Below, piece by piece: positions 1-55,118 of a DNA stretch of 55,118 bases. Within the stretch, counting starts at the first letter, position 1. Each line of letters opens with the position of its first letter. The notes beneath the pieces were generated by a model. The model was not told the origin of the DNA. It saw nothing but the letters and a program-made list of their open reading frames with translations, and made no database searches. The stretch is taken from NCBI RefSeq assembly GCF_025717005.1, contig NZ_JAOVZU010000012.1:36108-91225 (forward strand). The letters are read 5' to 3'. Both the position numbers and the translations under genes were made by a program. The DNA comes from Actinotalea endophytica (GTDB taxonomy: Bacteria > Actinomycetota > Actinomycetes > Actinomycetales > Cellulomonadaceae).

Positions 1-991
1 CAGGCGCGGCTTCGCCTCGGCCCAGCGCTCCTGTGGGCCGAGGCGAAGCCGCTTCTTGGCTGGCCGCGCTTTTGGTCGTTGCCAGCGTGCCGTCTCGGCC
101 AAGGGAGGGCCGCGTCCGGCGGGAGGGCAACGCACCGACCAGCACGCCGGTGACCACCACGACCCCACCGAGCAGCTCGAGCCAGGTGGGCCGCTCGCCG
201 AGGACGAGCGCCGCGGTGAGCAGGCCCGCCACGGGTACCAGCATCGAGAACGGGGCCACCACGCCGGCCGGGTGCCGGGCCAGCAACCAGGTCCAGATCC
301 CCGAGCCGATGACGGTCGCGACGAGGCAGGTGTAGGCCAGGCCCGCCCACGCGGGTAGCGCGTCCGCCGACACCGAACCCGCCAGCGCCGCCCAGATCCG
401 CGTGGGCCCCTCGAACACCAGGGACAGGGCGAGCATCGGCACGGGCACGACCACCGACATCCACAGCGTCAGGTGCAGCGGGTTCGGCGGCTGGGCCAGC
501 CGGCTGGCGAGGTTCCCGAACGCCCAGCCCAGGCCGCCGGCGAGGACGAGAAGGAACGGCACCAGCGCGGCGGCCTGGGCACGGGAGAACCCCACGAGGG
601 CCATCCCGGCGATCGCCACCGCGATGCCCACCCACTGGCGTCCACGCACGCGCTCGCGGAGCAGCAGCGCCCCGAGCGCCAGCGTGAAGGGTGCGGATGC
701 CTGCAGCACCAGGGAGGCGAGCCCGGTGGGCATGCCTGCTGCCATCCCCCAGTACAGGAAGGTGAACTGCGCGACCCCGAAGCCGAGCCCGTAGCCGACC
801 AGCCAGCGCACCGGGACCCGCGGGCGGGGCACGAACAGGAGCGTCGGCACGGCGATCAGGGTGAACCTGACCGCGACGAGCAGGAACGGCGGGAACTGCT
901 CCAGCGAGGCGTGGATGGCGAGGAAGTTGACGCCCCACAGGGCGGCCACGGCGATGGCGAGCAGTCGGTGACGGGCGGGCACGCACACCAT
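1..991 (-). CDS. EamA/DMT-family transporter (3' end outside window)
   Basis: Inner-membrane drug/metabolite exporter of the EamA type. I translated it directly from the minus strand: it starts at an ATG at 991 and stays open to the left edge, giving 330 codons with no stop. The protein opens MVCVPARHRLLAIAVAALWG, and hydrophobic helices follow all along it. It shows the two-half EamA pattern: the first half has GMPTGLASLVLQASAPFTLA before a helix boundary LLLRERV, and the second has APFSMLVPVAGL before LVLGERPTWLEL. EamA proteins are usually about 290-310 residues, so homology should end near position 110. The remaining 35 codons are a polar tail that reads through a perfect hairpin at 6-52, so the real C-terminus may be altered or extended. 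It is divergent from the LysR gene with 63 bp between, which suggests LysR control. Substrate unknown. Confidence 0.85.
   Translation of the reverse strand, partial: MVCVPARHRLLAIAVAALWGVNFLAIHASLEQFPPFLLVAVRFTLIAVPTLLFVPRPRVPVRWLVGYGLGFGVAQFTFLYWGMAAGMPTGLASLVLQASAPFTLALGALLLRERVRGRQWVGIAVAIAGMALVGFSRAQAAALVPFLLVLAGGLGWAFGNLASRLAQPPNPLHLTLWMSVVVPVPMLALSLVFEGPTRIWAALAGSVSADALPAWAGLAYTCLVATVIGSGIWTWLLARHPAGVVAPFSMLVPVAGLLTAALVLGERPTWLELLGGVVVVTGVLVGALPSRRTRPSLGRDGTLATTKSAASQEAASPRPTGALGRGEAAP
6..52. repeat. Perfect 19-bp inverted repeat (hairpin)
   Basis: The arm GCGGCTTCGCCTCGGCCCA (6-24) is exactly reverse-complemented at 34-52, with a 9-nt loop. On the plus strand it is followed by TTCTTGG. 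The stem is long enough for an intrinsic, possibly bidirectional terminator, but there is no run of T. It lies inside the open frame of the EamA gene, beyond the expected end of the family. Confidence 0.75.
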
Positions 992-1042
992 GGTCGGCCA
1001 GGTGATCGTGAAGAACCAGCGCACGGTGCTGAACGGTCGCTT

Positions 1043-1048
1043 TAGGAT
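1043..1048 (+). promoter_or_regulatory. Putative -10 element of a leaderless LysR transcript
   Basis: TAGGAT fits the actinobacterial TAnnnT -10 consensus and ends 6 nt before the ATG at 1055, so transcription would start at or next to the start codon. No Shine-Dalgarno sequence is visible. I see no convincing -35 hexamer. Confidence 0.5.
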
Positions 1049-1054
1049 TCCTTC

Positions 1055-1963
1055 ATGGATGTCCGGCACCTCGAGCTGCTCCGCGAGCTGGCCGACCGCG
1101 GAACGGTCACGGCCGTCGCGGAGGCCACCTTCCGCTCACCGTCCGCCGTGAGCCAGCAGCTGCGCAGCGCCGAGCGCGCATTCGGCGTCGCGCTGGTCGA
1201 GCCGGACGGACGCGGTCTGCGGCTCACCACGGCCGGACGCCTGCTCGCCGACGGCGCGGTAGGCGTGGCGACCGAGCTGGGGCGGCTGCAGCGCGAGCTG
1301 GACGACCTGCGCGGCCGGCCGTCCGGCCTGGTCCGGATCGCGGGGCTGCCCAGCGCCGTGGAGTTCCTGGCGCCGGGGCTGGTGTCCCGGTTGGCCGGCA
1401 CCGGTGTCGACGTGGCGCTCACCGACGAGGACGTGGCCGAGGCCGACTATGCGAGCCGGGCGGCCGACCACGACCTGGTCATCGCGCACAGCCTCGCCGA
1501 GGCGCCGGCCGGTTCGGATCGCCTGGTCACCCGCACGATCGCGCGCGAGCCGCTGGACGTCGCCGTGCCGGCGTCCCACCGGCTGGCCGGACACCGCACC
1601 CTCCTCGCCTCCGACCTCGCAGCAGAGGCCTGGATCGGGGTGCCGCTGGGCTACCCGTTCGACACGGTCCGGATCGCCATCGAGCACCGGGCCGGTGTGC
1701 CCCTGGAGATCGTCCAGCGGATCCGGGACAACCGGGTGGTCGAGGCTCTGGTCGCGTCGGGCCGGGGCTGCGCGCTGCTGCCCCGGTTCACCACCCGCCC
1801 GCGCCCGGGCGTGGTCCTGGTGCCGCTGTCCGACGTCCGCGCGGTTCGCTCGATCGTCGCGCTGGGCCGCCCCGATCGGCTCGAACGAGCGGCCGTCCGG
1901 GTCGCGCTCGCGGCGCTGGTCGAGAGCGGCCGGGAGGTCGAGGGGGTCGCGGCCCGGCACTGA
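1055..1963 (+). CDS. LysR-family transcriptional regulator
   Basis: DNA-binding regulator of 302 residues, the usual LysR length. Residues 1-60 carry the winged helix-turn-helix: MDVRHLELLRELADRG starts the domain, and the recognition helix lies around SPSAVSQQLRSAE. Residues 90-295 fit the periplasmic-binding-protein-like effector domain, including the family feature of a fixed interaction loop near VLLPRF. It is transcribed away from the EamA transporter, the classic arrangement in which a LysR protein controls the divergent gene in response to the exported compound. The ATG is favoured because a -10-like TAGGAT sits 6 nt upstream. The effector cannot be told from sequence. Confidence 0.92.
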   Translation: MDVRHLELLRELADRGTVTAVAEATFRSPSAVSQQLRSAERAFGVALVEPDGRGLRLTTAGRLLADGAVGVATELGRLQRELDDLRGRPSGLVRIAGLPSAVEFLAPGLVSRLAGTGVDVALTDEDVAEADYASRAADHDLVIAHSLAEAPAGSDRLVTRTIAREPLDVAVPASHRLAGHRTLLASDLAAEAWIGVPLGYPFDTVRIAIEHRAGVPLEIVQRIRDNRVVEALVASGRGCALLPRFTTRPRPGVVLVPLSDVRAVRSIVALGRPDRLERAAVRVALAALVESGREVEGVAARH

Positions 1964-1981
1964 CCACGCGTCGCCCCCGGC

Positions 1982-2057
1982 TGGTGCCCCCGGCAGGATT
2001 CGAACCTGCGACCAACGGATTAGAAGTCCGACGCTCTATCCACTGAGCTACGGGGGC
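1982..2057 (-). tRNA. tRNA-Arg (anticodon TCT)
   Basis: The reverse strand folds into a full cloverleaf. The acceptor stem is GCCCCCG (2057-2051) with CGGGGGC (1992-1986). The D-arm contains TAGCTCAGTGGATAGAGC. The anticodon stem-loop is TCGGA-CTTCTAA-TCCG with anticodon TCT, and the T-arm carries GGTTCGAATCC. The discriminator A is at 1985, and CCA is encoded at 1984-1982. It decodes AGA, a rare codon in such GC-rich genomes. The gene is intact, and no integrase or direct repeat marks it as an integration site here. Confidence 0.96.
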
Positions 2058-2095
2058 GGGACGTGCGGGCGCCGGACGACCGCGGCGCGTTGCAC

Positions 2096-2115
2096 GGTGC
2101 GGGAGAACCCGCACC
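2096..2115 (-). terminator. Hairpin between MATE gene and tRNA-Arg
   Basis: GGTGCGGG (2096-2103) pairs exactly with CCCGCACC (2108-2115) around a 4-nt loop. It lies about 70 nt past the MATE stop codon and 39 nt before the tRNA 5' end, both on the minus strand. This would fit a terminator for the marR-MATE unit. There is no U-tract, so the call is tentative. Confidence 0.45.
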
Positions 2116-2186
2116 GACGGACCAGGCTAGCCGGAGTGGGCACCCGTGGGTGTGCGCGGGCGCGCTGGCCGCGAACCTCTGCCGGC

Positions 2187-3602
2187 TCAGGCCGAGGCGG
2201 GGACGGGTCCGGCGAAGCTTTGCCGCCGGCGGGTGGCCAGCAGCGCCATGGCGAGGGCGAAGCACACCACCTCGGTCACGGTGATCGCCCAGATCACCCC
2301 GTTCAGGCCGACCCACGCCGACCCGGCGAACAGCAGGGGCACGAACAGAACGCCCTGCACGGTCGCCAGCACCGCGGCGGGGCCGGCCTGCCCGGTCGCC
2401 TGGAACAGCGTGGTCACCAGGCCGGTGAAGCCGTTGAACAGCGCGGACACCAGCTGGGCGGCGAGCACGACGAAGCCGATCCTCAGCACGTCCGGGTCGG
2501 CGGAGAACATCCTCAAGAGGTCCTGGCCGAGCACGAGGACCGGCACGAAGAAGGCGACCACGATCGCGGCCACCCAGACCGCGGAGGCCCTCAGCCCGGC
2601 GCGCAGCCGGGTCGACACCCCGCCCCCGAAGGCCGCGGCGAGCATGGGCATCGCACCGAGCTGGACGCCCATCGCGAGCATCTCCGGCACCTGGACGATC
2701 CGCTGGCCGACGCCGAACGCCGCCAGCGCGGACTCGCCGTACCCGGCCGCGACGCGGGCGAACAGCACGCCGCTCAGCGTCATGAAGCCCATCATCAGGA
2801 GCTCCGAGGACCCCACGGAGAGGACCTCGAGCGTGTCCTTGCGGTTCGGGGTCAGCCATCGGGGGCTCGCTGTCAGCAGCGGTGACTGCCGGTGCAGGTA
2901 GGTGAGGAAGTAGATGACGGTGACGACGTTCGAGCCGACCATCGCGCCGGCCGCGCCCGCCACGCCCCAGCCCATGACCAGGATGAACACGACGTCCAGG
3001 ACCAGGTTGGCGACGGTCGAGATGATGATCCCGGTCATCGACGCGCGTGCGGCGCCCTCCGAGCGCACCAGCTGCTCGAGGGCGAAGGCGGCGGTCAGGA
3101 CGGGCGCACCGATGAGCATGACGCGCAGGTAGTCGGCGGTCGGCACCGCGGCATCTCCCGTCGCACCGAGCAGGTGGGTGACCGGGGTGAGGAACATCAG
3201 ACCCAACGCCCCGACGGTCGCGCCGGCCGCGACCGCGCCCCACGTGGTCAGCGCGGAGAGGTTGCGGACCCGGCTGCGCAGTGCGGCGGCAGATGCCTCG
3301 TCGGCCTGCCGGAGCCGTCCCAGCAGGCGGCTGATCGCTGCCGATCCGCCGGTGCCGAACACCCCGGCCACGGCCATCAGCAACGACGTCAGCGGCAGCC
3401 CGAAGGTGAGCGCGGCGAGCAGCGCCGTCGAGTGCAGCGAGCCGATGAAGCCTGCGTTGACGACGTTGTAGACGACGCCGACGGACGTCGCGGCCATCAT
3501 CGGGACGGCCAGGTGCGCGAGCGCCCGGCCGACCGGCGCGTGGTGCAGGTACCAGGCGTCGTCGCGCGCCGCGGGGGCGTCTGCGGTGGTGATCTCGGAC
3601 AT
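2187..3602 (-). CDS. MATE-family multidrug efflux protein
   Basis: Membrane antiporter of the MATE family that exports drugs or metabolites using a cation gradient. It has 471 residues and about 12 hydrophobic segments in two similar six-helix halves, which is the family length and layout. The N-terminal half has the characteristic region around LAVPMMAATSVGVVYN and NAGFIGSLHSTALLAAL; the second half has the matching SSELLMMGFMTLSGVLFARV. The ATG at 3602 follows a good ribosome site (GGAGG, 8 nt upstream). The gene lies 132 bp downstream of a marR gene on the same strand, so MarR probably controls it, either from the marR promoter or from a site in that gap. I see no clear operator in the gap. 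Confidence 0.93.
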   Translation of the reverse strand: MSEITTADAPAARDDAWYLHHAPVGRALAHLAVPMMAATSVGVVYNVVNAGFIGSLHSTALLAALTFGLPLTSLLMAVAGVFGTGGSAAISRLLGRLRQADEASAAALRSRVRNLSALTTWGAVAAGATVGALGLMFLTPVTHLLGATGDAAVPTADYLRVMLIGAPVLTAAFALEQLVRSEGAARASMTGIIISTVANLVLDVVFILVMGWGVAGAAGAMVGSNVVTVIYFLTYLHRQSPLLTASPRWLTPNRKDTLEVLSVGSSELLMMGFMTLSGVLFARVAAGYGESALAAFGVGQRIVQVPEMLAMGVQLGAMPMLAAAFGGGVSTRLRAGLRASAVWVAAIVVAFFVPVLVLGQDLLRMFSADPDVLRIGFVVLAAQLVSALFNGFTGLVTTLFQATGQAGPAAVLATVQGVLFVPLLFAGSAWVGLNGVIWAITVTEVVCFALAMALLATRRRQSFAGPVPASA

Positions 3603-3734
3603 CGGAACCTCCTGATCGAGGGCGTGCGAGGGCGCGCGAAGGCGTCGCGGGGCGTGGGTGGGTCGGTGTGCTGCGCGGGCCCGGGGTCGGGGCGCGGTAG
3701 GTGGGGTCCGGGCCGGCGTGCGGCGTGCAGCCCG

Positions 3735-4196
3735 TCAGGTCGTCGGCGATACCTCGGCGAGGTGACGGTCGAGCTTGGTGAGCGCGGCCACCAGGGCGGC
3801 GCGGTCGGCCGCGTCGAGCGCAGCCTCGATCTGGGGCTCGACGCCGGACCACAGGCCGGCTTCGAAATTCTTGACCAGGTCGTAGCCCTTCGGCGTGACG
3901 TGCAGGGTCTTGCGTCGGGAGTCCGCAGGGTCGGGCCGTCTCTCGATCCAGCCGTCCTGCTCGAGGCCGGCCAGGACCGGTGAGACGCTGGCCGGCCGGG
4001 TGCCGGTGGCCTCGGCGATGTCGCGGGCGATCACTCCGCGGTCCTGCGTCGCCTCGATGAAGCCGAGCATCCGCGCCTGGTGCATGGTGAGGCCACCGAG
4101 GTCAGCGGCGTCCATCCCGGTCGCCATGAACTGTCGCAGGCGGTTCGAGACCCGTGCGATGAGCTCGACGACCGTTGCGGCGCTGGTGTCTGCCAT
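3735..4196 (-). CDS. MarR-family transcriptional regulator
   Basis: Winged-helix repressor of 153 residues. The DNA-binding core spans about residues 35-105: LTMHQARMLGFIEA leads into RDIAEATGTRPASVSPVLAG (recognition helix), and the wing is DPADSRRKTLHVTPKG, a clear MarR signature. Helices at both ends form the dimer interface. MarR proteins usually repress their own gene and a neighbouring efflux pump, and a MATE pump follows on the same strand. The start is at 4196 because TTGACA (4233-4228) and TATCGT (4209-4204), 18 nt apart, place transcription at the ATG, so the message should be leaderless. The inducing ligand is unknown. Confidence 0.93.
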   Translation of the reverse strand: MADTSAATVVELIARVSNRLRQFMATGMDAADLGGLTMHQARMLGFIEATQDRGVIARDIAEATGTRPASVSPVLAGLEQDGWIERRPDPADSRRKTLHVTPKGYDLVKNFEAGLWSGVEPQIEAALDAADRAALVAALTKLDRHLAEVSPTT

Positions 4197-4203
4197 GGGG
4201 ACG

Positions 4204-4233
4204 ACGATAGATAGATAGAACTCAAACTGTCAA
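4204..4233 (-). promoter_or_regulatory. marR promoter (TTGACA-N18-TATCGT), leaderless
   Basis: On the minus strand a perfect TTGACA (4233-4228) is followed after 18 nt by TATCGT (4209-4204), and the ATG is 7 nt further on. The spacer is unusually AT-rich and contains TAT/CTAT tandem steps where MarR itself may bind. No Shine-Dalgarno sequence fits between promoter and start. Confidence 0.65.
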
Positions 4234-4317
4234 GAACCTAACTATTGTCGTGGACGTGGGCTGCCGACACTCCCCAGGGCTTGAGTTGACCCGTCGGACC
4301 GCCGATGGATCAACCGA

Positions 4318-4914
4318 GTGTCGGCGAGCGGGGGCGCAGTGAGGTACACGCGGGTGGCGTTGGCAGCTGTCGTGGTCGCATCGGTGGCGGCGTGTGCACC
4401 GGGGCCGACTCCACTCCGGCTCGGAGACGTGCCTCTGGACGAGACGTCGGATCCCGCGCTCCTGTGCGAGGCATTCACCGAGGGCGACCTCGCCGCGCTC
4501 GTCGACGCACGTCTGGGTGATCCGGCGCCTGGCACCGGGTCCGGAGACCTCGCGAGCGGCAGCCCGTGGGCCTTCTGCATGGCACGGACGGCCGAGTCCG
4601 ACCCGGACGGCCTCGTCGGCATCGGCGTCTTCCCATCCGGCTTCGTGCCGATGGTCGCCGCTGGTGTCGACGAGTTCTGCGACGGGGCAGCCGGAGAAGC
4701 CGTCCTGATCGACGAGCTTCCGGCCGCTCAGGTCGGGTGCCTCGACGGGGACGCCTACGCGACCTTCGCGGCCGCCCAGGTCACGGACGATGCCGCTCTG
4801 GTCATCACTACCCGGCAGGCGGGTGGTGGCGAGGCCCGGCCGGACCCGGACGAGGTCACGGCTGCGCTCACGAGCACTCTCGAGCGCATGCGCTCCGAGG
4901 CCGACGGTGGCTGA
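4318..4914 (+). CDS. Secreted lipoprotein of unknown function
   Basis: Small exported lipoprotein. After a short basic n-region comes a hydrophobic stretch VALAAVVVASVAAC ending in a lipobox, with the lipidated Cys at position 26 (codon at 4393). The mature part is about 170 residues, acidic, and has four further cysteines that could pair as two disulfides. Its size, cysteines and actinobacterial setting recall DUF3558-type lipoproteins, but I cannot confirm that. Two GTG starts are possible: 4318, with TTGAGT-N18-ATGGAT 7 nt upstream as a leaderless promoter, or 4339, with GGGGG in Shine-Dalgarno position. Both keep the lipobox. It stands alone, so context gives no function. Confidence 0.75.
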   Translation: MSASGGAVRYTRVALAAVVVASVAACAPGPTPLRLGDVPLDETSDPALLCEAFTEGDLAALVDARLGDPAPGTGSGDLASGSPWAFCMARTAESDPDGLVGIGVFPSGFVPMVAAGVDEFCDGAAGEAVLIDELPAAQVGCLDGDAYATFAAAQVTDDAALVITTRQAGGGEARPDPDEVTAALTSTLERMRSEADGG

Positions 4915-5202
4915 AGCCCAGCGCTGAGGTGGGCCCGGGCCGTTTCGCACGCCGATGAGGCATGGCCAGGCCCGCTCGGATCGATGTCGGCCCGCCGCGG
5001 GCCGGGCGGCGCATGTCCCGACTGTCCCGATCGTCTCCGCCATGCGGGTGCAAGGCCTCGCGACCACCTCACGACCGCCGCTGCCCGGCCGACGGAGAGG
5101 TGCGGACCGCTGCTCGTGCGCAGGTCGTGGGCAGGGTGCGCAGGGACCATGACGGACCCCGGACGCACCCCCGCGCCCGCCACCTGAAGGACCAGGTACC
5201 GG

Positions 5203-8200
5203 ATGAACCTCAGCAGAACCCTCGCGATCGTCGTCGCGGCCGGAGTCGTGACCGCTGCCGTGAGCGCGGTCGCGCTGCCGGACCGGACCGAGGTGGCGGT
5301 CGCCGACGGGTTCGGCGACGGTGACGGGCTCACCCGGTACGTGGTCACGGTGGCGCTGGAGAACGGGCCGGCGGGGGCGCCGACCGCGCTGCCGGTTCCG
5401 GCCGACCCGGTCGCGCCGCTCGACATGGCCGCCCTGGCCGTCGCGCAGGACGAGCTCGGGCCGGGCGGGACGCTGCAGGTCAGCGGTGGGGTGCTCTACT
5501 ACGTCCTCGGCGACTCGGCCGTGGCGGTCTCGGCCGACGGCGACGCCGCGGTCGTCGACGCGCCCACCGCCGAACCCGATGCCGACCAGGCGCTCGAGGC
5601 GCTCGCCGCCACGCCGGGGGTGGTCTCGGCCCAGCTGCTCGACGACGGCCGGGTCCTGGTCGCGACCACGCTCGAGCGCAGCGAGCTCGCCGCGCTGGAC
5701 GTCGTGGCGGACGTCGAGGTCTCCGAGCAGGTTCCGGTCGCGGGCGAGGCGGTCAACCCGACCGACCCTTACTACTCGACGTACGCGTGGTCGCTGAACA
5801 ACACCGGGTCGAACGCCTACCTGCAGCCGGAGGCTGTCGCCGGAGCGGACATCGACGCCCCGACGGGCTGGTCGGTCAGCCAGGGTGAGGGCGCGGTGGT
5901 CGCCATCGTCGACACCGGGTACGACACCGATCACGCCGACCTCTCCGCGGCGCTGTGGACCAACCCCGCCGAGCCCTGCGGGGCCGCGGACGTCGACGGC
6001 GACGGCAAGGCCGGCGCGTGCCACGGGTGGAACTTCTACGCGAACTCCGCCGACGTGAACAACACCGGGTACGGATCGCACGGCACCTCGGTCGCCGGAG
6101 TCGTGGCCGCGGCCATGAACAACGGCGCCGGGACGGTCGGTGTCGCCCCGAAGGCCCGGGTCATGCCGCTCGTCGTCGGGGGCGGGGAGACCGTCGACGT
6201 CAACCTCGCCTCCGAGGCGATCCGGTGGGCCGTCGACCACGGCGCGGACGTGATCAACGCGAGCTTCGGCGGTCAGTTCACCGGCGCGGCCCTGACGAAC
6301 CTGCGGTCCGCGGTGGACTACGCCGCGGCCGCGGGCGTGCTGGTGGTCGCCGCCGCCGGCAACGACACCGGCGACCGGGACTCCTCGATCCTGTACCCGG
6401 CGAGCCTGACCAGCGACGGCGTCATCACCGTCGGGTCGACGAGTGCCGCGGACGTGCCGGCCGCGTCCAGCGCGTACGGCGCCACGAGCGTCGACCTGTT
6501 CGCGCCGGGGGAGAAGGTCGTCACCACGTGGGACGACGGCGGGTACCGCCTGGTGTCCGGCACGTCGATCGCAGCACCGCACGTGGCCGGGGCGATCGCG
6601 GACTACGTGGCGGTCAACCCCGGCGCCGGGTTGGCCGAGCTCCGGGCGTTGCTGCTCGCCGGGGTGACGCCGCTGCCGTCGCTGTCCGGCCTGTGCGTCA
6701 CCGGCGGGCGGCTGACGATCGCGGGGCTGCACGGGCCGGACGGGACGGTCGCGTACGCGTTCGACCAGATGGTCGCGCAGCCCGGCGAGATCGCCCCGAG
6801 CGTCGAGGTGACCTCAGCCGCGGGAGCGGGCTCGTACCAGGTTGTGCTCGGGTTGTCGATGCTCGTCGACGGGCAGGTGTGGGCGGTCTCCGGTGAGCAG
6901 GTGTCCCTCGGCGGGACCACCGCAGCGACCGACGACGACGGGCTGGTCAGCTTCGACCTCGGCGTCCTGTCCGAGCTCGGGACCCAGATCCTGAACCCGA
7001 CGATGGAGCTGGGCGCCGGCCAGTTCGGGCTCAGCGCGCAGATCCTCAAGGACGGCGAGGCCCTGACCCGGCCGTTCGCCGCACCGCTGGTGGTCGCCGA
7101 CACGCCGGCCGGGGGTGCCGGCGGGGGCGACGCCTCCGGCGGGTCGGGCGCCGACTCGGGGTCGTCGTCCGGCGGCGGGTCAGGTTCCGACGCAGGGTCG
7201 GGTACGGACTCCGGCTCGGGTTCGGACTCCGGGTCGAGTTCGGACTCCGGCTCGTCGAGCGGCAGCGACACCGGCTCGTCGTCCGACTCCGGTTCGTCCG
7301 GCGGGTCCGGTTCGGACACGGGCTCGGGGTCCTCGGGCTCGTCCGACTCCGGTTCGTCCGGCGCCTCCGGCTCGGATGCCGGCGCGGACTCCGGCACGGG
7401 CTCCGGGACCGACTCCTCGTCGGACTCCTCGGGGTCGTCGGGCTCGTCAGGTGGCTCCGGCACGGACGCGGGGTCGGGCTCCGGGTCGTCGGGTTCCTCG
7501 GGCTCGTCGTCCGGCGGGTCGGGGTCCGACGCGAAGTACTTCGACGCGGTCGGGGACTTCCAGGTCACCTCGATCAGCCAGGTCCACGTGGCGACCGCCG
7601 GTGGCGACCTGGTCCTGGTGCGCGGGCTGGCCATGACCCAGGCGTCGGGTGTGCGGGTGGGGCCGTCGGCCACGGCCCACGTCATCGGTCTGGTGCTCGA
7701 CGGCGCCAACGGCACCCTGGCCTTCCTCACCCCGGCGATGCCGACCGGGACCTACGACGTCACGGTCTACGGCTCGGGCCTGAGCAGCGTCCTCCCGGAC
7801 GCGTTGGTGTACTCCGTCGACCCGCCGGCGGATGCGGGCACGGGTGGCGGGTCCTCCGGCCTCGGGGACTCCGGCTCCGGCGGATCGGGCGCCGACTCCT
7901 CGGGCGACTCGGGATCCGGCGGAGCAGGCACCGGAACCGGGACGGGCGACTCGGGATCCGGCACGGGTGGCTCGGGCGCCGACTCTTCGGGCGACGGAAC
8001 CGGCACGGACTCGGGCACGGGCAGCGGGACCGGCGGGTCGGGCACCGATTCCGGCAGCTCCGGCAGCTCGGGCAGCGGGACGGACGGTTCGGGCACCGGA
8101 TCGGACTCCGGCGGATCCGGTACCGGGTCCGACACCGGCTCGGGCGGGTCCGGAGCGGGCGACTCGGGTTCGTCCGACTCCGGTTCGGGCGCCGGCCCGG

Positions 8201-8313
8201 CGCAGCGGGTCGGGCCCAACGGCGAGCGCCTGGTCGCCTCCACCGTGTGGTCGGTCCCGACCAGCCTGTGGTCGCTGTCGTGCACGGGGCGGTGCACCGG
8301 CATCGAGCTGTGA
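5203..8313 (+). CDS. Secreted subtilisin-like serine protease (S8) with Ser/Gly/Asp-rich linkers and IPT/TIG domain
   Basis: Extracellular endoprotease of 1036 residues. The order is: signal peptide (1-30), a propeptide-like region (30-190), S8 catalytic domain (190-500), a beta-rich region, a low-complexity Ser/Gly/Asp linker (about 634-776), an IPT/TIG-like domain (778-875), a second such linker (876-999), and a short tail ending SCTGRCTGIEL. The catalytic triad is visible as D237 (AIVDTGYD), H293 (GSHGTSVAG) and S455 (GTSIAAPHVAG), with oxyanion N387 (AAGNDTG). The TIG domain and flexible linkers suggest binding to polymer or cell wall at a distance. There is no LPXTG motif; the two tail cysteines may form a disulfide. 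Upstream 4915-5202 shows no gene. Substrate unknown. Confidence 0.92.
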   Translation: MNLSRTLAIVVAAGVVTAAVSAVALPDRTEVAVADGFGDGDGLTRYVVTVALENGPAGAPTALPVPADPVAPLDMAALAVAQDELGPGGTLQVSGGVLYYVLGDSAVAVSADGDAAVVDAPTAEPDADQALEALAATPGVVSAQLLDDGRVLVATTLERSELAALDVVADVEVSEQVPVAGEAVNPTDPYYSTYAWSLNNTGSNAYLQPEAVAGADIDAPTGWSVSQGEGAVVAIVDTGYDTDHADLSAALWTNPAEPCGAADVDGDGKAGACHGWNFYANSADVNNTGYGSHGTSVAGVVAAAMNNGAGTVGVAPKARVMPLVVGGGETVDVNLASEAIRWAVDHGADVINASFGGQFTGAALTNLRSAVDYAAAAGVLVVAAAGNDTGDRDSSILYPASLTSDGVITVGSTSAADVPAASSAYGATSVDLFAPGEKVVTTWDDGGYRLVSGTSIAAPHVAGAIADYVAVNPGAGLAELRALLLAGVTPLPSLSGLCVTGGRLTIAGLHGPDGTVAYAFDQMVAQPGEIAPSVEVTSAAGAGSYQVVLGLSMLVDGQVWAVSGEQVSLGGTTAATDDDGLVSFDLGVLSELGTQILNPTMELGAGQFGLSAQILKDGEALTRPFAAPLVVADTPAGGAGGGDASGGSGADSGSSSGGGSGSDAGSGTDSGSGSDSGSSSDSGSSSGSDTGSSSDSGSSGGSGSDTGSGSSGSSDSGSSGASGSDAGADSGTGSGTDSSSDSSGSSGSSGGSGTDAGSGSGSSGSSGSSSGGSGSDAKYFDAVGDFQVTSISQVHVATAGGDLVLVRGLAMTQASGVRVGPSATAHVIGLVLDGANGTLAFLTPAMPTGTYDVTVYGSGLSSVLPDALVYSVDPPADAGTGGGSSGLGDSGSGGSGADSSGDSGSGGAGTGTGTGDSGSGTGGSGADSSGDGTGTDSGTGSGTGGSGTDSGSSGSSGSGTDGSGTGSDSGGSGTGSDTGSGGSGAGDSGSSDSGSGAGPAQRVGPNGERLVASTVWSVPTSLWSLSCTGRCTGIEL
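7110..7530 (+). repeat. Low-complexity DNA repeats encoding first Ser/Gly/Asp linker
   Basis: Degenerate short repeats of GGCTC, GACTCC and TCCGG encode runs such as SGSDSGSSSDSGSS. The imperfect repeats keep several frames open on both strands, which creates long false ORFs. Such tracts can change length by recombination or slippage. Confidence 0.8.
7835..8200 (+). repeat. Low-complexity DNA repeats encoding second Ser/Gly/Asp/Thr linker
   Basis: A second block of degenerate repeats encodes units such as GTGTGDSGSGTGGSGADSS. It differs from the first block by being rich in Thr and Gly. It separates the TIG-like domain from the 30-residue tail. Confidence 0.8.
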
Positions 8314-8451
8314 TCCGCGTGCGATCGGGGCGCTGAGAGCGTCCTGGTCCGTGGACCGGCCCGGTGCGATGCGGCCGCGGAGTCGTGCGGCCGAGCCGAT
8401 CGTCCGGCGTGCTCCCTTGGTGCCTGCGGCGGGCCGCGCAAGGATGACGGC

Positions 8452-10074
8452 GTGCAGCCGACCCCGTCCACCTCGACCCAGTGGGGTCGGGTCGCCGACG
8501 TGCACGGCGACCACGACCCCGAGCGGCCGGTGGCGCGCGCGTCCCTGCTGGATGCCGTGACCGACCTGCGCGCCGACGTCGAGGCGACGGTCTTCCCGCT
8601 GCCGCTGGCGGACGTCGAGCACGCCCGGGAACGTCGCCGGGCGCTGCTCGAGCAGCTCGACGACCACCTGCTGCCCCGGCTGCGCGAGCTGTCCGCGCCC
8701 GGTCTCGTGGTGGTCGCGGGCTCGACCGGGGCCGGCAAGTCCACGCTGGTGAACTCGATCGTCGGGGAGGAGGTCAGCCAGGCGGGCGTGCTGCGGCCGA
8801 CCACCCGTCGACCCGTGCTCGTGCACCACCCGGCCGACGGCGACCTGCTGGCCGAGCACCCCCTGCTGGCCGAGGTCGACGTGGCGGCGCGCGACGTCGT
8901 GCCGCGCGGGATCGCGCTGATCGACGCTCCCGACCTGGACTCGTTGGTCGAGGACAACCGGAGGGTCGCGCAGCGGCTGATGGACGCGGCCGACCTGTGG
9001 CTGTTCGTCACCACGGCGGCGCGGTACGGCGATGCGCTGCCCTGGCACGTGCTCGACCAGGCCGCCGAGCGCAAGGTCTCCATGGCGATGGTGCTCAACC
9101 GGGTCCCGAAGGACGCGGTCGTCACGGTGCGCTCCGACCTGCTCGCCCGCCTCGGCGCGCGCGGGCTGTCCAGCGTCCCGCTGTTCCTGGTGCCGGACGC
9201 CGGGCCGCACGAGGGCCTGCTCGACGACAAGGCCGTCGCCCCGGTGCGCCGGTGGCTCACCGTGCTCGCCGGTGCAGACCGTGCGCAGTCGGTCATCGCG
9301 CGCACCCAGCGCGGCGCGATCGGTGCGCTGCGGCCGTGGATCGGCGAGCTCGCGGACGCGGTCGAGGCCCAGGTGGAAGCCAGGGCCGACCTGGAGCGCC
9401 GGGTCGACGCGTGCCTGGAGAAGCCCGGTGCGGCCGCGGCGGCCTCGGTGCAGCGCGGCGGGGTCGCGGAGGGGCCGGTGCGCAGCGCCTGGTCCTCGCG
9501 CGCGGGGTCGGGGCCGCTCGGCCGGGGCTGGACCTCGCGTCGCGGGCACGCCGCACGGGTCGAGGCACTCGAGCACGTCGGGTCCGAGCTCGAGGGTGCG
9601 GCGCGGGTCGCGCTCGTCGCGGCACGGCGTTCCGGCGCGCGCGCGGTCGACGCTGCGGTCGGGGACGAGCTCGACGACCTGCCGGTGCCGGAGACCGCCC
9701 CGGTGGTCCCGGCCCCCGACGTCGACGCCGTCGCCTGGCTCGCGGACACCGCCGCGGCCGTGGAGCACGAAGCGGCACGCTCGAGGGGCGCCGCGCGGCT
9801 CGTCCGCCTCGCGGGTGCGCGGGGAGCCGGCGTCGTCGTCGCCGGTGCGGCGGTGGGGCTCGGTGCCGCCCGGGTGCATGTGGAGCAGGCCATGGGTTCG
9901 CAGGCCGGGTCCGAGCTGGTGCAGCAGGCGGCCGACGACCTGGTGACCAGGGTCCGTGCGCAGGTGCTCGCCGCCGGGGCCTCGGTGCGCGCCGCGCTGG
10001 ACACGCCCGACCTCGCCGCGGACGCGGCGGCCCGGCTCCAGCTGCGCCGTGCCGTGCTCAAGGAGTGGACATGA
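8452..10074 (+). CDS. Dynamin-like membrane GTPase, A-type, first pair
   Basis: P-loop GTPase of 540 residues. G1 is GSTGAGKST (90-98), the switch region has LRPTTRRPVLVHH, and G3 is DAPDLDS. The G4 position reads VLNRVPKD instead of NKxD, so base recognition may be altered. One hydrophobic segment near GAGVVVAGAAVGLGAARV (about residue 460) and long helical stretches suggest membrane association. The next GTPase starts inside its stop codon (ATGA overlap), so the two are translated together. It is a clear paralogue of the gene at 13910. Paired dynamin-like proteins in actinomycetes (Streptomyces DynA/DynB, mycobacterial IniA/IniC) act in membrane remodelling or division; the role here is inferred. 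The GTG start follows AAGGAT by 6 nt. Confidence 0.85.
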   Translation: MQPTPSTSTQWGRVADVHGDHDPERPVARASLLDAVTDLRADVEATVFPLPLADVEHARERRRALLEQLDDHLLPRLRELSAPGLVVVAGSTGAGKSTLVNSIVGEEVSQAGVLRPTTRRPVLVHHPADGDLLAEHPLLAEVDVAARDVVPRGIALIDAPDLDSLVEDNRRVAQRLMDAADLWLFVTTAARYGDALPWHVLDQAAERKVSMAMVLNRVPKDAVVTVRSDLLARLGARGLSSVPLFLVPDAGPHEGLLDDKAVAPVRRWLTVLAGADRAQSVIARTQRGAIGALRPWIGELADAVEAQVEARADLERRVDACLEKPGAAAAASVQRGGVAEGPVRSAWSSRAGSGPLGRGWTSRRGHAARVEALEHVGSELEGAARVALVAARRSGARAVDAAVGDELDDLPVPETAPVVPAPDVDAVAWLADTAAAVEHEAARSRGAARLVRLAGARGAGVVVAGAAVGLGAARVHVEQAMGSQAGSELVQQAADDLVTRVRAQVLAAGASVRAALDTPDLAADAAARLQLRRAVLKEWT

Positions 10075-11573
10075 CTGACGCACCGGTCGCGCCCGGGGAG
10101 CGCACCGCGGCCCTGCTCGAGGAGGTCGAGAACCTCGAGGCGGCGCTCGCCCTCGCCGGCGAGCGGGCCGACGCCGACCTGCGTGACCGGGTCGGCACCC
10201 TGCTCGCGGGCGTGCGCGAACGGCTCGCCCTCGGCGTCGACCACACCGTCGTCGCGCTCGTGGGTGGCACCGGTTCGGGCAAGTCGTCCCTGTTCAACGC
10301 GCTGTCCGGGCTGAAGTTCGCCGACGTCGGGGTGCGCCGGCCGACGACCTCCAAGGTCACCGCGTGCGTCTGGGCGCACGACGCGACGGCGCTGCTCGAC
10401 TGGCTCGGTGTCGACCTGGAGCGGCGGATCGAGCGCGAGTCGGCGCTCGACGGCGAGACCCAGGCGGCGCTGCGCGGCCTGGTGCTGCTCGACCTGCCGG
10501 ACCACGACTCGGTCGAGGCGGCCCACCACGAGGTGGTCGACCGCCTCGTGCCGCAGGTCGACCTGCTCGCCTGGGTCGTCGACCCCCAGAAGTACGCCGA
10601 CGACGCGCTGCACACCGGGTACCTGTCCCGCCTGGCCGGGCACGAGGCGACGATGCTCCTGCTGCTCAACCAGATCGACACGGTGCCGGAGCGGGCCCGC
10701 GACGAGCTCGTGGCCGACGTCGAGCGGCTGCTCGAGGCCGACGGCCTGCACGGCATGCGCACCCTGCCGGTGAGCGCGGCCACCGGTGCGGGCCTGACGG
10801 ACGTGCACGACGTGCTCGCCGAGGTGGTCGCCGCGCACGGGGTCGCCGAGGCGCACGCCGCTGCCGAGCTCGACGACGCTGCCACCGCCCTGGCCACGGC
10901 CGTCGGCGACGGCGAGCCCGAGCCGCCGGTCGGTCGTGCGGTCGACGCCCTGCTCGAGGCGGCCGGGGTGCCCGGCGAGGTCGAGGCGGTGCGGGCGGGT
11001 GCTCCGGCGGCCTCGGAGCCGTCCACGCTGGCGCCGACGCTCGGACCGGTGCAGGCCGAGCGCGCGGGACTGGTGCGGGAGGCGTGGCTGGCCGACACGA
11101 CCGCCGGGCTTCCCGCACCGTGGCGCGACTCGCTGGTCGACGCGGTTGCGGACGACGCCGGCCTGGTCCGCGCCGTGGACACCGCGCTCGCCGCCGTCGA
11201 GATCCCGCCACGGGCGAGGCGCTCGACAGTGCAACGGTGGGCGCCGTGGGTGCTCGTCCTGCTCGCCGCCGGAGCGGCCGCCGCCGCGGTGCTGCTCGAC
11301 CCGTGGTGGTGGGCCGTGTGCGGTGGCGCCCTGCTGCTCGCGGCGGGCTCGCTCTGGTGGACGCGTCGCTCGCTGAGACGGGCAGCACGTGCGGCCGCCG
11401 CGCAGCTGCTCGCCGCGGGCCGACACGCGGTGCAGTCCGCCGTCGAGGAGGCGTTGGGCGCGCCGACCCGTGAGGTGCTCGGCGACCACGAGCTGGTCCG
11501 CCTCGCCGCGGCGCGCGCGGACGTCGAGGTGCCCTCCACGGACCCCGGACCCGAGGACGCGTCCACCGACTGA
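10071..11573 (+). CDS. Dynamin-like membrane GTPase, B-type, first pair
   Basis: P-loop GTPase of 500 residues and partner of the preceding gene, whose TGA overlaps its ATG by 4 bp. G1 is GGTGSGKSS (65-73), G2 has RRPTTSKVTACVW, G3 is DLPDHDS, G4 is NQID and G5 is SAATG, so all nucleotide motifs are readable. Near the C-terminus two hydrophobic helices (WVLVLLAAGAAAAAVLL and WWAVCGGALLLAAGSLWW) form a hairpin membrane anchor. It is paralogous to the gene at 15682, sharing the DLPDHDS and VVDPQKYAD blocks. The open frame extends far upstream inside the previous gene, but the ATG at 10071 is the coupled start. A role in membrane remodelling or septation is inferred from the family. Confidence 0.86.
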   Translation: MTDAPVAPGERTAALLEEVENLEAALALAGERADADLRDRVGTLLAGVRERLALGVDHTVVALVGGTGSGKSSLFNALSGLKFADVGVRRPTTSKVTACVWAHDATALLDWLGVDLERRIERESALDGETQAALRGLVLLDLPDHDSVEAAHHEVVDRLVPQVDLLAWVVDPQKYADDALHTGYLSRLAGHEATMLLLLNQIDTVPERARDELVADVERLLEADGLHGMRTLPVSAATGAGLTDVHDVLAEVVAAHGVAEAHAAAELDDAATALATAVGDGEPEPPVGRAVDALLEAAGVPGEVEAVRAGAPAASEPSTLAPTLGPVQAERAGLVREAWLADTTAGLPAPWRDSLVDAVADDAGLVRAVDTALAAVEIPPRARRSTVQRWAPWVLVLLAAGAAAAAVLLDPWWWAVCGGALLLAAGSLWWTRRSLRRAARAAAAQLLAAGRHAVQSAVEEALGAPTREVLGDHELVRLAAARADVEVPSTDPGPEDASTD

Positions 11574-11654
11574 CCGGGCGCCGCCCGCAGGGGAGCCCTC
11601 GGCCGGGCACCGTCGCCCCGTGGCCGGACGGACCGGCCGGGATCGAGGCGAGAC

Positions 11655-12140
11655 ATGCGCAAGGCAGCGACCGTGACGGTGACCGGGTGGGTCGGCACGG
11701 TGCCCAGAGAGGTGTCGGGGGAGGGCGTGCCGTTCACGTCGTTCCGGGTGTCGGTGGCCGAGCGGCGGTTCGACCCGCAGACCCGCGAGTGGGGTGACGG
11801 GCCCACCGAGTGGTTCACGGTCAAGGCCTGGCGGGACCTCGCGATCAACGTCTCGGAGTCGATCCGCAAGGGAGATCCCGTCATCGTCATGGGCCGGCTG
11901 CGCACCGACCAGTGGGAGTCGGACAAGGGCACCCACGCGGGGTTCGTCATCGAGGCCGACTCCGTGGGGCACGACATGGTGTGGGGCTCGGGGACGTTCC
12001 GCCGCAGGGTGCACCGTTCCGGTGCCGCCGGGGTCGAGCGGGTCGAGGACGCGACGCCCGAGGAGCCGGCCGAGGACCCGTGGGCGACGGAGCCGGCCGC
12101 GGCCGAGGTCGATGCGCCGGAGCCCGTCCTCACGCCGTAG
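11655..12140 (+). CDS. ssb: Single-stranded DNA-binding protein, SsbB-like paralogue
   Basis: OB-fold ssDNA-binding protein of 161 residues. The N-terminal 110 residues carry the SSB core, including TVTGWVGTVPRE, FRVSVAERRF, TEWFTVKAWRDLA and GDPVIVMGRLRTDQW. The C-terminal 45 residues are acidic and Pro/Ala-rich but end PEPVLTP, so the DDDIPF-type tip that recruits replication and repair proteins is missing. That points to the accessory actinobacterial paralogue (SsbB type, linked in Streptomyces to chromosome segregation during sporulation) rather than the replicative SSB. GAGGCGAG gives a ribosome site. It sits between two GTPase pairs and just before ettA. Confidence 0.9.
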   Translation: MRKAATVTVTGWVGTVPREVSGEGVPFTSFRVSVAERRFDPQTREWGDGPTEWFTVKAWRDLAINVSESIRKGDPVIVMGRLRTDQWESDKGTHAGFVIEADSVGHDMVWGSGTFRRRVHRSGAAGVERVEDATPEEPAEDPWATEPAAAEVDAPEPVLTP

Positions 12141-12188
12141 GCTGTCGGGTCGGAACAACGACCCCGCGACGACTGGAGCGAGCCCGCA

Positions 12189-13871
12189 GTGGCCGAGTTC
12201 ATCTACACCATGCACAAGGCGCGCAAGGCGCACGGTGACAAGCTCATCCTCGACGACGTCACGATGGCGTTCTTCCCGGGTGCCAAGATCGGCATGGTCG
12301 GCCCGAACGGCGCCGGCAAGTCGACGATCCTCAAGATCATGGCCGGGCTGGACCAACCGTCGAACGGCGAGGCACGGCTGTCGCCCGGCTACTCGGTGGG
12401 CATCCTGCTCCAGGAGCCCCCGCTGAACGAGTCGAAGACCGTGCTCGGCAACGTCGAGGAGGGTGTCGCCGAGGTCAAGGCCAAGCTCGACCGGTTCAAC
12501 GAGATCAGCGAGCTCATGGCGGACCCGGACGCCGACTACGACGCGTTGCTCGCCGAGATGGGCGAGCTCCAGGAGGCCCTGGACCACGCCGACGCGTGGG
12601 ACCTGGACAACCAGCTCTCGCAGGCGATGGACGCGCTGCAGCTCCCGCCGGCCGACGCCGACGTCACGGTGCTCTCCGGCGGTGAGCGGCGGCGCGTCGC
12701 GCTGTGCAAGCTGCTGCTGGAGAAGCCGGACCTGCTGCTGCTCGACGAGCCCACGAACCACCTGGACGCCGAGTCCGTGCAGTGGCTCGAGCAGCACCTC
12801 GCGCAGTACGAGGGCGCGGTCATCGCGGTCACCCACGACCGCTACTTCCTCGACCACGTCGCGCAGTGGATCGCCGAGGTGGACCGCGGGCGGCTCTACC
12901 CGTACGAGGGCAACTACTCCACGTACCTGGAGAAGAAGCGTGCCCGCCTGGAGGTCCAGGGCCGCAAGGACGCGAAGCTCGCCAAGCGCCTCGCCGACGA
13001 GCTCGACTGGGTCCGGCAGTCCGCCAAGGGTCGCCAGGCCAAGTCCAAGGCACGTCTGCAGCGCTACGAGGAGATGGCGGCCGAGGCGGAGCGCACCAGG
13101 AAGCTGGACTTCGAGGAGATCCAGATCCCGCCGGGTCCGCGTCTGGGCACCCAGGTCATCGAGGCCACGGACCTGAAGAAGGGCTTCGGGGACCGGACTC
13201 TCATCCACGGGCTGTCGTTCTCGCTGCCGCGCAACGGGATCGTCGGCGTGATCGGCCCGAACGGCGTCGGCAAGACGACGCTCTTCAAGACGATCGTGGG
13301 CCTCGAGCCGCTGGACGACGGCAACCTCAAGGTCGGCGACACGGTGAAGATCTCCTACGTCGACCAGTCCCGCGGCGGCCTGGACCCGAAGAAGACCCTC
13401 TGGGAGACGGTGTCCGGCGGGCTGGACTACATCAAGGTCGGCAACGTCGAGATGCCGTCGCGCGCCTACGTCGCCGCGTTCGGCTTCAAGGGTCCCGACC
13501 AGCAGAAGCCCACCGGGGTCCTCTCCGGCGGCGAGCGGAACCGCCTGAACCTGGCGCTCACGCTCAAGGAGGGCGGCAACGTGCTGCTCCTCGACGAGCC
13601 GACCAACGACCTCGACGTCGAGACGCTCGGTTCGCTCGAGAACGCCCTGCTGGACTTCCCGGGCTGCGCCGTCGTGGTCTCCCACGACCGGTGGTTCCTG
13701 GACCGCGTCGCGACGCACATCCTCGCCTACGAGGGCACCGACGCGGACCCGGCGAGCTGGTACTGGTTCGAGGGGAACTTCGAGGCGTACGAGCAGAACA
13801 AGGTCGAGCGCCTCGGCATCGAGGCAGCCCGTCCGCACCGGGTGACGTACCGGAAGCTGACCCGCGACTGA
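12189..13871 (+). CDS. ettA: Energy-dependent translational throttle protein EttA (ABC-F ATPase)
   Basis: Cytosolic ABC-F ATPase of 560 residues that binds the ribosomal E site and gates entry into elongation according to ATP/ADP levels. Two full ABC domains are present. The first has Walker A GPNGAGKST (38-46), signature LSGGERRRVALCK and Walker B LLLLDEPTNHLD. The second has GPNGVGKTT, LSGGERNRLNLAL and LLLDEPTNDLD. A basic linker between them (about residues 245-300, rich in Lys/Arg) is the P-site tRNA interaction motif region. Length and motif spelling fit EttA rather than other ABC-F proteins. The start is GTG with GGAGCGAG upstream. A short GC hairpin (13872-13886) follows the stop. Confidence 0.95.
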   Translation: MAEFIYTMHKARKAHGDKLILDDVTMAFFPGAKIGMVGPNGAGKSTILKIMAGLDQPSNGEARLSPGYSVGILLQEPPLNESKTVLGNVEEGVAEVKAKLDRFNEISELMADPDADYDALLAEMGELQEALDHADAWDLDNQLSQAMDALQLPPADADVTVLSGGERRRVALCKLLLEKPDLLLLDEPTNHLDAESVQWLEQHLAQYEGAVIAVTHDRYFLDHVAQWIAEVDRGRLYPYEGNYSTYLEKKRARLEVQGRKDAKLAKRLADELDWVRQSAKGRQAKSKARLQRYEEMAAEAERTRKLDFEEIQIPPGPRLGTQVIEATDLKKGFGDRTLIHGLSFSLPRNGIVGVIGPNGVGKTTLFKTIVGLEPLDDGNLKVGDTVKISYVDQSRGGLDPKKTLWETVSGGLDYIKVGNVEMPSRAYVAAFGFKGPDQQKPTGVLSGGERNRLNLALTLKEGGNVLLLDEPTNDLDVETLGSLENALLDFPGCAVVVSHDRWFLDRVATHILAYEGTDADPASWYWFEGNFEAYEQNKVERLGIEAARPHRVTYRKLTRD

Positions 13872-13909
13872 GCGGGCCGCGCCCGCGCTCGCTCGGGCAT
13901 GATCGACCT

Positions 13910-15691
13910 GTGACGCAGAGCAGCACGGCACCGGCCGACCACGAGCTGGTCGCCGGGCTCACCGCGCTGCGGGCCGCCCTGGCCGAGATGCGCCTGCCGC
14001 TCGAGGTGGCGGGCGCGGCCGCGGCCAGGGTCGAGACGGCGCGGCTCGTCGCGCACCTCGACGACTACCTGCTTCCGCGGGTGCGGCAGATGGGCGCGCC
14101 GCTGCTCGCAGTCGTCGGCGGCTCGACCGGCGCCGGCAAGTCCACCCTGGTCAGCTCACTCGTCGGGGCCGTGGTCAGCCCCGCCGGGGTGCTGCGGCCG
14201 ACCACCCGGTCGCCGGTGCTCGTGCACCACCCCGACGATCTCGCCTGGTTCGCGTCCGACCGGATCCTGCCCGGGCTCCCGCGCTGGACGGGCGAGGGCG
14301 GCGAGGGCGGGCTCCGCCTGGTCGCGCACCCGGCGGTGCCCCGCGGCCTCGCGCTGCTCGACGCACCGGACATCGACTCGGTGGTCACCGCGAACCGCGA
14401 GCTCGGCGCGCAGCTCCTCGGAGCCGCCGACCTGTGGGTCTTCGTCACCACCGCGGCGCGCTACGCCGACGCCGTGCCCTGGGACCTGCTCGCCGAGGCC
14501 GCCGCGCGCCAGGCCGCGGTCGGGGTCGTGCTCGACCGGCTCGAGCCGCACGAGCGGGAGGCCGTCACCGCGGACCTCGGGCGGATGCTCACCGAGCGTG
14601 GGCTGGCCGGGGCGCGGCTGCTGACCGTCCCGGAGGCGGCGCTGCGCGACGGCCTCCTGCCGCCCGACGCGATCGCAGGCGTGCGGGACTGGTTGCACCG
14701 TGTCGCCGACGACGCCGACGCACGCGAGCACCTGGTCCGGGCCACCGTGCGCGGCGCGGTCGCCGACCTCGTCGCGCGCGCACCGCACCTGGCAGCGGCC
14801 GCGGACGACCAGGTGACCCACGCCGAGTGGCTCGCCGGCGCCGTCGACGACGCCTACGCGAACGCGTCGCGCACCGTCGCCGACGCGACCTCCGACGGCA
14901 CCATGCTGCGTGGCGAGGTGCTCGCCCGCTGGCAGGAGTTCATCGGCACCGGGGAGCTGCTCCGCGCGGTCGAGGCCAAGGTCAGCTCGTGGCGCGACAG
15001 GCTCACCGCCGCGCTGCGCGGCCGCCCCGCGCCCGAGCCGGTCGCCGCCGCGATCGGTGCGAGCCTGGTCGACGTGGTCGCCGACGCCGCCGACCGGGCC
15101 GCCGAGCAGGCCTGGACGACGTGGCACGCCGACCCCGCGGGGGCGCGGCTCCTCGACGGGCTGCGCCTGTCGCGGTCCTCGCCGGACCTGCGCGACCGGG
15201 TCGCCGAGGAGGTCCGCGGCTGGCAGACCTCCGTGCTCGAGCTGGTGAGCAGCGAGGGCGCGGACCGGCGGGTCACCGCGCGCGTGCTGTCGTTCGGCGT
15301 CAACGGCCTGGGGGCCGCCCTGATGATCGTGATCTTCGCGCACTCGGGCGGCCTCACCGGCGCCGAGGTCGGGGTCGCCGGCGGCACCGCGGTGCTCGCT
15401 CAGCGCCTGCTCGAGGCGATCTTCGGCGACGACGCGGTGCGGCGCCTCACCCGGGTCGCGCAGGCGGACCTGCAGGCCAGGGTCGAACGGGTCCTCGCCG
15501 ACGAGGCGACCCGCGCGGCGACGCCGCTCGCAGCCCTCGACGTGACGTCGGCAGGTCCGCAGATCCGCGCAGCGCTCGCCCGGATCGGTGTGCCCGAGGC
15601 GCCGCCGGCGCCGGCCGTGCCCGAGGTCGAGACCGAGCCCGAACCGGAGACCGGCGGTCTGCGCGCCTGGTGGAGGCGGCTGTGGTCCTGA
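13910..15691 (+). CDS. Dynamin-like membrane GTPase, A-type, second pair
   Basis: P-loop GTPase of 593 residues, paralogous to the gene at 8452: both share LLPRVRQ/LLPRLRE, G1 GSTGAGKST (71-79 here), AGVLRPTTR and LVHHP. G3 is DAPDIDS. The G4 site reads VLDRLEPHE and has lost NKxD altogether. The C-terminal part differs from its paralogue: it carries two adjacent hydrophobic stretches (VNGLGAALMIVIFAHSG and GVAGGTAVLAQRLLEAIF) that look like a membrane-inserting paddle, then an acidic tail ending WWRRLWS. The GTG start follows CATGAT by 6 nt, suggesting a leaderless message. The next GTPase overlaps its 3' end. Confidence 0.84.
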   Translation: MTQSSTAPADHELVAGLTALRAALAEMRLPLEVAGAAAARVETARLVAHLDDYLLPRVRQMGAPLLAVVGGSTGAGKSTLVSSLVGAVVSPAGVLRPTTRSPVLVHHPDDLAWFASDRILPGLPRWTGEGGEGGLRLVAHPAVPRGLALLDAPDIDSVVTANRELGAQLLGAADLWVFVTTAARYADAVPWDLLAEAAARQAAVGVVLDRLEPHEREAVTADLGRMLTERGLAGARLLTVPEAALRDGLLPPDAIAGVRDWLHRVADDADAREHLVRATVRGAVADLVARAPHLAAAADDQVTHAEWLAGAVDDAYANASRTVADATSDGTMLRGEVLARWQEFIGTGELLRAVEAKVSSWRDRLTAALRGRPAPEPVAAAIGASLVDVVADAADRAAEQAWTTWHADPAGARLLDGLRLSRSSPDLRDRVAEEVRGWQTSVLELVSSEGADRRVTARVLSFGVNGLGAALMIVIFAHSGGLTGAEVGVAGGTAVLAQRLLEAIFGDDAVRRLTRVAQADLQARVERVLADEATRAATPLAALDVTSAGPQIRAALARIGVPEAPPAPAVPEVETEPEPETGGLRAWWRRLWS

Positions 15692-17301
15692 TCGTCGAGC
15701 GGCTCGAGGCGCTGACCGAGGCGGTCGCCGCGGGGCACGACGTGCTGCCCGTCGAGCTCGTCGACCGCGCTCGCGGTGTCGGCGCGCGGGCCGGCGACCG
15801 CCTGCGGCTGTCCGAGGAGCACACCGTCGTCGCCGTCGCGGGCGCGACCGGCTCCGGCAAGTCGTCCATCGTCAACGCGCTGGTGGGTGGGCCGGTCGCC
15901 AAGGTCGACGTGCTGCGCCCCACCACGTCCGCCGCCCTCGCCGCGGTCTGGGGCGCCGACGGGTCCACGCCGCTGCTGGACTGGCTCGGAGTGCGTGAGC
16001 GGGTCGTGGTCGCCGAGCACGCCGACGCAGGTCTCGTGCTGCTCGACCTGCCCGACCACGACTCGGTGCGCACCGAGCACCGGCTCGAGGCCGAGCGGCT
16101 CATCGCGCTCGTGGACCTGATGGTGTGGGTGCTCGACCCGCAGAAGTACGCCGACGCCGCGGTGCACGAGCGCTACCTGCGCAACCTGCGTGCGCACCGT
16201 GACGTGCTGCTCGTGGTGCTCAACCAGAGCGATCGCCTCACGCCCGGCGAGGTGGACGCCACCGTCGCCGACGCCCGTCGGCTGCTCGCCGAGGACGGGC
16301 TCGACGGCGTGCCGGTGCTGCCGGTCTCCGCGCGTACCGGGGCCGGCGTGGACGCGCTGCGCGATGCGCTCGGCGACGCCGCGCGACGGCGGGAGGCCCG
16401 CGTTGCGCGGCTCCGGGCAGACGTCGTCACGATCGCCGGCGACGTGCTGTCGCAGTGCGGGGCGGCGGCGGTTCCGCGGCCCACCGCCGACCGCGAGCTC
16501 GTCGATGCGTTCGCCGAGGCGGCCGGGGTCCCGACCGTGGTGTCCGCGGTCGAGGGCTCGGCGCGGCTCTCCGCGCACCTGGCGACGGGCTGGCCACCGA
16601 CCCGGTGGGTGGGCCGTCTCCGCGCCGACCCGCTGCACACCCTGCACCTCGCCGCACCGCGGGCGGGCGCCCGGGACGATGCCGGTGCAGGCGAGGACGT
16701 GACTCGCACCTCGCTGCCGGCCCCCGGCCCGGCCGAGCTCGCCCGTGCGGCCGGCGCGATCCGGGACTGGCGGGAGCGGGCCACCGACGGGCTGCCCGAC
16801 GCGTGGGTCCTCGCCGCCCGCGGGACCGAGCCCACCGAGGCGCTCGCGGACGAGCTCGACCGTGCGGTCGCCCGGACCCACGTGACCAGGCTGCGCCGGC
16901 CGCTGTGGTGGCGCGCCGTGGGCGTCGCGCAGTGGTTGCTGCTCGCCGTCGCGGTGGGTGGACTGGGCTGGCTCGGCGCCCTGGCGGGTCTGGACGCACT
17001 GCGGATGCCCTCACGCGAGCCACCCGAGTGGCACGGCTGGCCCGTGCCGACGCTCATGCTGCTCGCCGGGGTGGTCGCCGGACTGGTGCTCGCGGGCGTC
17101 GCCCGCCTCGTCGCGGGGGCGGGGGCGCGGCGACAGGCCCGCCGGGCGACCGCTGCGCTGCGGCGATCGATCTCCGACGTCGCCGACCGCGTGGTCGTCG
17201 AGCCGGTCGCCGAGCTCGTCGAGCGTCACGAGCACTGCCGGGCGGCTGCACTGCGAGCCGCTGCCGAGGAGTCGGCGCGGCGCCGAGGAGGAGGGCGATG
17301 A
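15682..17301 (+). CDS. Dynamin-like membrane GTPase, B-type, second pair
   Basis: P-loop GTPase of 539 residues, partner of the gene before it and paralogue of the gene at 10071. G1 is GATGSGKSS (54-62), followed by VLRPTTSAALAAVW, G3 DLPDHDS, G4 NQSD and G5 SARTG. Two hydrophobic helices lie near the C-terminus (WLLLAVAVGGLGWLGAL and LMLLAGVVAGLVLAGVARL). I chose the GTG at 15682 because GGAGG lies 5 nt upstream; it overlaps the previous gene by 10 bp. Its TGA overlaps the ATG of the thioesterase gene. Family knowledge suggests paired heteromeric assembly on the membrane; nothing in the sequence shows when. Confidence 0.85.
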   Translation: MVLIVERLEALTEAVAAGHDVLPVELVDRARGVGARAGDRLRLSEEHTVVAVAGATGSGKSSIVNALVGGPVAKVDVLRPTTSAALAAVWGADGSTPLLDWLGVRERVVVAEHADAGLVLLDLPDHDSVRTEHRLEAERLIALVDLMVWVLDPQKYADAAVHERYLRNLRAHRDVLLVVLNQSDRLTPGEVDATVADARRLLAEDGLDGVPVLPVSARTGAGVDALRDALGDAARRREARVARLRADVVTIAGDVLSQCGAAAVPRPTADRELVDAFAEAAGVPTVVSAVEGSARLSAHLATGWPPTRWVGRLRADPLHTLHLAAPRAGARDDAGAGEDVTRTSLPAPGPAELARAAGAIRDWRERATDGLPDAWVLAARGTEPTEALADELDRAVARTHVTRLRRPLWWRAVGVAQWLLLAVAVGGLGWLGALAGLDALRMPSREPPEWHGWPVPTLMLLAGVVAGLVLAGVARLVAGAGARRQARRATAALRRSISDVADRVVVEPVAELVERHEHCRAAALRAAAEESARRRGGGR

Positions 17302-17807
17302 GACTGCAGATCCCGGTCACCCTGCGCTGGGCGGACCTCGACGCCTATGGCCATGTCAACAACGTCGAGGCCCTCAGACTCCTCGAGGAGGCCCGGATCG
17401 CGGCGTTCTGGCGGCACGGTCCCGGCTCCACACCGACGGCCGTCATCGAGTCCGGTCCGGGCGCCGCGACCCACACCTTCGTCGCCGCGACCGAGGTCGA
17501 GTACCTCGCGCCGCTCGGCTACCACCGGGAACCGGTGATCGTGGAGCTGTGGATCGGTCACCTCGGCGGCGCGAGCATCGACGTCTGCTACCGCGTGCTC
17601 GCACCCGCCGAGCCCCGGACCCCGGGTGCAGCGCTGACCGGGTCACCCGTCGCCCCGGCCGACCTCGTGGCGCACGTGCATGCCCGGACCACGATGGTCA
17701 TGGTCGATGCCGGGACCGGCCGCCCGCGGCGCCTGACCGACGGCGAGCGCGCAGCCTGGCTGCCCTACGTCGAGGACCCGGTCGTCTTCCGCCGGCGTCG
17801 TCGCTGA
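17298..17807 (+). CDS. Hotdog-fold acyl-CoA thioesterase (4HBT type)
   Basis: Small cytosolic thioesterase of 169 residues that would hydrolyse acyl-CoA esters. The N-terminal RWADLDAYGHVNNVEALRLL is the hallmark of the 4-hydroxybenzoyl-CoA thioesterase-like group, with Asp in DLDAYGHVNN as likely catalytic residue. A strand region EVEYLAPLGYHREPVIVELW completes the hotdog core. It resembles the gene at 23756, which has the same RWSDLDPNGHVNN block. It overlaps the upstream GTPase gene by 4 bp (ATGA), so it is co-translated with it, although a functional link to membrane GTPases is not obvious. Physiological substrate unknown. Confidence 0.88.
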   Translation: MRLQIPVTLRWADLDAYGHVNNVEALRLLEEARIAAFWRHGPGSTPTAVIESGPGAATHTFVAATEVEYLAPLGYHREPVIVELWIGHLGGASIDVCYRVLAPAEPRTPGAALTGSPVAPADLVAHVHARTTMVMVDAGTGRPRRLTDGERAAWLPYVEDPVVFRRRRR

Positions 17808-17813
17808 CCCGGC

Positions 17814-19382
17814 TCAGCTGCCCTGGACGGGGGCTTGCGGCGGCCCGCCCTGTGCGGCCCGCCGCTCGGCCTCGGCCGCCATCCCGCGCTGCATCGAGCC
17901 GAACACCACGCCGTGGAACGGGGTCACCGACCACCAGTAGAGGTGCCCGCCCAGACCCTGCGGGTGGAAGATCGCGGCCTGGCGCAGCTCGCTCCCGTCC
18001 CCGTCGGGGGTGACCTCGAGCTCGAGCCAGGCGAGTCCCGGCAGCCGCATCTCGGCGCGCAGCCGCAGCAGGTGACCGGGCTGCACCTCCTCGACCCGCC
18101 AGAAGTCCACCGCGTCGGCCACCCACAGCCGGTGCGGGTCGCGCCGCCCGCGGCGCAGCCCGGGCCCGCCGACCAGCCGGTCGATCAGCCCGCGCATCCG
18201 CCACGCCAGCGGCCAGGAGTACCAGCCGCGCTCGCCGCCGAGCTCCTGGAGCACCCGCCACACCACATCCGGCGGGGCGTCGACGTGCGTAGCGCGGTCG
18301 TCCCGGTACAGCGAGCCACCGGCCCAGTCCGGGTCCGACGGCAGCGGGTCGCTCGGGGCGCCGGGGACCGAGGCCGAGGACCAGCGGGTCTCGACGTCCG
18401 CCCCGGCGATCCGGGCGAGCGCCAGCCGCACGGCACGGTCGAAGCCGACCAGGCCGTCGGCCGGGTCCGGCACCCACCGGGCGATGTCGTGCTCGCGGCA
18501 GACCACCTCGTGGATGAGCGAGTCGACCAGCGGCCGGGCGATCGACGCGGGGACGGGCGTGACCAGCGAGACCCACAGGCTGGACAGCCGCGGGGTCAGC
18601 ACCCCGACCGGCACGATCAGCCGTCGCCGGAGCCCCGCGGCCGCGGCGTAGCGCTGCATCATCTCGCGGTAGGTGAGGACGTCCGGCCCGCCGATGTCGA
18701 AGGCCCGGCTCACCTCCGGCGGCATCGTGGCCGCACCGACCAGGTAGCGCAGCACGTCCCGGACAGCGATGGGCTGGATCCTGTTCTCCACCCAGCGTGG
18801 GGTCGTCATCGCCGGCAGGCGCTCGGTCAGGTAGCGCATCATCTCGAACGACGCCGAGCCGGAGCCCAGGATCACGGCGGCCTGCAGGACCGTGGTCGGC
18901 ACGCCGCCGGCCAGCAGGATCTCGCCGACCTCGCGCCGGGAGGCCATGTGCGGCGACAGGTCGTCGGTGTCCGGGTGCAGCCCGCCGAGGTAGACGATCC
19001 GCCGCACACCCGCCTCCCGAGCGGCCTGGGCGAAGGTCAGCGCGAGGCGCCGGTCGCGCTGCTCGAAGCGCTTCCCGCCGGCCATCGAGTGGATGAGGTA
19101 GTACGCGACGTCCGCGCCGCGCAGGCCCTCGCGGATCGCATCGAGGTCACCCGCGTCGGCCTCCACGATCTCGACGTCGCCCGCCCAGGGGCGGTCCCGG
19201 AGGCGGTGCGGCTGGCGAGCGATCGCACGCACCCGATGGCCCGCCGCGAGGAGCTCGGGGACCAGACGTCCGCCGACGTAGCCGGTCACTCCCGTGACGG
19301 CGCAGACCAGGCACTGCTGCGGCGCCAGGTCGTCGGTCGGCCCGGCGACCTCCGGCGTGGCGGGCTCCGCTGTGTCGCTCAC
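17814..19382 (-). CDS. NAD(P)-binding epimerase-like protein fused to DUF2867
   Basis: Two-domain protein of about 522 residues. The first half is an atypical short-chain dehydrogenase/NmrA-like fold with AVTGVTGYVGGRLVPELL as its nucleotide-binding loop and DVAYYLIHSM where classic enzymes have the catalytic region. The second half (about 340-500) matches the DUF2867 type, with SLYRDDRATHVDAPPDVVW and HPQGLGGHLYWWSVTPFHG. This fusion is common in actinobacteria, but its reaction is not established. I prefer the GTG at 19382, preceded by CAGACT at 7 nt; a longer frame opens at 19418. A heptanucleotide repeat lies about 65-120 bp upstream. Its end is 6 bp from the convergent thioesterase gene. 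Confidence 0.82.
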   Translation of the reverse strand: MSDTAEPATPEVAGPTDDLAPQQCLVCAVTGVTGYVGGRLVPELLAAGHRVRAIARQPHRLRDRPWAGDVEIVEADAGDLDAIREGLRGADVAYYLIHSMAGGKRFEQRDRRLALTFAQAAREAGVRRIVYLGGLHPDTDDLSPHMASRREVGEILLAGGVPTTVLQAAVILGSGSASFEMMRYLTERLPAMTTPRWVENRIQPIAVRDVLRYLVGAATMPPEVSRAFDIGGPDVLTYREMMQRYAAAAGLRRRLIVPVGVLTPRLSSLWVSLVTPVPASIARPLVDSLIHEVVCREHDIARWVPDPADGLVGFDRAVRLALARIAGADVETRWSSASVPGAPSDPLPSDPDWAGGSLYRDDRATHVDAPPDVVWRVLQELGGERGWYSWPLAWRMRGLIDRLVGGPGLRRGRRDPHRLWVADAVDFWRVEEVQPGHLLRLRAEMRLPGLAWLELEVTPDGDGSELRQAAIFHPQGLGGHLYWWSVTPFHGVVFGSMQRGMAAEAERRAAQGGPPQAPVQGS

Positions 19383-19445
19383 CGTCCCAAGTCTGCGGGG
19401 CGCCCGAACGGCTCGCACGGCGAGCGCGCCCGCCGCGGCCGACGC

Positions 19446-19501
19446 TGTGCCGTGTGCCGTGTGCCGTGTGCCGTGTGCCGTGTGCCGTGCGCCGTGCGCG
19501 G
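19446..19501. repeat. Tandem heptanucleotide repeat (TGTGCCG), about 8 copies
   Basis: Six perfect copies of TGTGCCG (19446-19487) are followed by two diverged copies, TGCGCCG and TGCGCGG. The tract lies in the 156-bp gap between tesB and the DUF2867-fusion gene, upstream of the latter's putative promoter. A 7-bp unit in non-coding DNA is prone to slippage. Confidence 0.9.
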
Positions 19502-19538
19502 TGGGCCGGGCCGAGCCGCGACGGGCGCCGCCCGGCGC

Positions 19539-20387
19539 TCAGGGCAGCCGGACCATGCCCTCCTGGGCGATCGTGGCGACCAGCGCGCCGGCGCGGTCGT
19601 ACACCGAGGCGCTGCCGAGTCCTCGCCCGCCCTGCGCGCTCGGCGAGCTCTGCACGTAGAGCAGCCACTCGTCGGCGCGCGCGGGCCGGTGCCACCACAT
19701 GGCGTGGTCGAGGCTCGCGACCGACAGGTCCCGGGACGCCCAGCTCGCACCGTGCCGGCGCAGCACGGGCTCGAGCATCACCTGGTCGCACGCGAACGCG
19801 AGCAGCGCGCGGTGCAGCACCGGGTCGTCCGGCAGCGGCCCGCGTGAGCGCATCCACACGTGCTGGAGGTCGGTGCGGGTCGGGTCGGGGCTCAGGTAGA
19901 GCTCCTGCTCGACGTGGCGGACGTCGAACGCGCCGTAGCGGCCCCAGAACGTGGCCATCGGGTGGTCCAGCGGCGCGAGCACGTCGAGCGACATCGGCAG
20001 GCTCTCCGGGTCGGGCACGTCCGGCGCCGTGGAGGTGTGCTCGAGCCCGTCCTGGTCGAGCTGGAACGACGTGATCATCGACAGCAGCGGCTGACCGTCC
20101 TGCAGCGCGTGCGTGCGTCGCGCCGTGAACGAGCGACCGTCCCGGAGCCGCTCGATCGCGAACGTGATCGGCGTGGTGATGTCGCCGGGACGCAGGAAGT
20201 AGCCGTGCACCGAGTGCGGCACACGGTCGTGGGGGACGGTGGCCGCGGCGGCCAGCAGCGCCTGGGCGAGGACCTGCCCGCCGAACACCCGGCCGTGCGG
20301 CATCGGCATGTTGTGCCCGGTGAACGTGTCCGGGTCCACCTGCTCCAGCCGGAGCGTCTCGAGCACCCGGTCGAGTCGTTCGCTCAC
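19539..20387 (-). CDS. tesB: Acyl-CoA thioesterase II (TesB)
   Basis: Double-hotdog thioesterase of 282 residues, the normal TesB length, that releases free fatty acids from medium- and long-chain acyl-CoA in the cytosol. Characteristic blocks are GRVFGGQVLAQAL in the first hotdog and VASLDHAMWWHRP in the second, where Asp corresponds to the catalytic Asp of E. coli TesB. The Thr/Ser and Gln partners fall in YVQSSPSAQGGRG and IAQEGMVR. The start is a GTG at 20387, only 7 bp after the stop of glbO, so the two are co-transcribed. Other acyl-CoA genes in the window suggest a role in balancing acyl-CoA pools. Confidence 0.93.
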   Translation of the reverse strand: MSERLDRVLETLRLEQVDPDTFTGHNMPMPHGRVFGGQVLAQALLAAAATVPHDRVPHSVHGYFLRPGDITTPITFAIERLRDGRSFTARRTHALQDGQPLLSMITSFQLDQDGLEHTSTAPDVPDPESLPMSLDVLAPLDHPMATFWGRYGAFDVRHVEQELYLSPDPTRTDLQHVWMRSRGPLPDDPVLHRALLAFACDQVMLEPVLRRHGASWASRDLSVASLDHAMWWHRPARADEWLLYVQSSPSAQGGRGLGSASVYDRAGALVATIAQEGMVRLP

Positions 20388-20394
20388 CGCCTGC

Positions 20395-20790
20395 TCACCG
20401 TCCCTCGTCGAACGTGTTGACCATGGAGTGGGCGGCCCGCTCGAGGTAGTCCCACAGCTCGGCCTGGTGGAGCGGCGCGAGGCCGAGCGAGTCCACCGCG
20501 GCCCGCATGTGCACGAGCCACCGGTCGCGCGCTGCCGGGCCCACCGGGAACGGTGCGTGCCGCATCCTCAGCCGCGGGTGCCCGCGGGTCTCGGAGTAGG
20601 TGCTCGGCCCGCCCCAGTACTGCTCGAGGAAGAGGCGCAGGCGCTCGGCCGCGGGGCCGAGGTCCTCCTCGGGGTACATCGGTCGCAGGATCTCGTCCTC
20701 GGCGACGCCGGCGTAGAACCGCTCGACCAGCCGCGCGAAGGTCTCCGTACCTCCGACGGCCTGGTAGAAGCTCGGGGCGGTGTCGGTCAC
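20395..20790 (-). CDS. glbO: Truncated hemoglobin, group II (GlbO type)
   Basis: Small heme protein of 131 residues with the 2-on-2 globin fold. Group II hallmarks are readable: [16 protein letters not shown] at the N-terminus, Tyr in RFYAGV (B10), [12 protein letters not shown] at [11 protein letters not shown] containing the proximal His (F8), and Trp in ARDRWLVHM (G8). In mycobacteria GlbO binds oxygen tightly and is linked to respiration and oxidative stress; the role here is inferred. It is the first gene of a two-gene unit with tesB. The GTG start is preceded by AACACT at 6 nt, compatible with a leaderless message. It is divergent from the PTS genes. Confidence 0.95.
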
Positions 20791-20950
20791 CGCGACAGTG
20801 TTCCAGGTCGCGACGGCAGCCGCTGCACGTCGCCGGTGGGACGGCGGTGCCGGCGCAGGTCCCTGTTCGGCCCCTGGTCGCAGGCAGTGCGGGCACGCAG
20901 GACCGGGCTACGCTGGACCTGCGGCGTCCGCACAGCGCCAAGGAGGACCG

Positions 20951-21181
20951 ATGAGCAAGGCCGAGGACATCCTCGCGGCACTGGGTGGCGGCACTAACGT
21001 GGTCGACCTGGAACCCTGCATCACGCGGTTGCGGGTCGAGCTCACCGATCCGGGCAAGGTCGACGAGGCCGCCCTGAAGCAGGCGGGCGCCTTCGGCGTG
21101 GTGCGTTCCGGCCGAGTGGTGCAGGTGGTCGTCGGTCCCGAGGCGGACTCGTTGGCCGCCGAGATCGGCGAGCTGCAGTGA
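20951..21181 (+). CDS. PTS glucose-family EIIB domain protein, stand-alone
   Basis: Phosphocarrier of 76 residues that takes a phosphoryl group from EIIA and passes it to a sugar bound to EIIC. The phosphorylated Cys is C23 in VVDLEPCITRLRVEL, the exact EIIB signature of the glucose/N-acetylglucosamine family. GVVRSGRVVQVVVGPEA matches the C-terminal strands. Here the domain stands alone, whereas in most bacteria it is fused to EIIC or EIIA. AAGGAGGA gives a strong ribosome site before the ATG. The next gene (EIIA) starts inside its stop codon. No EIIC permease is present in the window. Confidence 0.94.
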   Translation: MSKAEDILAALGGGTNVVDLEPCITRLRVELTDPGKVDEAALKQAGAFGVVRSGRVVQVVVGPEADSLAAEIGELQ

Positions 21182-21657
21182 GGGTGCCGACCATGGCCGA
21201 GCAGCTCACCGTCCGCGCCCCGATCGCCGGGGCGGTCGTCGCCCTGAGCGACGTGCCGGACGAGGTGTTCTCGCAGCAGATGCTCGGCCCCGGCATCGCG
21301 GTGGACCCCGGCAGCACGGGCGTCGTCGACGTCGTCGCTCCGATCGACGGTGTGCTGTCCGCCCTCCACCCGCATGCGTTCGTGATCCAGGCTCCCGACG
21401 GCCGCGCCGTGCTGGTGCACCTGGGGCTGGACACGGTGCGGCTGCTCGGGGAGACCTTCACGCTCGACTGTGGCCAGGGCGACGAGGTGAAGGCCGGGCA
21501 GGTGCTGGTGACCTGGGACCTGGGCGCCGCGGTCGAGCACGGCAACCCGCCGCTGTGCCCCGTCGTCGCGCTGCAGGCCGAGCCGGGTGCGCTGCACCTC
21601 GCCGCGCCGGAGGGCAGCACGGTCGCTGCGCTCGACGACCTGCTCACCTGGGCTTGA
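21178..21657 (+). CDS. PTS glucose-family EIIA protein
   Basis: Soluble phosphocarrier of 159 residues that relays phosphate from HPr to EIIB. It has the EIIA-Glc layout: VRAPIAGAVVALSDVPDEVF at the start, GPGIAV, and the two active-site histidines H66 (HPHAFVIQ) and H81 (VLVHLGLDTV), 15 residues apart as in E. coli EIIA-Glc; H81 would be phosphorylated. The GTG at 21178 overlaps the EIIB stop (GTGA), and an alternative ATG lies at 21193. EIIA-Glc proteins also regulate sugar uptake in other bacteria, but that is not shown here. Confidence 0.93.
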   Translation: MRVPTMAEQLTVRAPIAGAVVALSDVPDEVFSQQMLGPGIAVDPGSTGVVDVVAPIDGVLSALHPHAFVIQAPDGRAVLVHLGLDTVRLLGETFTLDCGQGDEVKAGQVLVTWDLGAAVEHGNPPLCPVVALQAEPGALHLAAPEGSTVAALDDLLTWA

Positions 21658-21784
21658 CCTCGGCCTGACCAACGCCTGACGCTCAGCCGGGTCCGCTGTG
21701 ACCTCGCACTGGTGATGCACTGGCCGGGCGCGGCCGCCGGAGCGCCGGTAGCGTGCGTCTCGCACCTGCCGAAGGGAGGCGCCC

Positions 21785-22249
21785 GTGGCACGGTCCGTGC
21801 TCGAGGTGGTCGCGCCGTTCCCCGGCACCATCGTCCCCCTGGCCGACGTGCCCGACCCGGTCTACGCCGGGGGCGTGGTCGGCCCGGGCATCGCGGTGCA
21901 GCCCGACCTGACCGACGGCGCCCTGGTCGTCACGGCACCCTGCGACGGGCTCGTCCATGCGTTGCTGCCGCACGCGGTCATGGTGGTGGCCGAGGCCGGC
22001 CGTTCCGTGCTGGTGCATCTCGGCGTCCGGCTCGAGACGCTCGGGCACGTCGCCGCGCACGCGGCCGTCGGGGACCGGGTGCGGACCGGTGAGCCGCTGC
22101 TGTCCTGGTCGGTCGGTGAGGCCGACGGCGGTCCGGACCGCCTCGCGAGCCCGGTGGTCGCGCTGCAGGGCTCGGTCTCGGCAGTGCTGGCCGTCGCCGA
22201 GGCAGGGGACCGGGTCGTGCGGGGTCAGCCGTTGCTGTTCTGGTCCTGA
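21785..22249 (+). CDS. Second PTS EIIA glucose-family protein
   Basis: EIIA-type phosphocarrier of 154 residues, a diverged paralogue of the gene at 21178. It keeps both histidines at the same 15-residue spacing: H63 in LLPHAVMVV and H78 in VLVHLGVRLETLG. The usual GxDTV after the second His has become GVRLET, so its partner specificity may differ. It lies 127 bp downstream of the first EIIA. The GTG start has a strong GGGAGG ribosome site, and a TAGCGT (21749-21754) could be its own -10. Its last 25 bp overlap the end of the convergent MscS gene. Confidence 0.9.
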   Translation: MARSVLEVVAPFPGTIVPLADVPDPVYAGGVVGPGIAVQPDLTDGALVVTAPCDGLVHALLPHAVMVVAEAGRSVLVHLGVRLETLGHVAAHAAVGDRVRTGEPLLSWSVGEADGGPDRLASPVVALQGSVSAVLAVAEAGDRVVRGQPLLFWS

Positions 22250-23226
22250 GCCGCCGCCCGGTTGCGGACCTGCACCTCGCGGTGCGGCAGCGCGAGCGCC
22301 ACGCCCGCCCGCGCGAACGTGTCGCGGATCCTCGACCGTAGCGCGCGCTGCACGTCCCACTGCTTGCCCGGCACGGTCTTGATCATGACCCGCAGGCGCA
22401 CGGCCTCCGCGCTGAGGTCCTCGTACGCCGTCACGCCCGGCTCGTCGAGCAGGAGCGGTGCGATGTCGGGGTCGTCCGCGACCGCCGCGGCCGCGCTGCG
22501 GAGCTGGTCGACCGCCGCGGTGACGTCCTGCTCGGGGGTGACGAGCACCTCGACGAACGCCCGGGACCATCCCTGGCTCTGGTTCCCCACCCGCAGCACC
22601 TCGCCGTTGCGGACGTACCAGAGGGTGCCCTGCAGGTCGCGGACCTGGGTGACCCGCAGCCCGATCGACTCGACCACGCCGCTGGCCTCGCCGAGGTCGA
22701 CCACGTCGCCGACGCCGTACTGGTCCTCGACCAGCATGAACAGGCCGGACAGGAAGTCCTTGACCAGGGTCTGCGCGCCGAAGCCGAGCGCGACGCCGAC
22801 CACACCGGCCGACGCCAGCAGCGGGCCCAGGTCCCACCCCCAGATGTTCGCGAGCACCGTGATGACGACGATCCCGACGAGCAGGGCCGCGGCGGACCTG
22901 AGCACCGAGCCCATGGTCTGGACGCGCTGCGCCCGGCGGGCCTCGGCGAGGACGTCGTCCTCCGGGATCTCCATGCCGGACCGCAGCATCAGGCGACGGG
23001 CGTGCGCGCGCACCTGCGTCCCGCCCTCGATGACCGACCGGACGGTGCGCCCGATGATCCGGCGCAGGATCACCAGCACGAGCGCGCCGATCGCGATCGT
23101 GATCGCGGTGCTCAGCGGTGGGCCGAGCAACCACTCGAGCCAGGCGGGCATCGTGTCCGCCGACACGGCGAGGACGGCAGGGGCGGCTGGGTATCCGGTC
23201 GCGAGCATGGCCAGCAGGCTAGTCAC
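22225..23226 (-). CDS. MscS-family mechanosensitive ion channel
   Basis: Membrane channel of 333 residues that releases solutes on osmotic downshock. Hydrophobic helices lie at about 35-55 and 110-160. The pore-lining helix is the Gly/Ala-rich LASAGVVGVALGFGAQTLVKD, followed by FLSGLFMLVEDQYGVGDVV and the beta-domain VESIGLRVTQVRDLQGT, all MscS hallmarks. A cytoplasmic alpha/beta domain completes it, with a Gln/Asn-rich tail (AAAQDQNSNG). The GTG at 23226 overlaps the stop of the VKOR-like gene by 8 bp; an internal ATG at 23208 is an alternative. Both genes are probably one transcript. Confidence 0.92.
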   Translation of the reverse strand: MTSLLAMLATGYPAAPAVLAVSADTMPAWLEWLLGPPLSTAITIAIGALVLVILRRIIGRTVRSVIEGGTQVRAHARRLMLRSGMEIPEDDVLAEARRAQRVQTMGSVLRSAAALLVGIVVITVLANIWGWDLGPLLASAGVVGVALGFGAQTLVKDFLSGLFMLVEDQYGVGDVVDLGEASGVVESIGLRVTQVRDLQGTLWYVRNGEVLRVGNQSQGWSRAFVEVLVTPEQDVTAAVDQLRSAAAAVADDPDIAPLLLDEPGVTAYEDLSAEAVRLRVMIKTVPGKQWDVQRALRSRIRDTFARAGVALALPHREVQVRNRAAAQDQNSNG

Positions 23227-23719
23227 CTCGGGCGCGCAGGTGCGCGAGGGCGGCTCGGGCCTCGCGCAACCGGGAGGCCGCGAGCAGGGTCACCCCGATC
23301 CCGGCCTGCACCAGGCACAGCAGGCAGAACGCGTGCAGCACGAACGCCTGCACCGCGGTGAGCGCGAGCCCGGCACCCGCGGTCGCCACCAGGAGCGCCT
23401 CGAACGTGAGCACGAGCCACGGCGCCGTGCGCCATCGCTGCGGCCCGCCGACCAGCGCGAGGACGGCCTCGGCGGTGTAGAGCACCGCGCCGAGCAGGGC
23501 GTCCGGCACCGGGAAGAGCTGCGACACCCAGGAGTGCAGCACCTCGTCGGTGGTGCCGAAGACGGGGTCCCACGCCGGTGCGACGCCGACCTGCACGAGC
23601 GTGAGGTACGTCGCCAGGACGGCGCCGAGCGCCGCCCCGAGCGCGAGGCGGCGGCGCAGACGGAGGTCGGACGGGCCGCGGTCGAGGTCGGTCTGTCGTG
23701 GTAGGTCTGTCCGAGCCAT
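23219..23719 (-). CDS. Vitamin K epoxide reductase-like membrane protein lacking the loop cysteines
   Basis: Integral membrane protein of 166 residues with four to five hydrophobic segments, of the VKOR family that reoxidises DsbA-like proteins using quinone. The signature is VQAFVLHAFCLLCLVQAG, the membrane CxxC. PVFGTTDEVLHSWVS and PVPDALLGAVLY match a loop and second helix typical of actinobacterial VKOR-like proteins. The extracellular loop cysteine pair needed to take electrons from a partner is absent: only the two CLLC cysteines remain. Start ATG at 23719 with TACGGT 6 nt upstream. It overlaps the MscS gene. It may be a degenerate or repurposed family member. Confidence 0.78.
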   Translation of the reverse strand: MARTDLPRQTDLDRGPSDLRLRRRLALGAALGAVLATYLTLVQVGVAPAWDPVFGTTDEVLHSWVSQLFPVPDALLGAVLYTAEAVLALVGGPQRWRTAPWLVLTFEALLVATAGAGLALTAVQAFVLHAFCLLCLVQAGIGVTLLAASRLREARAALAHLRARGD

Positions 23720-23725
23720 CGATCC

Positions 23726-23731
23726 ACCGTA
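23726..23731 (-). promoter_or_regulatory. Putative -10 element of a leaderless VKOR-like transcript
   Basis: On the minus strand TACGGT fits TAnnnT and ends 6 nt before the ATG at 23719. No ribosome site lies between it and the start codon. Confidence 0.5.
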
Positions 23732-23755
23732 AGGCGGCCCGGACGGACCGACGAC

Positions 23756-24250
23756 TCAGGTCTCCAGGAGGGCGTCCTCGAGGGTCGGTTGCTCGGCGTG
23801 CCGCATCGCGACCGGTTCGTCGAGGACCGCTGCGAAGGCGTCCCGCTCGGCTGCGGTGAGGCGGCGGGGCCGCTGGGTCGCGGGGTCGAGGTAGACCAGC
23901 GTCGAGACGACCCGCGCGTACACGACCTCGTCCTCGCCCGCGGGCGAGCGGAGCTGGTGGCACACGTCGATGCTCGAGGTCCCGAGCCGCGACACCCACA
24001 GGTCGACCTGCACGGGGCGCGGTGACCACGGCATCTGCCGGAGGTACTCGATCTCGTGCCGAGCGACCACGACCGGTGGGCGGCCCGCGCTGCGGAGCGC
24101 GCCCCGCTCGTCCGCGAGGGTCCCGATGATCGGGTGGAGCCCACGGATGCGGACGTCCTCGAGGATCGTGAGGTACGCGACGTTGTTCACGTGCCCGTTC
24201 GGGTCCAGGTCCGACCAGCGCAGGCTCACCGGGATGGTCAGTCGCGCCAC
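23756..24250 (-). CDS. Hotdog-fold acyl-CoA thioesterase (4HBT type)
   Basis: Thioesterase of 164 residues. The N-terminal VSLRWSDLDPNGHVNNVAYLT is the 4HBT signature with the catalytic Asp in DLDPNGHVNN; EIEYLRQMPWSPRPVQVDLW forms the next strands. It is a paralogue of the gene at 17298: both begin with a near-identical block, and both end with a PRRLT-type segment (QRPRRLTAAERDAF here). The GTG at 24250 follows GGGAGGG. It lies 46 bp downstream of the acyl-CoA ligase on the same strand, so a thioesterase and a ligase may be co-expressed, which could form a control loop on acyl-CoA levels. Substrate unknown. Confidence 0.88.
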   Translation of the reverse strand: MARLTIPVSLRWSDLDPNGHVNNVAYLTILEDVRIRGLHPIIGTLADERGALRSAGRPPVVVARHEIEYLRQMPWSPRPVQVDLWVSRLGTSSIDVCHQLRSPAGEDEVVYARVVSTLVYLDPATQRPRRLTAAERDAFAAVLDEPVAMRHAEQPTLEDALLET

Positions 24251-24296
24251 GGGGCCCTCCCGTCGGGGGTCGTCACGGTCCGCCGGTCGCAGCCCA

Positions 24297-25877
24297 CTAC
24301 GAGGCGAGCGGTACGGAGACCCGGTCGGCGGCGCGCAGCGCGACCTTGTCGACCTTGCCGGCGGCGTTCCGGGGGAGTGCCTCGACGACCGTGACGGCCT
24401 TGGGCTGCTTGTAGCGTGCGAGCTTGTCGCCCAGCCAGGTCTGCAGGTCGGCGAGCTCGACGGACTCGCCCGGGCGCAGGACGAGCGACGCGACCGGCAC
24501 CTCGCCCCACCGCTCGTCCGGGCGCGCGTAGACCGCCGCGTCCAGGATCGACGGGTGGGACATCAGCGCGTTCTCGACCTCCGCGCAGTACACGTTCTCG
24601 CCGCCCGAGATGACCATGTCCTTGAGCCGGTCCACGACCCACACGAAGCCGTCCGCGTCCTTGCGCACCAGGTCGCCGGAGTGGAACCAGCCGCCCTCGA
24701 ACGCGAGGGCGGTCTCGGCCGGCTTGCGCCAGTAGCCCTTCATCAGGTTCGGGCCCCGGTAGACGATCTCGCCCACCTCGCCGGGAGCGACGTCGTGGAG
24801 CTCGGGGTCGACGATCCGGTACTGGACGGTGGGCAGCGGGCGGCCGACCGAGCCCAGCTTGGCCAGCGCGTCCTCGCCGCGCAGTGCGCACGTGATCGGC
24901 GACAGCTCGGTCTGTCCGAAGACGGTGACCATGAGCGTGTCGGGGAACGTCTCGGCCATGGTCCGCAGCAGCGTGTCGGACGCGGGGGCGGCGCCCCAGC
25001 TGATCACGCGCAGGGCGAGGTCGCGCTCGCGGATGCCGGGCACGGCGCAGATCGCCTGCCACTGCTGGGGCACGTTGAACACGATCGTGGCGCGCTCGCG
25101 CTCCCACGCGTCGATGATCTCGACGGGGTCGAAGGCGCCGAGCGGGTGCAGGACGGTCGGGATGCCGACGACGAAGTTCGCCCCGATCGACCCGAGTCCG
25201 GCGATGTGGAACAGCGGCGCCGTGAGGAACGAGACGTCCTTCTCGTCGACGATGTTGTTCACCCGGAGCACGGTGAGCGCCTGGGCGGTCATGTTCGCGT
25301 GGTCGAGCATCGCGCCCTTGGGACGGCCCGTGGTGCCCGAGGTGTACATGATCAGGCAGGTGGTGTCCTCGGGCACGTCCGGCGCCTCGAAGTCGCCGAC
25401 CGGCTCGGACAGCAGGTCGGCGACGCTCTCCTGGCCCTCGCCGGCGTCGCCGATCACGATCACCCTGCTCAGCCGGTCGGTGATCTGGCTCGCCGCCGCG
25501 ACGAGCGGGGCGAGCGGCTGGTCGACGACGATCACGTCGGCGTCGGCGTCGTCGATGATGTAGGCGCACTCGGCGGGGGAGAGCCGGAAGTTCACCGGCA
25601 CCGCGATGGCTCCGAGCCGGTTGATCGCGAACACGGTCTCGACCACGAGCGGGTGGTTGAGCGTGAGCAGCAGCACGCGGTCGCCGAAGCCGACGCCGCG
25701 CCGCTGGAGGGCTGCGGCCAGGGCGTCCATGTGCTCGGCGACGTCGCGCCACGTCGTGTCCTCGCCGCGGAACCGGAACGCGGTCGCGTCGGGCCGCATC
25801 GCCGCGTGGCCGAGCACCTGGTTCATCCAGTGGTTGCGACGGACGGCCGCGGGGATGACGGACGGGGACTCGCTCAT
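24297..25877 (-). CDS. Acyl-CoA ligase (AMP-forming, fatty-acid or aryl-acid type)
   Basis: Adenylate-forming enzyme of 526 residues that makes acyl-CoA from an acid, ATP and CoA. Motif A3 is MYTSGTTGRPKG (178-188). Later come FGQTEL (A5), then SGDLVRKDADGFVWVVDRLKD and, near the C-terminus, the catalytic Lys in LPRNAAGKVDK. The ANL two-domain layout is complete. The substrate could be a medium- or long-chain fatty acid or a 4-substituted acid. I place the start at 25877 behind GAGG; in-frame starts at 25898 and 25931 exist. It is divergent from the twin TetR gene across 182 bp that hold a motif shared with the aldehyde dehydrogenase promoter, so the same regulator may control both. Confidence 0.9.
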   Translation of the reverse strand: MSESPSVIPAAVRRNHWMNQVLGHAAMRPDATAFRFRGEDTTWRDVAEHMDALAAALQRRGVGFGDRVLLLTLNHPLVVETVFAINRLGAIAVPVNFRLSPAECAYIIDDADADVIVVDQPLAPLVAAASQITDRLSRVIVIGDAGEGQESVADLLSEPVGDFEAPDVPEDTTCLIMYTSGTTGRPKGAMLDHANMTAQALTVLRVNNIVDEKDVSFLTAPLFHIAGLGSIGANFVVGIPTVLHPLGAFDPVEIIDAWERERATIVFNVPQQWQAICAVPGIRERDLALRVISWGAAPASDTLLRTMAETFPDTLMVTVFGQTELSPITCALRGEDALAKLGSVGRPLPTVQYRIVDPELHDVAPGEVGEIVYRGPNLMKGYWRKPAETALAFEGGWFHSGDLVRKDADGFVWVVDRLKDMVISGGENVYCAEVENALMSHPSILDAAVYARPDERWGEVPVASLVLRPGESVELADLQTWLGDKLARYKQPKAVTVVEALPRNAAGKVDKVALRAADRVSVPLAS

Positions 25878-25990
25878 CGCATGCACCTCTTCGTACATCG
25901 AGTCGTCGCGGCGCGGGCGCCGTTGCCTCACGCCGCCGGCAGCTGATTCTCGCCGGTTCCGGTTTTCATCGGCCAGGACCGGTGTATCGC

Positions 25991-26020
25991 ATGTTACTCA
26001 TGATTCACATCACATGGCTA
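25991..26020 (-). promoter_or_regulatory. Composite promoter/operator upstream of acyl-CoA ligase
   Basis: On the minus strand, TAGCCA (26020-26015) and TAACAT (25996-25991) are 18 nt apart. Most of the gap is the 17-mer GCCATGTGATGTGAATC, which recurs with 13 of 17 matches at the aldehyde dehydrogenase gene at the same 5-nt distance from TAAC(A/T)T. An overlapping semi-palindrome, GTTACTCATGATTCAC (25993-26008), has 12 of 16 symmetric positions. This is consistent with TetR control. Confidence 0.45.
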
Positions 26021-26047
26021 GCGATTGTCGCGATCTGCCGCCCCCGT

Positions 26048-26053
26048 TAGTGT
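26048..26053 (+). promoter_or_regulatory. Putative -10 element of a leaderless twin-TetR transcript
   Basis: TAGTGT ends 6 nt before the GTG at 26060. No Shine-Dalgarno sequence is present, so the transcript is probably leaderless. Confidence 0.5.
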
Positions 26054-26059
26054 GAGTCG

Positions 26060-27262
26060 GTGAGCGAGACGACGGCAGCGGCGCCGGTCCGGCGACGTCC
26101 CCGCGACCGCCGTCAGGCGATCGAGGCGGCCGCCGCCGCGGCGTTCTCGGAGCACGGCTACCACCGCGTCGCGATGCAGGACGTCGCCGACGCCGTCGGG
26201 ATCTCCGCGGCAGCGCTCTACCGGCACTTCGACAACAAGTACGACCTGTTCCGCGAGGTGGCGCTGGGCCTCGCGGCGCGGTTGGCCGACGCCGTCGCGA
26301 CCGTCGAGGACGACCCGGGGCCGACCGCGGAGTCCGCTCGGGCGAACCTCGACGCGGTGCTCGACGCGATCGCCGGCGGGACGATCGCGCTGCGCGGCTC
26401 CGGCGGCATCTACCGCTGGGAGAGCCGCTACCTGCACCCCGTGGACCGTCACGCGCTCGGCGCCGAGTTCGCGGCGCTGCGCCGTCGCGTCGCGCGGCCG
26501 ACCGGCGTCCTGCGACCGGACCTCGACGCCGAGACGCTCGACCGCGCGGCGCTCGGCGCCCTCAGCGTGATCGCGAGCATCACGACGCACCGGACGGCGA
26601 TGCCGGCCGCCCCGCTGCGCGCGCTGCTCCGGGACGCCTCGGTGCGGGTCCTGATGGGGACCGTGGTGCCGGGGCCGGTCGCGGTGGACGCTCCGTACGA
26701 GCACGCCGTCCGGCCCCGTCGGCGCCGCGAGCAGCTCGCCCAGGCGGGCGTGGAGCTGTTCGCCGAGCGCGGGTACCACGAGGTGACGATCGAGGACATC
26801 GCGACCGCCGTGGGGCTCACGCCGTCCGGCGTGTACCGCCACTTCAGCGGTAAGTCCGAGATCCTGCGCACGGCCTGCGTGCGCGCCGCGTCTACGCTCG
26901 ACCAGGCCGCCGACGAGGCGCTGAGCAGGGACGACGGGCGCGAGGCGCTACGGATCCTCGAGTCCGCCTACATCGACTTCGCGGTGGACGACCGGGACCT
27001 GATGGGCGTGTACGTCGCCGACGTCGGCGCGCTGGACGTCGAGGACCAGCGCGGGCTGCGACGCCTGCAGCGCGCGCACGTCGACGACTGGGTCGAGCTG
27101 CTCGGTCGGGTCCGCCCGGAGCTCGAGGCGCGCGAGGTGCGGTTCCTGGTGCACGCGGGCTTCAACGTCGTCGCCGACGTGAGCGTCGCGCTGCGGCACC
27201 AGCCGGCGCCGGTGGCCAAGGCGTGGATCGCGCCGATGCTCGAGGCGGTCCTCGGCGTGTAG
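26060..27262 (+). CDS. Twin-domain TetR-family transcriptional regulator
   Basis: Regulator of 400 residues with two TetR DNA-binding domains in one chain. The first (about 15-62) has FSEHGYHRVAMQDVADAVG and ISAAALYRHFDNKYDLF; the second (about 217-265) has FAERGYHEVTIEDIATAVG and LTPSGVYRHFSGKSEIL. Each is followed by its own helical ligand-binding region. Ordinary TetR proteins are about 200 residues and bind as dimers; here one chain equals a covalent dimer. Similar fused TetR proteins occur in actinobacteria beside fatty-acid genes. It is divergent from the acyl-CoA ligase and faces the aldehyde dehydrogenase gene. The GTG start is preceded by TAGTGT at 6 nt. Its ligand could be an acyl-CoA. 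Confidence 0.88.
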   Translation: MSETTAAAPVRRRPRDRRQAIEAAAAAAFSEHGYHRVAMQDVADAVGISAAALYRHFDNKYDLFREVALGLAARLADAVATVEDDPGPTAESARANLDAVLDAIAGGTIALRGSGGIYRWESRYLHPVDRHALGAEFAALRRRVARPTGVLRPDLDAETLDRAALGALSVIASITTHRTAMPAAPLRALLRDASVRVLMGTVVPGPVAVDAPYEHAVRPRRRREQLAQAGVELFAERGYHEVTIEDIATAVGLTPSGVYRHFSGKSEILRTACVRAASTLDQAADEALSRDDGREALRILESAYIDFAVDDRDLMGVYVADVGALDVEDQRGLRRLQRAHVDDWVELLGRVRPELEAREVRFLVHAGFNVVADVSVALRHQPAPVAKAWIAPMLEAVLGV

Positions 27263-27298
27263 CGCAGTGCCCGGACGCCCGCCGGCTCGTGCCGACCG

Positions 27299-27310
27299 CC
27301 GCCCGGGCGG
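27299..27310. repeat. Palindrome between convergent genes
   Basis: CCGCCCGGGCGG is a perfect 12-bp palindrome in the 70-bp gap between the ends of the twin TetR and aldehyde dehydrogenase genes. It might act in bidirectional termination, but there is no loop or T-tract. Confidence 0.25.
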
Positions 27311-27332
27311 TGACCTGCGGGAAGCGTGGTCC

Positions 27333-28832
27333 CTACTGGTGCGAGCCCTTCGACCGGCCGTGCAGCATCGGGATCATCCTGGCCACCATGTGCACGTCCT
27401 TGTCGGTGCGCTCCATCGACAGGTCGACCATCGCCTTGCGCGTCTGGCGTGCCACCGACTTCGCGGTGCTGAACTCGCGCAGCCCGTCGGCGCCGTGGAT
27501 CCGGCCGAAGCCCGACTCCTTCACGCCGCCGAACGGCAGCGCGCCGACCGACGCGAAGCCGAGCACGGAGTTGATCGAGACGGCGCCGGTGTGCAGCGCC
27601 GCTGCGGCCCGGTCGGCCGTGGCCCGGCTGCGGGTGAACACCGCCGCGGCGAGCCCGTACGGCGTGGCGTTCGCGCGTCGCACGGCCTCGTCGAGTGACG
27701 TGACCCGGTTGACGACCACGAGCGGCCCGAACGTCTCGCACTGCATCGCGTCCGACATCTCGTCGACGTCCGTGATGACGATCGGCGCGATCGTCCGGCC
27801 CCCGATGCTCTCCGGACCGCCGAGCACCGCGGTGCCGGACCTGAGCGCGTCCTCGACGTGGCGTCGCACGACGTCGGTCTGGGCGGCGAGGGTCATCGGA
27901 CCGTAGTGCGCGTCCGGTCCGCCGGCCCGCAGCCGCGACGCACGCTCGACCACGCGCCGCACCAGCTCGTCGCGGACCGAGTCGACGACGTAGACCCGCT
28001 CGACCCCGGCGCAGGTCTGTCCGGCGTTGCCCATGCCGCCCAGGACGATGAAGTCGGCCGCGACGTCGAGGTCGGCGTCGGCCGCGACGAGCACGGCGTC
28101 CTTGCCGCCGCACTCGGCGACGATCGGCGTGAGTCGCTGCGACGCCGTCGCCATGACCTTCTTCGCGGTCGCCGTCGAGCCGGTGAACGCGATCTTGTTC
28201 ACCCTCGACGCGGCGAGCGCGGACCCGGTCGACCCGTCGCCGGTCACGGTGACGAGCACGTCGTGGCCCACGGTGCGGGCCCACTGCTCGGCGAGCCAGA
28301 CGGCCGGGCCCGGGGTGAGCTCGCTGGGCTTGAAGACCACCGCGTTGCCCGCGGCGAGCGCGTAGGAGATCGAGCCCATCGGGGTGTACAGCGGGTAGTT
28401 CCACGGGCCGATCACGCCGATCACGCCGTACGGCTCGTAGCCGACGGTGGCGCGCTGGTTGAAGTTCATCAGGCCGGCCTTGACCTTCTGCCGCCGCAGC
28501 ACCCGCTTGGCGTTCTTCGCCGCCCAGTCCAGGTGCCCGAGCGTCAGCATGATCTCGATCAGCGCGTCGCTCCCGGGCTTGCCGGTCTCGGCCGAGATGA
28601 CCTCGGCGAGCTCCTGGGCGTTGGTCGCGATCGCGGCCTTGAACCGGACCAGGTGGTCGCGGCGGCCGCGGAAGCCCTGCTCGCGCCACCAGGTTGCGCC
28701 GGCGCGGGCGCGCTCGACGGCGGCGTCCACGGCGGCCCGATCGCCGAGCGGGTAGGTGGCGACGGTGGATCCGTCCCCGGGGTTGCGCGTGGTGACCTGC
28801 ATCGCGTGCGGGGTCTCGTCCAGGAGGGCCAT
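27333..28832 (-). CDS. Aldehyde dehydrogenase (NAD(P)-dependent)
   Basis: Cytosolic ALDH of 499 residues that oxidises an aldehyde to an acid or, less likely here, a semialdehyde. The catalytic Cys is C274 in AGQTCAGVERV, and the general-base Glu is E240 in VAECGGKDAV, 34 residues apart as in the family. IGPWNYPLYTPMGS is the conserved N-terminal block, and FTGSTATAKKV binds the cofactor. The product acid could feed the acyl-CoA ligase, whose promoter shares the same motif. The start has GGAGTAGGAG upstream. It is divergent from a second TetR gene across 110 bp of regulatory DNA. Confidence 0.94.
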   Translation of the reverse strand: MALLDETPHAMQVTTRNPGDGSTVATYPLGDRAAVDAAVERARAGATWWREQGFRGRRDHLVRFKAAIATNAQELAEVISAETGKPGSDALIEIMLTLGHLDWAAKNAKRVLRRQKVKAGLMNFNQRATVGYEPYGVIGVIGPWNYPLYTPMGSISYALAAGNAVVFKPSELTPGPAVWLAEQWARTVGHDVLVTVTGDGSTGSALAASRVNKIAFTGSTATAKKVMATASQRLTPIVAECGGKDAVLVAADADLDVAADFIVLGGMGNAGQTCAGVERVYVVDSVRDELVRRVVERASRLRAGGPDAHYGPMTLAAQTDVVRRHVEDALRSGTAVLGGPESIGGRTIAPIVITDVDEMSDAMQCETFGPLVVVNRVTSLDEAVRRANATPYGLAAAVFTRSRATADRAAAALHTGAVSINSVLGFASVGALPFGGVKESGFGRIHGADGLREFSTAKSVARQTRKAMVDLSMERTDKDVHMVARMIPMLHGRSKGSHQ

Positions 28833-28863
28833 TGCCGCGTCTCCTACTCCTCGTCGAGCAGAT

Positions 28864-28893
28864 AAGTTAATGGCGAGTCACATCGTATGTCGA
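28864..28893 (-). promoter_or_regulatory. Composite promoter/operator upstream of aldehyde dehydrogenase
   Basis: On the minus strand TCGACA (28893-28888) and TAACTT (28869-28864) are 18 nt apart. GACATACGATGTGACTC (28891-28875) fills most of the interval and matches the ligase-side motif at 13 of 17 positions, with the same 5-nt gap to TAAC(A/T)T. The leader is about 30 nt. Confidence 0.45.
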
Positions 28894-28917
28894 CGTGTCG
28901 GGCTTCGCAACAGGGAA

Positions 28918-28933
28918 TCTAATCCGGGTTAGA
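28918..28933 (+). promoter_or_regulatory. Palindromic operator at the second TetR gene
   Basis: TCTAATCCGGGTTAGA is symmetric at 14 of 16 positions. It overlaps the -10 element TAGAAT (28930-28935), so binding would block transcription, as expected for TetR autorepression. A related half-site, TCTAAT, occurs at the acyl-CoA dehydrogenase promoter. Confidence 0.6.
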
Positions 28934-28935
28934 AT
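28930..28935 (+). promoter_or_regulatory. -10 element of a leaderless TetR transcript
   Basis: TAGAAT matches TATAAT at 5 of 6 bases and ends 7 nt before the ATG at 28943. A weak -35, GCAACA (28907-28912), lies 17 nt upstream. Confidence 0.55.
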
Positions 28936-28942
28936 GGTCGCG

Positions 28943-32728
<3,786 letters not shown>

Positions 32729-32742
32729 GTCCTGCTCCTTCG

Positions 32743-33951
<1,209 letters not shown>

Positions 33952-33959
33952 GTCGGTCC

Positions 33960-35120
33960 TCACAGTCCGAGGCCCCGGCCGACGATCTCCTTCATGATCT
34001 CGGTCGTGCCCCCGTAGATGGTGGTGATGCGGGCGTCCTCGTAGTCCCGCGCGATCCGGTACTCGCGCATGTAGCCGTAGCCGCCGTGCAGCTGCAGGCA
34101 GCGGCCGACGACGTCGACGTACTGCTCGGTGGTGTGGAACTTCGCGGCGGCGGCGTCCTCCGGGGTGAGCCGGCCGTCGTTGTGCCGGGCGAGCAGGGCG
34201 TCGATCCAGGCGCGGCTCGCCCGGACCGCGGTGACCATCTCGGCGAGCTCGAAGCGGGTGTTCTGGAACGAGCCGATCGGTTTGCCGAACGCGAAGCGCT
34301 GCTTGACGTAGGCGAGCGTCCGTTCGAGGACGCCTTCGGCGGAGGCGACGGCCGCGGCCGCGATCGAGATGCGCTCCTGCGGGAGGTTGCGCATCAGGCC
34401 GGCGAACCCGCTGCCCTCGTCGCCGAGCCGGTTGGCGACCGGGACGCGGACGCCGGTGAACGCGAGCTCGCTGGTGTCCTGCGCGTGCAGCCCGATCTTG
34501 TCGAGCTTGCGCCCGCGGGAGAACCCGGGGGAGTCGGTCGGGATGACAAGCAGGCTGAGGCCGCGGTGCGGGTCCTCGCCGGTGCGCACGGCGGTGACGA
34601 CCAGGTCGGCGTTCTGCCCGTTGGAGATGAAGATCTTGGACCCGTCGACGACGTAGTCGTCCCCGTCACGCACGGCCGCCGTGCGGATCCCGGCGAGGTC
34701 GCTGCCCGTGCCGGGTTCCGACATGGCGACGGCCACGATCTGCTCGCCGGCCGCGATGCCGGGCAGCCAGCGCAGCTTCTGCTCGTCGTCGGTCAGGTCG
34801 GTGAAGTACGGGATCACGATGTCGTTCGACAGCGCGATGCCGGCCATGCCGGAGGACACGGGGTTGCGGGCGAGCTCCTCGCCCATGACGGCGTTGAACC
34901 GGATGTCCTCGGACCCTCCGCCGCCGTACTTGTCCGGGATGCCGAACCCGAGGATCCCGGCCTCTGCGGCCTTGGTGAAGAGCCAGCGGTCGACCTTGCC
35001 TTCCTCGTCCCACCGGTCGGCGTTCGGGCGCGCGTGCTGCTCCACGAACGCCCGCACCATGTCGCGGAACTGCTCGTGCTCCTCCTCGTAGAGGTCGCGA
35101 GGCCCGACGATGTCGCTCAT
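33960..35120 (-). CDS. Acyl-CoA dehydrogenase, first gene of beta-oxidation operon
   Basis: FAD enzyme of 386 residues, the typical length, that makes 2-enoyl-CoA and passes electrons to ETF. Key parts are the FAD-contact segment [40 protein letters not shown], and the C-terminal [19 protein letters not shown] and [15 protein letters not shown], where the Glu of GTTE is in the catalytic position of many family members. It heads an operon with thiolase, FadB and NMO. The promoter has TATAAA about 37 nt upstream of the ATG, beside a TCTAAT half-site. It is divergent from the second acyl-CoA operon, with 148 bp between. Confidence 0.95.
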
Positions 35121-35157
35121 CCCGTCTCCGATCGCCCTTGATCTCGAGTTGCGAGTT

Positions 35158-35173
35158 TTTATACCATATTAGA
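35158..35173 (-). promoter_or_regulatory. Acyl-CoA dehydrogenase promoter with TetR-like half-site
   Basis: On the minus strand TCTAATATGGTATAAA contains a strong -10, TATAAA (35163-35158), preceded by TCTAAT. It matches the palindrome at 28918 at 11 of 16 positions. This AT-rich island stands out sharply from the surroundings. The rest of the 148-bp divergent gap holds TTAACAGGCATTAA (35233-35246), possibly part of the opposite promoter. Confidence 0.5.
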
Positions 35174-35268
35174 AACTGCGATGGCGAGCACAAGTCTGCC
35201 GCTGGATCGGACGACCTGCTCGCCGAAGCGTTTAACAGGCATTAAGTGATCACGCAAAGGAGCGTGGC

Positions 35269-36057
35269 ATGGGTGCGGGAACCTCGCGACGCGGCGGCGC
35301 CCCCGGGCGGCTGACCGGGCGGGTGGCCGTCGTCACCGGCGCCAGCCGAGGCATCGGGCATGCGATCGCCGGGCGCCTCGCCGCGGACGGCGCGTCCGTC
35401 GTCCTGACCGCGCGGTCCGCGGACGGCCTCGCCGCCGCCGCGCAGTCGCTTCCGGCCGACCGCGTCCGCGTCGTCGCAGGTCGCGCCCAGGACGCCGAGC
35501 ACCGACGTGAGGCCGTCGCGACGGCCGTCCGCGAGTTCGGGGGGCTCGACATCCTGGTGTGCAACGCCGGCATCAACCCGGTGTACGGACCGCTCGACGG
35601 GCTCGACCTCGACGCCGCGCGCAAGGTGCTCGAGGTCAACGTCCTGGGCACGCTGGGCTGGGTGCAGCAGGCGTGCGCCGCGGGTCTCGGCACGCGCGCC
35701 GGTGCCGCGGTGCTGACCATGTCGTCGGTCACGGCCTCGGTCCCGTCGCCGGGCATCGGCTGGTACGGCGTGAGCAAGGCCGCCGTGTCCCACCTGACAG
35801 TGACCCTGGCCGCCGAGCTCGGCCCGAGGATCCGGGTGAACGCGCTCGCGCCCGCGGTCGTCCGGACCCAGTTCGCCCGCGCGCTCTACGAGGGCCGCGA
35901 GGACGAGGTCGCCGCGCGCTACCCGCTCGGCCGGCTCGGCACGCCCGAGGACGTCGCCGACGCGGCCGGGTTCCTCTGCTCCGACGAGGCCGGGTGGATC
36001 ACCGGGCAGGTGCTCGGCCTCGACGGCGGGCTGCTCGCGGCGGGGGGCACAGCGTGA
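35269..36057 (+). CDS. SDR-family oxidoreductase (LvaD-like candidate)
   Basis: Short-chain dehydrogenase of 262 residues. The NAD(P) loop is TGASRGIG (23-30), NAG appears in VCNAGINPV, and the catalytic Ser-Tyr-Lys are in MSSVTASV and WYGVSKAAVSH. The C-terminal ITGQVLGLDGGLLAAGG is typical of FabG-like enzymes. It opens a 10-kb operon behind AAAGGAG. Followed by an acyl-CoA dehydrogenase and an APH-type kinase, it matches the order of functions in levulinate catabolism, where LvaD reduces a 4-keto acyl-CoA to the 4-hydroxy form. This assignment is inference. A 3-hydroxyacyl dehydrogenase role is the alternative. Confidence 0.9.
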   Translation: MGAGTSRRGGAPGRLTGRVAVVTGASRGIGHAIAGRLAADGASVVLTARSADGLAAAAQSLPADRVRVVAGRAQDAEHRREAVATAVREFGGLDILVCNAGINPVYGPLDGLDLDAARKVLEVNVLGTLGWVQQACAAGLGTRAGAAVLTMSSVTASVPSPGIGWYGVSKAAVSHLTVTLAAELGPRIRVNALAPAVVRTQFARALYEGREDEVAARYPLGRLGTPEDVADAAGFLCSDEAGWITGQVLGLDGGLLAAGGTA

Positions 36058-37274
36058 GCGCCCGGGAGCGCGGCCTCACCACCGACGAGGTCGTCGCCCG
36101 CACCCGGCGGTTCATCCGCGACGTCGTCCTTCCGGCCGAGCCCCGCACGGGGACCGCGCTCGACCCGGCGAGCCGTCGCGACCTCCAGCGGCGCGCGCGC
36201 GAGGCGGGCGTGTTCGCGCCGCACGTCCCGGTCCGGCTCGGTGGGCTGGGGCTGCCGCTGACCGAGTGGTCCGCGGTCTTCCAGGAGGCCGGGTACTCGC
36301 CGATCGGCGCCGCCGCGCTCAACTGCATGGCCCCCGACGAGGGGAACATGCTGCTGCTCGAGACGATCGCCGACGAGCGGCAGCAGGAGCGGTACCTGGC
36401 GCCGCTCGCCGCGGGCGAGGTGCGCTCGTGCTTCGCGATGACCGAACCGCACCCCGGCGCCGGCTCCGACCCGGCCGCGCTCGCGACGGTCGCCCGGCGC
36501 GTTCCCGGCGGCTGGGTCCTGGACGGCGAGAAGCGCTTCATCTCGGGTGCCGACGAGGCCGACTTCGCGATCGTGATGGCCCGGACGCCCGAGCTGGGCG
36601 ACGACGCCGCGACCCTGTTCCTGGTGCCGATGGCCGCGCCCGGCGTCGAGGTCGGCCACCCGATCCACACGCTCGAGACCGCGATCACGGGCGGCCACCC
36701 GCACGTGCGGTTCGCCGGCTGCCGGGTGAGCGACGACGACGTGCTCGGCGCGCCGGGCGAGGGGTTCCGGCACGCCCAGGTCCGGCTCGGCCCGGCCCGG
36801 CTGACCCACTGCATGCGCTGGCTCGGCCTGGCCCGCCGGGCGCAGGACACCGCGCTCGACCGGGTGCGGCAGCGCGAGCTGTTCGGCTCGCGGCTCGCCG
36901 ACCTCGGCCTGGCCCAGGGTCTGATCGCCGACTCGGAGATCGACCTCACCACGTGCTCCGCGGTGATCGACCGGGCCGCGCGGCTGCTCGCGCGGGACCC
37001 CCGCGCCGGCGCGACCGCGTCGTCGATCGCCAAGGTGCACTGCTCGGAGGCGGTCGGACGTGTCGTGGACCGGGCCGTGCAGCTGTGCGGCGGGGACGGG
37101 GTGACCCTCGAGCTCCCGCTCGTCGCGTTCCTCAACGAGGTGCGCCCGTTCCGGGTCTACGACGGGTCCAGCGAGACCCATCGGTGGGCGATCGCACGCC
37201 GCGCCGTCGCGCGCCGCGGCCGTGAGGTCGACGCGGGCGAGGCGGTCCTCGACACCCCGGAGGCACGCCGATGA
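36054..37274 (+). CDS. Acyl-CoA dehydrogenase of ACAD10/11 type (LvaC-like candidate)
   Basis: FAD-dependent enzyme of 406 residues. It has CFAMTEPHPGAGSDPAAL and GWVLDGEKRFISGADEADF for flavin and substrate contact, and QRELFGSRLADLGLAQG in the C-terminal domain. The end reads VYDGSSETHRWAIARRAVA, a form of the ACAD10/11 signature (DGxxExH), with Glu as likely base. In levulinate catabolism LvaC converts 4-phospho-acyl-CoA so that it can enter beta-oxidation; human ACAD10/11 are fusions of such a dehydrogenase and an APH-type kinase. The kinase follows immediately here. GTG start overlaps the SDR stop by 4 bp, and its own stop overlaps the kinase ATG. Role inferred from context. Confidence 0.9.
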   Translation: MSARERGLTTDEVVARTRRFIRDVVLPAEPRTGTALDPASRRDLQRRAREAGVFAPHVPVRLGGLGLPLTEWSAVFQEAGYSPIGAAALNCMAPDEGNMLLLETIADERQQERYLAPLAAGEVRSCFAMTEPHPGAGSDPAALATVARRVPGGWVLDGEKRFISGADEADFAIVMARTPELGDDAATLFLVPMAAPGVEVGHPIHTLETAITGGHPHVRFAGCRVSDDDVLGAPGEGFRHAQVRLGPARLTHCMRWLGLARRAQDTALDRVRQRELFGSRLADLGLAQGLIADSEIDLTTCSAVIDRAARLLARDPRAGATASSIAKVHCSEAVGRVVDRAVQLCGGDGVTLELPLVAFLNEVRPFRVYDGSSETHRWAIARRAVARRGREVDAGEAVLDTPEARR

Positions 37275-38368
37275 GCGTGCTCGTCTCCACCCCCGACGAC
37301 CTCGAGGTCGTGCGGGACGCCGACGCCGCCGCGCGGGCCACGCAGTCCCCGCTGCTCGTGCTGGAGCCGCTCGAGGGCTTCCTCGACACGATCGGCGTGC
37401 CGCGCGGCGAGCTCGCGTGGCGCCGGATCGGCGACGGGCAGGCGAACGTCACCTACGAGCTGCGTCGCGGTGGCGAGCGCCTCGTGCTGCGACGCGGCCC
37501 GCGCCCGCCCTACCCGCCCTCGGCGCACGACATGCTCCGCGAGGCCCGGGTCGTGACGGCGGTCACCGCGGCAGGGGTGCCGGCCCCGCGCGTCCTGGCC
37601 GTCTGCGAGGACACCTCGGCGCTGGGCGTGCCCTTCTACCTGATGGCCTTCGTCGAGGGTCACGTGGTCACCGACCGCCTCCCGGCGGGCTTCGACGGCC
37701 CGGCCGCGAGGTCCGCGATGGTGCGCTCCGCCGTCGACGCACTGGCCGCGCTGCACGCCGTGCCGCTCGACGGCGACGTCGCCCGGCTCGGCCGGCCGGT
37801 CGGCTACCTCGAGCGGCAGGTGCGCAGGTTCGCCGAGCTGTGGCCGATGAACACGCGGCGGTCCGTGCCGCTGGTCGACGAGGTGGGTGCACGGCTCGCC
37901 GCGACGATCCCGACGCAGGGGCGGTCGAGCGTCGTGCACGGCGACTACCGCCTGGGCAACCTCATGCTCGACGCCCCCGACCGCGTCGCGGCGATCCTCG
38001 ACTGGGAGATGGCGACGCTCGGCGATCCCCTGGCCGACCTGGGCTACCTGGTCGCCACGTACAGCCAGGCGGACATCCCACGCACCCCGATGGACCTCAC
38101 ACCGGTCACCGCGGCACCGGGCTTCCCCACCCGGCAGGACATCGCGGACCACTACGCCGAGCGGACCGGCGCCGACCTGTCGGTCCTGCCCTGGTACGAG
38201 GCGCTCGCCCTGTGGAAGTCCGCGATCTTCTGCGAGGCGATGCTCACCCGCTGGCTCGACGGCCAGCGACCTGGCGACACGTTCGCGCCGTCCCTCGTGG
38301 CCGGCGTCCCACAGCTCGCCGACGCCGCGCACGCGGCGCTGGCGCGCCTGGCGAAGGGAAGCCGATGA
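37271..38368 (+). CDS. APH-family small-molecule kinase (LvaA/ACAD10-kinase-like candidate)
   Basis: Phosphotransferase of 365 residues with the aminoglycoside-kinase fold. The N-lobe has WRRIGDGQANVTYELRR as nucleotide loop and LVLRRGP with the Lys-equivalent position. The catalytic loop is VVHGDYRLGNLML (H223, D225, N230), and the metal site is ILDWEMATLGDPLADLG. Stand-alone antibiotic resistance is unlikely given the context. It sits between an acyl-CoA dehydrogenase and ETF genes with 4-bp overlaps on both sides, as expected for a kinase that phosphorylates the 4-hydroxyl of an acyl-CoA (LvaA and the kinase domain of ACAD10/11). I see no gene for an LvaB-like partner. Confidence 0.88.
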   Translation: MSVLVSTPDDLEVVRDADAAARATQSPLLVLEPLEGFLDTIGVPRGELAWRRIGDGQANVTYELRRGGERLVLRRGPRPPYPPSAHDMLREARVVTAVTAAGVPAPRVLAVCEDTSALGVPFYLMAFVEGHVVTDRLPAGFDGPAARSAMVRSAVDALAALHAVPLDGDVARLGRPVGYLERQVRRFAELWPMNTRRSVPLVDEVGARLAATIPTQGRSSVVHGDYRLGNLMLDAPDRVAAILDWEMATLGDPLADLGYLVATYSQADIPRTPMDLTPVTAAPGFPTRQDIADHYAERTGADLSVLPWYEALALWKSAIFCEAMLTRWLDGQRPGDTFAPSLVAGVPQLADAAHAALARLAKGSR

Positions 38369-39141
38369 AGATCCTCGTCCTGGTGAAGGTGGTCCCGGAC
38401 ACCTACAAGAGCCGCGCGCTGTCGCTCGAGACCGGGCTCGCCGACCGGAACGCCGAGGACGCGGTCCTGGACGAGATCGGCGAGCGCGCCCTCGAGGTCG
38501 CGCTCGCCCACGCCGATGCCCACACCGGTACCGAGGTCGTCGTCCTGGCCATGGCCCCCGAACTCGCGCAGGCCAGCCTGCGCAAGGCGCTCGCGATGGG
38601 CGCCTCGGCGGCGGTGCAGGTCACCGACGAACGGCTGGTGGGTGCTGACGTCGTGCTGACCGCACAGGTGCTCGCCGCCGCGGCCAGGCACCTGGGCTTC
38701 GACCTGCTCGTCGCCGGCAACGCGTCCACCGACGGGTCCGGGGGAGCGGTGCCGGCGGCCATGGCGGAGCTCCTCGCGGTGCCGTGCGCCACGTCGCTCA
38801 GCGAGGTCGAGCTCACCGAGGCCGCGGTCACGGGCACCCGGGTGACCGAGGGCGCCGCGCTCCGGATCGAGGCGCCGCTTCCGGCGGTCATCTCGATCAC
38901 CGAGGCGCTCCCCGACGCGCGGCTGCCCAGCTTCAAGGGGATCATGGCGGCGAAGAAGAAGCCGCTCGACGCCATGGCGCTCGACGACCTCGACGTGGAC
39001 CCCGACGCCACCGACGCCGCGAGGTCGATCATGATCGCCGTCCGCGAGCGGCCGCCGCGGACCGCGGGCGTCAAGATCGTCGACTCGGGCGACGCCGGTG
39101 CTCGGCTCGCCGACTTCCTGGTCGAGAACCGGCTGGCGTGA
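38365..39141 (+). CDS. etfB: Electron transfer flavoprotein beta subunit
   Basis: ETF beta of 258 residues, an AMP-containing subunit that pairs with EtfA to accept electrons from acyl-CoA dehydrogenases. The N-terminus [17 protein letters not shown] is diagnostic. [14 protein letters not shown] follows, and the recognition-loop region is [18 protein letters not shown], where the dehydrogenase docks. The nucleotide-binding segment is [20 protein letters not shown]. The ATG overlaps the kinase stop (4 bp), and etfA starts 11 bp downstream. Such physical coupling suggests this ETF is dedicated to the acyl-CoA dehydrogenases encoded here rather than being the general cell ETF, but only one copy is visible in the window. 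Confidence 0.95.
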
Positions 39142-39152
39142 GGGAGACCGAG

Positions 39153-40124
39153 ATGACCCACGAGACGATCCTGGTCCTCGCCGACCGCGCCCCGGACGGC
39201 GCGCTGGCGTCCTCCACCGCCGGCCTGCTCGCGGCCGCCGCGTCGATCGGCACACCGGTCCTGCTGATCGTCGGCTCCGGCGCCTCGGCGCAGACCGACG
39301 TGGCGGCCGCCCTCGGTGCCGGCCGGGTGCTCGTCGCGCCCGCCGAGGGCGGGGCGTACGCGGTGTCGTCCGTCGACGCGCTCGCGGCGGCCGCCGAGCT
39401 CGTGCGGCCGGCCGCCGTCCTGGCCTCGCACTCGGTGGAGGGGCGGGAGGTCGCGGCCCGCTACGCCGCCCGGTCCCGCTCGGCGCTCGCGGTCGACGCG
39501 GTGGGCGTCTCGCGTGACGACGAGGGCGTCGTCGTGCACCACTCGGCCTACGGCGGGGCGTACCTCGTCGACTCCGCGGCCACGTTCGGCGCGCCGGTCG
39601 TCACCGTTCGCCCCGGCGCGATCGACGGCCGCGCGCCCGCGGTGCCCGACGCGCAGGTCGAGGAGATCCAGGTGCGCCCGTCCGGTCTCCCGGCGGTCAC
39701 GGTCCGGTGGGTCGAACCGGTCGAGGTGGCCACGGAGCGGCCCGAGCTGCGCGGGGCGGCCAAGGTCGTGTCCGGCGGGCGCGGGCTCGGATCGGCCGAG
39801 CAGTTCGTGCTGGTCGAGCAGCTCGCGGACGCCCTCGGCGCCGCGGTGGGCGCCTCGCGTGCGGCGGTCGACGCGGGCTACGTCCCGGCGTCCTGCCAGG
39901 TGGGGCAGACCGGGGTGTCGGTGTCGCCGCAGCTGTACGTCGCGCTCGGCATCTCCGGCGCGATCCAGCACCGTGCCGGGATGCAGACGGCGAAGACGAT
40001 CGTGGTGGTCAACAAGGATGCGGACGCCCCGCTGTTCTCGATCGCGGACTTCGGGGTCGTCGGCGACGTGTTCACCGTGGTGCCGCAGCTGATCTCGGCG
40101 CTCGGCGAACGGCGGCGGTCATGA
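39153..40124 (+). CDS. etfA: Electron transfer flavoprotein alpha subunit
   Basis: ETF alpha of 323 residues, which carries the redox-active FAD. The N-terminal half ([11 protein letters not shown]) pairs with EtfB. The FAD-binding C-terminal domain is clear: [59 protein letters not shown] and [20 protein letters not shown]. Start ATG 39153 follows GGGAG. Its stop overlaps the start of a membrane cytochrome b gene (ATGA), so the electron acceptor may be made in fixed ratio with ETF. The usual ETF-quinone oxidoreductase is not seen in this window. Confidence 0.96.
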
Positions 40125-41566
40125 CCGTGACGGTGCGGCAGGGGCTGCCGCGTCGCCCGGGCGGGCCGGCCTGGCCGCCGAGGGCTCCCGGCGGGGTGGC
40201 GGTCGGCGTCGAGGCCAACGGCATCGAGCCCGACGGCATCGGGGCGGAGGGCATCGGGGCGGACGGCATCGGGGTCGGCGGCACCGGGGTCGGCGGCGTG
40301 GCCGTCCGGGACGAGCCCGTCCCGGTCCTGGGCCAGGCGCGCCGCCGTGGCCTTCCTCGCGTCGCGCCGTCGGGTGCGGACCGGGCCGCGGCTGCACCGG
40401 CGGTGGAGCCGGCCGCGCTGACGGCGGTCCCGCTGCGCCGAGGGTTGCCCCGCGTGGTCGGCGGTGAGCCCTGGCCACCCGCGGGCGAGGTCGTCGTCGC
40501 GTCCGCACCCGCGCGGCCGCCGGCCTCGGCTCTCGGCGCCGCCGGCCGAGCCGAGCCCGACCTCGTGATGGACCGTGGCGCCGCGGCCGTGGTCGGTGTC
40601 GCCGGATCCGTGGCCGAGGTCGCCGACGGGTCCGCTCCTCGCGGGCGCGGCCGATCACGACCCGCGAGCGCCGAGCTCACGCAGCGGCGTGCCGGCGTGC
40701 GCCGGGCGGCCGTCTGGACCGGCGCACTCGTCCTCGCCGGTGCGGTGGCCGTGCTGGTCGCGCGCCTGCTCGTGCAGTTCGCGCCGGTGCAGGACTTCCT
40801 CGCCGCCTACCCGGGTTCGTACCCGCCGCCCGAGGGCGCGCCGGTCGGCATCCCGGTGTGGTTGTCCTGGCAGCACTTCTTCAACGTGTTCCTGATCTCG
40901 ATGATCCTGCGCACCGGGCTGCAGGTGCGTCGCCAGGCGCGACCGGAGGCGTACTGGGCCAAGCGCTCCGAGCCGCGCACCCGGATCAGCCTGGTCGCCT
41001 GGACGCACCAGGCGCTCGACGTGCTGTGGGTCACGAACGGGGTCACCTACGTGGTGCTGCTCGTCGCGACCGGCCAGTGGATGCGGACCGTGCCGACCAG
41101 CTGGACCGCGTTCCCGAACGCGGTGTCCACCGCGCTGCAGTACCTGTCGCTGGACTGGCCGGTCGAGGACGGGTGGGTCTACTACAACAGCCTGCAGCAG
41201 CTGTCCTACACGGTGACGGTGTTCGTCGCGGCGCCGCTGGCGATCGCGACCGGCGTGCGGATGAGCATCTTCTGGCGCGGCGGACCGCGATGGGACCGGG
41301 TCTACCCGATCGCCTTGGCCCGGCGCATCCACGTCCCGGTGATGCTCTACTTCGTCGCGTTCATCGCCTCGCACGTGGCGATGGCGTTCGCGACCGGGGC
41401 GCGCCGGAACCTCGACCACATGTTCGCCGCGCGGGACGACGTGAGCTGGGTGGGCTCGGTGCTCTTCCTCGTGGCGCTCGCCGTGATCGCCGGGGCACTC
41501 GTCGCCGTCCGGCCGATCCTCGTCGCGCCGGTCGCGAGCCGGTTCGGGGCGGTGAGCGGCCGATGA
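40121..41566 (+). CDS. Di-heme cytochrome b (b561/DUF4405-like) with repetitive N-terminal extension
   Basis: Membrane protein of 481 residues. The C-terminal 280 have about five hydrophobic segments with four histidines placed to hold two b hemes: H252 (SWQHFFNVF), H296 (WTHQALDVL), H404 (RIHVPVML) and H418 (ASHVAMAF). H404 and H418 are 14 apart, a usual cytochrome b spacing. It resembles the cytochrome b subunit of membrane dehydrogenases that reduce or oxidise quinone. The first 200 residues are disordered: GLPR-type motifs at 8-11, 77-80 and 108-111, two followed by GG-x-WPP, plus a Gly/Ile pentapeptide repeat. Coupled to etfA, it may pass electrons from ETF to menaquinone (inference). 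Confidence 0.82.
40220..40294 (+). repeat. Five tandem 15-bp repeats in cytochrome b gene
   Basis: Units of the form GGCATCGGGGCGGAG repeat five times with substitutions, encoding [20 protein letters not shown] and GTGVG. The 15-bp period keeps the frame, so copy-number changes would only alter linker length. Confidence 0.85.
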
Positions 41567-41742
41567 TCGCCCGGCTCCGCACCACGATCCGAGCCCGTCC
41601 CGGCCGCTCGGCCCCCTCCGGCCGCCCGCCCTCGCCGGGCCACCCCGCCCGGCCGGGCCGCGCGACCTCGCCCGTCCGCTCCGCCCCGCCCGGCCACTGC
41701 GCCCCGCCCGACCGCCCGACCTCGAGGGAGTACCGCCCGTGA
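41563..41742 (+). CDS. Small Arg/Pro/Ser-rich ORF between cytochrome b and prpD
   Basis: Open frame of 59 codons, [15 protein letters not shown] at the start and [12 protein letters not shown] at the end. I do not recognise it. It is basic and rich in Pro, Arg, Ser and Ala, without a membrane segment. Support for coding is positional: its ATG overlaps the cytochrome stop (ATGA), and its TGA overlaps the prpD GTG (GTGA), the same 4-bp coupling used throughout this operon. Against it: low complexity and a weak ribosome site (GGTGAG). It may serve only to carry ribosomes from cytochrome b to prpD, or be chance in GC-rich DNA. Confidence 0.4.
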
Positions 41743-43271
41743 AGGCCTACACCGTCCGCGCCCACCGATCCGCCGAGGCGCTGCCGACCAAGGAGCAGCT
41801 GGCCTGGCGGATCGCCGAGGTCGCCGCCGACCCCGTCGAGGTGGCGGCGGACGTCGCCGACATGGTGGTCAACCGGGTGATCGACAACGCGGCCGTGGCG
41901 GCGGCGTCCTACTCGCGGGGTGCCCCGTCCGCCGCGCGCGCCCAGGCTCTGGCCCACCCACCCTCGTCGGGGGGTGCCGGTGCGTGCGTCGTCGGCGAGC
42001 CGCTGACGACCCGGGTGAGCGCGGAGTGGGCAGCCTGGGCGAACGGCGTCGCGGTGCGGGAGCTGGACTACCACGACACCTTCCTCGCGGCCGAGTACTC
42101 CCACCCCGGGGACAACATCCCGCCGGTCGTCGCGGTCGCGCAGCACGCGGCGGCTCGTGGCCTCACCGGCCGGGACCTGCTCCGCGGCATCGTCGCCGGC
42201 TACGAGATCCAGATCGACCTGGTCAAGGCGATCAGCCTGCACGAGCACAAGATCGACCACGTCGCGCACCTCGGCCCGAGCGCGGCAGCGGGGATCGGCG
42301 CGCTCCTCTCGCTCGATCCCGGGACGATCTTCCAGGCGGTCGGCCAGGCGCTGCACACGACCACGGCGACCCGGCAGTCGCGCAAGGGCGAGATCTCCTC
42401 GTGGAAGGCCTACGCACCTGCCCTGGCCGGCAAGCTCGCGGTCGAGGCCGTCGACCGCGCGATGCGCGGGCAGACCTCGCCCACCCCGATCTACGAGGGC
42501 GAGGACGGTGTCATCGCCTGGCTGCTCGGCGGCTTCGACGCGCGCTACGAGGTCCGGCTGCCGGAGCCCGGCGAGCCGAAGCGGGCGATCCTCGACTCGT
42601 ACACGAAGGAGCACTCGGCGGAGTACCAGTCGCAGGCGTGGATCGACCTGGCGCGCCGGCTGCACCGCGAGCACCCGGAGGTGGCCGACCCCGAACGCGT
42701 CGAGCGCATCGTGCTCGCGACCTCCCACCACACCCACTACGTGATCGGCTCCGGCTCGGCCGACCCGGAGAAGTACGACCCGGGCGCGTCCCGCGAGACG
42801 CTCGACCACTCGCTGCCGTACATCGTCGCGGTCGCGGTGCAGGACGGCGTCTTCGACCACGAGGCGTCCTACCGGCCCGAGCGTGCCTCGCGGCCGGACA
42901 CCGTGGCCCTGTGGCAGCGGATCTCTACGACCGAGGACCCCGAGTGGACCCGGAGGTACCACTCGAACGACCCGGCGGAGAAGGCGTTCGGCGGGTCGAT
43001 CGAGGTGACCTTCACCGACGGGACGGTGTTCCGGGACGAGATCGCGGTCGCCGACGCGCATCCGCTGGGCGCCCGTCCGTTCGCGCGAGCGGACTACGTG
43101 GCGAAGTTCCGCCGGCTCGCCGAGGGCGTCGTCCCCGAGACCGAGATCGACCGGTTCCTCGACGTCGCGCAGCGCCTGCCCGAGCTCACGTCCGACCAGC
43201 TCGGGCAGCTGTCGTTCACGGTCGACCCCGCGTCGCGGGCTGCGGCTCCGGCACCGGCCGGACTTCTCTAG
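41739..43271 (+). CDS. prpD: 2-Methylcitrate dehydratase PrpD
   Basis: Methylcitrate-cycle enzyme of 510 residues that dehydrates 2-methylcitrate to 2-methyl-cis-aconitate. MmgE/PrpD family blocks are clear: [98 protein letters not shown] and [13 protein letters not shown]. The GTG at 41739 is supported by GAGGGAG 8 nt upstream. PrpB follows 12 bp after the stop, then PrpC. The cycle turns propionyl-CoA and oxaloacetate into pyruvate and succinate. The second hydration step needs an aconitase, which is not here. Confidence 0.94.
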
Positions 43272-43283
43272 GAGGGGATCGGG

Positions 43284-44186
43284 ATGCTCTACGCCACCTC
43301 GACGCCGGCGGACAAGCGCCGTGCCTTTCGCGCCAGGCTCGCGACCGGTGAGCTGCTCCGGGTGCCGGGTGCCTTCAACCCGCTGTCCGCCCGGCTCATC
43401 GAGCAGAAGGGGTTCGACGGCGTCTACGTCTCCGGCGCCGTGCTCTCCGCGGACCTCGGCCTGCCCGACATCGGCCTGACGACGCTCACCGAGGTCGCCG
43501 GCCGGGCCAAGCAGATCGCCCGCACCACCGAGCTCCCCGCGCTCGTCGACGCGGACACCGGCTTCGGCGAGCCGATGAACGTCGCCCGCACCGTCCAGGA
43601 GCTCGAGGACGCCGGCGTGGCCGGGATGCACATCGAGGACCAGGTGAACCCGAAGCGGTGCGGTCACCTGGACGGCAAGGAGGTGGTGGACCGGGAGACC
43701 GCACTGCGCCGGGTGCGCGCGGCGGTCGAGGCGAGGCGCGACCCCGACTTCCTGGTCATGGCGCGCACCGACATCCGCGGGGTCGAGGGCCTGGACGCCG
43801 CAGTCGACCGGGCCAAGGCGCTGGTCGACGCCGGGGCCGACGCGATCTTCCCCGAGGCGATGGCCACGCTGGCCGAGTTCGAGGCGGTGCGACGGGCCGT
43901 CGACGTGCCCGTGCTCGCGAACATGACGGAGTTCGGCAAGTCCGAGCTGTTCACCGTCGACCAGCTGCGCGACGTCGGCATCAACATCGTCATCTGGCCC
44001 GTCTCGCTGCTGCGCCTGGCGATGGGCGCCGCCGAGCGGGGCCTCGACTCGCTCGTGCGGGACGGGCACCTGGCCAACCGGCTGCCCGAGATGCAGCACC
44101 GCGCCGACCTGTACGAGCTCCTCGACTACGAGGGCTACAGCCGGTTCGACGGCGGTGTCTTCACCTTCACCGTCGCCAAGGACTGA
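43284..44186 (+). CDS. prpB: 2-Methylisocitrate lyase PrpB
   Basis: Lyase of 300 residues that splits 2-methylisocitrate into pyruvate and succinate. The isocitrate-lyase superfamily active-site loop is K124-R125-C126-G127-H128 in QVNPKRCGHLDGK, with Cys as catalytic acid. GFDGVYVSGAVLSADLGLPD near the N-terminus and DADTGFGEPMNVARTV bind Mg and substrate. Length fits PrpB, not the longer isocitrate lyase AceA. It lies 12 bp after prpD with GGAGGGG as ribosome site, and 86 bp before prpC. Confidence 0.95.
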   Translation: MLYATSTPADKRRAFRARLATGELLRVPGAFNPLSARLIEQKGFDGVYVSGAVLSADLGLPDIGLTTLTEVAGRAKQIARTTELPALVDADTGFGEPMNVARTVQELEDAGVAGMHIEDQVNPKRCGHLDGKEVVDRETALRRVRAAVEARRDPDFLVMARTDIRGVEGLDAAVDRAKALVDAGADAIFPEAMATLAEFEAVRRAVDVPVLANMTEFGKSELFTVDQLRDVGINIVIWPVSLLRLAMGAAERGLDSLVRDGHLANRLPEMQHRADLYELLDYEGYSRFDGGVFTFTVAKD

Positions 44187-44235
44187 CCCGCTCCGGCACC
44201 GCCGAAGCGAACGATCCCGCCTCCACGACGTTCCG

Positions 44236-44264
44236 GCCACCACGAAGTTCCCGCCACCACGAAG
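44236..44264 (+). repeat. Short direct repeat upstream of prpC
   Basis: GCCACCACGAAG occurs at 44236-44247 and again at 44253-44264, 17 bp apart. The second copy includes the AAG of the prpC ribosome site (AAGGAG). Likely a small local duplication; regulatory meaning unknown. Confidence 0.6.
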
Positions 44265-44272
44265 GAGTGACG

Positions 44273-45448
44273 ATGGGCGACACCACCGAGATCAGGAAGG
44301 GCCTCGCCGGCGTGACGGTGGACCACACCGCCGTGTCGAAGGTCAACGTCGAGACCAACTCGCTGCTGTACCGCGGCTACCCGGTGCAGGAGCTCGCCGC
44401 GATGCGGTCGTTCGAGGAGGTCGTGTACCTCCTGTGGCACGGCGACCTGCCGACGCCCGACCAGCTGAAGGACTTCGTCCGGCGCGAGCGTTCCCGGCGT
44501 GCGCTCGACCCGGACCTGGTGCGCATGCTCGACGCGCTGCGCGACGACGCGCACCCGATGGACGTCGTGCGGACCGCGGTGAGCGTGCTCGGCGCGGACG
44601 ACCCGGACGCGTGGGACAGCGACCCCGAGGCGGTCCGGGAGAAGGCGCTCACCCTGTTCGCCAAGCTCCCGGCGGTGGTCGCCCACATCCAGCGGCACCG
44701 GCGGGGCCTGCCGAGCATCGAGCCGCGGCACGATCTCGGCTACGCCGCGAACTTCCTCTGGATGACGTTCGGCGAGGTGCCGTCCGAGGTCGTCCGGAAG
44801 GCGTTCGACGTGTCGATGACCCTCTACGCCGAGCACTCCTTCAACGCCTCGACCTTCACGGCCCGCGTGGTGACCTCGACGCTGTCGGACTACTACAGCG
44901 CCGTCGTGGCCGCGATCGGCGCGCTCAAGGGTCCGCTGCACGGCGGCGCGAACGAGGCGGTCATGCGCACCTTCGACGAGATCGGCTCGGCGGACAAGGT
45001 GGTGCCCTGGCTCGAGGACGCGCTCGCCCACAAGCGCAAGGTGATGGGCTTCGGGCACCGCGTCTACAAGCGGGGCGACTCGCGGGTCCCGACGATGAAG
45101 GCCGCGCTCGACACGCTCGTCGCGCACTTCGAGCGCCCCGACCTGGCCGACCTCTACACGACGCTGGAGTCGGAGTTCGTCACCCGCAAGGGCATCTACC
45201 CGAACCTCGACTACCCGTCGGGGCCCGCGTACCACCTGATCGGGTTCGACACCTCGGTGTTCACCCCGGTGTTCGTCGCCTCCCGGGTCGCGGGCTGGAC
45301 GGCGCACATCCAGGAGCAGCTCGCGGACAACTCGCTGATCCGCCCGCTCAGCGCCTACAACGGCAAGCCCGAGCGGCACATCCGCGGGTACGTGCCCGAC
45401 GCCGCCGCACTCGAGGCGATGAGCCGCCAGGAGGAGCTCGCGGGCTAG
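44273..45448 (+). CDS. prpC: 2-Methylcitrate synthase / type II citrate synthase PrpC
   Basis: Synthase of 391 residues that condenses propionyl-CoA with oxaloacetate. Citrate-synthase active-site regions are present: LYAEHSFNASTFTARV, ALKGPLHGGANEAVMRTFDE (substrate His), KVMGFGHRVYKRGDSRVP (second His), and the C-terminal Arg in RPLSAYNGKPERHIRGYV. The start LAGVTVDHTAVSKVNVETN and SLLYRGYPVQELA match methylcitrate synthases of actinobacteria and Bacillus. Its place after prpD and prpB makes propionyl-CoA the likely substrate, although such enzymes also accept acetyl-CoA. AAGGAG precedes the ATG. No prpR-type regulator is seen; the operon may be controlled with the beta-oxidation genes. Confidence 0.94.
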   Translation: MGDTTEIRKGLAGVTVDHTAVSKVNVETNSLLYRGYPVQELAAMRSFEEVVYLLWHGDLPTPDQLKDFVRRERSRRALDPDLVRMLDALRDDAHPMDVVRTAVSVLGADDPDAWDSDPEAVREKALTLFAKLPAVVAHIQRHRRGLPSIEPRHDLGYAANFLWMTFGEVPSEVVRKAFDVSMTLYAEHSFNASTFTARVVTSTLSDYYSAVVAAIGALKGPLHGGANEAVMRTFDEIGSADKVVPWLEDALAHKRKVMGFGHRVYKRGDSRVPTMKAALDTLVAHFERPDLADLYTTLESEFVTRKGIYPNLDYPSGPAYHLIGFDTSVFTPVFVASRVAGWTAHIQEQLADNSLIRPLSAYNGKPERHIRGYVPDAAALEAMSRQEELAG

Positions 45449-45476
45449 CTCACCCGACCCGCGAGGGCGTCGTCGC

Positions 45477-46508
45477 TCACCGTCGCCAGGTCAGCGCCTT
45501 CGCGAACGCGTCCCGGTCGCCCCAGACCATCGCGGCACCGGCAGCGGCGAGCGCGACCAGGTTCACGGCGCCGGCGACCAGCCATGGCGAGCTCGTGAAC
45601 GACGCCTGCCAGGAGCGGTCGGTGGCCCGGGCGTCGAACTCGCCGTGCGAGCCGAGGTCGTGCTCGTCGTCGACCGGCGCGAACAGGTTCGACGGGCGGT
45701 CGGGGGAGACCGGGTCGGCGGTCTGCTGCGAGTCGTACCCGGTCAGGGCGAGGTAGCGGTCCAGCAGGCCGCCGGCGACCTTGTTGCCGAGCACCGTGGC
45801 GACCGTCGAGGAACCGACGTAGTACTCCCGGCGGCGCGGGTTCGCGGCCGCAGCGACGATCGCGCGGGCGGCGACCTCCGGCTGGAAGATCGGCGGCACC
45901 GGCTGCGGGTGGCGCGGCAGCCGGGAGAGCACCCAGCTGAACTGCGGCGTGTTCACCGCGGGCAGGTGGACCATGGTCACCCGCACGTTGCTGCCGTCGT
46001 GCATGAGCTCGGTGCGCAGCGACTCGGTGAACCCCACCATGGCGTGCTTGGCGCCGCAGTAGGCGCTCTGCAGCGGGATCCCGCGGTAGGCCAGCGCCGA
46101 GCCGACCTGGACGATCGTGCCGCGGTCGCGCGGCAGCATCCGGTCCAGCGCGGCGCGGGTCCCGTGCACGTAGCCGAGGTAGGTCACCTCGGTGGCCCGG
46201 ACGAACTCCTCCGTGCTGACCTGCATGAACGGTGCGAAGACGCTGGAGAACGCGACGTTGATCCAGGTGTCGATCGGGCCGAGCTCGGCCTCGGCACGGT
46301 CCGCCGCCGAGGCGACCTGCGCGGCGTCGGCCACGTCGGTGGGCAGCACCAGGGCGGTCCCGCCGGCCTCCTCGACCTCGGCCGCCGCCGCGGCGAGGCC
46401 CGCCGCCCCGCGCGCGACCAGACCGATCGAGACACCGGGTCCGGCGAGCTCGCGTACGACGGCCCGGCCCACTCCGCCGCTGGCTCCGGTGACCACGATC
46501 ACGGGCAT
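45477..46508 (-). CDS. SDR-family oxidoreductase with C-terminal membrane segment
   Basis: Short-chain dehydrogenase-like protein of 343 residues. The nucleotide loop is TGASGGVG near the N-terminus (VIVVTGASGGVGRAVV), NxAG is changed to NVAF, and the active-site Tyr and Lys are in QSAYCGAKHAMVG. Beyond residue 250 the protein departs from classic SDRs: a variable region is followed by a hydrophobic helix, SPWLVAGAVNLVALAAAG, so it may be anchored to the membrane. The start at 46508 has GGAGGA upstream; a much longer open frame extends further but is an artefact. It is convergent with prpC (28 bp) and divergent from the GH15 gene. Substrate unknown. Confidence 0.87.
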   Translation of the reverse strand: MPVIVVTGASGGVGRAVVRELAGPGVSIGLVARGAAGLAAAAAEVEEAGGTALVLPTDVADAAQVASAADRAEAELGPIDTWINVAFSSVFAPFMQVSTEEFVRATEVTYLGYVHGTRAALDRMLPRDRGTIVQVGSALAYRGIPLQSAYCGAKHAMVGFTESLRTELMHDGSNVRVTMVHLPAVNTPQFSWVLSRLPRHPQPVPPIFQPEVAARAIVAAAANPRRREYYVGSSTVATVLGNKVAGGLLDRYLALTGYDSQQTADPVSPDRPSNLFAPVDDEHDLGSHGEFDARATDRSWQASFTSSPWLVAGAVNLVALAAAGAAMVWGDRDAFAKALTWRR

Positions 46509-46670
46509 GGCTGGTCCTCCTGTCGGTCGACGGTGGGGGTGCCGCGGCGCCGCGGCGGGCGGCGGCGCCGTCGTCGTGCGAGCGGTCGCCCCGTGTCTTT
46601 GACTGTAGGCAAGCTCCTGACGTGGGGCATCTGGAGGAGTCGGGCGCCGCGCGCCCAGGGAGGACCGGTG

Positions 46671-48461
46671 GTGGGGACACGGATCGAGGACTACGGGCTG
46701 ATCGGCGACCTGCAGACCGCGGCGCTGATCGGTCGTGACGGTGGCGTCGACTGGCTGTGCCTGCCTCGCTTCGACTCGGCGGCCTGCTTCGCGGCGCTGC
46801 TCGACGACGAGGCCGCCGGGCGCTGGCGGCTGGCCCCCGCCGGTGCGCAGGTGTGCACCGCGCGCCGCTACCGCGGTGACTCGCTGGTGCTGGAGACCGA
46901 CTGGGAGACCGACGTCGGTGCGGTCCGGGTGATCGACTTCATGCCGCCACGCGGCGAGGCCGCGGACCTCGTGCGGATCGTCGAGGGCCTGCGGGGCACC
47001 GTGACGATGCGCTCGACGCTGCGCCTGCGGTTCGACTACGGGCACGTGGTGCCCTGGCTCGACCTCGAGGACGGGCGGGCGACCGCTGTCGCGGGCCCGG
47101 ACGCCACCGTCCTGTCGACGCCGGTGCCCCTCGAGCGCGACGACGGCGACCTTCTGGCGACCTTCGACGTCAGCGAAGGTGAGCGCGTCCCGATGGTGCT
47201 CACGCACTACCCGTCCTGGTCGTCGGTGCCCGCACCGGTCGACGCGGAGGACGCGCTGTGCGACACGGTGCGGTTCTGGGACGGCTGGATCGACCAGCTC
47301 AGCTACCAGGGGCGTTGGGCCGACCAGGTGCGCCGCTCGCTCGTCCTGCTCAAGGCACTGACCGACGACGTCACCGGCGGGATCATCGCCGCGGCCACCA
47401 CGTCGCTGCCCGAGCGGCTCGGCGGCGCACGCAACTGGGACTACCGGTTCTCCTGGCTGCGCGACGCGTCGTTCACCCTGCAGGCCCTGCTCGGCACCGG
47501 CTACGTCGAGGAGGCGCGGGCCTGGCGGGCGTGGTTGCTTCGTGCCGTCGCCGGCGACCCCGCGGACCTGCAGATCATGTATGCGCTGGACGGCGCGCGG
47601 CGGATCCCGGAGACCGAGCTCGGCTGGCTGTCCGGCTACGAGGGGTCGGCGCCGGTCCGGGTCGGCAACGCGGCGTCCGACCAGCGCCAGCTCGACGTGT
47701 GGGGCGAGGTCCTCGAGGCCCTGCACCTGGCCCGGCGGGCCGGTGTGGGGACCACCGACGAGGGCTGGGCGGTGCAGCGTGCGCTGCTGGACCACCTGCG
47801 CGAGATCTGGCGTGAGCCGGACAACGGGCTGTGGGAGATGCGCGGGCCGCAGCGGCACTTCGTGCACTCGAAAGTGATGGCCTGGGTGGGCGTGGACCGG
47901 ATGGTCAAGGCGGTCGAGGAGCACGGCCTGGACGGTCCGGTCGACGAATGGCGCACCCTGCGCGACGAGATCCACGCCGAGGTGTGCGAGCGGGGCTTCG
48001 ACCCCGAGCGGGGCACCTTCACCCAGTTCTACGGGTCCCAAGGCCTGGACGCGGCCCTGCTGCTCATCCCGCAGGTCGGCTTCCTGCCCTGGGACGACCC
48101 GCGCGTGGTGGGCACGGTGGACGCGGTCGGGCGCGAGCTGCTGCGCGACGGGTTCGTGCTGCGCTACAGCACGGACGAGGGGTCCGAGGGCGACGGCCTG
48201 GAGGGGTCCGAGGGCGCGTTCCTGGCCTGCAACTTCTGGTACGCGGACGCGCTCTGGGAGACCGGGCGGACCGATGAGGCCGTCGAGCTGTTCGAGCGCC
48301 TGCTCACCCTCGCCAACGACCTCGGGCTGGTCTCCGAGGAGTACGACCCGAGCACGGGCCGCCAGCTCGGCAACACCCCGCAGGCGTTCAGCCATGTCGG
48401 TCTGGTCACCACGGCGCGGCGGCTGTCCGGGGAACCGACCGCGAAACGCGAGCACGCCTGA
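46671..48461 (+). CDS. Glycoside hydrolase family 15 (glucoamylase/trehalase type)
   Basis: Cytosolic enzyme of 596 residues with an N-terminal beta-sandwich and a C-terminal (alpha/alpha)6 barrel, releasing glucose from alpha-glucans or trehalose. The start IEDYGLIGDLQTAALIGRDG is the actinobacterial GH15 signature. The barrel begins with ARNWDYRFSWLRDASF (N255-W256-D257 region). The likely catalytic acid lies in EGSEGAFLACNFW and the base in LVSEEYDPSTGRQLGN. In mycobacteria and streptomycetes, similar proteins act as trehalases. I chose the second of two adjacent GTG codons because GGGAGGA is 6 nt upstream. The next gene, malQ, supports a role in glycogen or maltodextrin turnover. Confidence 0.92.
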   Translation: MGTRIEDYGLIGDLQTAALIGRDGGVDWLCLPRFDSAACFAALLDDEAAGRWRLAPAGAQVCTARRYRGDSLVLETDWETDVGAVRVIDFMPPRGEAADLVRIVEGLRGTVTMRSTLRLRFDYGHVVPWLDLEDGRATAVAGPDATVLSTPVPLERDDGDLLATFDVSEGERVPMVLTHYPSWSSVPAPVDAEDALCDTVRFWDGWIDQLSYQGRWADQVRRSLVLLKALTDDVTGGIIAAATTSLPERLGGARNWDYRFSWLRDASFTLQALLGTGYVEEARAWRAWLLRAVAGDPADLQIMYALDGARRIPETELGWLSGYEGSAPVRVGNAASDQRQLDVWGEVLEALHLARRAGVGTTDEGWAVQRALLDHLREIWREPDNGLWEMRGPQRHFVHSKVMAWVGVDRMVKAVEEHGLDGPVDEWRTLRDEIHAEVCERGFDPERGTFTQFYGSQGLDAALLLIPQVGFLPWDDPRVVGTVDAVGRELLRDGFVLRYSTDEGSEGDGLEGSEGAFLACNFWYADALWETGRTDEAVELFERLLTLANDLGLVSEEYDPSTGRQLGNTPQAFSHVGLVTTARRLSGEPTAKREHA

Positions 48462-48515
48462 CGAAGGCCCGAGTGGCGGGGTTCCCAGACCCGCGCGCTC
48501 TGGCAGGATCAGGGG

Positions 48516-50639
48516 GTGGGATTCGACGACGAGCGGCCTGAGGGCCTCACCGACGCTCTCCTCGAGCTCGCGAACCGCCATGGCGTGGTGCCCGACTTCT
48601 GGGGCTTCGACGGCACGCACCGGTGGGTCGCACCGGGGACCCTCGTCGGTGTGCTCGGCGCCCTGGGCGTCGATGCGTCGAGCCCGGAGCGGATCGCGGT
48701 CGAGCTCGGGCACGCGGAGGACGAGGTGTGGCGCCGTGGCGTGCCGCCCGTCCTCGTGCTGCGCGAGGGGCAGGGCGCCGAGGTCCCGGTGCACGTCGAC
48801 GACGGCGCACCGGTGCAGGTGTGGATCGAGCTCGAGAGCAGCGGCGAGCGCCGCGAGCCCGCGCAGCTGGACCGCTACGTGCCGCCGCGCACCGTCGACG
48901 GGCGTGCCGTCGGCCGCGCGACCTTTGCGGTGCCGGACGACCTCCCGCTCGGCTGGCACCGTCTGGTCGCCGAGTCCAACGGCGCCAGGACGTCCGGCGC
49001 GCTGGTCGTCACGCCGCGTCGCCTGGAGCTCGTCGACGACCTCGACCAGCGGCGCGCGTGGGGCTTCATGGCCCAGCTGTACTCGGTGCGCTCGCCGCGG
49101 TCCTGGGGCCTGGGGGACCTGTCCGACCTCGCGGACCTCGCGTGGGGCTCGGGCCGCGCGGGGGCGGACTTCCTGCTGGTCAACCCGCTGCACGCCGGTG
49201 AGTGCGTGCCGCCGCTGACCCCCTCGCCCTACCTGCCGACCACGCGCCGGTTCGTGCACCCGCTGTACGTGCGGCCCGAGGACGTACCGGAGGTCGCGTA
49301 CCTCCCGATCGCGGAGCGCTCGCTGGTCGAGTGGCAGGCCGAGGTCGCCCGGCCGCTGTCGGCCGACCCGGGCCCGATCGACCGGGATGCGGTGTGGGCC
49401 ACGAAGAAGGTCGCGCTCGAGGTGATCCACGCGGCGCCCAGGTCGGCGGCCCGCCAGGCACGGTTCGAGCACTTCCGGACCGAGCAGGGCCGCGGCCTGG
49501 AGGACTTCGCCATGTGGTGCGCGCTGAGCGAGCGCTACGGCGAGGACTGGCCGGCCGACGCGTCGGACCGGACCTCGCCGCTCGTGCAGCAGCTCCGCGC
49601 CGAGCTCGCCGACCGGATCGACTTCTACTGCTGGCTGCAGTGGGTGGCCGACGAGCAGCTCGCCGAGGCGCAGCGGACCGCCCGGGAGGCGGGCATGCGG
49701 CTCGGCATCATGCACGACCTCGCGGTCGGCGTGCACCCGGAGGGCGCCGACGTCTGGGCGCTGCGCGACGTGCTGGCGACCGGGGCGTCCGTCGGCGCGC
49801 CGCCGGACATGTACAACCAGCAGGGCCAGGACTGGTCGCAGCCGCCGTGGCAGCCCGAGGCCCTCGCGCGGGCCGCCTACCGGCCGTTCCGGGACCTGCT
49901 GCGCACCGTGCTGCGTCACGCGGGTGCGATCCGGATCGACCACGTGATCGGCCTGTTCCGGCTGTGGTGGATCCCGGCCGGCAACAGTGCGCGCGACGGC
50001 GCGTACGTGCGCTACGACCACGAGGCGCTGATCGGCATCCTGTGCCTCGAGGCGCAGCGGGCCGGCGCGCTGGTGATCGGTGAGGACCTCGGCACGTTCG
50101 AGCCGTGGGTGCGCGACTACCTGTCCGACCGCGGCGTGCTGGGCACCTCGGTGCTCTGGTTCGAGTACGAGGACGGTGGCGTGATGCCGCCCGAGCACTA
50201 CCGGCGCCTCGCCCTGGCCACCGTCACGACGCACGACCTGCCGCCGACCGCGGGGTACCTCGCCGGTGAGCACGTGGACCTGCGCCACCAGCTGGGGCTG
50301 CTGTCCGAACCGTTGGAGAAGGTCCGCGCGGATGCGCGTGCGGAACGTGACCGGATGGTCGACGTGCTGCGCGCGAGAGGCCTGGTCGGTGACGACCCGT
50401 CGGAGCGGGAGCTCGTCGAGGCCCTGCACCGTCTGGTGCTCGCCTCGCCCTCGGTGCTCGTCGGGGTCTCGCTGGCTGACGCGGTCGGCGAGCGTCGTAC
50501 CCAGAACCAGCCTGGTACCGACCAGGAGTACCCGAACTGGCGCGTCCCCCTCGCCGACGCCGCCCAGACCCTCGTCTCGGTCGACGACCTGTTCGACAAC
50601 GCCCGGCTGCGCTCCCTGGTCCGCGTGCTGCAGGCATGA
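48516..50639 (+). CDS. malQ: 4-Alpha-glucanotransferase (amylomaltase, GH77)
   Basis: Enzyme of 707 residues that transfers alpha-1,4-glucan segments, shortening or lengthening maltodextrins. After a 160-residue beta-rich N-terminal extension typical of actinobacterial MalQ, the GH77 barrel shows GFMAQLYSVRSPRSWGLGD and DFLLVNPLHA. The nucleophile is D475 (GAIRIDHVIGLFRLWW), the acid-base E523 (VIGEDLGTF), and the stabiliser D574 (VTTHDLPPTAGY). GTG start follows CAGGAT by 6 nt, with GGGG between. It overlaps the next gene by 4 bp (ATGA). It lies 54 bp downstream of the GH15 gene on the same strand. Confidence 0.95.
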   Translation: MGFDDERPEGLTDALLELANRHGVVPDFWGFDGTHRWVAPGTLVGVLGALGVDASSPERIAVELGHAEDEVWRRGVPPVLVLREGQGAEVPVHVDDGAPVQVWIELESSGERREPAQLDRYVPPRTVDGRAVGRATFAVPDDLPLGWHRLVAESNGARTSGALVVTPRRLELVDDLDQRRAWGFMAQLYSVRSPRSWGLGDLSDLADLAWGSGRAGADFLLVNPLHAGECVPPLTPSPYLPTTRRFVHPLYVRPEDVPEVAYLPIAERSLVEWQAEVARPLSADPGPIDRDAVWATKKVALEVIHAAPRSAARQARFEHFRTEQGRGLEDFAMWCALSERYGEDWPADASDRTSPLVQQLRAELADRIDFYCWLQWVADEQLAEAQRTAREAGMRLGIMHDLAVGVHPEGADVWALRDVLATGASVGAPPDMYNQQGQDWSQPPWQPEALARAAYRPFRDLLRTVLRHAGAIRIDHVIGLFRLWWIPAGNSARDGAYVRYDHEALIGILCLEAQRAGALVIGEDLGTFEPWVRDYLSDRGVLGTSVLWFEYEDGGVMPPEHYRRLALATVTTHDLPPTAGYLAGEHVDLRHQLGLLSEPLEKVRADARAERDRMVDVLRARGLVGDDPSERELVEALHRLVLASPSVLVGVSLADAVGERRTQNQPGTDQEYPNWRVPLADAAQTLVSVDDLFDNARLRSLVRVLQA

Positions 50640-51706
50640 CGGCCGCTCCCCGCCGGGTGCGGGTGGTCGGGCTGCCGGGTTCCGGCAAGACCACGCTTGC
50701 CCGGGAGGCCGCGCACCGGCTGGGCGTCCCGCGCCTGGACCTGGACACGGTGATGCGCCTGCCGGGTGGCCGGGTCGCGGGACAGGCCGAGTACCGCGCC
50801 GCGGTGCGGTCCTTCCTGCAGACGCACACCGACGGCTGGGTGGTCGACGGTGACGACGTCGACCAGGTGGGCGTGCGCTACGACGACGCGGACCTCGTGA
50901 TCTGGATCGACGTGTCGCGGGCCGTCGCCGTCGGCCGGGTCCTGCGGCGGGCGCTGCTCGACCTGCTCACCGACACGCGGGCGTGGCACGGCGGCCGGGA
51001 GACGTGGGGCCTGCTCGTCGGGCGCGGGCCGAGCGCCGACCTCGCCCGGTGGACGTGGCGCCGGCACGCCGAGCGCACCGCCCGCTACGCCGGACTCGCG
51101 GCGGCCGAGCCGGACCGGTGGGTGCGGGTGCCGTCGCGGGACTCACGCTGGTGGCTCGAGGCACGGCTGGCACCCCGGCCCCGCCGGGTCCGCGTGCTGG
51201 GTTCGAGCGGGGCGGGCAAGAGCACGTTCGGTGCCCGGCTCGCCGAGCGTCTCGGAGTGGCCTTCCTCGAGATCGACTCGGCCTATCACCTGCCGGGCTG
51301 GCAGCCGGCGACGCAGGAGCAGGTCGCCGCGACCCTGGGCGCGTTCCTCGACGGTCCCGGCCGCGACGGTTGGGTCATCGACGGCAACTATTCGAGCCTC
51401 ACGGCGGTCGCGGCCCTCGAGCCCGACCTCGTCGTGTGGCTGGACACGCCGCGGGCCCGGCAGATGTCCCGCCTGGTGCGCCGCACGGTCGGCCGTGCGG
51501 CGCTGCGCCGCGAGCTGTGGAACGGCAACCGCGAACGCGCCCGGTCATGGCTGCGCCGGGAGCCGGAGGAGAACATCCTGCGCTGGGGCTGGGTGATGGG
51601 TCCCCGACAACGTGCGCAGTTCGCCCGGCTGATGGCAGGGGCCGACGTCCCCTGGCTCAGGCTGCGGACCCGCAGCCAGGTACGCCGCGCACTTCGGGCG
51701 CTGTGA
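50636..51706 (+). CDS. Tandem P-loop kinase-like protein (two adenylate-kinase/FlaR-like domains)
   Basis: Protein of 356 residues made of two similar P-loop domains. The first has VVGLPGSGKTTLAREAAHRLG (Walker A at 12-20) and WVVDGDDVDQVGVRYDDADLVIWID; the second has VLGSSGAGKSTFGARLAERLG (189-197) and WVIDGNYSSLTAVAALEPDLVVWLD. Each is then followed by a basic helical segment with Arg-rich lid (RRALLDLLTD and RRTVGRAALRREL). Single-domain relatives are called adenylate kinase-like or DNA topology modulation (FlaR-type) proteins and are small-molecule kinases of unknown substrate. The duplicated form would act as a built-in dimer. It is translationally coupled to malQ; the link is unexplained. 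Confidence 0.83.
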   Translation: MTAAPRRVRVVGLPGSGKTTLAREAAHRLGVPRLDLDTVMRLPGGRVAGQAEYRAAVRSFLQTHTDGWVVDGDDVDQVGVRYDDADLVIWIDVSRAVAVGRVLRRALLDLLTDTRAWHGGRETWGLLVGRGPSADLARWTWRRHAERTARYAGLAAAEPDRWVRVPSRDSRWWLEARLAPRPRRVRVLGSSGAGKSTFGARLAERLGVAFLEIDSAYHLPGWQPATQEQVAATLGAFLDGPGRDGWVIDGNYSSLTAVAALEPDLVVWLDTPRARQMSRLVRRTVGRAALRRELWNGNRERARSWLRREPEENILRWGWVMGPRQRAQFARLMAGADVPWLRLRTRSQVRRALRAL

Positions 51707-51724
51707 CCGGTGCCGCCCCGGCGG

Positions 51725-54286
51725 TCAGCCCTCGTCGCGGGCCTGCGCCACCAGGGCTCGGTGCACGCCGTCCCGGGACTCCTTGACCAGACGCAGCAGG
51801 GCCGGCGGAGCGTCCTGGTGCGCGGCCAGCCACGCGTCGGTGAGGGCGAGCACGTCCACCTCGCTGCCGGCGAGGCGGGTCGGGAACAGCCCGAGCACCA
51901 CGTTCTGGGCGGTCTCGTTGGTGCGCTCGTGCCACACGTCGACCAGGGCGTCGAAGTACGGCTCGACCAGCGGCGCGAGCAGCCCGAGGTCGTGGGCTCG
52001 GCCGAAGCCCGCGATCGTCGAGGTCTGCAGCGCGTTGGCCAGGGCGGTGTCGTGCACAGCGGCCTCGAAGGCAGCGGCCTTGGCCTGTGCGGTCGGCACC
52101 GCGGCGCGTGCCGCGGCCGCGGCGCGCGCGCCCGTCGCGGTCCGGTCGGCGGCGAGCTGCGCGGCGATCTCGGCCTCGCCGGCGCGCCCGCCCGCGACGA
52201 GGGCGCTGAGCAGCTCCCAGCGCAGGTCGGTGTCGATGCCGAGCCCCTCCAGCGGGGCGGAGCCGTCGAGCAGCCCCTGGACGGCGTCGAGGTGTGCCGC
52301 GGTCGTGGCCCGGGCGGCGAACGAGCGCACCAGCTGCAGCTGCGTGTCGCTGTCCGGTGCCGCCTCGACGGCCAGGCACCACAGCGTGTCGGCCGCCGCC
52401 TGCGAGGTCTCGGCCCGCGCCGCGCGCGCGACGTACAGGTCGATCGTGGTGGCGAGCTGGCGCAGCAGCACCTGCACCACGCTCGAGTCGGACTCGTCCG
52501 CGACGTTGGCGAGCACGAGGTCCACGAAGCTGCGGGCCGGGACCTCGGCGTCACGCGTCATGTCCCAGGCGGCCCCCCAGATCAGGGTCCGCGGCAGCGA
52601 GTCGGCGAAGTCGCGCAGGTGCTCGGTCGCGGTGGCGAACGACGCGTCGTCCAGGCGGACCTTCGCGTAGGCCAGGTCCTCGTCGTTGACCAGCACGAGG
52701 TCCGGCCGGGCCCGGCCGACCAGGTCCGGCACCGGGGTCCGCGGGCCGTCCACGTCCAGCTCGGCGCGCGACGTGCGCGCGAACCGCGAGCCGTCGCCGT
52801 CCGGGACGAGGTCGTACGCCGCGACGACGAGCCGGTGCGGACGCTGCACGGGGTGGGCGTCGGGGATCTGCTGGACGATCTCGGCGTGGGTCACCACACC
52901 GTGGGCGTCGACGTCGACCACGGGCCGCAGCAGGGTGACGCCCGCCTCCTCGAGCCACAGCCGCGACCAGGAGGACAGGTCGCGTCCGCTCGTGGCCTCG
53001 AGCTCGGTCAGCAGGTCGTGCAGCTCGGTGTTGCCCCACGCGTGTCGCGCGAAGTACGCCTGCACGCCGGCGAAGAACTCCTTCTCGCCGACCCACGCGA
53101 CCAGCTGCTTGAGCACCGAGGCGCCCTTGGCGTAGGTGATGCCGTCGAAGTTGACCTCGACGTCCTCGAGGTCGTGGATGTCGGCGACGATCGGGTGGGT
53201 CGAGGGCAGCTGGTCCTGGCGGTACGCCCAGGACTTCTCCAGCGAGGCGAACGTGGTCCACGCGGCGCTCCACCGGGTCACCTCGGCCGTGGCGAGGTGC
53301 GAGACGTACTCGGCGAACGACTCGTTCAACCACAGGTCGTCCCACCAGCGCATGGTCACGAGGTCGCCGAACCACATGTGCGCGAGCTCGTGCAGGATCG
53401 TCACGGCGCGCCGCTCGACGGTCGCCTCGGGCACCTTGGACCGGAAGACGTAGTTCTCCAGGAACGTCACCGCACCGGCGTTCTCCATCGCGCCGGCGTT
53501 GAACTCCGGCACGAAGATCTGGTCGTACTTCGCGAACGGGTACGCCATCGCGAACCGGGACTCGTAGAACTCGAAGCCGGCCTGCGTGACGGCCCGGATC
53601 TCGTCGGCGTCGAGGTGCTCGGCGAGCGAGCGCCGGCACAGCACGTCGGCGCCGAGGACCCGCCCGTCGGTGCTGGTCACGGTGCCCGGGTCGCGGTGGT
53701 ACGGGCCCGCGACGATCGCGGTGACGTAGCTCGACAGGCGCGGTGTGGGCTCGAACACCCAGCGGGCGCTGCCGTCCGCGGCCGGCTCGGGCTCGGGCGT
53801 GGGGGAGTTGGACACCACGGTCCAGTGCTCGGGCGCCGTGACGGTGAACGCGAAGGTCGACTTGAGGTCGGGCTGCTCGAACACCGCGAACACCCGGCGG
53901 GAGTCGGCGACCTCGAACTGGGAGTAGAGGTAGACCTCGTCGTCGACCGGGTCGACGAACCGGTGCAGGCCCTCGCCGGTGTTCATGTAGGCGCAGTCGG
54001 CGACCACGCGCAGCTCGTTCTCGGCCGTCAGGCCGTCCAGCGCGATCCGCGAGTCCGCGAACACCGCCGCCGGGTCGAGCGACCGGCCGTTGAGCACGAC
54101 CTCGTGCACGGCGGGTGCGATCAGGTCGATGAAGGTCGAGAACCCCTCGGGGGCGCCGAAGCGGACCACCGTGGTGGAGCGGAACGTCGTGGGCCCGGTC
54201 GTCAGGTCGAGGTCGACGCCGTAGCTCGAGACCGAGAGGACGGCGCGGGTACGCGCCTCGTCGCGGGTGAGGTTCTGACCGGGCAC
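51725..54286 (-). CDS. pepN: Aminopeptidase N (M1 family)
   Basis: Zinc aminopeptidase of 853 residues, close to other actinobacterial PepN proteins, that removes N-terminal residues from peptides in the cytosol. The substrate-anchoring motif is GAMEN (265-269). Zinc ligands are H299 and H303 (HELAH) and E322 in WLNESFAEY, with the required 18-residue spacing. A C-terminal alpha-helical domain of about 300 residues follows (ERAP1-like). I chose the GTG at 54286 because AAGGAG lies 7 nt upstream; the frame is also open to 54304. It is divergent from the DsbA-like gene across 151 bp. Confidence 0.95.
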   Translation of the reverse strand: MPGQNLTRDEARTRAVLSVSSYGVDLDLTTGPTTFRSTTVVRFGAPEGFSTFIDLIAPAVHEVVLNGRSLDPAAVFADSRIALDGLTAENELRVVADCAYMNTGEGLHRFVDPVDDEVYLYSQFEVADSRRVFAVFEQPDLKSTFAFTVTAPEHWTVVSNSPTPEPEPAADGSARWVFEPTPRLSSYVTAIVAGPYHRDPGTVTSTDGRVLGADVLCRRSLAEHLDADEIRAVTQAGFEFYESRFAMAYPFAKYDQIFVPEFNAGAMENAGAVTFLENYVFRSKVPEATVERRAVTILHELAHMWFGDLVTMRWWDDLWLNESFAEYVSHLATAEVTRWSAAWTTFASLEKSWAYRQDQLPSTHPIVADIHDLEDVEVNFDGITYAKGASVLKQLVAWVGEKEFFAGVQAYFARHAWGNTELHDLLTELEATSGRDLSSWSRLWLEEAGVTLLRPVVDVDAHGVVTHAEIVQQIPDAHPVQRPHRLVVAAYDLVPDGDGSRFARTSRAELDVDGPRTPVPDLVGRARPDLVLVNDEDLAYAKVRLDDASFATATEHLRDFADSLPRTLIWGAAWDMTRDAEVPARSFVDLVLANVADESDSSVVQVLLRQLATTIDLYVARAARAETSQAAADTLWCLAVEAAPDSDTQLQLVRSFAARATTAAHLDAVQGLLDGSAPLEGLGIDTDLRWELLSALVAGGRAGEAEIAAQLAADRTATGARAAAAARAAVPTAQAKAAAFEAAVHDTALANALQTSTIAGFGRAHDLGLLAPLVEPYFDALVDVWHERTNETAQNVVLGLFPTRLAGSEVDVLALTDAWLAAHQDAPPALLRLVKESRDGVHRALVAQARDEG

Positions 54287-54437
54287 GGTGGTGCTCCTTC
54301 GCAAGGGATGGCTCGGCGCATCCTTTCACGACGTGCCCGAAGGTTCCGCCGTGCGCGACGTACCGCGTGGACGCACCGTGCAGGATCGGCGTCGGCACGG
54401 CACAGTGGACCGGCGCACCGTCGAGAGGAGACCGTCC

Positions 54438-55040
54438 ATGACCACCGCGGCCGAGGCCGACGTCTGGTTCGACCCGATGTGCCCGTGGGCGTGGATGACG
54501 ACCCGCTGGATGACCGAGGTGGAGCGCTCCGGCGTGCCGGTGCGCTGGCACGTGATGAGCCTCGCGCTGCTGAACGAGCACCGCGACGTCGACGAGCGGC
54601 ACCGTCGGTTCCTGGACCGCGCCTGGGCGCCGGTGCGGGTGGTCACCGCGGCACGCGTGGAGCACGGCGAGACGGCGGTCAAGCCGCTGTACGACGCGAT
54701 CGGCACGCGCGTGCACCCCGAGGGGCGCAAGGACCTCGACGCGGTGCTCGCCGAGGCGCTCGCCGAGGTCGGGCTGCCCGCCCGGCTGGCCGAGGCCGCC
54801 AGGTCGGACGCGTACGACGACGCGTTGCGCGCCTCCCACGCGCGGGCGGTCGCGCTGGTCGGCGACGACGTCGGGACGCCGGTCGTGGCGATCGACGGCG
54901 TGGGCTACTTCGGCCCCGTGGTGACCCCGGCGCCGACCGGTGACGACGCCCTGCGGCTGTGGGACGGGCTGGTCGCGATGACCCGGCTGCCCGGCTTCTA
55001 CGAGCTCAAGCGCACCCGCACCGAGGGCCCGTCGTTCTGA
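54438..55040 (+). CDS. DsbA-like reductase of the mycothiol-dependent Rv2466c type
   Basis: Thioredoxin-fold protein of 200 residues. DVWFDPMCPWAWMTTRW and RWHVMSLALLNEHRD match the mycobacterial protein Rv2466c, a mycothiol-dependent reductase that activates nitro-compounds. The active site reads C15-P-W-A here, where Rv2466c has CPWC, so only one Cys is available and a monothiol mechanism with mycothiol is likely. The insertion domain is helical (residues 60-140), and GTPVVAIDGVGYFGPVV contains the cis-Pro region. GAGAGGAG precedes the ATG. Mycothiol is made only by actinobacteria, which supports the taxonomic placement. Confidence 0.88.
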   Translation: MTTAAEADVWFDPMCPWAWMTTRWMTEVERSGVPVRWHVMSLALLNEHRDVDERHRRFLDRAWAPVRVVTAARVEHGETAVKPLYDAIGTRVHPEGRKDLDAVLAEALAEVGLPARLAEAARSDAYDDALRASHARAVALVGDDVGTPVVAIDGVGYFGPVVTPAPTGDDALRLWDGLVAMTRLPGFYELKRTRTEGPSF

Positions 55041-55050
55041 GCATCGCCGC

Positions 55051-55069
55051 GCCGCCCCGGGGGGGCGGC
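55051..55069 (+). terminator. GC hairpin downstream of DsbA-like gene
   Basis: GCCGCCCC (55051-55058) pairs with GGGGCGGC (55062-55069) around a 3-nt loop, 10 nt past the stop codon. The position fits a terminator, although no T-run follows. Confidence 0.45.
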
Positions 55070-55118
55070 CCGGCCCCGCCCCCGACGATGCCGTGCGGAC
55101 GGCGGGCCGATGGACGAC

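Follow-up and report, generated by a model that had tools for sequence, protein, structure and literature searches.

A candidate 4-hydroxy fatty acid catabolic block with an ETF-adjoining, repeat-bearing cytochrome b in Actinotalea endophytica

Gene content and conservation of the locus

The window analyzed here, a 55,118-nucleotide stretch of the Actinotalea endophytica genome, contains a block of about 21 kb (24297 to 45448) where TetR regulators, an acyl-CoA ligase gene, and beta-oxidation genes in a divergent operon accompany a row of ten genes. Its features are as follows.

24297-25931, minus: acyl-CoA ligase, FadD5-like (PF00501; NF005857, 700 of 733 bits)
26060-27262, plus: double TetR-domain regulator (two TetR_N stretches)
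27333-28832, minus: aldehyde dehydrogenase (PF00171)
28895-29563, plus: TetR regulator (PF00440 and PF17932; 71-88% identical in relatives)
29538-30695, minus: nitronate monooxygenase/FabK-superfamily enzyme (closest in PDB: 6e2a and PA1024, 2gjl)
30539-32728, minus: FadB/FadJ-type enoyl-CoA hydratase/3-hydroxyacyl-CoA dehydrogenase (domain and family profiles)
32743-33963, minus: thiolase (NF006090, above cut-off)
33960-35120, minus: ordinary, LCAD-like acyl-CoA dehydrogenase of the divergent operon (PF00441 among others; PDB 2pg0, then long-chain acyl-CoA dehydrogenase 8w0t)
35156-35175, plus: divergent-promoter element TTTTTATACCATATTAGAAA, kept in relatives, in altered form in Microbacterium
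35230-35246, plus: near-palindrome GTTTAACAGGCATTAAG, partly kept in relatives
35269-36057, plus: SDR oxidoreductase in the LvaD position (PF13561, 1.1e-54; NCBIfam "glucose 1-dehydrogenase" subfamily NF005559, above cut-off)
36054-37274, plus: acyl-CoA dehydrogenase (ACAD), predicted to eliminate phosphate from 4-phosphoacyl-CoA; GTG start (residues, tree, identities)
37271-38368, plus: APH-fold kinase, predicted to act on 4-hydroxyacyl-CoA (PF01636, 3.6e-46)
38365-39141, plus: etfB, electron transfer flavoprotein (ETF) beta (PF01012)
39153-40124, plus: etfA, ETF alpha (PF00766, PF01012)
40121-41566, plus: b561/HyaC-like membrane cytochrome b, a predicted route from ETF to menaquinone, with RxGLPR repeats in its low-complexity N-terminus
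40136-40480, plus: the three RxGLPR repeats (residues 6, 75, and 106; first and third in the full form RxGLPRxxGGxxWPP)
41563-41742, plus: small ORF, 59 aa, Pro/Arg-rich (no Pfam or NCBIfam family)
41739-43271, plus: prpD, 2-methylcitrate dehydratase (NF042438, 5e-249, 827 bits, below the 950-bit equivalog cut-off; near full-length match)
43284-44186, plus: prpB, methylisocitrate lyase (TIGR02317, above cut-off)
44273-45448, plus: prpC, 2-methylcitrate synthase (NF010636, above cut-off; start chosen by us)

An earlier, sequence-only reading had described the gene row in the order SDR, ACAD, kinase, etfB, etfA, cytochrome b, small ORF, prpD, prpB, and prpC. All ten ORFs exist on the plus strand, and Pfam and NCBIfam agree with their names except for the small ORF. 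The 4-bp overlaps that it reported for the SDR, ACAD, and kinase genes were found as well. In all, six of nine junctions overlap by 4 bp (SDR/ACAD, ACAD/kinase, kinase/etfB, etfA/cytochrome, cytochrome/small ORF, and small ORF/prpD), and gaps of 11, 12, and 86 nt separate the genes at the remaining three. That reading was silent on the ligase (24297-25931), the divergent beta-oxidation genes (29538-35120), and the N-terminal repeats of the cytochrome.

For comparison, 80 loci were collected by ACAD similarity, with as much as 10 kb of flanking sequence and less in some loci. The arrangement is not due to chance: SDR, ACAD, and kinase follow each other in the same order in 70 of the 80 loci, and the layout is seen again in seven Demequina loci at 63-91% protein identity. 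In the Isoptericola counterpart, prpD and prpB are absent at the locus. An acyl-CoA ligase lies within 2.5 kb upstream in 43/80 loci, and a ligase 81% identical to that of the window is found beside the cluster in Isoptericola AK164, the one relative examined that far upstream. The element TTTTTATACCATATTAGAAA has the same form in 8 Demequina/Isoptericola regions and an altered form in 5 Microbacterium regions, and a genome search tolerating up to 3 mismatches finds it at this one site; GTTTAACAGGCATTAAG has one match in the window, and 3 of 100 shuffles also contain one. None of 16 congeners examined has the kinase at E<=1e-30. The small ORF gave only weak, chance-like tblastn matches, and its position is occupied by a GntR gene in six of the seven Demequina loci. 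Thus, it is probably not a conserved gene, and with no family and only such matches it was rejected as a functional one.

The predicted kinase and phosphate-eliminating dehydrogenase

In the alignment, R244, H252, R255, and D370 of the window ACAD correspond to R626, H634, R637, and D753 of mouse ACAD11, whose roles in 4-phosphoacyl-CoA elimination are described in PMC12440821. The set is conserved in all 83 related ACADs (window included) and in 27/27 ACADs of the ACAD10/11 clade. The window enzyme falls outside that clade (clade support, 98), on the side of the ACAD next to the NCBI-named lvaB of a Pseudomonas aeruginosa plasmid (L037); this neighbor defines the "lva side" here. The outgroup branch is very long, so a single clade is not established for the rows beyond the ACAD10/11 clade. 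Identity is 46-47% with the lvaB-neighbor ACAD and 33-34% with human ACAD11. Bacterial members of the ACAD10/11 clade are 52-57% identical to human ACAD11; they form a separate clade, present in 27 of 30 family loci examined, and an assignment of the window ACAD as an ACAD10/11 orthologue was therefore rejected. We take the structure 2wbi to be human and 8v3u/8v3v to be mouse. Over the aligned part, human ACAD11 and our lvaB-linked ACAD share 36% identity, at odds with the 62% and 56% identity of ACAD10/11 to LvaC printed in PMC11342911. If KT2440 LvaC lies inside the ACAD10/11 clade, "lva side" is to be read as "with the lvaB-neighbor ACAD."

The kinase, with PDB matches to 9o56, 3dxp, and the ACAD11 kinase, retains D225/N230 and the alphaC arginine R90. 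The catalytic D and N and the D of DWE are present in all 78 related kinases (drawn from 83 ACAD loci, 5 of which gave no kinase match long enough). The alphaC arginine is likewise R in 78/78, as against Q, E, and Q in three LvaB-partnered kinases; by our count this neighbor of the alphaC glutamate is residue 83 of the chain, or 84 if the numbering offset seen for the remaining residues is applied, rather than 86, and it is equated with the R86 of the published description by that description only. A second arginine, R176, is also kept in Thermus and so does not separate the kinase types. In the tree, the window kinase is split from the three LvaB-partnered kinases (SH-aLRT, 100) and groups on the ACAD10/11 side, where support for the inner branch order is weak and the ACAD11 kinase has a long branch. 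The label "ACAD10/11-type" thus suits the kinase and not the ACAD, and the label "LvaC/LvaA-like" is to be amended: the ACAD sides with the lvaB-neighbor enzyme and the kinase with those of the ACAD10/11 type.

The absence of a recognizable LvaB is confirmed: a whole-genome search for DUF6285 (PF19802) gave no matches, and no LvaB was found beside the related triads in the 80 loci. A kinase of the ACAD10/11 type, as predicted here, would explain this absence. Because the ACAD keeps the four reported residues and the kinase its catalytic ones, the phosphorylation of 4-hydroxyacyl-CoA and elimination of phosphate suggested by the sequence-only reading are well supported as predicted activities. 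That the pair acts instead on another hydroxyl, in a branched or terpenoid acyl-CoA, appears improbable: the triad of Rhodococcus sp. ZPP does adjoin carboxylase subunits and an AtuA-family gene, and the ligases of relatives are only 32-42% identical to that of the window (14 best of the matches in 56 loci), but the pair keeps the residues linked to handling of the 4-phosphate, and 4-hydroxy chemistry is what the literature reports for LvaA/LvaC and ACAD10/11.

The repeat-bearing cytochrome b

The main novelty of the locus is the cytochrome, a four-histidine b561-like protein with a repeat-bearing N-terminus that adjoins etfA. Its sole Pfam match, PF01292, scores 24.6 bits, under the gathering score of 30.1, and no Fe-S domain (CCG or Fer4_ETF_QO) was detected in it; the CCG and Fer4_ETF_QO matches of the genome are on other contigs. 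A Foldseek search of the PDB with the modeled core lacking the N-terminus gave no significant match, the best fold match being of the HyaC type. The idea that this cytochrome is the sole ETF exit, with EtfD absent, proved false, as the genome contains an EtfD-like protein.

In a set of 12 cytochromes counting that of the window, four histidines are invariant, and the 11 homologues have two or three repeat copies each, of the form RRGLPRxxGGxPWPP, inside linkers that otherwise look unrelated. The repeat profile was built from sixteen copies chosen by hand as full, excluding degenerate ones (the second of the window and the second of L045), and its eight invariant columns are partly due to this choice. 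The repeat-bearing cytochrome gene adjoins etfA in 20/20 genomes examined, including 8/8 further genomes, and the genome of the window has two additional etfBA-cytochrome pairs. According to PMC13083937, the disordered tail of EtfD carries interspersed repeats, and an AlphaFold3 model seats ETF on it. Our literature search, which covered few subscription papers, found no ETF-linked cytochrome b of such a kind and no RGLPR motif in one.

These sequence features suggest that the cytochrome is an ETF-docking respiratory exit. More broadly, we tentatively propose, at rather below even odds, that some Micrococcales oxidize ETF through a membrane enzyme of a new class, namely a b561-like cytochrome with four histidines (presumably di-heme) and without Fe-S or flavin domain, whose disordered N-terminal arm would capture ETF by two or three RRGLPRxxGGxPWPP tags, functionally convergent with EtfD tails and traveling with beta-oxidation modules. 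Somewhat less likely, the ETF-cytochrome pair is a generic beta-oxidation unit that lies here by accident, its repeats serving as a membrane tether or being low-complexity sequence without a partner. Seven of eight other genomes with the repeat-bearing cytochrome have no lva-like triad gene in the stretch examined, and some etfBA-cytochrome pairs have no repeats, both of which would fit a generic unit. However, two or three repeats per protein persist within those dissimilar linkers, and among nine strongly matching genomes of 296 the repeat is confined to ETF-linked cytochromes.

Proposed pathway and comparison with known systems

The best explanation of the whole, to which we give a probability of roughly 0.6, is that the locus forms a self-contained module acting on 4-hydroxy and, via the SDR, 4-oxo fatty acids, with an ETF-cytochrome exit. 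It builds on what was observed of the residues, of family relations and co-occurrence, and of the order of the genes, from which substrate chain length, SDR direction, ETF docking, and the electron route are deduced. The ligase, closest to the FadD5 model and possibly the LvaE equivalent, would form the CoA ester of a 4-hydroxy or 4-oxo acid. The SDR, 35% identical to that of the lvaB-containing plasmid operon, would interconvert 4-keto and 4-hydroxy forms; we infer both this role and its direction. The kinase would phosphorylate the 4-hydroxyl without LvaB, and the ACAD, with rebound FAD, would eject the phosphate to give 2-enoyl-CoA. Beta-oxidation would be completed by the FadB/J, thiolase, and normal ACAD of the divergent operon; electrons from this ACAD would pass to the encoded ETF, which would be captured by the RxGLPR repeats and oxidized into the menaquinone pool. 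Odd-chain products would go to prpDBC. Phosphate elimination by ACAD10/11 is redox neutral and needs no electron acceptor according to published work; given this acceptor-free chemistry, and since 69/80 related loci have no etfBA-cytochrome genes in their flanks (some incomplete), an ETF serving the phosphate-eliminating ACAD was rejected.

The sequence-only reading had instead proposed an operon for levulinate, 4-hydroxyvalerate, or gamma-valerolactone that yields acetyl-CoA and propionyl-CoA, the latter passing to prpDBC. We consider this rather unlikely. The enzyme types are those of lva, the ACAD is close to the lvaB neighbor, a C5 acid does yield propionyl-CoA, and prpDBC adjoins in 7/80 loci (prpC in 8/80). 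However, the link to prpDBC is weaker than claimed, because prpDBC has its own GntR in the same six of seven Demequina relatives and the window prpD is the only match in its genome (E<=1e-60). A GntR regulator also accompanies prp in three prpD loci examined from family genomes without the triad kinase, and prp genes are absent from four Microbacterium clusters, the fifth being incomplete. Moreover, LvaB is missing and the kinase is not LvaA-type, and the regulators among the scanned cluster genes are of TetR types, versus a PrpR type in the plasmid operon. Because a C5 acid takes one thiolytic round after redox-neutral elimination, ETF, cytochrome, and second ACAD would have no job. The etfBA-cytochrome genes occur in 11 of 13 loci with divergent beta-oxidation genes and in none of 67 without (some loci incomplete), which points to longer 4-hydroxy acids; we infer that these, over C5, are the likelier substrates. 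A bacterial 4-hydroxy-acid route would here sit in a complete and possibly portable catabolic block.

The direct relatives of the locus are the actinobacterial ligase-SDR-ACAD-kinase clusters (Arthrobacter, Streptomyces, Cryobacterium, and others), which have the identical triad order but no etfBA-cytochrome genes or divergent beta-oxidation set within flanks of up to 10 kb (some shorter). With the levulinate operon of Pseudomonas, represented by the plasmid operon L037, the window shares a kinase, an ACAD with the same four residues, an SDR, an acyl-CoA ligase, and the predicted chemistry; it differs in kinase type, in its TetR regulators, and in bringing its own beta-oxidation set, ETF, and cytochrome; it has no LvaB, and none of the scanned cluster genes encodes a symporter. 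Mammalian ACAD10/ACAD11 share the kinase side, the catalytic residues, and the expected redox-neutral phosphate elimination, whereas the window has kinase and ACAD as two ORFs with a 4-bp overlap and an ACAD outside their clade. Such a natural combination of a dehydrogenase from the lva side and an ACAD10/11-type kinase would render the role of LvaB testable.

The cytochrome resembles the HyaC/cytochrome b561 family (PF01292) in its weak Pfam match, best (non-significant) fold match, and conserved histidines, but it scores below the Pfam cut-off, stands beside ETF rather than hydrogenase genes, and has a repeat-bearing N-terminus. Like EtfD, the mycobacterial ETF:menaquinone oxidoreductase, it would serve ETF at the membrane and carry interspersed repeats in a disordered region (published for EtfD); EtfD differs by its Fe-S/CCG domains and by having its tail at the C-terminus, whereas the window protein has only a four-histidine cytochrome b core and an N-terminal arm, with another motif. 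If true, a link from ETF to quinone whose docking motif can be read from the sequence would bear on how ETF finds its membrane acceptor, a question that the EtfD structure paper does not settle.

Gene content of the block

All ten ORFs that the sequence-only reading had placed at 35269 to 45448 were found on the + strand, and its 4-bp overlaps were confirmed at 6 of the 9 junctions. Family searches identified the members of the row as follows.

35269-36057, +, SDR (PF13561)
36054-37274, +, acyl-CoA dehydrogenase (ACAD; PF00441/02770/02771)
37271-38368, +, APH kinase (PF01636)
+, EtfB and EtfA (family matches)
40121-41566, +, membrane cytochrome b (weak PF01292 match, 24.6 bits against a cut-off of 30.1)
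+, 59-aa ORF (no family matched in these searches)
41739-43271, +, PrpD (family match)
43284-44186, +, PrpB (family match)
44273-45448, +, PrpC (family match); the three Prp ORFs end the row

Opposite the SDR gene, and divergently transcribed, lie genes for an ordinary ACAD, a thiolase, FadB/J, and a FabK/nitronate-monooxygenase relative. Farther out come the genes for a TetR regulator, an aldehyde dehydrogenase, a second regulator with a double TetR domain, and an acyl-CoA ligase (24297-25931). Because a ligase 81% identical to it adjoins the cluster in Isoptericola AK164, the one relative inspected that far upstream, we count it as a member of the block; it matters because the earlier reading had no CoA-activating enzyme. 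The double TetR protein (26060-27262; 400 aa) carries two DNA-binding domains in one chain, and several related clusters have a relative at the corresponding position.

The divergent region (35121-35268) contains TTTTTATACCATATTAGAAA (35156-35175) and GTTTAACAGGCATTAAG (35230-35246). The former occurs once in the genome; the eight Demequina/Isoptericola regions keep it, and the five Microbacterium regions have it in an altered but recognizable form. The latter is clear in only some of the relatives' regions. Both are candidates for a TetR operator or the two promoters.

Phylogeny and residues of the dehydrogenase and kinase

For mouse ACAD11, the available text of a published study (PMC12440821) names R626, H634, R637, and catalytic D753 in the ACAD domain and D220 and N225 in the kinase domain, has R86 of the kinase contact CoA, and states that FAD is required but an electron acceptor is not. 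R244, H252, R255, and D370 of the window ACAD occupy the same four positions, and D225 and N230 of the window kinase take the places of D220 and N225. All 83 related ACADs and all 27 ACAD10/11-clade sequences have the R/H/R/D set. Since the catalytic residues are kept in proteins only about 35% alike, the ACAD and kinase likely carry out the chemistry of ACAD11.

An ACAD tree of 60 rows contains an ACAD10/11 clade (support, 98) that includes human ACAD11; the window ACAD and the ACAD adjoining an NCBI-named lvaB on a Pseudomonas aeruginosa plasmid fall outside it. With so distant an outgroup, the rows outside are not demonstrably one clade. These two ACADs are 46 to 47% identical to each other, versus 34% (window) and 36% (plasmid) to ACAD11. 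In the kinase tree (44 rows), three LvaB-neighboured kinases split off (support, 100), and the window kinase stands with the ACAD11 kinase among all others. The label “ACAD10/11-type” thus suits the kinase but not the ACAD; on the evidence of the trees, the lineage of the triad is mixed, with the ACAD from one branch and the kinase from the other. A separate ACAD10/11-clade pair, its ACAD 52 to 57% identical to human ACAD11, is present in 27 of 30 family loci fetched (L003 to L030 except L020).

LvaB, the partner subunit of the LvaA kinase, corresponds to Pfam DUF6285, and a search for this family in the window's genome found none, as the earlier reading had maintained. The residue beside the alphaC glutamate is arginine in all 78 kinases from window-type loci and all 27 ACAD10/11-clade partners; the three kinases with an LvaB partner have Q, E, and Q there. 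Going by the published description, we equate this arginine with R86; LvaB may make up for a CoA-binding feature built into the window-type kinase.

Distribution, ETF-cytochrome unit, and substrate

We scanned one genome per species and surveyed the best 80 of 263 relatives as named loci, some of them short. The order SDR-ACAD-kinase is found in 70 of the 80, the ACAD-kinase pair in 76, a ligase at most 2.5 kb upstream in 43, and LvaB in none. Divergent beta-oxidation genes are present in 13 (7 Demequina, 1 Isoptericola, and 5 Microbacterium), of which 11 have etfB-etfA-cytochrome b, compared with 0 of the 67 others; one of the two exceptions, L074, ends just behind its kinase. Behind this unit, prpDBC follows in seven loci and prpC alone in one. 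Kinase matches (E≤1e-30) occur in 34 of 150 family genomes examined, own genome included, with one other close kinase (71%) and 36 to 40% identity in the remaining 32, and in none of 16 congeners examined. Because the block occurs patchily, we suggest horizontal spread.

4-Hydroxyvaleryl-CoA is converted by phosphorylation and redox-neutral elimination to 2-pentenoyl-CoA, which undergoes hydration, NAD-linked oxidation, and thiolysis; this route reduces no ETF. Among the best 80 of 263 relatives, the ETF-cytochrome unit follows the ordinary ACAD/FadB/thiolase genes rather than the triad. Together they are the equipment that longer 4-hydroxy acids would need. The 4-hydroxyacyl-CoA chemistry proposed for the operon is likely, but its substrate is probably not simply levulinate.

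The window's genome has two more etfB-etfA loci (L138 and L140; G000:C14, about 65 and 165 kb), whose cytochrome paralogues (44% and 49%) lack the RxGLPR repeats. In L177 (G353), on a short contig, the gene directly behind an RxGLPR cytochrome encodes a kinase that shares 55% identity with the window kinase. The cytochrome core is 38 to 43% identical to parts of plasmid proteins H89, H90, and H92 to H98, annotated in most records as molybdopterin-dependent oxidoreductases. Among EtfD-like proteins of class genomes, long low-complexity C-terminal tails have repeated motifs in 4 of 11 tails listed; the motif resembles KGLGMKGAAKAPG in L207 and GGSLFD in L188, L194, and L197.

The proposed methylcitrate link is looser than it appeared. 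In six of seven Demequina clusters, a GntR gene separates the cytochrome gene from prpD (L046:15398-16057, a GntR-like regulator named from sequence, with counterparts in L045, L048, L050, L051, and L052); none was found at this junction in the window or Demequina L049. Its relatives (54 to 57%) precede prpD in all three other family loci fetched, from 40 other genomes with prpD, and none of these three genomes has the kinase. The window's genome yields a single prpD match, and such a match occurs in 41 of the 61 family genomes examined (own included), so prpD presumably handles all propionyl-CoA. Still, prpDBC fits odd-chain substrates.

The locus is real, well conserved, and chemically interpretable. 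The predicted repeat-armed ETF cytochrome is potentially one new element of it. The locus as a whole is a new variant, combining an ACAD of one branch with a kinase of the other within a complete catabolic block.
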